NCBI RefSeq assembly: GCF_964204645.1
Contig: NC_134032.1
Location: 11,898,275 to 11,962,274 of the forward strand
Length of the DNA stretch: 64,000 bases
Origin: Tubulanus polymorphus
Taxonomy: Eukaryota; Nemertea; Palaeonemertea; Tubulaniformes; Tubulanidae
Reading direction: 5' to 3'
The position numbers and the translations under genes were made by a program. Below the pieces are notes generated by a model, which was not told the origin of the DNA, made no database searches, and was given only the letters and a program-made list of their open reading frames with translations. Below, one piece after another: positions 1 through 64,000 of the stretch. Every line of letters starts with the position of its first letter. The first letter of the stretch is position 1.

Positions 1-1319
1 AGATTAGTTTTAAGTCTAAGCCATGAGTAAGGAACCGCTGGGTTATTAATGCAGTTGTCAAAAGTTTCCCTTGACTCCTGTCAAAGTTTTTGATTGTGAC
101 TCCAAAAATTGATGGATTTTTGATTGATTTAATTTCCCGGTTTGTCATGAATTTTTGATTGCATTTACTGTGAGGGAGTACATACTCTATATTTGATGAT
201 GGCAACACCCTTACCGCCGACCCCTACCCTAAATGACTCCCTAGTTAATCCCTATCGTGATAACACAGCGACACGCAATAGCAGACGGAGCGATGCTGAA
301 ATATTGATTTGCCATCAATTGATTTTCAGTTGATCACACAATGAATTGATAGATAAATATTGATAGGCAGTAAACTCTGCCGGTCACAATAGTAAAATTG
401 ATTTCGAAACACGGCGTACTTTACATTTAGATTTCCTACAGGACGGCCAGTTCCTTAGGGAATAAAAGCCATTTTATTGCTTGATTTTACGAGGCCAGAG
501 AGAAAGTTTTCTTGTATCGACCAATTTGAAAAAAGTCTCGAGTCAGCTCTACATTTGTTTGTTTATCTAGCTTTAGGTTGTTGTTGGGATCTTCGTTTCC
601 TAAGACTAAATCTAATTGATTATTTATTTAACCTCACGACAGGACCACTGCCTTTGAAGTGTTGCCCGCACACAGTAAAGCAGCCAGCAGGACTCGGGGC
701 GGCTTGAGCGGCCAATGTTCAAGAACTTGTTACATCCAAGATCGGCACTTTGATGTCCAAAATGGCAATGTTAGAAAAAGGGTACTAATTTTTATGGACT
801 TGTACAAGTCTCTCTAGTCCCCCAAACTCTGCAGCAGCATCACTCCTTATCCCTCATAGACTCGACTTTGAACTGCCACTAACTTCTTGTAATAAAATCA
901 GTCTTTCCGATTAGAGATTCTGAATTGCTATTTGAATCAGATCCAAAGTTGCATCTGGGGTCTATAAAATCTGAAAACTGAAATTCCGGCTACTGACCGG
1001 CGTTTAGGGGGGGGGGGGTTGAACAGGGTTTTGAGAATTTCCCTGACGAAGTTTCAAAACAAACCTTTCATAATTCATTCGATTCTAATGATATAAATGC
1101 ACCTGTCCTAGTTACATACATGTCACGACTAAAGCTAGGCCCCCTAACTGTGCCGAACTCTCCTGTGGAGTTGTTTTCTTTGAACGACAGACGAATTACA
1201 TATTTTTCTAAAGGTTCTAATTATTGACATAAAATAACCAGTTTTTAAAGAGATCTGAAGGAATTCCTAATGGGGTTCCGCTTTGAAGATATATGCACTA
1301 ACTTGAATAACAACTCTAT
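1..1319. other. Intergenic, no gene seen
   Basis: No coding exon supported. Positions 1-50 resemble the end of the short inverted-repeat family seen at 23230-23365. A run of 12 G lies at about 1007-1018. The only ORF of note (477-707) has no recognisable composition or splice context. Confidence 0.5.
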
Positions 1320-1930
1320 GGAAAATTTCACCAGTTTCAACTTAACCATAGGTGACAGAGTCTACTGTATTTCTCAAAATCTTACTCAGTATTTGACACC
1401 GACTCGGGGTAGAATTTTACCAGTTTCAACTTTACCACAGTAAGAGACAGAGTCTACTGTATTTCTCAAACTCTTACTCAGTATTTGACACCGACTCGGG
1501 GTAGAATTTTACCAGTTTCAACTTTACCACAGTAAGAGACAGAGTCTACTGTATTTCTCAAAATCTTACTTGGTATTTGACACCAACTTGGGGTAGAATT
1601 TTACCAGTTTCAACTTTACCACAGTAAGAGAGAGAGTCTACTGCATTTCTCAAAATCTTACACGGTATTTGACACCAACTTGGGGTAGAATTTTACCAGT
1701 TTCAACTTTACCACAGTAAGAGAGAGAGTCTACTGTATTTCTCAAACTCCTACTCAGTATTTGACACCGACTCGGGGTAGAATTTTACCAGTCTGAGCTG
1801 TACTGCAGTAAGAGACAGATTCCTACTGTATTTCTCAAAAATCTTACTCAGTATTTGACCCCGACGTGGGTAAAATTTAAACTCCCAACTTTACCACAGT
1901 AAGAAATAGAGTCAAGTGTATGTCTCAAAC
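1320..1930. repeat. Minisatellite, about 93-bp unit
   Basis: At least five to six tandem copies of a unit of about 93 bp. The landmark GGGGTAGAATTTTACCAG recurs near 1406, 1499, 1590, 1682 and 1774. Each unit also carries a CAGAGTCTACTGTATTTCTC segment. The outer copies are diverged. The same unit occurs in reverse orientation at 43.3-44.0 kb. Confidence 0.9.
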
Positions 1931-2159
1931 ACTTATTCTTTGTTTGACAGATACAATAATAGTTTTTAATTTGATCAAGTAATGGTTGTAAGGTTGTTTA
2001 CCCAGCAATCAAAATCTAGGAAACGCTTCACTCTACAATTAGGATTAAAGAATTTAACTCTTCAGTGATTTGACCAAATACAAAAGTTGAATTAATTTTG
2101 CCATCTGAAATGTTGACAAACAACAAACCATTTCAGTGACTAATCCTGCCAAATAAGCC

Positions 2160-2500
2160 ACAGTAAACCATTTTTAGAGATTGCTTCTAAAAATCTGGGG
2201 AGAGTAAGATATTCTTGGAGCTGATACCTCACAATCCGGGGACAGTTAACTATTTTCAGGGATTGCTCCTGAAAATCAAGGCACAGTGAACCCTTTTCAG
2301 AGACTGCTTCTGACAATCAGGGGAAATCAAACTATTTTCAGAGACTGTTCTGAACAATAAGGGGATAGTAAACCATTTTCAGAGACTGTTCCTAACAATC
2401 GGGGCACAGTAAACTATTTCAGACATGGTTAACCATTTTCCTGATAATCAGTGGACATTAAACCTCTATACCCAGACACTGTTCCTGACAATCAGCAGAT
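2160..2500. repeat. Degenerate tandem repeat, about 41-bp unit
   Basis: Six to seven imperfect copies of a unit built around TTTTCAGAGACTGTTCCTGA followed by CAATCAGGGG and AGTAAAC. Start-to-start spacing is about 41 bp in the best copies (near 2300, 2340 and 2382). Confidence 0.75.
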
Positions 2501-2803
2501 AATAGACAAATTTGGTTGCTGAATAGATGTATGGAACCATACGTTGCACCAGATTTGACTCATAAAGAGTTAAACTGTCATCACCCGTAAAAGACCGACA
2601 GTATTGAATACTCAATGAAAATCTGTTACACTGATGTTTCAGAGATTTATTTGAAGTAGACCTCTACAGATGAGTTTAAAATGTTAAATTTTCAATATTC
2701 GTCAGTCTTTTATATAAATAGACACTGTCACTAGTTGGCAACACCTGATTATTCCACCAATTTTTCTCAATCTAATGAACAGTTTTATGTACACTTTTTT
2801 CAG

Positions 2804-5800
2804 TTGAAGAAGCGGTAAAACTTATGAAAAAGCTGTCGTACATCAACGAACACCAGAAGTGCACGGCAACGGCGCTGAGGAGCGAGGTCGCGTACCTTAA
2901 ACAGCAGATAACCGGCCTCAAGGTCAAATTAGAAATTGCCCCGACCGACGTCGTCATAGCGATGGCCGATAAAGACACGAAGATAAGAAGCCTTGAAAAT
3001 CGTGTAAAAACGGTAAAACAGGGACTTTTCCTATGAATTAGGCCACATAAAGAAATACCCTAGTTTCTCATCAGACTTTTTTCCAAAATGTGACGAGGGC
3101 GGGCAAATTTTGTTTTTATTGCTTTTTTTTAAATAAAAAAATTGAAATAAAAAGCTCAACCTGAGACTTACAGAATATACGCGGGAGGGAAGTTTTTTTT
3201 ACCAATGCCAAACAAATACCAGTAATGCAAGTAAAACATATGCACAAACTTTATTTAAAATTAAGTAGCCACCAAAAACCTATAAAAACAAACTATATCG
3301 ACTCATTTAATCGAAACTGAGACGATCATTTTCGCTATTTTCGCGCTTCCTCGAAATGAAGTAAAAGGAAACGAACCTGGCGCTGTTTTTGTCACCGTAA
3401 ATGTGGATATTACCAGTACGTCAAGGATGAGCATAAAAACGCCTGTAGGAAATCACCATCGTACCACTATACAGCTATGCGGGCGAGCGGGTTTTTAATT
3501 TTATCTAAAAAGAGACAACTGATGCTTTGCCAATGCGGGCATTTGTTTTTTTAATTTCAATTAGGGACTTTCTTGAGAAACTAGGGTATTTCTTTGTGTG
3601 GCCTAATAGACCAATGAAGGGCGTGCGGCCAGGGGTTTGTGTTGGTGGGAGGCAATTGAGGATGGGGGGGGGGTAAGAGACAATCCACATCACAATCACC
3701 ATCATCCTTATGAAAAACTGATCTCCAATATTCCGAGGATGCTCTTGTGCCGCGACTACTCGGTAATTTAGGTTTGTAACAGACATCTGAGGTTATTTTG
3801 AACGAATTGGCAAATTGTTTTGAAAGCAGAAATTATTTGTCAATTGATTTTGTTCATTCCAGTAAAACTGATCTGATTTGTTTAAGCGGGATTGTTCATA
3901 CAATTAATAGATAGATTTTGTATGAAAAAAAGAAACAATTGCCTAGGATTTGTAGGATCATTAAGATTTTGAAAACTACCTACGGGCGTACATGCACGGT
4001 CCCCGCTCCGAAATGTCTTTCAATCCAGTTCAGATAATTGCTCGTAGCTCAATCGTAGCCCGTTGACAGTTCGAGGAAATTTTTATGAATGGTTAACGCT
4101 CGAAAATAACATCTTTGCCCGGAGCAGTCCGAGGAAGTTCATGTAATTGCTCGTAGGATTGAGCTAGTGTTACACACTTATATCGAGACATAATGATCAA
4201 AACCGACAACTTATTTCATCATTGAGGAGATGCTCTGAATATATATCTCATGTTTGCATCAGCTACAAGTTCAAATGTCAAGAGCCAAATTCTATATGAT
4301 TGTATAAATGAAAAATGGAAGTATATTAGTACGGCGCTTGTTAAACAAGCCGCTCTTGAGAACTCATGATTAGACCAGTTTGTTGTGCTCTAGTATATTT
4401 TCCTTGTAGACATTTTCCAACCTGTACAAACACGTGTATCCGTTTAGAATGAATTCTTTAATGCATAGGCCTATCTATTCTTGATTTAGTAAGTTACATC
4501 TATATATTCTACACAATGAGAGACTTTCACAAAATCTGGATTATGTTATTATTAGATTTATGAGAATTGATTTTTGGTTTGATGCGAACAATAAATTGTT
4601 GTTAGCTGAAATAAGTGAGACATAATTTGTAAATGAGGCTTAACTTGTATCAGTCTATTGAATCAGTTATTCGCACTTATCCTCGCGTATTATGAATTCA
4701 ACTGAGATGCGGATTGGTCGAACCTACAACAGTTACACCATTCTCAGGTCTGTAATGAACAGATTTGGAAGCTACCGCACTGTATCACTGGTCATGCTGC
4801 CTACATTGTTTCTGTTAGGAGCCTTTGGAAATTCAGCTACTTTCCTCGTAATGATAAGTCGTAGATTTCGCAGTTTATCTTACGCGAACTATCTTATCAT
4901 TTTGTCTATCAGTGATTCTATGTTCTGCCTTAATTCTACGCTGATGCCCGTTTTACAGTTCGTTCTTTCGCATCCAGGCGTCGGGCCTATATTCATCATG
5001 AAATCATTAACCAGTTGTCAAATTTATGAATTTACAATGGGGCTTACAATCATCAATAGTTCGTGGTTTATCGTTGTAATATCTCTAGAACGTGCGGCAG
5101 TTGTTCTCTTCCCATTCACATCTCGTTTGATATGCACACCGAGATTCGCCAGATTTACTATATTCATTATCATTGCAGTGAATGTAACGTTTCTATACTT
5201 CTCACCGATTTTGTCGATACATTTTCCCGACCGGTTTTTCGGATGTTACTACAAATTACTCGACCAAATATCATATTTCACTATATTTGTCATCCACTCT
5301 TATATTCTACCATTAACTTTGATAATAACATCAAATTCTCTGATAATAATTCAGTTATTCAGAGGTTCGAAAATGGTTTCGTCAGATCAGAAAACTACAA
5401 AATCAAAACGTACAACAATAATGCTCGTAACAGTTTCACTCGCATTTGCAATTTTCACACTTCCGACCTCTATTACTACATATTTACCAGTCACCCCGGA
5501 TCAGAGAAATTTTCTATATGACATATTTATTCAGTTTCAAGTGTGTAACTATGTCACTAATTTCTACATATATCTCTTACTGGGACGAGAAATTCGTGAA
5601 TATTTCTGCATGAAAATTCGCTGTAACCAGTCAGTCAAATAACCGTTCAATTTCGAGGATGGTTCACTTCACACAACTTGGGAAAATATAACAATTAATT
5701 CCAAATAAGGGTATGTAGTTTTCCACTAGCTCCCGTTGAAAGTTCCTGGCAATTGGACCTGTGATTAGGGGCATTGTTAGTGAATAGCCACCACACCTAC

Positions 5801-8800
5801 CACTGTAACCTGTAACAAAGTTGACGAATTCTATCGTATAAAATTCTATTAGGCCACACAAACAAATACCCTATACACACAAAGAAATACCCTAGTTTCT
5901 CATCAGTTAAAATAAAAAGCTAAACCTGAGACTTATAGAACAGACGCGGGAGGAAAGGTTTTTTTTACCAATGCCAAACAAATACCAGTAATGCAAATAA
6001 AACATATGCAAAAAAAACTTTATTTTGAATTAAGTAGCCCCCCAAAACCTATAAAAACAGACTATATTGACTCATTTAATGGAAACTGAGACGATCATTT
6101 TCGCACTTCCTCAAAATGAAGTAAAAGGAAACGAACCTGGCGCTGTTTTTTTTTTTACCGTAAATGTGGATTACCAGTACGTGGAGTATGAGCATATAAA
6201 TGCCCACAGGAAAAAAAGCCACTTTCGTACACTATACATCCATACGGGCGAGCGGGTTTTAATTTTCATTAAAGAAAAAGACGATTGATGCTTTGCCGAT
6301 GTGGGCGAGCGCATTATTTGTCATTTTAATTTTTATTAGGGACTTTTTTCATGACGCGGGTGGCATCTGACTTTCTTGAGAAACTTGGGTATTTCTTTGT
6401 GTGGCCTGAAAGAAAATTCTTAGAAATTTAAAGACATTCAATGAAAAATATTTTTAAGAGTGTTTTTCGCTTTTAGTTAGAGGAAAGAAAGGCTTCATTA
6501 GAGGAAAGAGTTCAACAAATGAATTTACAGAAAAAAGTAAGATTCACTATGTAGCTTATAATGACTAGAGATTTCAAAACCATTCACTATTATATATGGA
6601 ATTTGAGGAGGCTTGAAATTCTGGGACGCCTGAAAATTTTTGGAATTTCCTCATGGCTGCCCCTCGCAGACCCCATTATCTTTCATCAATGTTTCATCAG
6701 TGTAATCATTGCAATATTCACCCTAATCTGGGTTAAATCCCTAATTTTTATATCCTCTCTCCTTATTTTGAGTTGACATGCCCTGGATCCAAACCCGAGA
6801 TTTAAGATTGGCTAAACCCAACTTGGTGAATGGTCTAAAATAACAATTTTTGGTTAATGTGAATTGTTTTTAAAGGATTTGTTGAATTCTCTGGATGGTT
6901 CGCACCGGGTTATAGCCGACCACGTCTCCTGCAACGAGAAACAGAGGAACGAAATCGATAAACTATCCATCGAGAGCGCTGGGTTTAAAACTCACATCGA
7001 TGAGCTTAGTCGGGGTCTGGATACAAAGACTAAACAACTACAAGAACAAGAGGATCTACACGAAGAGGCCTTGATCAACTGGAATCAGAAGGTAAAGATT
7101 TGTAATTTATTCAAATTTCGGTCAGTCTGATCATCTAGAGTCAATTTATAGTTAACTGGACCCAATTCCAAAGATGGGGGTTAGAATTTTACTCTGAGTT
7201 TTTAATAACTGTAAATCTAACAGGCAACTGTGGAACTGGGTCCAGGAGTTGAAACCATATTAAATAAGAATGAATTGACTCCAAGCAAAGGAATCAGAGT
7301 CAAAGTCAATTTTAGAACTCTGTGATTCCTGATTGTTCTATAGGAAAAAGATGCACAGGTGAAGTTTGACGAGTTTAACGTTGAATTGGATGACCTTCGC
7401 AAAGAATTCAGTAACCTTGAACAGGTCCGTTTCAAATTAACTGAAAATAATTCACAGTTACAACTAAATCTACAGAAATACAAGGTTTGTAAAGTCCTCT
7501 GAAGAATTGTTTTCTCGAAAGAAAATGACTCCCAAATTCGTTAGAAATCATTGTCATCATTTTTAAGGACCTGTTGAATTGTGAAAAACGTGAGAACCAA
7601 GTTCAGACTGATTACGTGACTGTGGTTGCTATTGAGGTGCAGACGGATAGTGACTGGTTGGAATCTGTTTGTCGCATGACTAGAGAACTTGAAGAAAGTC
7701 AGAATAAAGGTAGCAATGTCTTTGGGGAATGGATTCTTGAATTTGGGAACAAATTCATCCAAGACTTATCCCATGAGAATAAAGCCAAAACTAAAGGGGC
7801 CAAGCTTAAGGATTTATCTCTCAGGATTTCAACTTGGATACCCAGACTATAAAACCTGGCCAATAGAAGGATTCATCTGTAAGGATCAATTTGACACCTA
7901 GTCGTTAAAAGCTGACCCAGATAAAAGATTTAAAGCTAAAGACTCTAGACGAATCCCCCAAGGATTAATGAAAAAAGAACTTTCATTTTTCATGGGGTAT
8001 AGAGTTTGTGTTATTGGTATCTTTTTCATTTAAAATGTTCGGTTTTTTTTTTTTTTTCATTTATAGTGAAAGCATTGCTGAATAAAGTTGAGAATTATGA
8101 AGATCTAGTAGCGGACAGCGAAAAATTGACGAAACAGTTACAAGATCTAAACAAATCTTGTGAACCTCCTCCTGAACCAGTTCATACTACTACAAATTCA
8201 ACACAAACTGAATCCAATTCTGAGAAAATTCTACCCCAAATCTATGAAAATACATTGAAAGCTTTGAAAAATCCTTCTGCAAATAGTTCTTTAGTAAGAT
8301 CTGAAAATGATAGATCTCTTCCTGAAAAGATTTGTAGTTCATCTTCAATTGATGTCCAACTTTCTGATCTTGCCTCCATTCCTTCGATCAAATCTGGGAC
8401 TGATTCAAACTTTCCAGATTTCAATATGGATGTCCAACCTTCTGCCGTTACCTCTGCTTCTTTGAACAATTCTAGAATTGGTTCTAATGCATCTGATTTT
8501 CCAAATTCTATTTCATCTTCATCTGATGTTGGCCAACCTTCTCACCTGGGTTGTACTTTGTTATCAAAATCTGAAATTCCGTCCGAGCAACTTCCAGGCC
8601 AAATCTCCAATCCATCTTTGATGGAAACTGGCCAAACCTCTGACGAGGACTGTTCTGCAACAAAATCTAACACTGGGTCCAATCAACTGCCAGACCAAGT
8701 CTCAAATTTGTCTTTGATGGAAGGTCAACAATCTCCTGATCTATTCACCACCAATAGTCATCTGGCTGTGAAAGTTCATATAAACGAGTCTGATGATAAA

Positions 8801-11139
8801 TCTGCAGAACCTCTAAATGAATCCCATCATAATTCATTTAATGGTCTTAGTTCAGGTCAAACTGAAGTCACTGAAACTTTTGACATCCCTGAGACTCCTC
8901 CTGAAGTCACAAAGACTGTTGTACACTCTGATAATGCAATATTGTCTGATGTTGAAATCGCCAAAGTCTCTTTGCTATCGCCAACTAAGGACGTAGCTTC
9001 TAGCAATAACATCGTTGAAGAAGTTTCCATAAAGGAAAAACTTAATGTCAACAATATTCAGGTTAAAAATCCAAGAATTGTAGCTGATTCTGATTCTAAA
9101 TCTGATAAAGAATCCTGCACTAGGGATTGTCTCAGCTTCTCACCCCAGAACAGAAACGAATCCTCTGTGAATTCTTTTGATTGTGGTAGCAATTTCTCTG
9201 GCATTTCTACGACTTGGAAGGGACCGAATGAATGTTTTACCAAAACTCCAGTTCAAAATGATCCTAGCATTACAACAACTTTGATAGGACCTGGAGTTTC
9301 TTCAGTTACAAATGATTGTACCATTTCAACACCTCAAAATGTACTTCACAATTTTCCCATTTCTTCCTTGGTTCCGGACAAACTCTACCATTTTGCTAGT
9401 ATTTCTTCGAATGAATGCAGCATTTCTTCCGAGATTCCCACAACTTCGTTAGACATGCTTCCTAATATATCTGAAGAATATAAAGCTAAAAGCAACTTGA
9501 ACTTCGATTTAACCGATAGCAAAATTGTTGAAAATACCGTTGCTAGCACAGAGGTTCTCGAAGAAGGACCTGTTTGTCCTAAGTCTAGATCTTCCTCAAG
9601 TTCTAAATATCCAAGCAGATCAGAGTTTGATACCGCTAATTGTGAAAAAGGTTGCAATTCAAACGTCGAAAATCAATCCGCTCCTAATTTGAAGTTGGAC
9701 ATGCGCAAAATTGGAAATTCTTCGGAAATACCAACTTGCAGTAAAGGTTTAGAGTCACAAATCTCGGGGAAACCTGATTCGAAGCCCTCATGCGTGGAGA
9801 AGATCTTCGTACGCGAGCAGCCGATATTGTTATCCAATCTTACAACGGGGATCGGTGCCAAACCGTCTGCTCTTGGAACAGCAGCGCCCTCTATGGCGAA
9901 GATACAGCGAGACGTTATAGCATCATTTCTCAATAAAATCGCTCCGTCTTACGATGGGCGTGGAGATGAACCGGCTAGACTCAACACCACTGGTAGAATA
10001 AATCGTGATTTCAACTTAAGAAACCTTTTCTTTTCAAAAATGGAAAGTCTTTTGAATATTCCTTTTCGTTGTAGGTGCCGGGAAGGTGAAACAAGATAGA
10101 CCACGTTTGACGTCAGATGTAATGTTCTTTAAAAACGAAAATCTGAATATTGTTTCAGCAAATGACGCAGTGGGCAGGAATTCAAATGTACGACCAGAAA
10201 GACCAGGTTTTGTTAAACCTATAGGGCTAAGAAAAATTATAACTAGTTATTGATGATGATTTTCTCATTCTCGATAACTCAAACAATTAGGTAAAACTAT
10301 GAATTCGGAATTTACTTTCAGAGAAAACGTCAATTTGTACCTCCAACTGGGAACAATCCGGGAATTTTGAATGGTAAACGTTTTAACTAAAAAAATAAGT
10401 TAATTTTCAACCAAAAAATTGACAACCTGCAATATTTGTCTGTGAAACTGAATTTCAGATGATGCGATCAGTAAAACAAGGGTTAATTCCGAGAAAAAAG
10501 TGCGCTTTAGTCCTTGCAACGATACTCAATCTAAAGCACAGGTGAGAAAAATGAAAACATCGACTGGAATAATGAGTCTGACATGTTTCCTTGAGCTAGT
10601 AGTTTATTCATATTTATTCTACAAATATTATTTGATAAGCTATAAAAGCAATATTTCATTCATAAAGTGGGATTTTCATGTTATCATTTTAATCTGGAGA
10701 GAGTGTATGTATAAGCAATGGTCATAACATCAGTGGCGTTGGAAGCGCAGCGGCCATAGCCATGGCAATAATTTTACTGAATGAAGTTTTTTTTCTTTGA
10801 ATACCACGTTTTTGAAGAAATTAAGTACCAGTTAATGCGCCGCGGCAATATTTAGAACCTGTCCAAAATCAGCATCTGGCCGTGGCAATCAAAAATTGCT
10901 TCCAATGCCCCTGCATTAACCAGTTGACTGCAAGGGCTTTTCCTGGGGAGGGCGTGAAAGCTGAGATTAGCCGAATTAGAAGATTCTTTGGTGTCCCAGA
11001 GAGTTCCGTCTGAAAAGAGAAACAAGGTAACAATTTCTTTAGCCTAAATGTTTGATTTTGACTTATTAATTCACTTCAGCGGAAACAGTTTACTGGGGAC
11101 GATTCATTGTTTTCGGATGATGATTTCAACAACAACTGA
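2804..11139 (+). CDS. Coiled-coil protein with long Ser/Thr-rich region and RVxF motif (11 exons)
   Basis: Exons by splice site and phase: 2804-3012, 6477-6536, 6876-7091, 7344-7484, 7568-7709, 8067-9992, 10075-10187, 10322-10373, 10459-10541, 10961-11026, 11080-11139 (stop TGA). The first exon here starts in phase 1, so the 5' end is upstream or unlocated. The first five exons encode heptad-rich helix typical of coiled coil (EERVQQMNLQKK; ELDDLRKEFSNLEQ). The 1.9-kb exon encodes about 600 residues rich in Ser, Thr, Asn and Asp with little predicted structure. The C-terminal exons are basic and contain KKVRFSP, which fits the RVxF docking motif for protein phosphatase 1. The end is acidic (SLFSDDDF). 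Exons 10322-10373 and 10459-10541 join cleanly; the donor at 10187 and the acceptor at 10960 are the weakest joins. I do not recognise the family; a centrosomal, kinetochore or meiotic scaffold would fit but is inference. Confidence 0.7.
3041..3603. mobile_element. Non-autonomous TIR DNA transposon (MITE), copy A
   Basis: The left end GGCCACATAAAGAAATACCC and the inverted right end (AGGGTATTTCTTTGTGTGGCC) form terminal inverted repeats of about 29 bp. Flanks read TTA / TAA, consistent with a TA target site. The interior is shared with 5852-6406. No transposase ORF. It starts 28 bp after the donor of exon 2804-3012. Confidence 0.85.
3604..4691 (+). other. Intron sequence upstream of nested GPCR
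   Basis: No exon recognised. The motif AATTGCTCGTAG occurs twice (near 4036 and 4144) and again near 53.6 kb, so part of this may be a diverged repeat. It must contain whatever promoter drives the nested GPCR; none is identifiable. Confidence 0.4.
4692..5642 (+). CDS. Class A (rhodopsin-like) orphan GPCR, nested in an intron
   Basis: A 316-residue single-exon receptor with seven hydrophobic segments: TM1 near residue 35 (GNS motif, TM1 Asn), TM2 near 70 (LSISDS), TM3 near 120 ending in LERAAVV in place of DRY, TM4 near 150, TM5 near 195, TM6 near 240, and TM7 near 285 with NFYIYLLLGREIRE in place of NPxxY. Short extracellular N-terminus with an N-glycosylation-like NST. The LER and NFYIYxLxGREIRE signatures are shared with the three receptors at 13-20.5 kb, so all four belong to one family. 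The nearest general type is peptide receptors of the FMRFamide-like class, inferred from topology and the TM7 pattern only. It lies within the first intron of the coiled-coil gene on the same strand, between two copies of one transposon. Confidence 0.88.
   Translation: MNSTEMRIGRTYNSYTILRSVMNRFGSYRTVSLVMLPTLFLLGAFGNSATFLVMISRRFRSLSYANYLIILSISDSMFCLNSTLMPVLQFVLSHPGVGPIFIMKSLTSCQIYEFTMGLTIINSSWFIVVISLERAAVVLFPFTSRLICTPRFARFTIFIIIAVNVTFLYFSPILSIHFPDRFFGCYYKLLDQISYFTIFVIHSYILPLTLIITSNSLIIIQLFRGSKMVSSDQKTTKSKRTTIMLVTVSLAFAIFTLPTSITTYLPVTPDQRNFLYDIFIQFQVCNYVTNFYIYLLLGREIREYFCMKIRCNQSVK
5852..6406. mobile_element. Non-autonomous TIR DNA transposon (MITE), copy B
   Basis: Second copy of the element at 3041-3603 in the same orientation, with matching GGCC-starting terminal inverted repeats. 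The left end carries a small internal duplication of AAATACCCTA (5865-5895). The internal segment GAGACGATCATTTTCG through GCGAGCGGGTTTT is shared almost base for base. The short ORF in it (6067-6288) is not conserved as protein between copies. Confidence 0.85.
7156..7245. repeat. Short palindromic element
   Basis: The ends CTGGACCCAATTCCA and TGGAACTGGGTCCAG are nearly exact inverted repeats about 60 bp apart. Related to the elements at 14541-14654, 17868-17971 and 21000-21114. It sits in an intron of the coiled-coil gene. Confidence 0.6.
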
Positions 11140-11759
11140 GTGCCATAGCGACGACAATGAGTAAACATTGAAGCCATAGATGATCTTATGCTTGTTGTGA
11201 AAATTACTACAGTCAACCCTTCCGATATAGCGCCCACATCAGCAATTAAGGGTTTTGGTAAAATAGAAAGTGGTGGTGTATTAGGGATTAGTTGTAATTA
11301 TAGTAAACTCTGCCTATAGTGGTAGCTAAATGTTACTGGCCAAATTTACTGACAATTTATTGATAAAACAGCTGTATGCATAGATTTTCAATTTTTTTCA
11401 CATTGGCAAACGGTAGGGACAGAAAATTACTGATTTAAACGGATTACAGAATCGACCAGTACCATTTTGGGTGGAGTCTACTCATGTTCGAAAGCAAAAT
11501 ACAGATGCTCTTTTCTCAGAAAAAATGGGGTTTGGGGTTTATCAGGTGTTGTCTACCAGGGGTTGATTGTAATTCTAATTATGTGATAAAGAAGAGAATT
11601 TTACCTCATGTGCAATTTTGTTTTGTTTATTCTTAAATGATGTTTAAGCTTTGATTTCGATTTTGTTCATCAATTGTTAACATTTTTTGTTAATTTTTCA
11701 ATAAAATTAAATTTTGGCAATGGCTATATTCTATTGTTGATTTCTTATTGATCATTTTA
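11140..11759. other. 3' flank of coiled-coil gene
   Basis: No coding exon seen. AATAAA at 11700-11705 could be a polyadenylation signal about 560 bp after the predicted stop codon. Confidence 0.4.
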
Positions 11760-12240
11760 TTGAAAAAAGAACCAGCAACTGCCAGATGGGATAGACCCAG
11801 CCTATTGATGCTGATGCTGAATGGTGATAAACAATAGGAGTCCCAGCCTAATCTGCTGATTGCGATAGGTATTTTCAGGACGAAGAGAAGATAGGATATC
11901 CTGGGTCCAAAGCCAAATAATCTGGATGCTGAAAAGGAGACTAATGACAATTCCGATGTGTACGCCATCTATTGGAATTTCGATGAACTGTCTAGTTGAA
12001 TTCTCACTGCCCTGTCTATTGATAATTATTCCGCTTAGTGACCTGGATGCTGAGTAGAGGATAGACGCTGGCGGCCAAGTTCCAGACCCTTATGTAAATG
12101 ATTCTGAGTGGTCTGGATGCTGGACAGGGGCGTCCCAGGTTCGAACTCCGTCTATTGTTAGTCATTATGAATAGTTTGGATGATGCAAAAGGGATGTCCC
12201 GAAGTGTGGATTCATTTCCAATCCCTTGCAGAATGTTAAG
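11760..12240. repeat. Diverged tandem units with tRNA-like B-box
   Basis: Repeated segments built on GGTCTGGATGCTGGACAGGG followed by a GTCCCAGGTTCGAAC-type stretch. The GGTTCGAAC part matches a pol III B-box. Similar units recur near 14990-15180, 18300-18480 and 26600-26650. Probably tRNA-derived SINE fragments; no unit folds as an intact tRNA. Confidence 0.5.
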
Positions 12241-12315
12241 TTCACTTAATTCTCAACAGAGGAATCCATTCCCGTTTGTGTACCGATGTATTAGAAATGC
12301 TATCAAAATCAACAT

Positions 12316-12647
12316 AAAAGATTTATTGTGATTTTAGTTCACTGAAAATCCGATAGATGGCGACTATCAATTGAAAATCCCTTTAGACACCAATCAGAAT
12401 CCTCAAAACCCCCCGAAATGAAAAATAAACATTGTCTAACATGCATTTATGAATTCAAAAACATTTCAAATTACATGTAATTTAGTTAGTTAGGCAACGT
12501 AATTATTTGTCCATCGTTATTGACCTTATCTAAAAACGACCGTATACTTTGAATGAAAGAATTCAGAGCCTCTGGGGTCTAAATGGCATTTCGATGCTTT
12601 ACCCCTTCTGGTGGATTTTCAATGAACTAAAATCATAATAGCTCCTT
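12316..12647. mobile_element. Fold-back MITE, internally deleted copy
   Basis: Left arm TTGTGATTTTAGTTCACTG and right arm AATGAACTAAAATCATAAT are inverted, with further inverted matches inward (ATCCGATAGATGGC; TCTGGGGTCTAAA). About 170 bp of the right inner arm present in the copies at 15259 and 18569 is missing here. Confidence 0.75.
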
Positions 12648-13117
12648 TGTATGGAATTCATACTGTTTTTAGAGTAATATGAACGTACACTGAGAATATT
12701 ACTGTGGCAGTCGATGGATTCCATCTCTGGCAGTCGAGTGTTTGGTAAGAGCTCACGGAGACAAAATTAGTTTTCAAAATTAAATACTGTTTTGAGATGC
12801 TTACTTCTATCTATCTATCGCCTAAGTAAACCGTTCAGTTGTTTTTGAAAAAATATTTCTTTTTCAGAAATCTGCTTTTGGGTAAAATGTATGATGGTGA
12901 GCCAAGTCAAGTCGTCTTGTTATTTGGTTTTGAAAGCATTCAAAAAACCCTATTGTCAATTCACCATGAGCTGCATTAGAACGTCTGGTTGCAGAAAAAA
13001 AAGATTCAATTTCATAGCTCTATATTTCACACACATAAAGCTTTTAGCAGATGAAATAGATAAAATCGCCAAGTTAAGAATTACGGATTAAAGTAACGAT
13101 AGCTTTCAGCAGACTTA

Positions 13118-14071
13118 ATGGCGATCAATCAGTCGATTGCGTTAAGACTATACAGTTTGGTAATTGCGGACGTGAAGTTTATTCATAGGAAGCGATACCC
13201 GACGGCATTCATAGCGGGTACAGGCGCCAATATGGTTCTAGTCGCTCTGTTCGGTTTAGTCGGCAATGCGTTGATCATGATGCTGATGTTGACGCCTAAA
13301 TTCCGTAAACGATACTACGGTAATTTGTTTCTGATTCTCGCCGCATCCGACAGTAGTTTGATATGTATCTATCTATTGATCCATCTCAATGCAGTTTATC
13401 ACCACGTGAACGGAACTATTTTGATTAACATACGTCGCAGCGATTCCGTTTGTAAATTAGTATCACTGATCTATGCAGTTCTGGTGTCATCGGGACCGAA
13501 CCTTCTTAGCCTATTGTCTCTGGAACGAGCCTGCATCGTACGGTTCCCGTTTCAAGGACCTCGATTCTGGAATTCGAACACGGCCAGACTTATTTCTGCG
13601 GTATATGTTTTTGCTATGGTCAGCATTCCTTCATCTGAAGCGAGCGATGTGCTGTACATAAACGGAACCGGATGCGTCCACACAACCGACCAAACCGTAA
13701 ATAAAGCACTTCAAATTGTATGTATTTTATTCATACCGTGTTCGGCGATTATAATCTCCACGACGTTGATAGTTGTAACTTTAATGTTCAATCGTTTGAA
13801 GAAAATCCATTCGTCCGCATCAGTATCTCTAATGGTGGCCACTACGTGCGTACTGTACCTACTGTTAAGTCTGCCGGCCAATATCATTTGGATGAGGTCT
13901 TGGATCGATTCGAACGTCACACAATCGCAGATCGCATTCAAAATAGCCGACACGATTTATAGTTGGAATTGGGCGGTGAATTTCTACATCTATGTACTGA
14001 CGGGTAGAGAAATACGCGAGACGTTATGGCGTTATTTACCTCGCTTCCGAAAAAAATTACAAAAACCTTAA
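13118..14071 (+). CDS. Class A orphan GPCR, tandem copy 1
   Basis: A 317-residue single-exon receptor with seven hydrophobic segments. TM1 (GLVGNALIMMLML) is near residue 45, TM2 (LAASDSS) near 75, TM3 ends in LERACIV near 135 in place of DRY, TM4 is near 160, TM5 near 200, TM6 (LLLSLPANI) near 250 and TM7 ends in NFYIYVLTGREIRETL near 290 in place of NPxxY. A Cys before TM3 (SVCKL) and one in extracellular loop 2 (GTGCVH) can form the usual disulfide. The N-terminus is short and starts MAINQS. Differs from copy 2 at about 14 positions and from copy 3 at about 12 plus a deletion. TTTCAG lies 9 bases before the ATG, so a 5'-UTR intron acceptor is possible. Ligand unknown. Confidence 0.92.
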   Translation: MAINQSIALRLYSLVIADVKFIHRKRYPTAFIAGTGANMVLVALFGLVGNALIMMLMLTPKFRKRYYGNLFLILAASDSSLICIYLLIHLNAVYHHVNGTILINIRRSDSVCKLVSLIYAVLVSSGPNLLSLLSLERACIVRFPFQGPRFWNSNTARLISAVYVFAMVSIPSSEASDVLYINGTGCVHTTDQTVNKALQIVCILFIPCSAIIISTTLIVVTLMFNRLKKIHSSASVSLMVATTCVLYLLLSLPANIIWMRSWIDSNVTQSQIAFKIADTIYSWNWAVNFYIYVLTGREIRETLWRYLPRFRKKLQKP

Positions 14072-14540
14072 AGGCCGACGAGCACTGTAAAAGACCAATC
14101 AATGTCAAAGATGGCAGTGTCCATGAAGCCATGGTACAGTAAAGAGCTTCAAGGCCGTCGGAAGGAGATGGGCCGTGGTGTCCAGGGCCAACCAACTTTT
14201 TGGGGTGCCAAAGTTTTTTTTCATCGAAACCATGACCTTTTGCTCTTCCGACGGGCCTGAGCTCCAATGGCTGGAACTGGTTGGTTTTTCCCCTATTTTC
14301 CCCCAGTCAATTCGGATCCTTCTTCTTGTCAGACACATTTAGTGTTTATACGTAATACATTCATTTCTGCATTCGGAAATATGTTTAGGCTCACGCCTAT
14401 GAGATTATGAGCTATTTAGTAGGTATTTTCGTCAGAAGTTTAATCTTTGAATGGCATGAAGGGAGGAATTTGAATCAGACTAGTTTAGCTTGCATAGCAC
14501 AATGAACAGTTACGGTAGCGTCATGTACCATTTAGTGCGT

Positions 14541-14654
14541 GCTGGAGCCAGTTCCACAGTGTTGTGACTAGATTAACTGTGGGTTAGAATTAGTTCATTT
14601 TCAATGTTTTAACTCTGAGTCAAATCTTAACTCAGAACTGTGGAACCGGGCCCT
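14541..14654. repeat. Short palindromic element, in unit 1
   Basis: The ends GGAGCCAGTTCCACAG and CTGTGGAACCGGGCCC are inverted. The middle contains a second inverted pair (TTAACTGTGGGTTAGAA / TCTTAACTCAGAA). Duplicated with the GPCR unit. Confidence 0.65.
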
Positions 14655-14889
14655 GATGACTAAATCATTATTCATTATTCTCTCTAAATCAGATTTGGCA
14701 AACAATGGACTTAAATCATTATGAAAAAAACACTGTGGTGATGATGGCTAAACAATCATCCTTTACATTCTCTAAATAGAAATATCTATATGGAAATAGA
14801 ATAGTGATAAAACGATGGTGGTGGAGCGACAATCAATCCTTCATAGGCTGAAACATGGGTACAATTATCATACAAAAACCAATGCAATT

Positions 14890-14960
14890 TTCGAATTCAT
14901 AAAATTGACGATTTCGGTGTGTGCGAATATGACGTTGTTGATCAAGAATGTCTTTATGTC
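14890..14960 (+). pseudogene. Relic resembling first exon of CUB receptor, unit 1
   Basis: The stretch ATTCATAAAATTGACGAT..TCGGTGTGTGCGAAT followed by ATGACGTTGTTGATC aligns with the sequence around the start codon of the CUB receptor (22029). The short reading frame (M-T-L-L-I-K-N-V-F) parallels M-E-S-L-M-K-S-L-F of that signal peptide. After about nine codons similarity ends and no splice donor follows. Read as a decayed duplicate. Confidence 0.5.
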
Positions 14961-14984
14961 TCAACAAAACCTTATGTTAATTAT

Positions 14985-15258
14985 TCTTAGCCGCCTGGAT
15001 GCTGCACTGGGGTATCCCAGGTTCGAATCCAGTATAGTGTTCCCGATTCAGAGCGGTCTGTACTATGCTGTACAAGGGAGTCACAAGTTCGAACCTGACT
15101 TTTTTTAGTGATTCTGAATGGTTAGGATGATGCAAAAGAGATGTCCTGAAGTTTAGATTCATTTCCACTCCGTTCCTGAGGGTTAAGTTCCCAGTTTAGA
15201 TTCCCACCGGAGGGGACCATTCACACCGATGTATTAGAATTGCTATCGAGATCAACAT
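14985..15258. repeat. SINE-like fragments with B-box motif, unit 1
   Basis: GCCTGGATGCTGCACTGGGG followed by CCCAGGTTCGAATCC and then a related unit ending CACAAGTTCGAACC. Same family as 11760-12240. No intact tRNA fold. Confidence 0.45.
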
Positions 15259-15762
15259 AAAAGGTCTATTGTGATTTTAGTTCACTAAAAATCCGATAGA
15301 TGGCGACTATAAATTGAAAACCCCTTTAGACACCAATCAGAATCTTCAAAACCCCCGAAATTAAAATAAACATTGTCTAACATACTTTTATGAATTCAAA
15401 AACATTTCAAATTACTTGTAATTTAGTTAATTAAGCAACGTAATTATTTGTCTAACGTTATTGACCTTATCTAGAAACGACTGTATACTTTGAATTAAGA
15501 ATTCAGCCAGAGACTCGTTTACTTGTATCAGGGAAAACAGTCGTTTCTTTATAAGTTCAATAACTTTAGACAAATAATTACGTTGTCAAATTAATTGTTT
15601 TACGAGTAATTTGAATATGTTTTGAATTCATAAACATATCTAAAACACTGCATATTGTCATTTCGGGAGGTTTTTGTAATTTTCTCTGGGGTCTAAAGGG
15701 CGTTTCGATGCTTTACCCCCTCTGTTGGATTTTCACTGAACTAAAATCACAATAGATCTTTT
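15259..15762. mobile_element. Fold-back MITE, full copy
   Basis: About 504 bp that folds on itself along most of its length. The outer arms are AAAAGGTCTATTGTGATTTT and its inverse at 15740-15762. Inner matches include CGTAATTATTTGTCTAACGT against ACTTTAGACAAATAATTACG. No ORF. Confidence 0.85.
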
Positions 15763-16385
15763 GTAAAGAATTCATATAGATTTCCATAGAGTAATAAGAT
15801 ATAAGATACTATTGTGGCAGTCGAAGGATTCCTTCTCTAGCAGTTTATTCCCGGGATATTTTCTTTTTTTCTTACGAAACCTCAATCGAATTTCACCATA
15901 ATGGTTCGTTCAGAGGCCAGTCTCGATTACATTATTTGATCTCATTTTTTTGGCCAAAGCGAACTCTGTGGCCAGTGGTTTCAGCTGAGTGTCTTGTAAG
16001 AGTTCAAGGAGATAAGATTAGTTCTCGAAATTAAATGCTGTTGTGAGATGCTTTTTCTATCTATCTATCTATCGTATTATAATAAAGTAATAAACCTTTC
16101 AGTGGTTTTTGAAAAAATATTTCTTTCTTAAATCTGCTTTTGAGTAAAATATATGATGATGAGCCAAGTCGTCTTGCTATTTGGTTTTCAAAGCATTCAA
16201 AACCCTATTGTCATTTTAACATGTGCTGCATAGAGCGTCTGGTTGCAGAAAAAAGATTAAATTGAAATTCCAAAGCTCTATATTCCACATACATAGATAA
16301 AGCTTTTAGCATTGGAAGAAATAAATAAATTCGCTGCTAAGTTAAGAATTACGGATTAAAGTAACGATTGCTTTCAGCAGACTTA

Positions 16386-17333
16386 ATGGCGATCAATCAG
16401 TCGATGGCGTTAAGACTATACAGTCTGGTAATTGCGGACGTGAAGTTTATTCATAGGAAGCGATATCCGACGGCATTCATAGTGGGTACAGGCGCCAATA
16501 TGGTTCTGGTCGCTCTGTTCGGTTTAGTCGGCAATGCGTTGATCATGATGCTGATGTTGACGCCTAAATTCCGTAAACGATACTACGGTAATTTGTTTAT
16601 GATTCTCGCCGCATCAGACAGTAGTTTGATATGTATCTATTTATTGATCCATCTCAATGCAGTTTATCACCACGTGAACGGAACTATTTTGATTAACATA
16701 CGTCGCAGCGATTCCGTTTGTAAACTAGTATCATTGATCTATGCAGTTCTGACGTCATCGGGACCGAACCTTCTTAGTCTATTGTCTCTGGAACGAGCCT
16801 GCATCGTACGGTTCCCGTTCCAAGGACCTCGATTCTGGAATTCAAATACAGCCAGACTTACTTCTGCGGTATACGTTTTCGCAATGGTCAGCATTCATTC
16901 ATCTGACGCGAGCGATGTGCTGTACATAAACGGAACCGGATGCGTCCACACAACCGACCAAACCGTAAATAAAGCACTTCAAATTGTTTGTATTTTATTC
17001 ATACCGTGTTCGGCGATTATAATCTCCACGACGCTGATAGTTGTAACTTTAATGTTCAATCGTTTGGAGAAAATCCATTCGTCTTCATCAGTATCAATGA
17101 TGGTGGTCACTACGTGCGTACTGTACCTACTGTTAAGTCTCCCGGCCAATATCATTTGGATGAGGTCTTGGATCGATCCAAACGTTTCTCAATCGCAGAT
17201 CGCATTCAAAATAGCCGACACGATTTATAGTTGGAATTGGGCGGTGAATTTCTACATCTATGTACTGACGGGTAGAGAAATACGCGAGACGTTACGGCGT
17301 TATTTACCTCGCTTCCGAAAAAAATTACAATAA
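16386..17333 (+). CDS. Class A orphan GPCR, tandem copy 2
   Basis: A 315-residue single-exon receptor colinear with copy 1 (13118), about 95% identical by eye. Same signatures: GLVGNALIM in TM1, LERACIV after TM3, NFYIYVLTGREIRETL after TM7. Substitutions are scattered, for example Val to Thr in TM3 (AVLTSS), Pro to His in TM4 (SIHSS) and Lys to Glu in intracellular loop 3 (RLEKI). It ends KKLQ, two residues shorter than copy 1. The start chosen is ATG at 16386, which aligns with both other copies; upstream in-frame codons are not conserved. The reading frame is intact, so the copy is probably functional. Downstream sequence to about 18.4 kb repeats that after copy 1. Confidence 0.92.
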   Translation: MAINQSMALRLYSLVIADVKFIHRKRYPTAFIVGTGANMVLVALFGLVGNALIMMLMLTPKFRKRYYGNLFMILAASDSSLICIYLLIHLNAVYHHVNGTILINIRRSDSVCKLVSLIYAVLTSSGPNLLSLLSLERACIVRFPFQGPRFWNSNTARLTSAVYVFAMVSIHSSDASDVLYINGTGCVHTTDQTVNKALQIVCILFIPCSAIIISTTLIVVTLMFNRLEKIHSSSSVSMMVVTTCVLYLLLSLPANIIWMRSWIDPNVSQSQIAFKIADTIYSWNWAVNFYIYVLTGREIRETLRRYLPRFRKKLQ

Positions 17334-17867
17334 CCTTAAAGGCCGACGAGCACTGTAAAAGACCAATCAATGTCAAAGATGGCAGTGACCATGAAGCCAT
17401 GGTACAGTAAAGAGCTTCAAGGCCGTCAGAAGGAGATGGGCCGTGGTGTCCAGGGCCAACCAACTTTTTGGGGTGCCAAAGTTGTTTTTCATCGAAACCA
17501 CGAAAAACCTTCCCAGAACCCCTTCATGTTTTAGATTTTGGGTCGGCCCATGACCTTTTGCTCTTCCTACGGGCCTGAGCTCCAATGGCTGGAACTGGTT
17601 GGTTTTTCCCCTATTTCCCCCAGTCGATTCGGATCCTTCTTGTTGTTAGACACATTTAGTGTTTATACGTAATACATTCATTTCTGCATTCGGAAATATG
17701 TTTAGGCTCACGCCTATGAGATTATGAGCTATTTAGTAGGTATTTTCGTCAGAAGTTTAATCTTTGAATGGCATGAAGGGAGGAATTTGAATCAGACTAG
17801 TTTAGCTTGCATAGCACAATGAACAGTTACGGTAGCGTCATGTACCATTTAGTGCGTGCTGGAGCCA

Positions 17868-17971
17868 GTTCCACAGTGTTGTGACTAGATTAACTGTGGG
17901 TTAGAATTAGTTCATTTTCAATGTTTTAACTCTGAGTCAAATCTTAACTCAGAACTGTGGAACCGGGCCCT
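17868..17971. repeat. Short palindromic element, in unit 2
   Basis: Duplicate of 14541-14654, essentially unchanged. Confidence 0.65.
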
Positions 17972-18209
17972 GATGACTAAATCATTATTCATTATTCTCT
18001 CTAAATCAGATTTGGCAAACAATGGACTTAAATCATTATGAAAAAAACACTGTGGTGATGATGGCTAAACAATCATCCTTTACATTCTCTAAATAGAAAT
18101 ATCTATATGGAAATAGAATAGTGATAAAATGATGGTGGTGGAGCGACGATCAATCCTTCATAGGCTGAAACAAGGAAATACAATTATCATACAAAAACCA
18201 ATGCAATTT

Positions 18210-18280
18210 TCGAATTCATAAAATTGACGATTTCGGTGTGTGCGAATATGACGTTGTTGATCAAGAATGTCTTTATGTCT
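18210..18280 (+). pseudogene. Relic resembling first exon of CUB receptor, unit 2
   Basis: Same sequence as 14890-14960 around ATG 18248, carried in the second tandem unit. No splice donor and no downstream CUB exon before the next GPCR. Confidence 0.5.
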
Positions 18281-18299
18281 CAACAAAACCTTATGTTAA

Positions 18300-18540
18300 T
18301 TATTCTTAGCCGCCTGGATGCTGCACTGGGGTATCCCAGGTTCGAACCCAGTATAGTGTTCCCGATTCAGAGCGGTCTGTACTATGCTGTACAAGGGAGT
18401 CACAGGTTCGAACCTGACTTTTTTTAGTGATTCTGAATGGTTAGGATGATGCAAAAGAGATGTCCTGAAGTTTAGATTCATTTCCACTCCGTTCCTGAGG
18501 GTTAAGTTCCCAGTTTAGATTCCCACCGGAGGGGCCCGAT
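18300..18540. repeat. SINE-like fragments with B-box motif, unit 2
   Basis: Duplicate of 14985-15258 with a small deletion near 18535. Confidence 0.45.
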
Positions 18541-18568
18541 GTATTAGAATTGCTATCGAGATCAACAT

Positions 18569-19072
18569 AAAAGGTCTATTGTGATTTTAGTTCACTAAAA
18601 ATCCGATAGATGGCGACTATCAATTGAAAACCCCTTTAGACACCAGTCAGAATCTTCAAAACCCCCGAAATTAAAATAAACATTGTCTAACATATTTTTA
18701 TGAATTCAAAAACATTTCAAATTACTTGTAATTTAGTTAATTAAGCAACGTAATTATTTGTCTAACGTTATTGACCTTATCTAGAAACGACTGTATACTT
18801 TGAATTAAGAATTCAGCCAGAGACTCGTTTACTTGTATCAGGGAAAACAGTCGTTTCTTTATAAGTTCAATAACTTTAGACAAATAATTACGTTGTCAAA
18901 TTAATTGTTTTACGAGTAATTTGAATATGTTTTGAATTCATAAACATATCTAAAACACTGCATATTGTCATTTCGGGAGGTTTTTGTAATTTTCTCTGGG
19001 GTCTAAAGGGCGTTTCGATGCTTTACCCCCTCTGTTGGATTTTCACTGAACTAAAATCACAATAGATCTTTT
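18569..19072. mobile_element. Fold-back MITE, full copy
   Basis: Near-identical to 15259-15762, carried in the tandem duplication. Arms AAAAGGTCTATTGTGATTTT and its inverse. Confidence 0.85.
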
Positions 19073-19545
19073 GTAAAGAATTCATATAGATATCCATAGA
19101 GTCATATTATACTACTGTGGCAGTCGAAGGATTACTTCTCTAGCAGCTGAGTGTTTGATAAGAGTTCACGGAGATAAAATTAGTTCTCGAAATTAAATGC
19201 TGTTTTAGATGCTTTTTTTCTATCTGTCTATCGCCTTATGATAAAGTAATAAACCTTTCAGTGGTTTTTGAAAAAAATATGTCTTTCTTAAATCTGCTTT
19301 TGAGTAAAATGTATGATAGTGAGCCAAGTCGTCTTGTTATTTGGTTTTCAAAGCATTCAAAACCCTATTGTCATTTTAACATGTGCTGCATAGAGCGTCT
19401 GGTTGCAGAAAAAAGATTAAATTGAAATTCCAAAGCTCTATATTCCACATACATAGATAAAGCTTTTAGCAATGGAAGAAATAGATACAGCCGCTGCTAA
19501 GTTAAGAATTACGGATTAAAGTAACGATAGCTATCAGCAGACTTA

Positions 19546-20478
19546 ATGGCGATCAATCAGTCGATTGCGTTAAGACTATACAGTCTGGTAATTGCGGACG
19601 TGAAGTTTATTCATAGGAAGCGATACCCGACGGCATTCATAGCGGGTACAGGCGCCAATATGGTTCTGGTCGCTCTGTTCGGTTTGGTCGGCAATACGTT
19701 GATCATGATGCTGATGTTGACGCCTAAATTCCGTAAACGATACTACGGTAATTTGTTTCTGATTCTCGCCGCATCCGACAGTAGTTTGATATGTATCTAT
19801 TTATTAATCCATCTCAATGCAGTTTATCACCACGTGAACGGAACTATTTTGATTGACATACACCGCAGCGATTCCGTTTGTAAATTAGTATCACTGATCT
19901 ATGCAGTTCTGACGTCATCGGGACCGAACTTTCTTAGTCTTTTGTCTCTGGAACGAGCCTGCATCGTACGGTTCCCGTTCCAAGGACCTCGATTCTGGAA
20001 TTCGAACACGGCCAAATTTATTTCTGCGGTATACGTTTTCGCAATGGTCAGCATTCCTTCATCTGACGCGAGCGATGTGCTGTACATAAACGGAACCGGA
20101 TGCGTCCACACAACCGACCAAACCGTAAATAAAGCACTTCAAATTGTATGTATTTTATTCATACCGTGTTCGGCGATTATAATCTCCACGACGTTGATAG
20201 TTGTAACTTTAATGTTCAATCGTTTGAAGAAAATCCATTCGTCCGCATCAGTATCTCTAATGGTGGCCACTACGTGCGTACTGTACCTACTGTTAAGTCT
20301 GCCGGCCAATATCATTTGGATGAGGTCTTGGATCGATCCGAACGTCTCACAATCGCAGATCGCATTCAAAATAGCCGACACGATTTATGTTTGGAATTGG
20401 GCGGTGAATTTCTACATCTATGTACTGACGGGTAGAGAAATACGCGAGACGTTACGGCGTTATTTACAAAAACCTTAA
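19546..20478 (+). CDS. Class A orphan GPCR, tandem copy 3
   Basis: A 310-residue single-exon receptor, about 96% identical to copy 1 with an in-frame loss of seven codons at the C-terminus: RRYL is followed directly by QKP, whereas copies 1 and 2 carry PRFRKKL in between. Other differences include Ala to Thr in TM1 (GNTLIM), Asn to Asp in extracellular loop 1 (LIDIHRSD), Leu to Phe in TM3 (PNFLSL) and Ser to Val in TM7 (IYVWNW). LERACIV and NFYIYVLTGREIRETL are retained. The lost basic tail segment could alter G-protein or arrestin contact (inference). This is the last receptor of the array; the CUB receptor starts 1.55 kb downstream on the same strand. Confidence 0.92.
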   Translation: MAINQSIALRLYSLVIADVKFIHRKRYPTAFIAGTGANMVLVALFGLVGNTLIMMLMLTPKFRKRYYGNLFLILAASDSSLICIYLLIHLNAVYHHVNGTILIDIHRSDSVCKLVSLIYAVLTSSGPNFLSLLSLERACIVRFPFQGPRFWNSNTAKFISAVYVFAMVSIPSSDASDVLYINGTGCVHTTDQTVNKALQIVCILFIPCSAIIISTTLIVVTLMFNRLKKIHSSASVSLMVATTCVLYLLLSLPANIIWMRSWIDPNVSQSQIAFKIADTIYVWNWAVNFYIYVLTGREIRETLRRYLQKP

Positions 20479-20999
20479 AGGCCGACGAGCACTGATGTAG
20501 AAAGCCCAATCAATGTCAAAGATGGCAGTGTCCATGAAGCCACGGTACAGTAAAGAGCTTCAAGGCCGTCGGAAGGAGATGGGCCGTGGTGTCCAGGGCC
20601 AACCAACTTTTTGGGGTGCCAAAGTTGTTTTTCATCGAAACCACGAAAAACCTTCCCAGAACCCCTTCATGTTTTAGATTTTGGGTCGGCCCATGACCTT
20701 TTGCTCTTCCGACGGGCCTGAGCTCCAATGGCTGGAACTGGTTGGTTTTTCCCCTATTTTCCCCCAGTCGATTCGGATCCTGCTTTTTCTCAGACACATA
20801 TAGTGTTTATACGTAATACATTCATTTCTACAATCGGAAATATGTTTAGGCTCACACCTCTGAGATTATGAGCTATTTAGTAGATATTTTCGTCAGAAGT
20901 TGAATCTTTGAATGGCATGAGGGAGGAGTTTGAATCAGACTAGTTTTGCTTGCATAGCACAATGAACAGTTACCGGTAGTGTCATGTACCATTTGGTGA

Positions 21000-21114
21000 G
21001 TGCTGGATCCAGTTCCACAGTTGTGACTAGAGTTAACTATGAGTTAGAATTAGTTCATTTTCAATGTTTTAACTCTGAGTCAAATCTTAACTCAGAACTG
21101 TGGAACCGGGCCCT
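21000..21114. repeat. Short palindromic element, in unit 3
   Basis: Diverged duplicate of 14541-14654. The ends GGATCCAGTTCCACAG and CTGTGGAACCGGGCCC are inverted. Confidence 0.65.
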
Positions 21115-21339
21115 GATGACTAAATCATTATTCATTATTCTCTCTAAATCAGATCTGGCAAACAATGAGCTTAAATTATTATGAAAAACACGATGTGATG
21201 ATAGCGAAACAATCATCCTTTACATTCTCTAAATAGAAATATCTATATGGAAATAGAATAGTGATAAAATGATGGTGGCGGAGCGACAATCGATCCTTTA
21301 TAGGCTGAAACGAGGAAATAAAATTGTCATACAAAAACC

Positions 21340-21405
21340 AATGAAATTTTCGAATTCATAAAATTGACGATATCGGTCTGTGTGAATATGGCGTTGTTGA
21401 TCAAT
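21340..21405 (+). pseudogene. Relic resembling first exon of CUB receptor, unit 3
   Basis: ATCGGTCTGTGTGAAT then ATGGCGTTGTTGATCAA at 21388. This copy is closer than units 1 and 2 to the intact exon at 22029 (ATCGGTCTGTGTAAAT then ATGGAGTCGTTGATGAA). It is cut after about six codons by an A-rich tract (21405-21470). Confidence 0.55.
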
Positions 21406-22028
21406 AAAAACAAAAAATAAAAAGACAAAACAAAACAACAGCAAAACAACAACAAAAACCATTTAAAACCTGATCTATACATATTTTCTATGTAATGATT
21501 TGTATAAAATCTCCACCCGATGGTGGTGCTGCTGAAGCGGCTTCAAAATTTATACTTAGGAAATAAACTACCAATTCAGCAAAATGATAAACGAAAGATA
21601 AAAAGTTTGTTTGTTTATATCAGCCCGAATGCGGGCCATTGCTCAAAACAAGGAAGACTAAAGCTGCGATATAACCAGGTATATATATATATTCAGGATA
21701 TTAACTATTGTCAGTTTGTAATTAGTTGTATCCGCCTTGATGTCGCCCATAGACTTCTGACGTGGGTAGAGAGGCAATGACGAGAGGGAAAAAAGGAAAT
21801 GAAATTACCACCAAAAACCCGGATTTCGTTATTGCATATTGTTTAGAATATTCATTTATCAGTTTTATTTATAAGTTTAGTTTGTCAGAGAGCATCCTGG
21901 TGGGGAGACAGGTGATCTCATCATGAAGCAAGTTCAGATTTAAACAAGGAAGTGAAATTATTATAAAAAAATCAAACCAACGCAGTTTACTAATATTCAT
22001 AATATTGATTCTATCGGTCTGTGTAAAT
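21405..22028. other. A-rich tract and upstream region of CUB receptor
   Basis: An A/C-rich run at 21405-21470 is followed by about 550 bp without a recognised exon and a (TA)n stretch near 21680. It must hold the CUB-gene promoter; no TATA box could be assigned. Confidence 0.4.
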
Positions 22029-25000
22029 ATGGAGTCGTTGATGAAGAGTTTGTTTCTGGTCGCTGTATTTTCATACAATCTAGGTAAATCTCTAGGTGAG
22101 CGCGCAAAAAATATCAATATAAATGAAGAAATCCCACACTTCGAATTTAAAATTATACGATCAAATTTATCATTATGAAACTACAAAGTTTCGGCTGTTG
22201 ACTAACAGCCATCATCAGGTGGAATGATGATGGCTGTTAGTCAACAGCCGAAACGTTGTGGTTTCATAATAATAAATTTGATCGTATAATTTTAAATTCG
22301 AACGGTGGGATTTCTTCATTTATCTACAGTATACACGGATTATAGTGTTTATGCGACAACTAATATCAATATTACTTAACATTTTGTTGATTTAGATGAA
22401 TTTTAGGAAAACTTCCAAACGAAACTGTTCGATCAGTGCTGTCGCGCAGGTGCTGATCTGGGGAACTCTATATTGAAAAATTGTCTCAAACCGTGCAATT
22501 TTACCTCATTTAACAGCCAGTATGACGCGTTGTTCCGGGACCCTAGCTAGGAATTTTCAAAGACAGCTGTGTATATAAAAAAGGAATACATCTCTAAAAA
22601 GAAAATGAACTTCTTGAGCCTAACAACCAAAAACCTAGCTTCGAACCCGGGCCTTCCGGCGTATTAGTCGAGCATGCTAACCGCTAGACCGTCATGATCA
22701 TGGAATTTGTATGTGTGTCTGGTCAGTCTCGTGACTATTTAGCTGTGGTGACCAGTCAGGTGTGATGACTGGTGGCCAGTCAGGTGTGGTGACTGGTGAC
22801 CAGTCAGGTGTAGTGACTATTCACTAACAAATATCATTTCTCTGATTACAATAGTTTCTAATCAGAACCTATCATCAAGCTAATCAGACCCATTTCACAA
22901 GGCAATTATCAATTCCGTGTTAAGTAGCAGTTTTATATAAGTTCACAGATGCGGGTAAATCTTCAGTATTTACTTGTATACTACAGTATCGGGAGACGTT
23001 ATCGACTCGACCTGTAGTAGAACACCTAGAGTACAGAATGGCACATCGGGCATCATCACAAGCCCTAAACATCCGAACAACTACGATGATAACCTGGTCT
23101 GTTACTGGTTAATTCGTACGCCCGAATACACGGTAAATATACAAATATTTGTGAAATGTTGGTCTTAAAAATCATTTCGTCGGGTTTTCTTTACTAACTC
23201 GTAGGGCTAAGATAAGTTTTGATTTAAAACCAGGGGCCAGTTGCCAGTCGTGACCTAAGTCCAAAAGCGGTCTTAAATCTTAAGACTGGTCTTAAGTTGT
23301 TAGATTGGCTATAGAACTAATTTTCAACATTAAGTCTAAGCTATGACTATGCAACCGGCCCCTGGGTTTAGTTCAATTGATTATTCTGGGTTAAAGTTGA
23401 GAACGGATCTTTTCAAACGGGTCCTGAACTCTGTAACCAACACGATTTGCTCGCTTAAGAATTACAATTAGATTCTAAAAAACATACATTTTTTGCAGAT
23501 GGTTGAAATATCATTTTACTCGAATTTTCGTATAGAGTCCACGAGTAGAGGTGGTTGTTTCGACTCGATATCGATACAAACCGGAAAAGGTAAAAATCTA
23601 AACACTGTTCATCACGCGAATGATTTTATTTACGACTTTAGTCTTTTAAGATATATTTCTTCATCAGCGAGTATATCAAATATTGCGGTTTGACTGCTCC
23701 TGATGATGGATGTATTTTTACGGATCCAGCTAGAAATTCTTAATTGATTTGTGTGTTTATCTTTACAGCATTTGGTGCTGAATATTGCGGCAGTACAGCG
23801 CCTACTAAACGTTACTATTCCGGTTATTACGTGGGCATCCAGTTTGTATCAAATGGCGCTAAAAGCTATCGAGGGTTTAAACTTTATTGGCGGTTATTAA
23901 AAGGTAGCTTATATAGTGAGAAGTTGATCATAGAATTCACAGGATCATGGGATCACAGATTACATAAAAACAATTCTATATATCTATTTATAGTTGATTC
24001 ATCATGCAGTAAAACACCTATAATACAGAATGATACATCAGGCATCATCACGAGTGCAAATTATCCGGGCTACTATTTTAACAATTTGAACTGTAGCTGG
24101 TTGATTATAGCACCCGAAAATATGGTAAATGCGTGTGAGATGTTGGACTTAAAAAAAATGATGTTGTCGGTTTTCTGCACTATAGCGCAGGAGTTCATCT
24201 GACCTGTGTAAACTGATCCTGCACTCCCGTAGACAACGCGATTGTTCAGTTTTTGAATAATAATTCGATTCCTAAAATTTTTTGCAGATGGTTGAAATAT
24301 CATTTGACTCGCATTTTAGTATTGAGTCCACAGTACGCGGTAATTGCTCGGACGCGTTGACGATAAAAAGCGAAACCGGTAAAAATCGAAACTGTCTTCA
24401 CAACGATTTTCATGATTCAAATGGTTTTATCAGATTTATTCTTTTATCAGGGAGTAATCGATATTGTGGTGTGGCTGCTCCCCGCAAACGAGTCCACGCT
24501 GGAAATGTGACAATCCAGTTCACATCAGGCAAATATAGAAACAAAGCCGGGTTCAAACTGTTTTGGCAGTTTGTACAAATCAAAGGTGCTTAACAATAAA
24601 ATTTGTTGAAAATGAAATATATGAACTGAAGTCTTAAATTTGAAATTGTTGGGTATAGTTTAGTTTCATTATATACTATATTTCAGATTCATATACGAAC
24701 AGTGTTTGGCCAGCAGTTGGGATCGGTTTACTACTCGCAACAGGCGTTACCATATCTACCATCCTCGTGCTCAGACGCCGCAGGAACCTGAGAAACAGAA
24801 AATCTGGTTTGTTAGCTATCATTTTACCTGAAACGGGGAAGAGTGGAAGGGGTATAGGGCCCCATAATTGTGTCGAATAAGATTTGATAACGGCGGTGTA
24901 CTGAGTCTACCAGAATATAATTTGACCGATGATTTCGGGAACAGGGAGTTCTAGTTTGAATCAGTGATATCTTATCTCACGTTTATCTAATCATTGCATA

Positions 25001-25711
25001 GGTAACAACAAGACGACCGATCCCGGGGATTTTATCTACCTCCAGGTTTGTAAATATAAATACATTTCCATTGTTTTCAATTTTTGATTTGTGAATATTT
25101 TTGTACATTGTTTACCGAATTATTTTTAGCCTACACCCGTTGGTGGTGATGACAGAATTTACACTACTCAGGGTACTGTCTACGAAGACATAGAAGACGG
25201 AGAGGTCTACGATAATGTAAATATCGTAGATGTTGTTAATGTCGCTGATATCAGGAACGTTACAGAAGATGACTACATTGTCGCAGATGTCAGAAAACCT
25301 CCAGAAGATGAATACGTTTTCGCAGATGCCAAGAACCCTCCAGAAGATACCTACATCATCTCAAACCCTCCAGAAGTTACCTACGCTGTCGCAGATGCCA
25401 GGAACCCTCCAGAGGATGAGTATGTTTTCGCAGATGCCAGGAACCCTCCAGAAGATGAATACGTTTTTGCAGGTGTCAAGAACCCTCCAGAAGATGAGTA
25501 CGTTTTCGCAGATGCCAGGAACCCTCCAGAAGATGAGTACGTTTTCGCAGATGCCAGGAACGCTCCCGAAGATGAGTACGTTTTTGCAGGTGTCAAGAAC
25601 CCTTCAGAAGATGAGTACATTTTCGCAGATGTCAGGAACCTACCAGAAGATGATTACATTGTCGCAGGCTCTGATGTCCTCGCCCACCAGATCACTATGT
25701 CCCGTATATAG
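22029..25711 (+). CDS. Two-CUB single-pass receptor with tyrosine-repeat cytoplasmic tail (9 exons)
   Basis: Exons 22029-22083, 22987-23132, 23499-23589, 23769-23903, 23994-24124, 24288-24585, 24687-24806, 25002-25045, 25130-25711 sum to 1602 nt, an exact 534 codons. The first exon encodes a signal peptide (MESLMKSLFLVAVFSYNLG). CUB1 (residues about 26-140) has Cys in STCSR, LVCYW, GGCFD and EYCGS; CUB2 (about 150-290) in SSCSK, LNCSW, GNCSD and RYCGV. A transmembrane helix (VGIGLLLATGVTISTILVL) is followed by RRRRNLRNRK as stop-transfer. The tail has FIYLQ, VYEDI and VYDNV (Grb2-type YxN), then about eleven copies of a unit like NPPEDEYVFADAR. CUB domains usually bind extracellular protein or glycan; tyrosines flanked by acidic residues suit tyrosine kinases and SH2 proteins (inference). 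No close named family recognised. An immune or adhesion receptor is possible. Confidence 0.85.
22121..22323. repeat. Long imperfect hairpin (about 95-bp arms) in CUB intron 1
   Basis: The left arm runs AAATGAAGAAATCCCAC ... GGCTGTTGACTAACAGCC and the right arm is its inverse, ending GTGGGATTTCTTCATTT. The loop is about 15 bp near 22215-22228. Similarity is high, with a few mismatches. No ORF. Confidence 0.9.
22629..22697 (-). repeat. tRNA-like SINE fragment
   Basis: On the minus strand a pol III A-box-like TAGCGGTTAGC and B-box-like GGGTTCGAAGC are spaced as in a tRNA. The anticodon and acceptor stems do not pair, so it is a tRNA-derived fragment rather than a working gene. Confidence 0.5.
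22752..22820. repeat. 24-bp tandem repeat, 3 copies
   Basis: CCAGTCAGGTGT recurs at 22752, 22776 and 22800, each followed by a TGACTGGTG-type spacer. Confidence 0.8.
23230..23365. repeat. Short inverted-repeat element in CUB intron 2
   Basis: The ends CCAGGGGCCAGTTGC and GCAACCGGCCCCTGG are inverted. The inner part has TTAAGACTGGTCTTAAG. Related sequence lies at the window start, at 28165-28312 and near 36.0 kb. Confidence 0.65.
24379..24450 (+). other. Candidate 72-nt in-frame intron (exitron) in CUB2
   Basis: Begins GTAAAAATCG and ends TTTTATCAG, with no stop codon, length divisible by three. The paralogous position in CUB1 is a true intron starting GTAAAAATCT (23590-23768). Splicing it out gives the compact spacing before YCG expected of a CUB domain and removes an unpaired Cys (NRNC). 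Confidence 0.55.
25250..25680 (+). repeat. 39-bp coding tandem repeat (tyrosine array)
   Basis: About eleven units of 39 bp, centred on GATGAGTACGTTTTCGCAGA, encode a 13-residue unit with one tyrosine each. Central copies follow an ADAR / ADAR / AGVK order, suggesting expansion in blocks. Two units are shortened or altered (DTYIIS, VTYAVA). Confidence 0.92.
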
Positions 25712-25770
25712 ATCTATTTTCATCGTGTAAATTATAAAGCATTTCTATATTGTATAAACTAACAATAACA

Positions 25771-25776
25771 AATAAA
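25771..25776 (+). terminator. Polyadenylation signal of CUB receptor gene
   Basis: AATAAA 60 bp after the stop codon at 25709-25711. Confidence 0.6.
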
Positions 25777-26053
25777 AGAGAAATATACTAACTTAAATAC
25801 CGAATTTGAATATAACAATTACAGTTGTTTTGTTCTATCTACTTTTTGTCGTTTTGGGGCCAATTGTCACTATATCAACTGTCCACCGGTTTACTTTAAC
25901 CATCAACTCCAGAGTCCGTGGTCTGACCAATGTTTGAGCACCTGGGCTATGGTTTTTGATGCACTGGGCACTGGCCAAGTCCATATTTGCCGCAATCGTG
26001 GGCGGTGCGTTTATTCATCTCTTATTCATGCGCTAAACACGTACATACTTACA

Positions 26054-26505
26054 TTATAGTTCACTGAAAATCCGATAGATGGCGACAATCAATCTAAACC
26101 TTTTTAGACCATTAAGAGAATGTTTAAAATCTCCCGAAATCAAGATGAATATATCAACGAATTGAAAATATGTTACTCGTAAATTAGTTAATGAGTCAAC
26201 GTAATTATTCATCTAACGTGATTGAAATTATTCATGACTGTATACTTTAGTCATGGATCCCAAAATTACCCGATTGAGCTGGTATCAGCGAAATAACAGT
26301 CGTTTCCTAATAAGTGCAATAACGTTAGACAAATAATAACGTCGCCTAATTAATGAATTTACGAGTAATTTGAATATGTTTTGAATGGATAAAGGTATCT
26401 GAAACACTAGATACTTTCATTTCGGGAGGTTTTCCTCATTTACTTTTGTATTTAAAGGGTATCATTTCGATGTCTTATCCCCTCTGTTGGATTTCCAGTG
26501 ATGGA
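26054..26505. mobile_element. Fold-back MITE, diverged copy
   Basis: Shares TTCACTGAAAATCCGATAGA and GATGTCTTATCCCCTCTGTT arms with the elements in the GPCR array, clearly older by divergence. It lies between the convergent CUB-receptor and glutamate-receptor-like genes. A B-box-like GGTTCGAATAC follows at about 26640. Confidence 0.75.
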
Positions 26506-26756
26506 ATTCATATAGATTTTTCGTATGAACTGCGACTCCTATTGATTAGGGTGCGAAACGGTTAGCCTAGTATTAGGTTCGGAAACGGCCTGTAAGCACT
26601 GATTTGGAGTGATATGGATAATGGACGGGTGTGCAAGGTTCGAATACGTTCTATGATAATGAAAATCGAGCATGACAATTCAATGGTGTACCCGTGATAG
26701 AAATAAAATCAAAGCAAAATTTATTTGATCCGTTTGATCGAATTACGAACAGTTGG

Positions 26757-29700
26757 TCATTCTGAGTCTAATTCCTTCAAAGTGCTGTCCATTAATTGCA
26801 GCTCGGTCTCCTGGTCATACTTATCCCTAACCGACAACCGATTCCGGTCTAGGGGGCGCTGCAGTGTAGTACTTGTTGATTGCGGGTGAATGATTGGACT
26901 TCCGCTCGATGGTGGCGTCGCTGGCGGCTCACGTTCAAACTTAAGCCGGCGTCGAGGAGTTTGTGGAGTAGAATCACGTGACTCCGCGCTATAATGTTTG
27001 CGATGGTTTTCCACAGACGCTTCCAGGGTGGGGAATGCCCCAGACGAGTGAGCTGCCGGTGCGCGACCCAATTTGCGCATTACCACGATGTAAAACTTCG
27101 GACAGAACTTGATCCCGGTTAACGTTAGTTGCGTTATGGCTAACGTAAGCGTTAGTATAACTATTCGCGTGTTGACCGTTTCAACAATGAAGTAAATAGG
27201 CGTTACCGTCGCCGTAATTAACAGATATATATAACACGAAGCGTTGACGTACGGTAACTGAGAGGAAGTGACGTCACCGATCGTCTGCGTCGATTTTTCT
27301 GTGAAATAAGAGGCCAACATGACGACACTCATCGAATAGGAAAACGCTATCAGTTCGAAAAGGTGAAACGGGTCGTCGCAAAATCGCAAGGTCAAGGTCG
27401 TTTTCGGAATGTCGTAGAGCTTGATGCCCGATTTGTCGACGTAAGTGCTCGCTAGGTGGAGCGCTGCGCCGACGGCTGAGAGCGCATGTGTGAATAAAAT
27501 CGGCGCGAAAAACTCGGCGCCACGTGCGTTGCAAAAATGGCGTAGCAGTCGCCTAGCAACGAACCGTTTAACTTGAAACGTCTGCGCGAGGAGCATGACG
27601 GGATGGACGGTGAACGTGAATTGAAATAGGAACGGTATCACCCGGCAGATGGGGCCGTCTGGTGGTAGTAGATACAACAACGGATAACAATAACCGAAAG
27701 CAGTCAAATAGACGAACGTGAATTTCAACTGTATCGATTTGATAGTCGGTAAATTCCGGAAAATTCCGATCGTCACGAGTATGATGAGCAAACTCAGATA
27801 ACCGATGATGACGATGATAAGAATGACGATGTTTAGAGGACAGAGTTTACCGATTGTGATATCAGTGTTTGGTCTACACCAGGTCTGGTTATCACTGGGG
27901 TAGGTGTGCTCCGGGCAATACGTGCATTCGACGGACATTGACATATTGGACACGTGACCCTCGGCACATGGGCGACACCCCCAGCAGCATTCAGACGGAC
28001 TGGGCAGCACTTCCTCACCTGGCGGACAGTAATCACTACATATTGATACTGGAACTGTGTTATCTGGAAAAGATCGATCATACACATTGATTAGGCTCAT
28101 GATGAACAGTTCGTTTATTCCTGCAAACCGTCTATAGTTTTAAACCCTATTTTGAAACAATATTCCATAGCCGGTTTCATAGTCATGGCTTAGGCTTAAG
28201 ACCTGTCTAAGGCCATCTTAGTTCTATAGCCGATCTTATATTTAACTAAATACTCATCTTTAGATTTGAGACAACTTTCTACTTAAGTCCCAACTATGGA
28301 ATTGGCCTCATACCATTTAAGGCTACCGTTACGCCATCTATACATTCTTAACCCTTTGTTATATACTTTGAGACCCGATCTCTATCTCTATGACTACCCC
28401 GTCGCTTGCGCCATCTATACCTACCTACACTGTTCCACTGTATTTTACTTTCGTCGAACTTCAGCGATGATCCACCATCATCTTGCAAACTCCAATTCCC
28501 GATCATAGCGAATTCCAACAGACCCGTGACGGCATTCTTTTGCACGTTCAGTATTTCGTATTCCGCCCGCTGGAGGTCGCCGCCAGGCCGGAAATTGATT
28601 GTTATACCGCCGAATCCTGGGAAGTCGGCTTTTGCAACGAACGGTAAAATGTCTCTATGTGTCAACAAACCGAGTTCGTGTTTGTGCCAAAGTTGTCTGT
28701 CGTTCAGGGCCATTATGAGAGCGGTGAGGAGAACCATTAGCGCATTGGCTGCATTTATGGGGGCTAACAGGACTCGAGTTTTATCTACGAGGTCCTCCAG
28801 TTTCAGCTCTTCCGAACAATTAGCCACGAAACCGTGCTCGGTGAAATTACACTTCCGGTGTATACCGACCGGAAGCGATCGCTTACGCCAATGCAAACGT
28901 TCGAATACGTACTGGCGCAACCAAGGATTGCCGTTGATCGCTTGACGTATAGTGCGGTCTTGCAAGAACTGTAGAAAGTCGTTGTCCCTGTACATCGGTA
29001 GACCGACCCCGATTATGCCCTGAACAACGCTTGCTTCCATTTCTAGCACGTTGGCGTTCGAGGCCCACGACTCGCAAGCTATCCAAGTGATACCTATTGG
29101 AACGTGAGGAAAAAAATACAAATTAGACAAGTCTATCAAAGTTATTTCTTTTACAAAATTAACTTTCTATCTTCTGTCTTCTTTTTGAATATTGTAGAAA
29201 CCACTTTAAGTGCACACATCCCACCAACTAGTGTTGATGAAGAGTGAATCCGGGAACACTGACCTATCATGGAGCTTCACCGGGGTCAAATACCCATGAA
29301 ATACCATAAATACCCATCACATCAAAAAAGTTATTATTTGTACATGTATAAATCTAAAAAAGGGGCAGTAGCATTGCTTTCGGGAGTATTGTTAGAAGAT
29401 TCGACTTTCGTTGTGAGTCAGGAAAAGAGCGATGGTTAACATGATTCGAATGCGGTGTCCTTGACGAATAAAATGAATTCAACGGGACTTGAACCCACCA
29501 CCTATCGTTTATGAGTCAAACACTCTATCCCCCAGGCTACGGAGACCTGACAGGTGTAATGGTGACAGGGTTTTTGTTGATCCGTGATAAATCAACACGA
29601 TCATATAAGATTCGCAATTGTCTCTTCAAAATTGACGCCCGTATTGATCGGAATGTTCAAAATACATCATTTTACTTACGGCGAAGATTTTGTCTGGACG

Positions 29701-32700
29701 CTTCGGCCAGTATCTGTTCGGCATGTTGCCAGTACATGAACAGTACGACGACCTTGACATTGTCGTCTTGTTTAAGGTGGGCGACGATCTTGCGCACTTG
29801 AGATTCCGCCTCCGGCGAGCGAGGGTTGTAAATCTCATCTCTGGCAAGACAAATCTCGCGTGTTTTCAGCTCCCGTTGCAGAGTAGCGATACCTGAAATC
29901 GTAAATCAAACATGAATAAAAATGAAGAAAAAGGTGAACACAAATACATTCGCTTTGTTTAAGTCTCGGCTGGTAAGAAAGCTACTGAAGAAGCCAACGC
30001 AATAACATAGAGACCAGTCTACGCTCGTGAGAACCAGACTAAGCTCAATTTGGTTACATTGCCAATCGAAAAAGTTCAAACCATAGTCATTTGTCCAAAC
30101 CCGATCTAACAATTTCAGAAAGAGTTTTTTTGAGTATCAAAGTATTTAAGGGCTAATTTCCTGAAAAACCTGAACTTGTCGACCTAAAAAAAGAATTGCA
30201 CTAGCAAACGTTGCGCAAATTACTAATGGGTTGGAATTGTTATTTCGAAAGCGGAAAGTAAACTTACAGTCTACTGTATACACACATAAAGTATACCAAA
30301 TAAATATTACCTGAAGGGCGTGTTGAGAGGGAGTGTTGAAAGTACCCTCTTTAGGACCAACCGATAAATTCATTTATCTCGATTGTTTTGTTCTAATGGA
30401 ACAAAGGGTTTATTTTGTTATCGAAATATTTGCGGTTTAAAAAAATGTTTGATATACGAAAAATACATAAGTATGTTTATCAGAAAAAGCCTGGCATCTG
30501 TGGTTTTTGCGGTAAAAGAAATGAGATAAAAGTTCGTGATAAAAACGAACAATGCGAATTTTCCAGCAGGCGATAGGGCGGTGGGCAATCTTCCAATTTA
30601 TAATCGGGGTACAATCATGTGGGGCAGTTTCCGACTGACTGAAAGGCAATTCTTTATATTTAGAAAATGTATTTTTCTGAGGGTGATGGGCAGCACATTC
30701 CGTTTGTTTATGCCGAGAAAAATCTTCGAGAAGAGATTTCAAGGAAACTTCTTCTGGTCAAAAGCCCTTCTACTAAACGAGATGGCACCCAAGAAGTGCC
30801 CTGACTCTTTTGTGCTGAGCCGGCCATCTTTAGGTAGGGAATTTTTAAAACCGCTGTTGTAAGTATAGTTTTAAAAGATAACTCGTTAAGTGGAGAAAGA
30901 CAGACTTATCGTGATGCATATCCCTGCGGTACTAGAGACACTTATGATAAATGGCAATACAGCAGGAAAGCAGGTAAGTGCGAGAGAGAGAGAGGAGAAG
31001 AGTGGGAGAGCAGCTGATAAACCTGTCTATAGGTCAATGACCTTGACATTCACTTGAGCATGTTTGAACGAAAGAAAATGTTCGTCTACTACTGAATAAT
31101 CATTTTGCTCTTATCACAGTCCAAAGTCAAATTCAATCCGCAATCTTTTTAAGTAAAAAAGATATTTTGGAACTCCGAGTTCTTACAAGGACGTTGAGTC
31201 AAGGTTGATACGGTTGAATAATTCATTGTAGCAGATGTTGCATTGTGATAATTAAAAGTAAATTGTTTAGACAGAAAAAAATGCGAAGCACGGTAGAGCG
31301 ATGGGATGGATGCATTTATAACCACAAATTGTGCCACACGCATGTTGAATATCCGGAGTGTCTATTCATGATCGAATGTCTACTAGCGCACCTGGTGGAT
31401 CATCACTTGCTGCAAGTGGAATCCTGTCGTTGTAGTTGATATTAGGATTAGGATTAGGATTAGGATTTTATTTACACTCCAACCATTTCTATGGTACATG
31501 GAGGGAGACTTATACAAAGTATACAATATTTACAATTAACAGAAAGTATAAACTTGTTTTGATAAAATATAACAAAGTTATTAACAATATATACATACAC
31601 TATTTACAACATACTAATTATTGGAGGGATTTATATACATCTAAGCCTTTTTTAATGAATTTTGCAAGGTGGATTGTAGGATTTCTTAGAATATCAAGAT
31701 TGCCAAAAGAGTTCAGATTCAGAATATCCTACTGCACACTAGTGACACCTGGTGAATCCCACATATCACAAGATTAATCCCCTGTTGCCACAGTTGCACT
31801 CCCCGAAGCCAATTCTTTATTGATGAATGATTGGCAAATATGGTACTGTATTTGTTCTCCGCAAAAGTGCTGCTGTGCTATTTTTTCGCTAAATGCAAAC
31901 ACAATAAATCGATTAATGTTAAAGGGTCGTCTGTTATCTGTAAGTGACGTATAAATCGGGTTCTGACGGCTATAAATCGCAGGTTGTACATGTACCATCA
32001 TTAGGGAAGCACTAAATCTAGTGAATATAATTGCATTGGCACATTTACATGTTAAGAATAAATTTCATCATTAAGATACCCTGGCCTATCTCGGGATTTC
32101 TAGTCAAAGCCAAGAACTGACGATGAAAAACCAATCCACCTGAACTGCTGAAGTTTATCTTTCCGTTCAAACGAACCGTTCACACAGTTTACACGGTTAC
32201 AAGTATTTTTGTATGCGTTTCTCAAACCTAAGGATTATAAGTTGTGTGTAGTAAGTAACGAGCTTAAGTATTTCTCCTCTAAAATACCAGAACTAGTTTA
32301 CTATCTTTCCGTGGTTTGTTGGAGAACATTTCTATGAACCACTCTACCGTAGGGCGAATTTATCTCATTTTTACAAATCTCAAGATCTTTTCGCTTAAAT
32401 TCGAAAACACGATTATCCGATGATTAATGGCCATCTCTCCAATTGACGTAAAATGCGGTATTTCATTCAAAAAGATTCGTATTTTTCACACAAAGCGCGG
32501 CGTGTGTAAAAATTGTTCCTCTTACTCAAATATAAGGAGAATCGTGAAGGGTTTTTGAAAATGTAGAACAGAGACACCAAGTACGCACTTGATAAGTTAA
32601 ATGGATTTCTGAAAGTCCATTTATCATAGTTATGTGGCTTTTAGAATGACATTTTGACAGCTTGCAATATCAGTGAGTTTTGAAATTTTCCGGAACTAGT

Positions 32701-33961
32701 GAAATACAATAAACGATGTAATTAAAAAAGTCGAAGTTGTTATATTTTGGCTTTATCGGGAAAATGTTTCGCGTGCATTAGCAAAACGTTTGCTACATCA
32801 AAACAGAAAAACACGTTTTTTCACAAAACGTTTTGAGTATCAGTTATACGTTCTGGGGAATATTCTACTCAGAATTCTATAACAGAAAATTTAAAAAAAG
32901 ACCAATTCAGAAATACTTTTCGATCAGTCTCATCTCGAAAACTTCGAAATTTAATATCTAGGTTTCAATCTAGTTATTTCTGATTTGTGTGTGACGGGCT
33001 TCGCTATGAAGGGGTTAATGAAATACTTACCCTCTCTACTGTATTCTAAATCCGTTGCTATGGTGGACACGTAATTCCATTTGAAGCGTTCGATAATTTC
33101 CGCCATCGCCCGGGCCTGATTGTCGTCGGCCGGAATCGTTCGGAAGAACGACGAATATTTCCGATCGCTGAGCAGCACCCTGGTGGAGAAATAGCTAACT
33201 AATGGAATATTGTATATAGCGAATAGGCCGGCAACCGCCGCGCTTATAAAACTTGACGAAGGACCTACTAATCCTACGATTGGTTTATTCAAACACGGCT
33301 CTAACGTTTTTTTCTGTTTCCTATATCTCCTCCTAGAGCTCGTGGTTCCGTTCGTCTCGCTGTAATTCCCGTAAATTGGCGCCGAAGTCGTCATTTCCGA
33401 TTTCGGTGACACGCTAGGTGGCGCCATGGTTGCTTTCTCCCATCGATCCTCGCGAGAACAATATGGCCGACCGTTCACGAGGCGACCTTGAACTTCGGGC
33501 ATTTTGAATTTCGTTTGATTGAACGTACAATAACATTTATTCGTTTTCGGATGGCCGCAAACTTTTTTTGCTTCGTCGGCGATTTCAGCCCATTTTTCGA
33601 TATCGTTAACGAATCCGACCGCTTGGTGCATGGCGGTGGGCACGTGCATGCACGTGTCCCGAAAATCGTAACCGATCCGAATTTTACGCCGACTTCGTCT
33701 GAAAAGCCGTTCCGAACGCTCGTTAAATTTATCGATTATGTAAATCATCGCCTCGACCGAAATGATATGCGACAGCGCCAACTGGCGGCAAACATTCGAC
33801 CGCTCATAAACGTCCGACATCATCCTGTTGTGTATGGGCAGTAGGCCACCGATTACATAGTCGCCATCTTTGTAAACTCGCGTGTGCTTTCCGTTAGCCA
33901 CCGCTGACCGGAAGCAGGCGCACGCAACAATGAACGTCAACGCCGAATGCACCGTTACCAT
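26757..33961 (-). CDS. Class C GPCR, divergent metabotropic glutamate receptor-like (4 exons)
   Basis: Exons on the minus strand: 33961-33031, 29892-29680, 29093-28425, 28063-26757. All three introns are phase 1 and the model gives 1039 residues. Signal peptide (about 1-22), Venus-flytrap ligand domain (about 30-590) with GPSSSFISA, FRTIPADDNQARAM and KWNYVSTIA, a nine-cysteine domain (about 612-670, exactly nine Cys from SIC to TWC), seven transmembrane segments (about 680-925, TM7 ending FCPKFYIVV), and a 110-residue tail rich in Ser, Thr and Pro. The lobe-1 loop near residues 165-225 is long and basic. Against known mGluRs, Ser/Thr (GPSSS, YFST), Asp (PADD) and Tyr (LEYS) positions of the glutamate site are kept, but the Arg before VEAM is Ser (ISVEAM) and the Asp of the SDGW segment is Glu (CESWAS). 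Ligand therefore uncertain. Confidence 0.9.
28165..28312. repeat. Short inverted-repeat element in receptor intron 3
   Basis: Starts ATAGCCGGTTTCATAGTCAT and ends AACTATGGAATTGGCC. Related to 23230-23365. More diverged. Confidence 0.5.
29465..29545 (-). repeat. tRNA-like fragment in receptor intron 2
   Basis: The minus strand carries TAGCCTGGGGGATAGAG (A-box-like) and GGGTTCAAGTCCCG (B-box with a good T-arm). A possible anticodon loop CTCATAA would read Met, but its stem pairs poorly and the acceptor stem does not form. Pseudo-tRNA or SINE head. Confidence 0.5.
29893..33030 (-). other. Intron 1 of class C receptor
   Basis: A 3.1-kb intron with no supported exon on either strand. Holds the GGATTA repeat at 31441-31467 and the AT-rich tract that follows it. 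Confidence 0.5.
31441..31467. repeat. (GGATTA)n short tandem repeat
   Basis: Just over four units. It is immediately followed by ATTTTATTTACACTCCAACC, a layout seen at the 3' end of some retroelements inserted on the opposite strand. Not a perfect TTAGGG telomere repeat. Confidence 0.75.
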
Positions 33962-34978
33962 GGTAAAAACGGTCGTTAATATTCGAACTATCCAATTGCG
34001 AGCATTCTCCGCCCAATTACGTTATCCATGTATGTACGTAAACACAAGAGCGGCAAAGGTCTTCATAACAGTAACGTGCCTATATAGCGTGGAAACTGAG
34101 TCACCTCATATACTCACTTTTAACAAGACTTATATTTCGGTAGCTTATCTAATCCAGTTGCAATTGCATCGAGATGAAAAAAAAATATACGTAAACCTAG
34201 CTCTATTTAATAGTCGCTTGTGTTCTGCAGTTGTCAAAACAGACAGCGATGCGGGTACAGTTTCATCCGCTCTTCCTGCTCCCCAATCCTTCCTACCTTC
34301 CATCCACGCTCACATTATTACTATGAAACATGCGGTTGTTTTGATTCATCGAACAGGATGGGTTATCGGTATCCTCCGTATTACAGTGCTGTATGGTGTA
34401 AATATTTAAATAACGCCAGGGGAAGCCAACAGTTACAAATTCCATCCGTATTAACCGGCATGGAATTCTTTTTCTAATTGAAAATGACGAATTCCATATA
34501 TCATGCTACTGGAGGGCTCAAATAATAGCACTTCAAACCTTAATGAAATCCTGTGGTTGTTGGTATTCTAAAAGCACAGCTCTTGAACTATAGGACACGT
34601 ATTCATCGTAGAAAATGACCTATTGCGTGCTTGGTGTATTAATTACCCCGATAATTGTATAATTGCCCTAAAATACTTGTCTCGACTTTTTAGCATCGTG
34701 GTGATAGCTGGCATATTTTGTATATATGCTTACTGAAACAACAAACATACCAATGTCAAGGACATGTAACATTTGGTAAGTTGAAAGTTCGGCAGATGGC
34801 GCAAGGGTAGCAAAGATGCCGTCATCACTAAAGCAGAAAGTGTTAATATATTTTGACTGGTAAACTTATATGAAAATTTCGATGTTCGAATATAATAAAT
34901 TATGAATGTAATCAATTTGAGAATATACGTTGATTTGATGAATTGAGAAGTCCCGTAATAGAATTTTTGAATAAAGCC
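33962..34978. other. Intergenic between class C receptor and PAN-lectin gene
   Basis: No exon recognised. The first few hundred bases include the 5' UTR and promoter of the minus-strand receptor; no core element is clear. Confidence 0.4.
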
Positions 34979-36549
34979 TCAGACGGATGGCGTTGTGGAC
35001 GGTACGTTGGGCGTCTGGCAAATGAAATGTATTTCTCTGTTGCAATCGCCAACGCCCCACTGAACAGAAGTCGTATTCTGCGTTATCGCTTTGTAATAAA
35101 CACAGCCGTCACGTGGTTCGCCGGCCGACAAATTCAAGTCGTACTCGATCAACCGTCTCGTGCTGCCATCTTTATTCACCCAGAACAACTGTCCGTCTAT
35201 TCGTTTGGCACTGATGAAGAAATCAGCTGAAATATATAGATATGACAGATTGTATCACAACGGGTTGAATTTCCGTGCATCTAATTTGGAATAATTACGC
35301 GCAAGGCGAACTTGAGAATGGCTGGCGGGCAAATTCTGGGCCATTCTTTTTAATTCAAGATAGAGACCGGCAACCAGTCTAGATGAACTCTAGTGCCACT
35401 TACTGAAAAGCTTTATGAACTGCATAGGTAAATGAATGACCACCAACCATCTTAACCCCTAATTGCAACAACACGAAGCACCATACAACTTGCGCAGTGC
35501 CGCACCAGCATTGCTCAGTTGAAAGGTTCTAAATTCATACGTATATATACAAAACAAGGCTAACTTGGTTCACACTCGCACTACCAAGCGGATCCCTGAT
35601 TGCCACAGTAGCTTCGATAATAAATTCAAATGAAATTCTTTTAACAATATTTTCCTCACCTTCGTATTCATTTTCCCAATCAATAACGCCCAATCCAGTA
35701 GCCATATATCGTGCGATTATATTATTGTCTTCGAGTGTCGGGGGTTGCGCAAGTATTGCTTCGTGATAGCAGTAATGCTGTAGCGCCTCCTGGAATGTTC
35801 TACGATCTCTAGCCATTCGGTAACACAACGAACTGTTTTCTGGACACATGGGGAAATACGTCCAATCATGAACCTCTTCTGTATAACAGTATTACAAGCA
35901 TAACATGATATATTAAGTCAAGTCCCAGTTCAGTTGCGGAGCAGTCAAAAAGCGTTCTTCAATCTTTACGATTGGTTGTTACCTTTACCTTTTGTTGTTA
36001 GACTGTGTATCATAGAACTAAAATGACCTTAGCGTCATTACTGAGCAACCGCCCCTGGGAGGGGGGTAAGAATTATATTTGCCACATGTTCTGCTATTAA
36101 ATTCAATTCTATTGAGTTTGAGATATTCTGTGTAGTTTTATATTTGATCTTTCGTAAAAACATTGAATTTCAAGATGCAAATTGTTCAAAAATGAACTGA
36201 TTTCTACAGGGAGTAAAACATATCTTAATTGAACTGCGTCCAGTATTGAAATTATAGGTTCACGTCCAAACTCACCGGAAGAAGAGAAATAAATGAATCT
36301 TGCTTCCTCCGCATGGGGGCGCTCCGAGCTCGATCTTGGTATCTGGCAGCTTCCGTCCTGATTGACAGAAAATTTCGAACAATTCGGTTTAGTCGCTGCT
36401 AAGCACATGCGTGCGCAACTGATCGACGGATAGGTGTATTTCAAATCCGCTAGGGGTCGCTCGTGCGACTGTTTGTAAACGTACAGTCGTCCTTGACACG
36501 CGGCCAACAGAATCGACGTCATAACCGGTAATACGATGAACGAAGCCAT
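34979..36549 (-). CDS. Secreted PAN/apple plus C-type lectin domain protein (3 exons)
   Basis: Exons 36549-36276, 35878-35660, 35226-34979, both introns phase 1, 246 residues. Signal peptide (about 1-20). A PAN/apple-like segment (about 22-90) has Cys in SISCARMC, PNCSKF and GSCQI. The C-type lectin fold (about 95-235) has CPENSSLCYRM, EALQHYC, the AxLAxPxTxEDN pattern, a DFFISA segment in place of WIGL, DGCVYY and CNREIHFICQ. No EPN, QPD or WND sugar-binding motif is present, so calcium-dependent sugar binding is not predicted. The short C-terminal tail is Thr/Pro-rich (PNVPSTTPSV). Likely secreted recognition or mucosal protein. It is the first of three genes with the same PAN-first layout on this strand. 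Confidence 0.85.
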
Positions 36550-38910
36550 AGTTTCCGGTATAATCTCACCCGATACTTAACACGATATCACGCTACAGCG
36601 CGCACCGGAAGTTATATGAGAAAACCAATAGAATATGGAGAATATAGTTCCAAAATTGCGATCGTGCAAACTCTTAGATTGAGATTCAGAACAGTCCTAC
36701 CTAGCTTCCGTCCCTTCTCTCTTTTTCTCTCTTTTTCGGGCCGAAAAGGCTAAACAGCATCTTGTAGACTTATAGACTGATTTTGATAAGTTACAGGTTG
36801 TGGCCGTCCTCGATCAATTTCTACCCCTTTTACTGTAATATATACCCTTCGGGTCAGTTTAAACTATAATTTTTTTTCCGATTTACTCGTTGCTTTCAGA
36901 CTCGTTCGCTATCCGATGTAATGTTGATTTCCACTGAATGAGTTTTAAGTTTGCACTACATGTATATTGTACACGAAAACAGTATTCAAAACCAATAAGT
37001 TTGAATATTTCATTAATGATCGCAAAGTGAAGTGTGCAGTTGAATTCGATCGACAACCACTCTCCTCTCTGTTTACTGGAAGATAACCTTTTACCGTTTT
37101 TAGTGTAGGCTATTTAGTACATCTTGATTAAATTCGGTACCTATTTCCGTTTCTAATCTAATCCACTGTGAACGAGTTACTTGAGACATTACCCTTCTTT
37201 CTTAACATAAACGTTAATCCATTGAAAGTAGTAGTAACTACCTAACGCCATCTATTGAGAACTATCATTAGTAACACCAGATGGCGCTTTCGTAGAACGT
37301 ATTGATAACGATATCTCATCGAATACGTACCCGGACTATTTTCAGATCAACGAAAACTTTAATAAGTCTTTGACAACTGTTTTGAACCGAATTCAGAACG
37401 CTTTTGAAACTATTTCCTTTCGATCCGAAATCGTTCAGGATATCAAGCCCGATTCAAATACGCGCCCGTGTTTTCAGAAATCCAATCTCGGAATCAATAA
37501 ATCCGAATTCTCGAATGCTCTGGTACGCGCCGAAGATAAAATCAGCATCCATGACGGCTGCGGAATCCGAGGCGAAAGAAACCATTTCATAACTTTCATC
37601 TCTCAATTTCTATACGGCTCAGCGCCTCCTGTGAGCGGATATGACGTCACAGCCGTTAACTCACGAAGTACCTGACTCGCTTTGACGTCGCGAAATTTCC
37701 GCATTTCCGCCGAAGTATATCGTATTTTTACGGTAAAATCGATGCGAAACACGTTTAGCCAACAAAGCTCGGCTACAGAGTAGAATTTATTGTTATTAAC
37801 TACACCTCGCGATAAAACTTATACCTGAGGAATAATAATGTCTTTTCGTAAGTAATCACATCGTTATTTCGCGGTGTAGATATTAAACGATCGTTTTATT
37901 CGGTGGAAAGCTCTGTTTATCCCCAATTAACTATCAAATAATGATGCTATTTTATAGACTACAAGGTCGAATTGGGTTTAGTCCGTCTGGATAACGAGCA
38001 ATCATCTCAACGATAATCGGGGACCAGGACACTTGGACAAAGAAGACAACCAGGGTCCAAACGAAATGGAAGGACACTTTTCGGATTAAGTAGCCACGAT
38101 GAGCAAGTTGAGGATGAATGGCAAATATGCCAGATTGTGACAATCACTGTAATGCTATGGACAACTTAAATTGCAAGGCCGGGCCGAAACCCTCCTAGAT
38201 CCACCCATGCCCAAAAAGGTCAAATTATATACAAGAATAAACAACTGTTAGATATATGATATGATTTATTTGCATGCAAGATCGCTACATTTAGTTTAAA
38301 TATAGATACAGAGTTTAAGTAAAACAATGAACCCAATAAATTATGCGAGGAATTACTCGAGAAGCCACTCTTACATACACACAGAAACGCTGATTCACAT
38401 TCATTCCTTACCAAACAAAACTAATACATGTACATGTACATAGAAAATCGTTAGAATATATACAGATGAATAACACGGAATGTTTCAATGCATAATGAAA
38501 TATGTTTTAATGCAGAATAAGAAAGCATCAGTCTAAACAGAGTTTTACATCGATAACTGACAAATAAAAACACGATTTATCTTTCTGCGAGTTCGATATA
38601 ATGGAAAAAACTTGATGAAACTTGGATATGAATAAAATTAAGGAAAAAGCTGTAAATTCTAATTGTGAAAGACCATCGAATCAACACCATGGATGACCTC
38701 GAAAAACTGGCCTCAAAAATTTTGAAAGCGCTATTCAATAATGGGAATTCATACCAAAACAACATACGACATTAACATCGAGGAATAAAAATTATGTAAG
38801 TTTTGCGAAAGGCAAACGCAGTAAAGTCGTAATTGGTGACCGTCACTGCTATGCTGATATGAGATGTATTGTTAATGCGATTATGTTACTTCTGGTTTTG
38901 CATGGTTTAG
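36550..38910. other. Intergenic, no gene supported
   Basis: Contains a (TC)-rich patch near 36715-36740 and an inverted pair of GCCATCT / AGATGGC near 37250-37285. ORFs at 37370-37675 (+) and 37952-38143 (-) lack recognisable domains or splice context; the latter is hydrophobic (VWTLVVFFVQVSW) and could be a gene relic. Confidence 0.4.
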
Positions 38911-40467
38911 CTATTTTTTAGCAGGTTTGGTCTCAGTAGTTGTAGTCGGGTCTGACGTAACAGGAATAGGTGGTGGTGGTATCAACATTGGTGGATCCGT
39001 TGGTTGGGGCCTGTACATTCCGCTACCTACCGCCGTCCTAACACCACTGGTAGTTGTGGGAGGGTCTGCAACTGGCGGCATAGGTGGTATTAACATTGGT
39101 GGATCGGTTGGTCGGGGCCTGTACATTCCTTTACCTACCGCCGTCCTAACAGTAGTCGTTGTGGGCTGCGGCGAATGGTTTTCTGGAAAATGTCAATGAG
39201 GCCTAATATAGACCTGCACTTAATTTGAATGAATGGAGTTAAACCACTCAAAATAATCGACTTTTTGAGTACCGTCTCCTAATCAATTTAATTCATCGAT
39301 TGCATTGTTGTACCGGTACCGCATTGAATTCCTATAGTGCCCTTTTCATTGTGGGATTACTCATTTATTACGTATGCATAGAATTAGAGATTTTCAACCG
39401 CCTGTGTGCAAAACCAGCCATTTTTTCATAATATATTAAGCATTAGGCTACAGTACGCGATTACTCTTGCCCATCCCCCTCCTACTCTGACCGATAAATG
39501 TACGCCAAACTGGTAGTATTATTACCCTCCCCCTCAACCTATAACTCTTAACCATGTATCAGTCATCTTGGTGTAATATCTATGAGAATGCTTCGAATCC
39601 GAAGGGTAATTTCAAAATATTTGGATTAATTGTCTCGATGTTCGCTTAAATGAGTCACTATAACTCATCACATTTGAAATAAAACTTTAGGTAAATTTAT
39701 GTTTTTCATAACTTAACACCAAAGCTATATTTCCCAGGAAAGAAGCTAATATGTTCAAATCCAAGAAATTTGACAAAATGGAGGATTTTCTCTCTCATTC
39801 AACTGGACTTAAGGAGTCTTTTTGCCAATCCATCTAATTGGTACAGAACTGGAAATATATCGGATATTCAGTTGTTGTCCGCGATTTTTGGCATTCTGTT
39901 AAGACATAAATGAGGTATGTACCCCAAAAAGTAAGCAAAATATCCCAGAAAAACAGGTCTCATCAATTAATAAATAGACATTAGACCATTGTGGATTTTG
40001 TTTAGAGTCTAGTGCGAGTCGGGTTGCCAACTCCATGCGCGCCTTTCGTGCACTGGATCTCATCAAAATGGCGATTCAAGATGGCTGCTTCGATATGAAA
40101 ATGTGTATAAATGAGTAACTTTGAACTACACATAAAACTTACCATTGATGAATAAGACTTGGTTTGGTGGTATTTTGGTTGAAACCACCACCGCCATTTG
40201 TTTCGAATCGAAAATGTCGCATCGTTTTTCGTCCTCCGCATATTTGAATCCACCGCAAGCATTGTTGGCCGTATCCATGCAACGAACCGCGCAGCCAATC
40301 AACGATACGCTTTTCGAACCGTTATCAATCTTCGCAGGGGTCGTTGCTTGCATATTTCCTCCAGGGATTTTCTTGAATAGGAAATTTTGACTTTCGATTC
40401 CCGGCATCAGCGATGACGTCAAAAGCAACAAACACCAGCAGACGATCAACATAAGCACTGACGTCAT
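38911..40467 (-). CDS. Secreted PAN-domain protein with proline-rich repeat tail (2 exons)
   Basis: Exons 40467-40143 and 39182-38911 joined by a phase-1 intron, 198 residues. Signal peptide (about 1-27), then a PAN/apple-like domain (about 28-108) with LIGCAVRCMDTANNACGGF and EKRCDIF. The second exon encodes two copies of a unit of about 36 residues: VRTAVGKGMYRPRPTDPPML, IPPMPP and a Thr run, ending KPAKK. This looks like a stalk or O-glycosylated mucin-like tail. The PAN exon is 325 nt, exactly the length of that of the neighbouring gene at 41806-42130, and the two are similar in protein sequence, so they are recent paralogues whose second halves differ. Binding partner unknown. Confidence 0.82.
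39353..39515. mobile_element. MITE, degraded copy, in PAN gene intron
   Basis: GGGATTACTCATTTATTACG followed by interior sequence shared with 61487-61654 (GCCATTTTTTCATA; ATTAAGCATTA; CAGTACGC). The right end is decayed. Confidence 0.65.
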
Positions 40468-40966
40468 TTTTTTGTGTATATACTAGTCCTGCGCGAGTAA
40501 ATTTTCCGCAAGGAAAAGTGAAGCCAAGCCGGACTATCATATATCCTGTAGTGAGGATGTGCCTTCTCGCTTTAATGATCGGAAGTTCGAATGACAGAAA
40601 AAACCGATATAAAGTTTGAGAACGCTACGCAGCAGCCACCTCTTGTTTGAAGTGTGGTTCATGAATAGATTATTAGCTACGTGTAAGAGTCCCGTGCGGT
40701 TTTTCTTCCAATAAAATCGAATTTGACAAATGAGACAAAAATCATCGAATATTCGAAGGTTAATACCGATTGGCACAATATTTCATTCCAGTCCATCGCC
40801 ATACGTAACCACATATTTTTGCTGCAGTAACAAATGTTTTTCAATAGTTTTTAGATTTGACATACAAGTAGTTTTGAAGCCGTTAAAAAACTAGTTAATA
40901 TCGCAAATACAGCGGTGCAGAAGATCTATGTCGAAATAAAGTTTTGAATCCAGGATTCTAAAATTC

Positions 40967-42130
40967 TTAATCGGTACCGGTATATTCACAGATATAGTAG
41001 AGATTTTCTTCGTTTGTTCCTGTGTCCCAATCACCTGATGCCTTCATAATAGCAGGCTTGTTGTCGAATAATCGATCTTTATTTGAGCTAGCAGGCTCGT
41101 AGCGTACTGGTGAATCGTCAGATAACCACCACCACCACCCTTCGTAATAATCGGACCCCAAGTACACAGATTCGGCTAAACAAAAACAAAAAGATAAGTT
41201 TGTAAATAAGAGCGGACACATTTCAATGGCAATAGAGGATCTACCAGGTGTGGGTGTGCTGTAGGACATCGAATTGGTAATGTTAGTTGCATAACCTAAT
41301 ATGTGCCCCTATCCTCCTAATGAGGCTGGCTCCCAACACGAATGAAGAATATTTTGAGGTGAGAGAGAGGGTGGTAAAAGTATTATTCAATGAAGATAAT
41401 CTCGATTCAAGAGAACTAGAGGAACGTAGGCCTAGTAGGGTTCGAACATCACGCTTACCATTCAGTCCGCGCTGGCTGAATTGATTCAGAACGAAGTCCC
41501 GAAGTTTGGAATTTTCCTCGATTGTTTTGGGTTCCGCCAATTTACCACCTTTTGATTTACAATTGCTTTCTGCTTCGTAGGACGTAGCCATATCCCTACT
41601 TAGCTCATATTTGGTATTCCCTCCGTTTTGCGGTTGTGAGGTGGCTCGAGAAGTGTTACATTCTATTGAAGCAAATGAAAATGAATTCAATTTATATAGG
41701 CCTATATGCCTTATGAGAATTTTGAATATAAGCTAATGAATAAATCGCACCAGGTGCGCTAAATGTTCAGTTTCCAAATGCGACGTTTACGTTCTCTAAA
41801 CTTACCTTTCGATTTGGATACTTTGATAAACACAACCTGATTCGTCGAAGTTTTAGGTGATGATTTTTTCGAACGAATTGCTTGTCTCAAATTGAGAATG
41901 TCACACTGTTCTCCCTCGCGCGTATATTTGAATCCATGACAAGCATTGTTGGTTGCCTCTACGCAACGAACGGCGCAACCAATCAAAGATGAACTTTTAA
42001 AACCGCTGCCAATCAACGCCGGTATAGAATTGGTGTAGAATTTTTTGAATTCGAAGTTCCGAACTTCGATTGCACGAGTCGATGACGTCACAAAACAGCA
42101 GACGACCAAAGCAATAACTGACGACATCAT
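40967..42130 (-). CDS. Secreted PAN plus C-type lectin-like protein (3 exons)
   Basis: Exons 42130-41806, 41662-41459, 41175-40967, both introns phase 1, 245 residues. Signal peptide (about 1-20), PAN/apple-like domain (about 22-108) with LIGCAVRCVEATNNACHGF and EQCDIL, then a C-type-lectin-like domain: ESNCKSKGGKLAEPKTIEEN, VYLGSDYYEGWWWWLSDD, DWDTGTNEEN and YYICEY. Only the outer disulfide cysteines are evident; the inner pair usual for this fold is missing. A WWWW run is unusual. An N-terminal Lys/Ser-rich linker (KKSSPKTS) follows the PAN domain. Same gene architecture as 34979-36549 but the PAN half is closest to the gene at 38911-40467. Confidence 0.83.
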
Positions 42131-43319
42131 TGCAATGATGTTAATTTTTCTGAACTAATGAATTTCAAAAAATTAACAAAAATATCTTGAATACATAAGC
42201 CTAATCCTTTGCCTTTTTGCTGCGGAGAGTTTTGTCGGTTGACATGTCGTTTAATTCTGATTGCCGAATGTAAAACATTTCATCGAGCACAGTGTTTGAC
42301 AACACTTGCTGAAAATATGAATTGCATCATTTCGGATACGGGGAGCTCAGGTACCATTAGCTCAAATGACGTTTTCCATCGCCGAAACTCGATTGGAGTT
42401 GACCTATTTCCGTTTTTGCTGAAGTCGTCAAAATATTCCGGTGCCAATATTTCCATACCCTAGGTGTCAAGTTTAAAATGGTCTTTAGGATTTCATCGAT
42501 CTGCAGTACCGGAAGTGCCCGCGGCATGAGCACGGGTGAAATTTGAAACCATCAATTTGGCGCGCTTGCCTCGAAGCGGAAGGGGAGTGGGACACAAACT
42601 ATACCTGGACTGTTCCTGCCAGCCCTGCTAAGTGAGTGCTCATAAAATACTAGGCAACGTCCATTAGTTACTTAAAGTGGGTATCATATGAAGCGCAAGT
42701 ATTATTATTGAGGAAAGCGAACGGAAGTATGGATCACTGATGATGAACCCTGGAAAGCGAGTACAAGGAACGACTTCCAGATGATATGTAAACCTTGTCT
42801 AAATACTCGGTTTATCACTCGTGCATGAACGTTATCATTTTTCTGATTTCTAACGTATTCCCTTATACGCCTTAGTCGGACTTCGCTTACCTCGGACCGA
42901 TTTCACCGGTCCCAGTTTGTCTTCAGTTAAGCGAGCTTTACTGTATCATGGTTGAACAGGCACTGGCAAGTGGTGGTTTCGCAGGTAAGCGCGCGCGCGC
43001 TAGCCGACACCTGTAAGCGAGTATTTGCAGCTGTCCCGTTTTTGAGTGTTTGCATATAAAGATTTTTATTATTTTATCTGACGCGCTGATAAAATGAAGC
43101 GATAGTGCATTAAGCATATCAAATATACGTATACCGAAAACTTAAACGTATAGGATTTACTAAAAATAACCCCATCCTAGTTCTGCCATAACGAAGTAAG
43201 TTTTTGTTGCAGCTTTCTGCAATCACGTATTGACGTATCACGTATTAATCATATAACTTAATTACAAAATACATAGGCCTAGCTATATGATTTATATCAT
43301 ATGTATGTATGTGGTCGAA
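42131..43319. other. Intergenic, no firm gene
   Basis: Mostly featureless. A possible short first exon on the plus strand, ATG at 42949 to donor G|GTAAGC at 42985 (M-V-E-Q-A-L-A-S-G-G-F-A), has a good donor but no partner exon in a matching phase was found. Confidence 0.3.
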
Positions 43320-43990
43320 GTATAGTCGGGCTCGGTAGAATTCTACCTCGGCTAGTTACATACTGAGTAAGGGTTGAGAGGGAGAGGGAGAGGGAGAGGG
43401 AGAGGGAGAGGGAGAGGGAGAGGGAGAGGGAGAGGGAGAGGGAGAGGGAGAGGGAGAGGGAGAGGGAGAGGGAGAGGGAGAGGGAGAGGGAGAGGGAGAG
43501 GGAGAGGGAGAGGGAGAGGGAGAGGGAGAGGGAGAGGGAGAGGGAGAGGGAGAGGGAGAGGGAGAGGGAGAGGGAGAGGGAGAGGGAGAGGGAGAGGGAG
43601 AGGGAGAGAGAGATGATAGACTTTGCGTGTCTCTTATTCGGTGGGGACTGGTAGAATTATACCTGAGTCGCTGTCAAATACTGAATAAGAGTAGAAATAC
43701 AGTAGACTCTGTCTTTTACTGCGGTCGAGTTGAGACCAGTAAAATTCTACCCCGAGTTGCTGTCAAATACTGAGTAAGAATTTGTGAAATACAGTAGACT
43801 CTGTCTCTTACTGCGGTCAAGTTGAGACAGGAGACTCACAAAGCGGTAAAGTTGAGACTGGTAAAATTCTACCTGAATTGGGGTCGAATAGTGAGTAAGA
43901 GTTTGAGAAATACAAACTCTGTCTTTTGGCAAAATTCTACCTCGACTTTGTTTCCAGTACTGAGTAAAACATCTGAGTAATACGAAAGAC
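43320..43990. repeat. Minisatellite, inverted copy of the 1.3-1.9 kb family
   Basis: Units such as AAAATTCTACCCCGAGTTGC and ATACTGAGTAAG, CAGTAGACTCTGTC are the reverse complement of the array near 1400. About three to four diverged units, interrupted by the hexanucleotide run at 43377-43612. Confidence 0.85.
43377..43612. repeat. (GAGAGG)n hexanucleotide microsatellite, about 39 units
   Basis: About 236 bp of uninterrupted GAGAGG repeats, ending in a GAGAGA variant. It lies inside a minisatellite unit, between GAGTAAGGGTT and AGACTTTGCG. It is open in one frame as Arg-Gly repeats, which is a by-product of the repeat. Confidence 0.97.
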
Positions 43991-46900
43991 TCTGGAGTTT
44001 GAGAAATGATAGGAGTAAAACATAGATTGATGCTTCATATTGTCAATTCATCGATTAATCGTTATCGTTAGTTTTTAACTGTGACTGAGTCAATAGAGAT
44101 TGATCGCAGGAGAAGAGCTATGAATATCAATAAAGGAGACGGTTTAATTAAACAGATGTGCCGAGAACAATTTACCAGCTATACACAGCGAATATACGAT
44201 CTTAACGCAGATGCGACGTACAAGGGTGGCTCCGTATGGAATTATGGGTGGCTCCGTATTGAATTCGATCTTCAATTTCTTAAACGATTGCAATTTAAAA
44301 GAGATCGCGTACTTCTGATTGTATAATTGAAAATGAAATGCCAGATATTAGACATTATCATTGTTGCAGCCGAAAAAAATTAGAAATTAACCCAATCAGA
44401 AAAAAGCAATTGTCACCTGTCCAACGATATATAACTTAAGTTTTTGCGGAAAAATGGGAGATGGATGACGATTAATCGCGCTAAAGATTTTAGTGTAAAA
44501 AATGTTAGAATCTGTTCTACGATGCGGGAACTGCAGGACTGAAGGCGTGGTTCCGGGTTCCAGATCGATGGCTTAGGGGAGCGGTGTGGGTGATGTGTGA
44601 ATTTTATGATAACCACCCGCATAAATCAGAACAGGGAGGCGGGAGTGAACCTCCCTGATCAGAACAAGAAAACTAACTTGAAAGATTATGGACGCCTTGA
44701 AAAAAAGTGCATATATTGCTAAATGCAGTTGACAATGAATAACAGGATCGATAACATTTTGGGATTTGAATATACCGATTATTATCCTCTCAAAAATGAT
44801 CATCAAAATTTATCAAATATAACATAAGAGTTATGAAATGCATTCAATTAGAAAACAAACACAAACATTCAAAAATTTCAACTGTTATTTGAAACGCCAA
44901 TATTGATGACGTAGTGCACATCTACTTGCACAGAACCCCTTACATAACGGGTACGGTATCAATGTATATAAACGTTATTTTAACGACTTTTACGGCGTCA
45001 AAAAGGCATATTTCACCCAGAAAAACGAACATGTCACTATAAGCCTCGTAGAAAATAGTCGATTATAAAACGAACAAATAGCAGCTAATATTCCGCGGCA
45101 GCTGTGTGGGTAGATATAGTACTGCAGGGAACTATAATATAGAACCTATATATCTGCTGTCTCTTTCTAAACGGCTGTTACCGCCAGCTCTCTGATTGCA
45201 GACGACCAGCAATATCAACATATTCTGCTTCAGTGCATTTTCGGAATAATTCGTTTTCCAGATCGCGTAAGTAACAAAACAGCTCTATTCTATTCAGAGA
45301 TATCCACTACTAACAACATTGTCCTCCATATTTGGAGGGAGGCTCGGATTTGGCAGATGGTTCAAACCGTGGTCGCAATATGTGCGTTCGTAAGGCCGAA
45401 AAACACTTTTCACATCCTTAGAATTTCATACCATCTTTACCTGACCCTAAACCCTACATGATCGTAGAGGTACACAAAGTGTTGTCATAATAATATTCAT
45501 GAAAGTAAATTCGATGAGGCCAAAATATTATCGGTATCCAAAATTGTCGTTAGCCAATGTTTTTCTCAAATTGTGAGATTTCACAGTTAAATATTGAATT
45601 TGCTTTTGGGAAAAATTGTCCGATATCCACCGGCGTGCTTTTTAAATACCATGTTGTTTTTCGTCTGGGTCACGTGATCTTCACCGGAAGTGAATACAGG
45701 CGGTATTATTGCGCCCACGTGGTCTATCGAAAGCCATTCATTACTTATTTATTGTTTTGCGGTAATGTAAATTGGAAATGAACTGACTCGGCGCCAGTGC
45801 GCTATATTGCACGTTTTAATTCTAATATTAATCACGTACGCGCTTGTTAATGTAAACTGTAGAACCACTTCCAGCTTAGTACATTTCAATTAGACTGATC
45901 AAATAAGGAGGTTCGTTCCCGGCGCCGGATGGGAGGTTGCGTAGGGTTAAATTCATTATTTGCTAAAGAAAATGTACGTTACATTAATGTTTCAGTGACT
46001 TTGTTATATGAAATATTGGCTGGCTGGAAATGCATACACATAAAATGCTTCAAATTTTCTTGAGGGAGGCACCCCAAACCCGTCCGCAGGGATCGCCACA
46101 CCTATGCTATGGCACTCACTTTTCTAAATTTGTACCTTCCTAGAGGCTGCGTAAAGGGCTGAGGTTCGTTTTTTAAAGGCAACAGGCCTTTTGTCGTTTC
46201 GGAACGAGGTATGATGTACGATGTTAGCGCTTCAATTTTTAGTTGGGAGTTTTGAATGAATATTGATTACTAATTTTCTCAATAGCCTAATTCTTAAATC
46301 GTACTCGAGACCCTAGAACTGGGTCTAGGATTATTGATAGGGTTACCGGTTTAGGAACCGGGATGGGCCTCGTTGGAACTGGCGGTCATATTCACGGTTG
46401 CCAAACCTCCAGCTTTCGGGTATGTTCCTCGAAAAAAACATGGCCGACACGGGAAGAAATCGATTATTTCATATGAGCCGTTATAGACACAGCAATTCTC
46501 TCTCTCTCCCTCTCTGTCTGTCTCTCTCTGGACAAAAGATGAAGAACGAATACATGTAACAACTGACAGATGTCTAAAGCATATATACCATAACAGACGA
46601 AATCACATCCTGTCTACAAATCAATTAGCACGCACCTGTTTCATCGTCAGCGGATCGATATCGAGCACCTGTTTCCATTTGGCGAACTATTTTTACACGC
46701 GATCGGTTTTATGCAAATTAACTCTACTCGCGTTCAAAATGGGCCGCAGTGATTAGACGCAATTTTCATTTTCCAGATTTTTCAACGATTTCTTTCAATG
46801 CTGATAATACAGGTGCAATAAGTGCTTAAAGATGCTGATTTTTCGCGAATGACCAAAAATTTTATCGAAATGTCATAAAATTAAATTATTCGTTTTCAAT

Positions 46901-49229
46901 TTTGAAATCTTACATTTATCGTACGTATAAACCTTTACTTGCAAACAAATATCAAACCAAAAATTGTATCCTAAACGAAGACTTTAGCGAGGGCAAATCC
47001 GTGTTTAAAAATTGATCCGTTATTAAAAACTAGTGTTACAACAAATTATGTAAAAAACGGCGTTAGATTTCAAAATTAGCAAATGCGCCTCGTATTTCTA
47101 ATGTTCTCATCATGTGTGCCTGGATAGGACGAGTGTACAAGGTCTACATTTTCATATGTAGCTATATCGCGTATGCTAATTTTCAACCGGCTGAAATATT
47201 TCCAGCAATGAAATGATCGATAATAATAACTGAAATTGAAATTTGAAATTCAATGAGATGCTTATCAACGACTCAAACGAGTAAATTAGAAAATAATCCC
47301 CCATTTTAGTCAATCTGACTGATTTGATGTTTTTTTATTCGGCCCTAGCAGGTGTTTTCGCAATTTCAAATTCAGATTACTTTTTGCACAATTTGAGTGG
47401 GCATTGGAGGACGTTTTATGGGAAAATCATGGCGAGGACGGCTTAAATTGTTACTACGTGTGTATATAAATATATGATCATGAAAGTAACAGAGGTTTAA
47501 CTAACGGCTGTATCCTTGGGTATTGAACAAACAAGAGTTATATAGATTGTGAAATAGAATCCGAGTGACATATGGCGACAATCTAACTATCTGGTAACCA
47601 TCATACTCGACCGGACAGCTAAAGTATTTCGAATAAACGTGTACAAGCCTTAGGTCAACGTCAATGCCTAGGTATAGCTAATTTACAGAATGTTTCAGTA
47701 TGTCGGCGTCTCTTAACCCTTGCTTAATTTTCATCTATTTAAGCTTCCCCTACTGATCTGACTTACTTGATAGATCTATTATCCTTGGTTTCAGTATGGC
47801 TGCCAGATCATATATACTATGACATCAATAAATCTTGTTTTCAAGACCCGCGCTTTGAGAAAAAATGACCACCTCCATAAATCCCCCGATGAGGATTACT
47901 TATAGTAGTAATTTCATCTAGATGCCTATGAAATGAATTATATTCAAGTATTTTCAAATTTGTATTTTTCAGCGGAAATTTAGCATCAATTTCGTAGAAT
48001 AGAATGGTCATAAATACAAAACTGTGAGTAACATTTCAAAACAAAATTCCTCTTCTCTACTAGCGCAATCGTCACTGAAAAAGCTTTGAAAGCTATATTC
48101 AAGCGAAAAAAACAAAATCTTACAAATCTCCAACACAATACAAGTTTTTGGATCGATGCATCCCTTATGTTAGGGGTAGTTTACGCAGGCAATTTTGTTT
48201 ATTCATTTTCATTCATCACCTTTGACCCTTCCCGTAATAAACAAATAGATCACAACTGTGATCATCACGGATGAATAATTGGGATTGACACGACGCGCCA
48301 AATTATTTCTTCCTTAATGTCTTTAAATACGCCTATTTGACATTAAGGCGGCCATCTTGAATCGTGAGACTTAAGGAAAGATGTTAACTAAGCAAACCAT
48401 TTTGCCCGAGTCTCGCGCTTCACTGAAAAAAATCCAAGATGGCTGCTTTATTGTGAAATACACTGTATACATTATATTGTGTATCTATAAGAAGTTTATT
48501 CCATTTTCTAACCGACGGTCGTTTTTTCTAACCCGCAGTCGTAGATCGGTCGTCGGCTGACTATTATGCAGAGTGGTAGGTCACGTGACCAGAACCTATC
48601 AGAAAGCAGCGACGATAACGTCTGGTCACACGAGGTCATTTTTCCCATCACACAATATTCTTACTGATTTAACAAACCATCATAATAAAGTCAACTGCTC
48701 TTCCTGTTGCTGGTCTAAAACTTATTCACTTTCCTCGCTGGAGATCCTCCATTCCCTCAAGACTACAAACACGATACCGTTGAAGTCCTTGCTTACGTCA
48801 TCACAGTAAAAACTCTGATCCGTTATCTCGCTGTAATAATGGAATTGGTATTTTAAAGAATCGTATTTTCATTCAATTTGTATTAGAGTTGGCAATTAGT
48901 TCTCAGAAATTAAGTTCTCTTATGTGACACTATTACAAGGATGTCGTTAGCTTGGACTTTCAATGTATTTCTCATACTATTCCTCGGTGTATCTCATGTG
49001 TCCGCGCGCAGGAGGCAGAATTTCCATTTTCTCGTACTTTCCTTCGTTATCTAATGTCGGTAAAATCTTCCAAAATAAATTCAACTGTCCGATCAATTTT
49101 CAAGATCTGGTGGAGTCTCGCATACATTTTTTCATCTGATGATTTTTGAAATTCTTTCCGCGAAAATGATGTATTTTGTGAAGATTTGGGGAAATATTGA
49201 TGCCATATTTTATGATTTCTATTTCACAG
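43991..49229. other. Gene-poor region upstream of the acidic coiled-coil gene
   Basis: No coding exon is supported. It probably holds 5' exons of the gene at 49230, since that exon opens with an acceptor. Seen here: a dispersed repeat (44870-45065), a (TC)n patch near 46500, a short hairpin (CCTTAATGTC / GACATTAAGG, 48312-48348) and an inverted pair GCGGCCATCTTG / CCAAGATGGCTGC (48348-48446). A 37-codon ORF at 48941 starts like a signal peptide but has no partner. Confidence 0.4.
44870..45065. repeat. Dispersed repeat, copy 1
   Basis: Shares GAAACGCCAAT, TTGATGACGTAGTGCACATC, a CCCCTTA..ATAACG block and TTTTACGGCGTCAAAAA with 57455-57645 in the same order and strand. Confidence 0.7.
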
Positions 49230-52200
49230 GTCAGGGGTAGGTCTAGAAACGCGGCTAGAAGGTTGAAACATTCATCGAGTGAAACACTAGACGACGAGGT
49301 GTTTGCCGTCGAAGAATCGAACCCGGGACGCCCGCCTCCGCAACGTCAATTATCAATCGAAGATCGGTTGCGAGAAATCGAAAATCGATTGTCGTCGATC
49401 GAAACCACTTCGAAATCGAAAACCGAATCGATACCGGAAGCGGAACTAGCCGATTTGTGCGAATTAATCCGCGGCACCGGTGCTGATCTGAACAGTGAGC
49501 AGGCGCAGGAACCAGCAGGGTTGACAGGTGTTCCTAGCGACCACAGCTACGATTCTGGACATCAAACCACGAAATTGAAATCGCGGCCAACAATAGCAAC
49601 ATCTGGAGACCTTTCACGAATCGATTTGTCAAATTCGTCTGTCATAAATTCGATCGATAATCCAAACGACAACCAACTGACAGATAGGCAACATGTTGAT
49701 GATACAATCGACCATTATTCGGCAACGTTGCCAGCGTACAGCCAGGACTGTATCCACCGAACTGACTACCAGGCGAGATCTGTGGCTACCGTATCAAACG
49801 GTAGTAACGGGTTCGAATTTAACGGCTTGAAACTGGATAGTAATAGCGAACACGACGATTGTACCGGACAACAATCGCAACCGTTAGGATCTAAATTCAA
49901 AAATATCAACGACGATAACAATGATAATATCGAAAATGAAGGTATTGTTAACGCTGAGTGCGAGGAAACGTCGCGCGATTCGAAAATAACGGATCAGGAG
50001 ATTTTAAACAATCTGAATACGGCGACATCTGTTTCTAGTTTAGATCCTGCTGATAAATGTTCGAATTCAATAGGAGACGAGCAACTAGAAAACGATAGTT
50101 TAGCAGCGGTAGATAGCGGAGAGGTTAATACAAGTAGTGAAAGCGACGTTGTCGATACCAGTTCAGCTGAACACAAACTAGAGGATACCCACTATACGGA
50201 CGATTCTTTAGAAAACTCCGAAAGCGACGATAGCAAGAAAATAAATCTCGACGACGAATTGATCGGGATCGAAACGGATAAAAAATCATCGGATAATCCA
50301 GTTGAAATTATTACCGCACTAGAAAATCCGGTAGGTGATAATCTGACCACTGACTCTGAGCTACCGCCAGAAGTAGATTCGGTCGTTGAGAATAAGGTGA
50401 TAGTTGAGAATTCTAGCCTTGACGAGCCAGCAATAGTTACAGAGGAAGCGAACAACAGTGAAATTGGCCCCGTCGATGACAACGACAAAAGCAGCGGCGA
50501 GAAACCGGAAGTAATTGGAATCGATTTGGAATCAGTCGAGGAAAGTTTTGAAGTATCCACTGACAAGCTGTCGATTGGGAACGAAGAATTAAAATCGAAG
50601 TCTACGGATGATACGGTTATTATCGATGAAAGTGCTGAAGTAGAAAATCCGGAATTCGATGAACAGGCTCTAAAACAAGACAGTGATGACCTGGAACCGC
50701 CGATAGATGGCGTCCCAGTAGATACTGTACTTAACATCGTCGAAAAACACGCAGAGACGATCGATAAAAGTAACAACGAAGTAGCCGGTGATATAAATCT
50801 AGGAGTTAAGGAGCCGATAGAAACTATCGACGAAGGAGCACTAGAAAAAAACGTTATCGAAAATCTATCAATCGAAGGCGCGGGTGAAAAGGAGGAAGGA
50901 GAACTTGAGGAAAAAGTTTTAGAGTTACGCGAAGACCTTCAGAACGAAGGTGAAAATAGCGAACAAACTGGTGGAAATCTTGGAAACGACGAAAATCGGG
51001 TAGACGATTTACTCAACGAGTTTGCACAGCGGAATCTTGATTTAGGAGTCGAAAAAGAAGGTTTTGCTCTCGAGGAGGAAATCGATGCCAATGATAGAGT
51101 AACGACTAATGATAATTCGGATGAGTTGAACGTCTTCCAAGAAGATCCGGAAAACGAAGACGAGTTTTTTGTCGTACATTACACGGAGAACTCCAAAGAT
51201 ATTCCCGTATCGGATAAGATCAAAGGCGTCAAGTCGAAGATCGTCAAACCGATATTACCTAAACTGAATAAAGTATCCGCGACACGTCTGAATAAGGCTA
51301 AAAAGGAAGAAACAGAAGATAGTCCCGCTTCAGTTGAACAGGAAGAGAAGGGTAGTAAAGTCAAAAATTATACCAGTGGTAAAAAGAAAAAGGCGACTCT
51401 TTCGGAAACGTTTAGATCATCGGGAGGTGGAACTAAAGACTTGTCGAAGAAAGACCCAGTCGCAGACAGGAAAGCAAGTTCATTGGTAGGTAAGAAGATA
51501 CCTACGATTAAAAAACCAACAACAATAACAAAAGATAAAGATAAAGATAAGCGAGCGAAGTCGCTAAATAGAGAAGCGGCTAACAAAGAGTTAAACAAAC
51601 CTCGTGCTAAGTCTTCGAATAGAGCAGAAAAAGCTGCACCCGTTACTAAAGCAACCCCGCAGGACGCGAGTAACGGCAATCTTCGAGTTGGGAGATCTAG
51701 AAAGAAAGAGACAGTTGCTAAGAACCAACAGGATAAGTCTAATAACATCAAGACCAAATCTGTTAAGATAATGGATGATCTGTCAGGTGTGGAGACTGAT
51801 ATACTTCGCGTTCAGGCCAATGCGCTAGAGGATATGTTCAGAAGTCAAGCTGCAGAACCAGACAAAGAAATAATAACAGATATCAAATTACCTAGCGATG
51901 GCCCCTCGATGGATAGTTTAGATTTGTTAGATGCCGAGCGCGCCCCCTGGGAAGATTCGACAGCTTCCGGGCGCAATAGTCTAGCTGCAGATGGCGCTAG
52001 TCACTCGGAGAGTTCTAGTCTGACTGGTGAACCCGTCACTAATCAAAACGGGCGGAAATCCTCGTCAGACGACGGGCAACCCCAGACGACCGATGCTGCA
52101 AGGCAACGAAGCAGTAGCATTCCTAAACCGACCTTCAAATCTAAACTGCCTTCGCCAACCTCTAAACTTCCCGCACCCATTCTGAACCGCAGTCCATTGC

Positions 52201-54609
52201 AAAGTCGGAATCAGTCGATTGATGAAGGAACGGAGGTGAATGGGAATGGAGGTTCCGATCCGGACAGACGAAAAAGTCTTCGTGATTCTAACAGCCCGGA
52301 CGCCACTAAATCACCCCCTATATTAAAGTCAGGGTTCGGCGACCTCGGGGAAATTAGGGGGTACGGTTCGGCGGCGAAACAATGGGACAACGTGTCCATA
52401 ATGTCAACCGCAACCGCCGGGTATCCGAGGGAGACGGTAAAATCGCGCATGCGCAGCGAAAAAATATTGTCGAAAACGATGAGAGCCAACGAGCCGGCGA
52501 CAGACGAATACCTGACCCCGATGCAACGAAAAGAACAACTGATCAAAGACCTGAAATCCGAGGTGAAAGAGATGCATAAATCGAACGAAGAGAAAATGTT
52601 GGAGATAGCGAATTTCACGTGCTATATGAACGCGAGAATTGACGAGATTACGCGAGACAAAGATACGACGATCGGTCATTTAGAGACGAGTCTATCGGAA
52701 ACTCAGAAGAACTACGAGTCGATGTCGAACGCCTATAAAGACAGTCTAACGATCATGAGCGAACTGGAAAAAACAGTCAACGATCTTAAGGTAATTAATC
52801 ATAATTAATCATAGAATTGATACTTATTGATTAAGATGCACTCGAATCAATCAAGATAAATGCATTCGATGCAGTTATCAATAAGTTTTTATGTTAAAAA
52901 TGAGTATGCAAATGCGCATACTCATTTGTGTAAAACAAAAACATGGCGGAAGCCGTCTAAAAGTGTGCTGTTTGCATTACTAAAAATGGCGGCACATTGA
53001 ACTGGTCCAGGAGGCATGTTTCTTGCATAGGTCTAAAAACAAAAAGTAAACTCAGGATGTAGGCAAATCCAATGCGATTTGTAAAATGTTTAACCAAGAA
53101 AAGCGATATTTGAGATATTTCAGTCCAAATTCTGCTCATTCGAGAGATCAAATCTGAAATAAGTGATGTACCGAATGTGGTCAGATCATGACTTCTAACA
53201 TTGAAATAGATTCATGCAAACGTGTAAAAACTATACGTGGTATCTAATTTGATATGTTGTTTTTAGATTCTATAATCATGTACTATAGGTAGGAGGGCCG
53301 AGCTGATAATATATTGATTAATCAAAACCATATTCAAATTGTATATAGACAAACATATAACATACATTGACGTTCGGGCTTCATTCATATACTAAGTAGT
53401 GTGCTGTTGCCATATGTTACGCCGAGATCGATAGTCACATTTCAACTGTTGTGTCATCGAGGTATGATTTTACAAAATGATTATCCAAAAATAATTTGTA
53501 TCGTATACATCATTAAGTCCTATCTCGCTGTTTTTCTTGCTTTGTCAGAAATGCCTTAGTTCTATCTACGAGCAATTATCTAACTTAGAAGATTGCTCGT
53601 AGGTTCTATATGCCGCGTGGTGTATTGCGTCACACTTGTTTATAACGCGTCATATTGCGTCATATTGGGCACAGTCAACCTTCAGTGAGCCGCTTGCGCC
53701 TGATGCCCAATATGACGCATTGTGATGTCAGGCGCGTTACCTCTGAACAGACTATTTTCGGGGAGTGCTTTAAGGTTGACTTTGATTTTCGGTTTTGACA
53801 CGTGTTACTGCCATAAAACAAATAGACTTTGCCATTAAAAATAACCTTGTTTACTAGAATGTGTCACCCAGTACATAGTTACGTGGCAATAAAATACTAA
53901 CCGATAGTCGAGAGACTTCTATAGTTACGAGTATGATAAAACGTGAAATTAACTATCAAATCCCGATCAACAACTGTTGAGTTTAACATGTAGACAGTTA
54001 ACTATCATCTGTCATTATTTTTCCTAGGATGAAATGGAACGGCGAGAAGAAAACCACCAAGAGATGTATTTGAATATGTACATCAAAGGACAAGAAACGG
54101 CTAAGTTTGAACGACAGGATGAGGTTCGTCTAGCAGATTTTATAGAATTCGTTTATTTTAAAATTCAAATTTCAACTCACAACTGATGGTCCTGTTTTTC
54201 CTCGTTTGCAATGACACTAAGCATGTATCAGTTGTAAGAATTAATCACCGATTGATTAAATTAAGCATATATTTCTAAATTTCAGATTGAGAAGATAGCT
54301 AAAGACGATCCGGATACCGTAACTAGGGACGAGTTGTTGGAGAAACTAAAATCTACCGAGTTGGAGTTGGAGCATTGGAGGAGCTTGAAACGTAAAGAAA
54401 TGTACGAAGAGGCTGAATTACCAGATACGGAGGCCGCCGCGACCTTGAGATTCATGAAAGACTCGATGTTTCACTATTTAACCGATAGCAAGGACCTCGA
54501 ACGCGAGTGCCACCTACGGGCGATGGTGAACATTTTTAAGTATTCAACCGTTCAAATGCGCAGCGTCGAAAAAGCGCTGAAAGAAAAAAAGAAAAAGGGC
54601 AAAACATAA
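49230..54609 (+). CDS. Large acidic coiled-coil protein with C-terminal GRIP-like segment (3 exons seen)
   Basis: Exons 49230-52790 (1187 codons), 54028-54123 and 54286-54609, all phase 0, stop TAA. The first one opens at acceptor TTTCACAG, so the start codon is in an upstream exon not located. Early residues contain a short coiled coil (LSIEDRLREIENRLSSIE). The next 600 residues are strongly acidic and Ser/Asn-rich, then a basic Lys/Ser/Pro-rich stretch (about 680-830), then a coiled coil from LTPMQRKEQLIKDLKSEV to the end. The last exon ends with LRFMKDSMFHYLTD and LRAMVNIFKYSTVQM, which resembles the helix pair of a GRIP domain, followed by a Lys-rich tail. GRIP domains bind Arl1 at the trans-Golgi. 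The pattern suggests a golgin or the insect quick-to-court type, from memory only. Confidence 0.75.
53560..53790. repeat. Nested inverted repeats in intron of acidic coiled-coil gene
   Basis: A 16-bp perfect pair TGCGTCATATTGGGCA (53656) / TGCCCAATATGACGCA (53704), with GCGCCTGA / TCAGGCGC, GTCAACCTT / AAGGTTGAC and TACGAGCAAT / ATTGCTCGTA nearby. Probably a decayed MITE. Confidence 0.7.
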
Positions 54610-57600
54610 ATATCCGAAAAAATTGGAGCAAAATAAGACTCAAGTATTTTTTAGATTGTCGATAATGCCGTGCCACGGGCCTTAACGGTTTTGGTCCGAA
54701 AAAACAATCAGAAGAGGTTGTATAGCGGCCATCTTAGATTTGTTTACTGTGCTAAACGTGACTGTACATACAAGGAACATCGTTTAACGCGTGTGGAATA
54801 TTCTGTCAAGAAAAAAAACTCATCTCAAGACTTCTATCGGATTTTACAGTTTAAAAATGGTGGTTGTTGAACTTTAAGTTTTTGATATTTTATTGTTTGT
54901 TGCGTCGATAGATGGCCCTAGTGTTTCAAATGTAGTTCAAATAGTGGCCGCATGGTGGCTTTAACGATGTAGACATGCGAAGGTTGGTCAAGGGGCAAAA
55001 TCCAAAAATATGTAAAATGGGAATTATGTAATCTAGTGCTTCTTCCCATCGTGTGGTGGCACTAGGAGTGTTACTGCGGGATGATGGGTAAGGGATGAAT
55101 GCAATTGGGAATTTCACCAATTTTTGGTAAATTCTTATCAAGGAATTCAACTCTCAGATAGTAAGCACTATCAAACAGTGAAGACAACGAAGGGATTGAA
55201 CTACATGCATGCAGCCGCTTCAATAAGTTTAGTTCCATATTCATATAGGTATCACTGTGTGTATGTCGGGTTTACCCCTGGGCCGTGGTTAACATTGTGT
55301 GCCAGATACTTAAATACTATTCTTACAATTACATTTCGACACTTTCCACAATACCTATGGTTCTCTGGGTAAGATGCAGTTGTTGTACACATTCGAATGA
55401 CAGCAAGCCCCACCTCAACCTTAGTGTCGAAATAGCCTATAAGATCAAGGTTATTACAAATCGATGTGTTTTTCTTACGTCAATCAAGACTGGTTGCTTA
55501 ATATCTGTCGTTCCTGTCATTACTGAGAATTTAGGAAATGTCAGAATTCAAACAATCAAGCTAGAAGATACAAGGAGTATGCTGTACCTTTTTTTCAAGT
55601 GACTTAATCGTAAAAAGCTGTCCAACCAAACTAGTCCGGTCAATCATTGTTTTTAAACGGTTTACTCTTTTTCGATCCTCTCTGGGCGGTGAGGGTGAAG
55701 AATCAAAAGATACATAAATATATAAATAAATTATGCTCAAGTGCTTTTATTTACAAGTTTTATTATTCTCTATCAAAACTATACGGTTTATTCCTATTGG
55801 ACACTTAAACATTTTACTTTTTGTGTCAAAAAATCTTTTCTTTCGCAACGATGTCTATACTACGATATATTATATTGTCTTTTGTTCGCTAAATAAAAAT
55901 ATATTTCTCGAAGATAAAATTTGAAGAAGCGTTATTTCTTAAGCCTTCTCAAGTCAGGATGCCGAGCTTTGCTTCGGTAAATCGACTGGGATCAGTGTTG
56001 AAAGATTTGCGGTTCTTGTGGCCATTGATGTAAATGTTGATTAATGGCAATGATATTTTTTGTATGAACAATATGATATTCATTTCGTCTCATTCATAGT
56101 TTGCCGGGCCCAAATAGTTCGCATATTCGCCGTCAATGGTTTGTATAGGGGCAGCACGTAACGATAGATATCTAACGCCGCTCCATAATCTTTCTGCGGC
56201 ATGCGAGTAATAAGTTAGTTCGCATAATCATCGTCGCTGACGTAGGGGCAGCACGTTACGGCTGAGATTTTATTAAAACCCTTTGAGGATTATCTCATAT
56301 TTAGACACAACAATTTATGGCGAACAGTAGGACCTTCTCAAGGCGAATAAAACAGATTCTTTGTGATCAACACCTTCAAAATACCGTTTCCACAATAGAT
56401 GCTGGCCCGACATACATTAATACATAATTAATACATTAGACAATACAAAAATGATATCAAATTAGAAAGATATATTAGTGAACATGGTGAAGCAAGGCAA
56501 CAATATCAAATAGGACTAAGTGTAGGCTATATTGATTCGTACACTTCAGGGCAAGTGGAATTCCAGGTGTTTTCCAGGTGAAAAGTGAAAAATTCCAGGA
56601 GTCACGTCAAGCAAAACGTTGGTAACATACTAGGCCTATCTATAGCCGCGATCACGCAAGCGTTTTTGGCCCTGTATGACCCGTGCCAAATTTGTACCGG
56701 AACAACTGTTCGCATGGGTAACAAATGGACCCGAGCTTGTTCGGCCAAAAATTTCAGACCAGGCTCAAGCCAAATTTAAGCACAGGACAAATGATTGCAT
56801 TTGAATTGCAACTCGTACCGGGAATGATCCACTTCGCTTTGTTTGAACATTGTTTAGTACCGAGTGAGTGGTTTGTGATGGCGCTCTCTAATTAGGCACG
56901 GGCCAGATTGGGCTCGAGCCTGATCCGGGCCAAATCGTCTCTGTGTGATAGAGAGGCTATATTGATTCTGGTCTTGAAATATAACCGTCACTTGCAATGT
57001 CACCATATACAAAATCAGGTATCCCTGTTTATGGTTTTTCATTAACTGGGCTGTGTTGCCCAACCTCAATCGGACAAGCTGACCCAACATGCGCGCTTTG
57101 TTTCTAATAATACAACTTACGGTAAATGATAAAAGCTGCGCCAAAAAATATTTGAAGTGAACTTACTTTTAACGAAGGTTTATTGACGCCTTGGTGAAAC
57201 ATAATACATAATGCCTGATATCCTTAACAATGAGTAATATAATATCGTATTGATAAAGTTATTTTGAATTTCCGTACATCGACAATTGAATTGAATATAC
57301 CGGCAACCAGTCTAACCAGGCCCGGATATTGATGTAAGGTGTTCATCCATTCATAATTCATTTTTGAATATTTTTTCAAAATTTATTGAATCGAAAATGT
57401 GAGTCGCGAAATTCATTCAATTTCGAAAAACGCCAAAATTTACGACATATTCATAATTGTTATTTTGAAACGCCAATCTTGATGACGTAGTGCACATCAA
57501 CTCCACAGCGCTGTGCACATCGCCACAGTACCCCTTAGATAACGCATAGTAGTTATCTGTGTATAAAAACATTTCTGTAACGGTTTTACGGCGTCAAAAA

Positions 57601-57724
57601 AAGTTTTTTTCTGCTCAAAATGACGTTGACCACTGTCGAAAACTAACTTTTTTTTAACAAATGAGAAATTGACTTAATCTCTTTCCATTGCAGGTGTAAA
57701 GAGGAAGGTTATTGAGCGAAATAT
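54610..57724. other. Intergenic, no gene supported
   Basis: No conserved ORF. AATAAA occurs near 55723 and 55893. A short direct repeat containing GGGGCAGCACGTAACG lies near 56150 and 56245. The dispersed repeat copy 2 is at 57455-57645. A TTTATT (AATAAA on the minus strand) near 57180 could serve the GPCR at 57725. Confidence 0.4.
57455..57645. repeat. Dispersed repeat, copy 2
   Basis: Matches 44870-45065 in order and strand (GAAACGCCAAT; TTGATGACGTAGTGCACATC; TTTTACGGCGTCAAAAA). Carries an extra palindromic insert around CAGCGCTGTGCACATC. Confidence 0.7.
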
Positions 57725-58774
57725 TCACTTCCCAAATTTACATTTGAAAAGTTTTCGAGTTTCTTGGCGGAAATTCGTACTTAAAATGAAGTAAAAAACG
57801 CCATTGAAAGTAGAATTGATGGCGTTGGAATATTCATTCGTCACGTATTGAAGCGCCCATATCTGCGACCAGCGGGCCGGGTCGGATTCCCTGTTTAGAT
57901 TCATCAGGTGTGGAAATCGCTCCACGGTATTGATCACCATTTGCGGAAGGCTGCTGCAGATGAAAAAAATGGCGGCCGCCACGATCATAACCGTGCTCTG
58001 GATATCGATTGATTTTTTACCAGAAGCCGTTCCCACTTCAGCTGACTGTTTACTGGAATACGTTATCAATCTATACAGGAGAAGTGACGTGCAGATCGCA
58101 ATTCCGATTGACGGTATATACAAATGCATCATATCAACGACAAAACGCAGGTTTTTACCCTTGTATATCCGTTTCTTTTTTTGAAGGGTCAAACCTTTGT
58201 AACAAGGGTCCGTCGTTGGTACACGCACGAACACTAGGGTCGCATAGAAAATGTGAAACACCGCAAAAATTACGAAAGTAACTATCGCGAAAATCGAGCA
58301 TTGCTTGATTTTCCAGTATTTCCGCGTCCATAAAGGAGCGTAGATATGCACGAGACGATCGAAAGACACCATCAGCGTGAGCAGATTCCGCCACCGCCAA
58401 AACAGCTGCAAGAAGTTATTGCTAATGACGTACATCGCGAACGAGCCATCGTCAAAATACGTTTTCAGAACTATCTCGGGATTGTAGTAGATGAACTTCA
58501 CCAGGATAACGCCGTCATGGTACATGAACGTGGCAATGCAAATTCCTATGTCGGATATCGACAGGATGAACAGGGTGTAAAATGCGGACGAGTTGTTTCG
58601 TTTGTACAATCGATGCAAAACTATCGCGCAAGTTAAATTCAGAGCCAATCCTACCAATCCTATCGGACCAATCATGTACAAGTAATGAAACTGCTTCGTG
58701 TAGAAGTGCGGCCCCCGATGACATACCTGGCTTACGTTCACATGCGTGGAAGACATTTTCGCAATATCTCCCAC
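57725..58774 (-). CDS. Class A (rhodopsin-like) orphan peptide-type GPCR
   Basis: A 349-residue single-exon receptor. N-terminus of about 30 residues with an N-glycosylation site (NVS). TM1 (GLVGLALNLTCAIVL) carries the TM1 Asn; TM2 has LSISDIG with the conserved Asp; TM3 ends VSFDRLVHIYAP, a DRY variant (DRL); TM4 follows; a basic extracellular loop 2 (LQKKKRIYKGKN) is notable; TM6 is MIVAAAIFFICSSLP; TM7 ends NSTFNGVFYFILSTNFRQE in place of NPxxY. Basic C-terminal end (KLFKCKFGK). Overall pattern is that of FMRFamide-like or related lophotrochozoan orphan receptors. It is not part of the family at 4.7 and 13-20 kb, which has LER and GREIRE signatures. Start at MGDIAKM is uncertain by six codons, since Met7 is also possible. 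Confidence 0.88.
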   Translation of the reverse strand: MGDIAKMSSTHVNVSQVCHRGPHFYTKQFHYLYMIGPIGLVGLALNLTCAIVLHRLYKRNNSSAFYTLFILSISDIGICIATFMYHDGVILVKFIYYNPEIVLKTYFDDGSFAMYVISNNFLQLFWRWRNLLTLMVSFDRLVHIYAPLWTRKYWKIKQCSIFAIVTFVIFAVFHIFYATLVFVRVPTTDPCYKGLTLQKKKRIYKGKNLRFVVDMMHLYIPSIGIAICTSLLLYRLITYSSKQSAEVGTASGKKSIDIQSTVMIVAAAIFFICSSLPQMVINTVERFPHLMNLNRESDPARWSQIWALQYVTNEYSNAINSTFNGVFYFILSTNFRQETRKLFKCKFGK

Positions 58775-59194
58775 CTAGCAGTTAGATGTATGAGGTTGGA
58801 ACGAACTTTTGCCCTATACCCCATAATTACGACCGCTGGAAAACCTCGACTATGCCGTATGATTTATGCCCGTCTATTAGTGCCTCGAAGCCATTTTCAT
58901 TCCTGCGTAGTAAATTATCATTTGCAAAGCACATATCTCCGATATTTTTTAACACGAAATCAAACCGAAGGAAAATATTACGAAACAACAGGCTTCTCGA
59001 TAGTCGCTGATTCGGGTCAAGTTTAGATCGAATATTGGCACCAATTTCTAATACGAAATACCGTCCTCGCTGTTTTGTTCTTGCATTTTATAATATTTAC
59101 ATCATTGTGACGATATAAATTTACATGTACATATTTCATAACCTATTGTATGAATATATAATGTAAAAACAATCGCAGTGAATAAAGTTATCAA
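58775..59194. other. Intergenic between GPCR and small membrane protein gene
   Basis: AT-rich; no coding exon. It should contain the GPCR promoter and the 3' UTR of the next minus-strand gene. Confidence 0.4.
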
Positions 59195-62100
59195 TTAAAT
59201 TTTCATTAAATCCAACAGCCGAATTCGCACGACGTCAACCAGAATCGCGTATCCGTATAAAATCCTTAGCGGGTACAAAAACGCGACCGATACGAGGAAT
59301 TCGAAACAAGCTACGAATTCGCAGACGAAATAAAATAATAAACGTTTCATGTATAACTTTCGATCCTAAAATATAAAAATCGATTCTTTTCTAAGGTGAC
59401 GTGAAATACACCGATTAAGGCTGGTTTTCACAAGCGGTTCCCAGCTAGCGTTTCTTTGCAGCTTTTCTGGCCACGTGAAAAAAAAACAACATTTTCAGTT
59501 CTTACGTGTAAGTTTCATACGTCGATTTCAACTTGGTTCGAAAAAGGACGCATTTGTTTCCGTAACTGAGTCGATAGAAAAAAACCTGATATTGGTGTTA
59601 AAATGACCAGTACATCTTAGGCAGATGAACTAAAAGTAGTATAGTGTATTGGTGGGTCAACGAAAGTCTTCTTTCATTCGCATTGAATCAGAGAAAAGCG
59701 ACCCCATCTTTAAGAATAAAGAATAGAATAAAGTCATGGCAATAAAAGACGCCCACAGTCATTCTCAAAAATAGAAATAACTCGTACATTGCACGTTCGT
59801 GTTTCGAACAAGAATGTAACGGAACGCGACCTTGATGACGAAAACTCGATGTAGTTATCGAAAAAAAATATCCGCGTTACGGGTTTTGAAATATTTATTT
59901 CCTCGTATCTGAAAATTGGGCCTATTTTCCATTGTAATTGTTTCCGTAACAGATCGATACCATGGTTACGACAATCGACCGGCAAACAGCTCGATACCGA
60001 ACAGATATTGTTAACTAACATAGTAACGTGAGTCAAAATATTATTGGCGAATTGGATTGCTTCTGTTCTGTAGCTTTGACAAACCATAGAACATTTGAAA
60101 CTTGCATGGAGCCCGTTCTACTGAGCGCGAAGTGATCAGTTTTTGGAAGTGTGCTGATAAAATGTCTAATATCTGGTGTTTGTAGTTCATTTTCAATCAA
60201 AAATGTCTCAGGTGAAGTCCTAATTAAACAAAAACGCGTGTTGGTGGCCATCACAAATTGGTATCGAATGTCTTGACCGGCGCGGGGATGCTAAGAAAAA
60301 CAATGCGTGAATCTTAGCTTTGAATGCAAATTTTTCTCTTTAACTAAAGAAAATGGAAATGCGAAATCTACATGTATAAATGAGTTTGCGTTAGTTTTCT
60401 AGTGTTTCTTTTCACTGGTTTTCTTGTCGTGCCAATCCCCTCTCCGACTCTACAAAAATGAGTTCTTACGAATTTTCTAAAAACGAAAAAAAATTATTCA
60501 TTTACATCGAACATATCCTCACCTTCGATAGATTTCCGGTATCCGCGGCCTCGAATTCGGTTGCTCCATCAGCCAGTGACGTCACTTCTGGCCAGATTCA
60601 ATAAACGAATAAACTTACCACTCGTAATCCCGTTTGGTGCAATTCGCTTCTTGAACGATTAATTGAACTTACGTACCACAGCGGAACTTCGTTGTACAAC
60701 GAACTTCAGAGGACCAGAAAATATTTGTTGTAACCGATAGTTCGTTATATCCAGTATGAAATTATTCGGATTTTCATAGGAACGAGATTCTAGGTTTGTT
60801 CCAGGTTTGTTATTACAGGGTTCCGAAGCAACCTAGTTACCGATCAGGGTGGATCCAGCTGGAGGTTGTGAACCCCATCAGCCAGTGCATCGAGAAAAGT
60901 ACCTTCCTATCCAAAGCTAGAGGGAAAATATCTAAAAAGTAAACCTTTTCTAGCCTCAATTCACCAAGAATTACTTTTAATAAGCGAGGTTTGTTAGTTT
61001 CGGGGAATGTTTTATTATCAATTAATTCTATCAAAAAAGTATCAACACACGCATGAAACTGTTTTTGAAATATAAGACGTAAATTCTATTAGTCGTCAAG
61101 TATATTTTTGCTTTCTATAAAACACTGCCTCTATTCATAACTCATCAATACACCTCGGGATGCGTCATAGGGAGCCAAATTCTATATCAAGTTTCGCATG
61201 AATCATTTCACTAAATTCGCGGATCCTACCTGCTGTATGATTTGGTGAGTCCCACCATAGCTTCGCCAAGCGAGACACCAAATGCTGGTCTAGATGGTAG
61301 AAGTTATGATACAAAATATATGAATACTATAACTTACTCGGTAGTTTGATGCACCGAGCTTGTATTTGGCACCATCCACAGGAGGAAGTACAGGTCCGAG
61401 TGAAATACTTTATCTTTGCATATTCGTATGAAGTACCCCACCTAAAAAAGTTTCAACCACGGAATATCATGTTCAAAATTACTCTAGGGATCATTCATTT
61501 ATTACGTACGCATAAAATTTGAATTTTTCAACCCCCCCCCCCCCCCTGTACGCAAAATCGGCCATTTTTTTCATATACATTAAGCATTACAGTACGCAAT
61601 TGCACTGACCCCTCCCCCCTCCCTTGATGCGTACGTAATAAATGAATGACCCCCTACACTGTAATCCACCCTGTTTCGCAAAATTGAACTGAATTGAAGA
61701 AATCTGAGAGTTGATCTTTGTGAAACTGGACCCCCACTTCCGAAGTCTGAATTGAATTATCAAATTAAATCGAATTAGATTATGAATTGATAATTGGGCC
61801 ATGAAGAGACTTACCAAGCATAGAGTGAACAGAAAACCACGGCCCATCCAGGTCGGCACTTGACTGATGGGTTTTTTCGATAACCGCCCTTTTGCGACAC
61901 TGTCGAAAACTCTCGCTCTGGAGTTATTTGTGTACACTTGATAACTGCCTGTTACAAAGAAAAACAACTTGAAAAGCGAACTTTTTTCATAAAGAAATGG
62001 GATTTTATAAACGTGTATTATAACTTTAAAACAATATATTCAAACAATTGATCACACGACATTTTAGATTCTAAAACCAGAACGTGTAAACATGTTGAGA

Positions 62101-63380
62101 CGGAAACAAGAACTCGCACATGACGCTGGTATAAGCATGGAAACAGGAGACAGAAAAATGTAACCAATCGTTCCCCCGTATCGTGTGTGTTTACGAAACG
62201 CTAGATCTACGCAACTATGGCAATGCGAGGATTCACCGAGGTCGGTCTTCTGTGTTCAATCAACTTAAATTCTCAGTCTTATTTGATTATCAATCAAATC
62301 GAACACAGATACGAAAATACACTCATATCATTTTGGAGGTGATTGTTTCGTAACATTTGATTCGGGAGTCATAGTTGACTGAAATTGAAAATCTCGGACT
62401 GTTAGTCACGACATCTGGTGTCATAGCTGATGTTAATTTCCCCCGATTATCTGCTAGTGTCACATGACCTACCCGATTATTAGTTCCCCACTTGCCGTTA
62501 AAGACCACACAACTTGAGTGACCGGAAAGGCTTAATCTGATACCGCTGCACCTGTTCGAGCACCCGCAGCCGACTATCACCTGACCATTCAGGCATTTCA
62601 CAGAACTGTGCTCTCTATGTTTCTTTAATGAGGGTTTTCCTCGATAAACAGTGATGTTCCAACCTGTTAAAATGACATATCAAATCAATGAGGTCAAGCG
62701 GGTTTACAGGTTCCAGCCTCAATAGGCCTACTGCATGAATAACGATCCATCGTCTTCTTAGCCTGAATGAATGAATCCTGAACGCTAGTTCTGCCACTCG
62801 ACCAGCAATAGGTGGATAGGCCTACCTAGTAATTCCTGAGCCCTGGATGAAATATAGGATTCAAAATTTAGTCTAATTGGTAGAAAAGGGTATAATCGCA
62901 TCAGAGAGTCTGGCGTTAATTTGTCTTAAAGCTCTAATTCCATACTCGTGTATATTGTCTCCCATAAGTATTCGGCCAGTTTTTCTAAGTTCACAGTTTG
63001 AATAAACGCAAGGTTATTTAGTTCATTTTGATAGAATTGTTGAATTGAATCCGAAACGATTTTAACTGATTTTTCAGAGCTGTGAAACGCGGGCACGAGT
63101 TGTGTAGATTAATCTTTAACTCGTTTGAAACTTCGACTAGATTTAAACTTATGCGTATATGAAACCTGGGCCGAGTCGCAGTTGCGAGTTCGACCCAATC
63201 TGAACGTTTGACAGAACGCATTGGATAAACTATTTTAAAATGTTGCGAAAACTTACCTGTTAAATCAGCAGTCACCCATAAGCCCTTCTCAAATACTCCC
63301 TCCAAACTCAATACCGAGACGATCAACCAGTGAAAATAAAACACGCGAATAAACAACGCCAGCGAATATAACTGCCTCAT
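59195..63380 (-). CDS. Predicted small multi-pass membrane protein (5 short exons)
   Basis: Exons 63380-63257, 61948-61815, 60649-60619, 60587-60523, 59365-59195. Phases 1, 0, 1, 0 agree at every junction, all donors are GTAAG or GTGAG, and the total is 525 nt, giving 174 residues and a TAA stop. The first exon is a hydrophobic N-terminus (LYSLALFIRVFYFHWLIVSV) acting as signal anchor or TM1. Exon 2 is polar and basic (KGRLSKKPISQVP) then hydrophobic (GFLFTLCL). Exons 3 and 4 encode a soluble acidic segment (LADGATEFEAADTGNLSK). The last exon is strongly hydrophobic (LLFYFVCEFVACFEFLV, VAFLYPLRILYGYAILVDVV) with a basic RIRLLDLMKI end. Family not recognised. The 31-nt exon 3 has a weak acceptor and is the least certain part; exon 1 or 2 might belong to a different transcript. 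Confidence 0.55.
61487..61654. mobile_element. Short MITE with 27-bp terminal inverted repeats
   Basis: The left end GGGATCATTCATTTATTACG and the inverted right end (TACGTAATAAATGAATGACC) match with one mismatch. Interior has a C-run (61535-61548) and GCCATTTTTTTCATATACAT. A degraded relative is at 39353-39515. Located in intron 2 of the small membrane protein gene. Confidence 0.85.
61949..63256 (-). other. Intron 1 of small membrane protein gene
   Basis: No exon seen on either strand. ORFs at 62323-62601 and 62615-62797 lack recognisable features. Confidence 0.4.
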
Positions 63381-64000
63381 ACTTTCACTTTAGTTGATTT
63401 TTCTAAGAATGGTTGGACGTTTTTTTAGACATAACTCGGTCAATTTGGGAGTTTATTCTAGTAATAGGTTTTAAACTGATCAGAACATCGAGACCTGCTT
63501 CGGGATGGCATATCGATTTCAAAGAAACACTACTGTTCATCGAAAGATCGCCAAAAGTCAATATTGAATCAGAATGACTTTCATAAAAATGCCAACTAAG
63601 GTTACTTCAACGATGGTCACCATTAAGCGATGGAGAACCAAGTTATTTTTTTCTAGAACGGTAGACAATTTCAAACTCTTCTACACCCTATAAGGAATGT
63701 CGAACATTTTTGAAGCGAAAGAAATCTGATGATTAAAAGGTGACATTTCTCTGCCATTTCACCGAATTCTGTGCTGACTTCATTACACTGATTACAACAA
63801 TCCGTCAAGACAGCGCAAAACTGTTTACATCCTGCTTGCTATGATACACCACCTTTTCGATCAGTTTAAGACTAATTTCAGATACGTATGTAACTACTTC
63901 CGAAATTGACCACGTTATGACAAAAAAAGATCATAAGGTAGAAACAGCTCTTACACAGCACGAACAAGTATCGCACATCTATAATGGAACACGATCACTG
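63381..64000. other. Upstream flank, no gene seen
   Basis: Contains the presumed promoter of the minus-strand gene ending at 63380. No ORF or repeat of note. Confidence 0.4.

What the first reader, a model, noticed from the sequence alone, without database searches (positions are those of the whole stretch)
25130..25711. Cytoplasmic array of about eleven tyrosine units on a CUB receptor
The correct frame, set by splice phase from the transmembrane exon, encodes a 13-residue repeat of the type NPPEDEYVFADAR, each with one tyrosine preceded by acidic residues. Before it lie VYEDI and VYDNV, the latter a Grb2-type pYxN site. The longest ORF in the region is in another frame and is meaningless. 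Tandem tyrosine motifs on a receptor tail are known from docking proteins such as p130Cas, but I know of no CUB receptor built like this. Repeat homogeneity at DNA level and the ADAR/ADAR/AGVK order suggest recent block expansion, so copy number may vary between individuals.
Basis: partly seen in the sequence, partly recalled or inferred. Interest (0 to 1): 0.82.

Follow-up and report, generated by a model that had tools for sequence, protein, structure and literature searches.

The report
Receptor family with tyrosine-repeat tails
An animal gene encodes a cell-surface receptor whose inner tail carries eleven similar tyrosine units, and the same genome holds about ten relatives whose tails have anywhere from none to about thirty such units, so the number and kind of signalling docking sites seems to evolve by repeat expansion.

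Summary
Exons 24687-24806, 25002-25045 and 25130-25711 join in one frame; upstream the gene is modelled from 22029 as signal peptide, two CUB domains, transmembrane helix and a 219-residue cytoplasmic part. It holds 15 tyrosines, 11 in tandem units at 25256-25675.

Unit number runs from 0-1 to 32, tail-exon tyrosines from 4 to 38; residues after the tyrosine differ by subfamily (YVFA here; YVGP/YIVP; YVNT). Three members carry the tail on an EGF/FN3-type ectodomain instead of CUB. The membrane-proximal part is under purifying selection (dN/dS 0.16-0.35 against 7 paralogs). Of 150 units 148 keep the tyrosine, with fewer nonsynonymous changes there than expected (p about 0.001, approximate); within the window's array alone no such signal appears.

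Most likely a multivalent phosphotyrosine docking tail, working like p130Cas or the CUB receptors DCBLD1/2 but a member of neither. Phosphorylation, partners and variation between individuals are untested. New variant of a known kind.

The parts
22029..22083 (+). Exon 1: start codon and signal-peptide-like stretch MESLMKSLFLVAVFSYNL (modelled)
   Evidence: Open frame, GT donor, phase 1 out; no transcript; signal peptide judged by eye
22987..23132 (+). Exon 2: first half of CUB 1 (modelled)
   Evidence: AG/GT bounds; Pfam CUB
23499..23670 (+). Exon 3: middle of CUB 1 (modelled; internal splicing uncertain)
   Evidence: AG/GT bounds, in frame; several paralogous CUB exons have an in-frame stop here
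23769..23903 (+). Exon 4: end of CUB 1 (YCG...GFKLYW)
   Evidence: similarity to cubilin and neuropilin chains
23994..24124 (+). Exon 5: first half of CUB 2
   Evidence: Pfam CUB
24288..24585 (+). Exon 6: second half of CUB 2
   Evidence: Pfam CUB
24687..24806 (+). Exon 7: transmembrane helix followed by RRRR
   Evidence: Hydropathy peak at residue 323 (2.25 over 19 residues), phase 1 in and out
25002..25045 (+). Exon 8: linker GNNKTTDPGDFIYLQ; with exon 9 it makes YLQP
   Evidence: AG/GT bounds; same kind of exon found by pattern in L014-L016, L018, L019
25130..25255 (+). Start of exon 9: membrane-proximal part with IYTTQ, VYEDI, VYDNV and a tyrosine-less repeat-like end NVADIR
   Evidence: First 36 codons: dN/dS 0.16-0.35 against seven paralogs
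25256..25675 (+). Tyrosine array, 11 units of NPPEDEYVFADAR type (unit 3 is 10 residues)
   Evidence: relatives at further loci
25676..25711 (+). C-terminal end VLAHQITMSRI and stop codon
   Evidence: AATAAA at 25771

Best explanation
The gene encodes a type I receptor with two CUB domains whose repetitive, acidic cytoplasmic tail is a multivalent phosphotyrosine docking platform. Ligand binding or clustering would bring the tail to a cytoplasmic tyrosine kinase (an acid-directed one such as a Src-family kinase), several of the 11 array tyrosines would be phosphorylated, and SH2 adaptors would bind in number, beside membrane-proximal tyrosines (YLQP, YTTQ, YEDI, YDNV in the window). The tail belongs to a family of at least 11 loci in this genome, in which unit expansion, tail-exon duplication and change of the residues after the tyrosine alter how many and which docking sites each receptor has. 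SHOWN: open frame and splice fit, CUB domains, array, family, differences in unit number and motif, purifying selection on the membrane-proximal part, low nonsynonymous change at the tyrosine codon across the family. INFERRED: expression, topology in the cell, phosphorylation, kinase, adaptors, ligand, any graded output.
For: Continuous frame over 9 modelled exons; CUB at 94.1 bits. Tail relatives at 10 further places; in 17 tail exons the tyrosine frame runs open from an AG to a GT donor or stop over 58-257 residues (the exons were cut in codons from start patterns, so divisibility by three is built in). Membrane-proximal dN/dS 0.16-0.35, window against 7 of 10 paralogs. Of 150 units found by a pattern that leaves the tyrosine position open, 148 have Y; on a tree of 79 distinct units the Y codon shows 6 synonymous and 2 nonsynonymous changes, expected nonsynonymous share 0.80, p = 0.0012, while codons 2, 3 and 8 lie near their neutral share (16 of 22, 11 of 18, 11 of 16 nonsynonymous; expected 0.67). 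Subfamily motifs match recalled SH2 classes: 4-8 YxxP (CRK type) in each of five C8 paralogs, 5 YVN (Grb2 type) in each of three C2 paralogs. 46 SH2 matches, counted by exon, over the cut-off in the genome. Precedents: DCBLD1/2, BCAR1, choanoflagellate proteins.
Against: No transcript or protein data. Within the window's own array synonymous changes are not in excess (10 of 31 distinct changes, expected 24%, p = 0.20). The window's array motif (YVFA, YIVA) fits no SH2 class that I can name with confidence. Tyrosine-less acidic units (3-8 in each of L009-L013) show that part of the repeat does without tyrosine, and units that lost Y with its neighbours escape my pattern. Codon 6 is also low in nonsynonymous change (5 of 12, expected 0.67), so the Y codon is not alone. 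L018 has lost its unit and L019 has one, so a long array is not needed by all members. Of the membrane-proximal tyrosines only that of YEDI is present in all 11 first tail exons; YTTQ is C in L016 and YDNV is missing in the three C2 members. The unit tree rests on 30-base sequences that probably exchange by conversion, so the p value is approximate. The exon chain from TM to tail came out open in 6 of 10 paralogs tried by pattern; the other four failed because my pattern missed or overran the TM exon.
Confidence: 0.7

Rival explanations
1. The array is a coding minisatellite tolerated in a disordered tail: only the membrane-proximal tyrosines signal, and the repeats are neutral spacer that grows and shrinks.
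For: Unit numbers of 11, 32, 21, 20, 19, 19, 9, 9, 9, 0 and 1; no excess of synonymous change in the window's own array; several flanking codons near-neutral; tyrosine-less units in five paralogs.
Against: 148 of 150 units keep Y, and the Y codon shows 6 synonymous against 2 nonsynonymous changes.
Confidence: 0.17
2. The unit is an SH3 ligand of PxxDY type (as recalled for Eps8 and for Nck with CD3 epsilon), and phosphorylation of the tyrosine switches binding off.
For: The core P-E-D-[TDE]-Y is close to PxxDY; 21 of 150 units read PEDDY, in the window unit 11 alone.
Against: 59 of 150 units read PEDTY and 8 PEDEY; T replaces P at -4 in 49 (TEDDY, TEDTY, TEGDY). The motif is recalled, not tested.
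Confidence: 0.06
3. The tail is chiefly a trafficking or inhibitory element: YEDI and YDNV act as YxxPhi endocytic or ITIM/ITSM-like motifs and the array recruits phosphatases.
For: TVYEDI fits the recalled ITSM pattern TxYxx[IV]; YEDI and YDNV fit the recalled YxxPhi pattern (sequence read).
Against: Position +3 of the units is A in 69, P in 36 and T in 15 of 150, and V or I in only 28; both classes call for a bulky hydrophobic residue there (recalled).
Confidence: 0.07

Closest known systems
DCBLD1 / DCBLD2 (discoidin, CUB and LCCL receptors; PMC6029619)
   Same: CUB-bearing transmembrane receptors with many cytoplasmic tyrosine motifs; YxxP sites are needed for CRKL SH2 binding, promoted by Src-family kinases and Abl (abstract)
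   Different: DCBLDs have LCCL and FV/FVIII domains and eight YxxP motifs, not in uniform tandem units (recalled); here CUB domains only and tandem units, YxxA in the window
BCAR1 / p130Cas substrate domain
   Same: Many repeated tyrosine motifs; 15 YxxP in human, 6-25 across species (PMC5043372, passages)
   Different: Has SH3 and FAT-like domains and no membrane anchor (passages; anchor recalled); motifs not in uniform tandem units (recalled)
Choanoflagellate transmembrane proteins with cytosolic YxxP repeats (PTSG_05573 and others; PMC5043372)
   Same: Membrane proteins with several tyrosine motifs in the cytosolic part (10 YxxP in PTSG_05573; passages)
   Different: No CUB ectodomain mentioned in the passages seen; YxxP rather than YxxA; up to 38 tyrosines in the tail exons here
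CDCP1 / Trask
   Same: CUB receptor with a tyrosine-phosphorylated tail; tyrosine 762 binds PKC delta (PMC4200232, passages); Src as its kinase is recalled and in reference titles seen there
   Different: Few tyrosines (five, recalled) and no tandem array (recalled); Pfam CDCP1_CUB_6 only E 0.22, below cut-off

Membership tests
DCBLD receptors | CUB domain in the ectodomain | tested here: met
   Pfam CUB 94.1 bits, cut-off 21.4
DCBLD receptors | LCCL and FV/FVIII (discoidin) domains | tested here: not met
   No such match up to E = 1 in the modelled 560-residue protein
DCBLD receptors | Several intracellular YxxP motifs | tested here: not met
   The window has one, YLQP at the exon 8/9 junction, and none in exon 9. 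Five C8 paralogs have 4-8
BCAR1 / p130Cas | N-terminal SH3 and C-terminal FAT-like domain | tested here: not met
   No SH3 or FAT-type Pfam match up to E = 1
CDCP1 | CDCP1-type CUB domains | tested here: not met
   PF23665 at 11.6 bits, cut-off 27
ITAM receptors | YxxL/I-x(6-12)-YxxL/I (recalled) | tested here: not met
   Sequence read: YEDI-x5-YDNV in the window, spacing and last residue off; array +3 residue is A in 10 of 11 units and S in one
Phosphotyrosine docking tail (works like) | Phosphorylation and SH2 binding of the units | not testable with these tools
   No biochemical data; motif and conservation evidence only
Tyrosine-tail receptor family of this genome | Shared membrane-proximal motif and tyrosine unit | tested here: met
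   11 loci; L018 keeps the membrane-proximal motif only

The most novel reading that the evidence does not exclude
The tail is a portable signalling module whose valency and SH2 specificity are written in a coding minisatellite: gain and loss of 39-base units, plus duplication of whole tail exons, tune receptor output from one to about thirty docking sites and move units between YxxA, YxxP and YxN classes, on both CUB and EGF/FN3 ectodomains, probably in a recognition (immune or self/non-self) receptor system, with repeat number varying between individuals.
Probability: 0.33. Interest if true: 0.8.

Novelty: new variant of a known kind. Interest (0 to 1): 0.62.

Why it matters
How the number and kind of phosphotyrosine sites set signalling output is, to my knowledge, studied mostly with engineered versions of proteins such as LAT, nephrin and p130Cas. 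Here is a natural series in one genome: related receptors with 0, 1, 9, 11, 19-21 and 32 units, and subfamilies that differ in the residues after the tyrosine. It would allow direct tests of valency and of how SH2 specificity evolves, and it shows one signalling tail joined to two unrelated ectodomains.

Tried and rejected
PDB search with the tail alone gave only spurious IgG matches (best E 0.039). Viral contigs: one stretch matched a pattern, none was confirmed as a relative. Pfam gives no family for the window tail (LCAT E 0.09, below cut-off); a C2 tail scores over the nominal cut-off of DUF2880 (29.5 bits, cut-off 25, no single stretch passing), which I take as repeat composition. Weaker tail matches dropped before the count of 11: C8:557083 (remnant with stops); C10:11000585 (L020, other repeat letters); C3:27789449 (L029, a proline-rich repeat); C10:8924229 (L030, a 13-residue repeat of TEATVVGADCSQM type with Y in some units, not obviously related); C9:10941407 (L021, 7 stops, nothing found by pattern or tblastn); and, not looked at, C12:2642380 (17% identity), C2:31547229 (E 9e-9 but 25% identity and 11 stops), C8:227260-228426 and C2:31774934 (stops inside). 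The within-array test for purifying selection gave p = 0.20. A clean three-unit block was not resolved. The chain TM exon-linker-tail was tried by pattern in 10 paralogs: open in L014-L016 (with a stop in sequence that I took in excess ahead of the TM helix), L010, L011 and L018; no open join for L009 and L019 and no TM match for L012 and L013, although the pieces are readable. The Pfam CUB census of the genome did not complete. Paper searches for the arrangement: searches returned 0 papers; two searches returned 1 each (listing only), not on this subject. Searches list known systems.

Full report
WHAT IS THERE. Extending upstream gives a nine-exon model, 22029-25711, 560 residues, no internal stop: signal-peptide-like start, two CUB domains (Pfam CUB, 94.1 bits, cut-off 21.4; best solved relatives cubilin and neuropilins), a transmembrane helix, RRRR, and a 219-residue cytoplasmic part with 15 tyrosines, 50 acidic (D, E) and 21 basic (K, R) residues. 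An AATAAA lies at 25771. CUB splicing is the weak point: several paralogous CUB exons have an in-frame stop in the middle, which suggests a further small intron; the exons from the membrane to the stop do not depend on it.

THE ARRAY. Tandem Repeats Finder gives 25242-25667, period 39. I count 11 units at 25256-25675, ten of 13 residues and one of 10; Y, and the E three places before it, are in 11 of 11. Units 7 and 8 are identical; units 1, 3, 4 and 11 are the most diverged (7 of 30 to 12 of 39 bases from the consensus; 6-8 of 39 in units 1 and 4), roughly what unequal exchange predicts (inference). Within this array alone there is no excess of synonymous change (10 of 31 distinct changes, expected 24%, p = 0.20).

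A FAMILY. A search of the window's own genome (G000, 267.8 Mb in 77 contigs, unnamed) with the 193-residue tail gave 28 matches. With, and after dropping the weak matches listed under Tried and rejected, they fall at 11 loci: the window; C8 at 14.87, 15.10, 15.56, 15.87 and 16.28 Mb; C2 at 4.372, 4.381 and 4.392 Mb; C8 at 3.117 and 4.142 Mb. The tool calls such counts lower bounds. I read 17 tail exons at the 11 loci. Each follows an AG directly and its tyrosine frame stays open for 58-257 residues to a GT donor or a stop; they were cut in whole codons from start patterns, so divisibility by three and absence of internal stops are built into the cut and are not evidence in themselves. Tail-exon tyrosines per locus are 14 (window), 38, 25, 24, 23, 22, 12, 12, 11, 4 and 5; unit numbers are 11, 32, 21, 20, 19, 19, 9, 9, 9, 0 and 1, two of the 150 without Y. 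The C8 14-16 Mb members have two or three tail exons in a row; the three of the 14.87-Mb member each begin with the membrane-proximal motif, so whole exons were duplicated as well as units. The 4.14-Mb member has one unit (PTEDTYIFAGVT); the 3.12-Mb member appears to have lost its unit by a frame change.

CONSTRAINT. The first 36 codons of the tail exon (RIYTTQ..YEDI..YDNV) have dN/dS 0.16-0.35 between the window and 7 of the 10 paralogs at dS 0.67-1.5 over 33-36 codons (L011, L013 and L015 were left out of the pairs as near-copies), which supports frame and function. Of the tyrosines there, only that of YEDI is in all 11; YTTQ is C in L016 and YDNV is absent in the three C2 members. A unit pattern that restricts positions 1, 3-6 and 8 but leaves the tyrosine position open finds 150 units; 148 have Y, one D, one F. 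On a FastTree of the 79 distinct 30-base units with Fitch reconstruction, the Y codon shows 6 synonymous and 2 nonsynonymous changes, expected nonsynonymous share 0.80, binomial p = 0.0012. Codons 2, 3 and 8 lie near their neutral share, codon 10 above it (9 of 10), codons 6 and 9 somewhat below (5 of 12, 11 of 22; expected 0.67). The E at position 4 was required by the pattern, so its 150 of 150 is no result. Units that lost Y together with the neighbouring residues would be missed: five C8 paralogs have 3-8 tyrosine-less acidic units (NATDDDVD type) ahead of the Y array.

MOTIFS. After the tyrosine the window has VFA in 6 of 11 units, IVA in 2, and IFA, AVA and IIS once each. Of all tail-exon tyrosines the five C8 14-16 Mb paralogs have 4, 7, 8, 8 and 8 in YxxP; the three C2 members have 5 in YxN each, alternating with YVVA/YIVA. 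YxxP and YxN are the recalled CRK and Grb2 SH2 classes; the YxxP-CRK link is also in PMC6029619 (abstract and one section) and PMC5043372 (passages). YVFA matches no class that I can name safely. In the window, L014-L016, L018 and L019 the linker exon joins the tail exon as YLQ|P, itself a YxxP site (sequence read); L009-L013 have a different linker end (read by eye). The SH2 profile gives 46 matches over its cut-off in the genome, counted by exon.

TWO ECTODOMAINS. The C2 members show no match to the window's ectodomain in the 10 kb held for each. In L014 the exons upstream of the tail look like EGF, F5/8C and FN3; one FN3 passes Pfam's cut-off (30.4 bits, cut-off 25), the others are below theirs. 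TM exon, a basic exon, linker and tail join in one frame in three of three C2 members, apart from a stop in sequence that I took in excess ahead of the TM helix. Among these three genes the first 60 columns of the F5/8C-like exon differ at 23-26 of 57-59 residues (dN 0.28-0.42, dS 0.15-0.33), the rest of it at 8-12 of 124, the tails at 2-7 of 174, and one FN3 exon (two of three copies compared) at 0 of 112. That looks like a diversifying binding surface on a constant receptor, by selection or conversion or both; dS is raised there too, and no significance test was run.

HOW IT MOST LIKELY WORKS. I take it as a multivalent phosphotyrosine docking tail (0.7). Receptor clustering, phosphorylation by an acid-directed cytoplasmic kinase and SH2 recruitment are inferred from DCBLD1/2, p130Cas and CDCP1, not shown. 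The main rival is that the array is tolerated spacer beside signalling membrane-proximal tyrosines (0.17).

COMPARISON. It works like DCBLD receptors and p130Cas but is a member of neither: no LCCL or discoidin match, a single YxxP in the window's cytoplasmic part, no SH3 or FAT match. Tyrosine-repeat tails on membrane proteins are known from choanoflagellates (PMC5043372, passages). New here, as far as searches show, are uniform tandem units on a CUB receptor, the range of unit number among paralogs, the change of motif class by subfamily, and the sharing of one tail between two ectodomain types. Those searches cover open-licence PMC papers only and used few terms.

Noticed in passing
L014 3602-4156, L015 2818-3366, L016 2168-2710 (G000 C2, 4.37-4.39 Mb): F5/8C-like exon whose first 60 columns are hypervariable between three neighbouring copies (dN 0.28-0.42, dS 0.15-0.33) while the rest of the exon and the tail are nearly identical; looks like a recognition surface.
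   Followed up: partly
G000 C2:4157517-4158044 (-): A fourth copy of the C2 ectodomain exon (89% identical) with no tail match listed nearby: tail lost or replaced.
   Followed up: no
L018 3756-4103 and L019 (reverse complement) 3148-3381: 15-residue repeats with tyrosines (ELNTVQFGEYHNEYI type) upstream of the transmembrane exon of the two short-tail members; meaning unknown.
   Followed up: no
L030 (G000 C10:8923500-8926000, -): A long 13-residue repeat of TEATVVGADCSQM type with Y in place of C in some units; weakly matched by the C2 tail, probably unrelated.
   Followed up: no
G000 C8, many places (for example 0.90, 2.27, 2.33, 3.14, 3.52, 4.12, 16.03 Mb): Many CUB exons related to this receptor at places without a tyrosine-tail match (150 of 334 candidates scored).
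   Followed up: no
window 22119-22323: Near-perfect palindrome (99-nt arms, 95% complementary, 7 nt apart) in intron 1, like a foldback or MITE element.
   Followed up: no
window 13103-14071, 16365-17333, 19531-20478: Three tandem, very similar open frames for seven-transmembrane receptors (Pfam Srg, 24.7 bits, first copy tested); copies of the stretch 21201-21407 lie after the first and second.
   Followed up: partly
window 26757-34021 (-): Class C GPCR-like pieces: 7tm_3 and NCD3G at 26757-28139, ANF_receptor at 32951-34021.
   Followed up: no
window 40126-42154 (-): Two PAN-like exons, one above Pfam's cut-off and one below.
   Followed up: no
window 43376-43613: Nearly perfect GAGAGG array of 238 bases next to a 92-base repeat at 43651-43828; another 92-base array lies at 1324-1929.
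   Followed up: no
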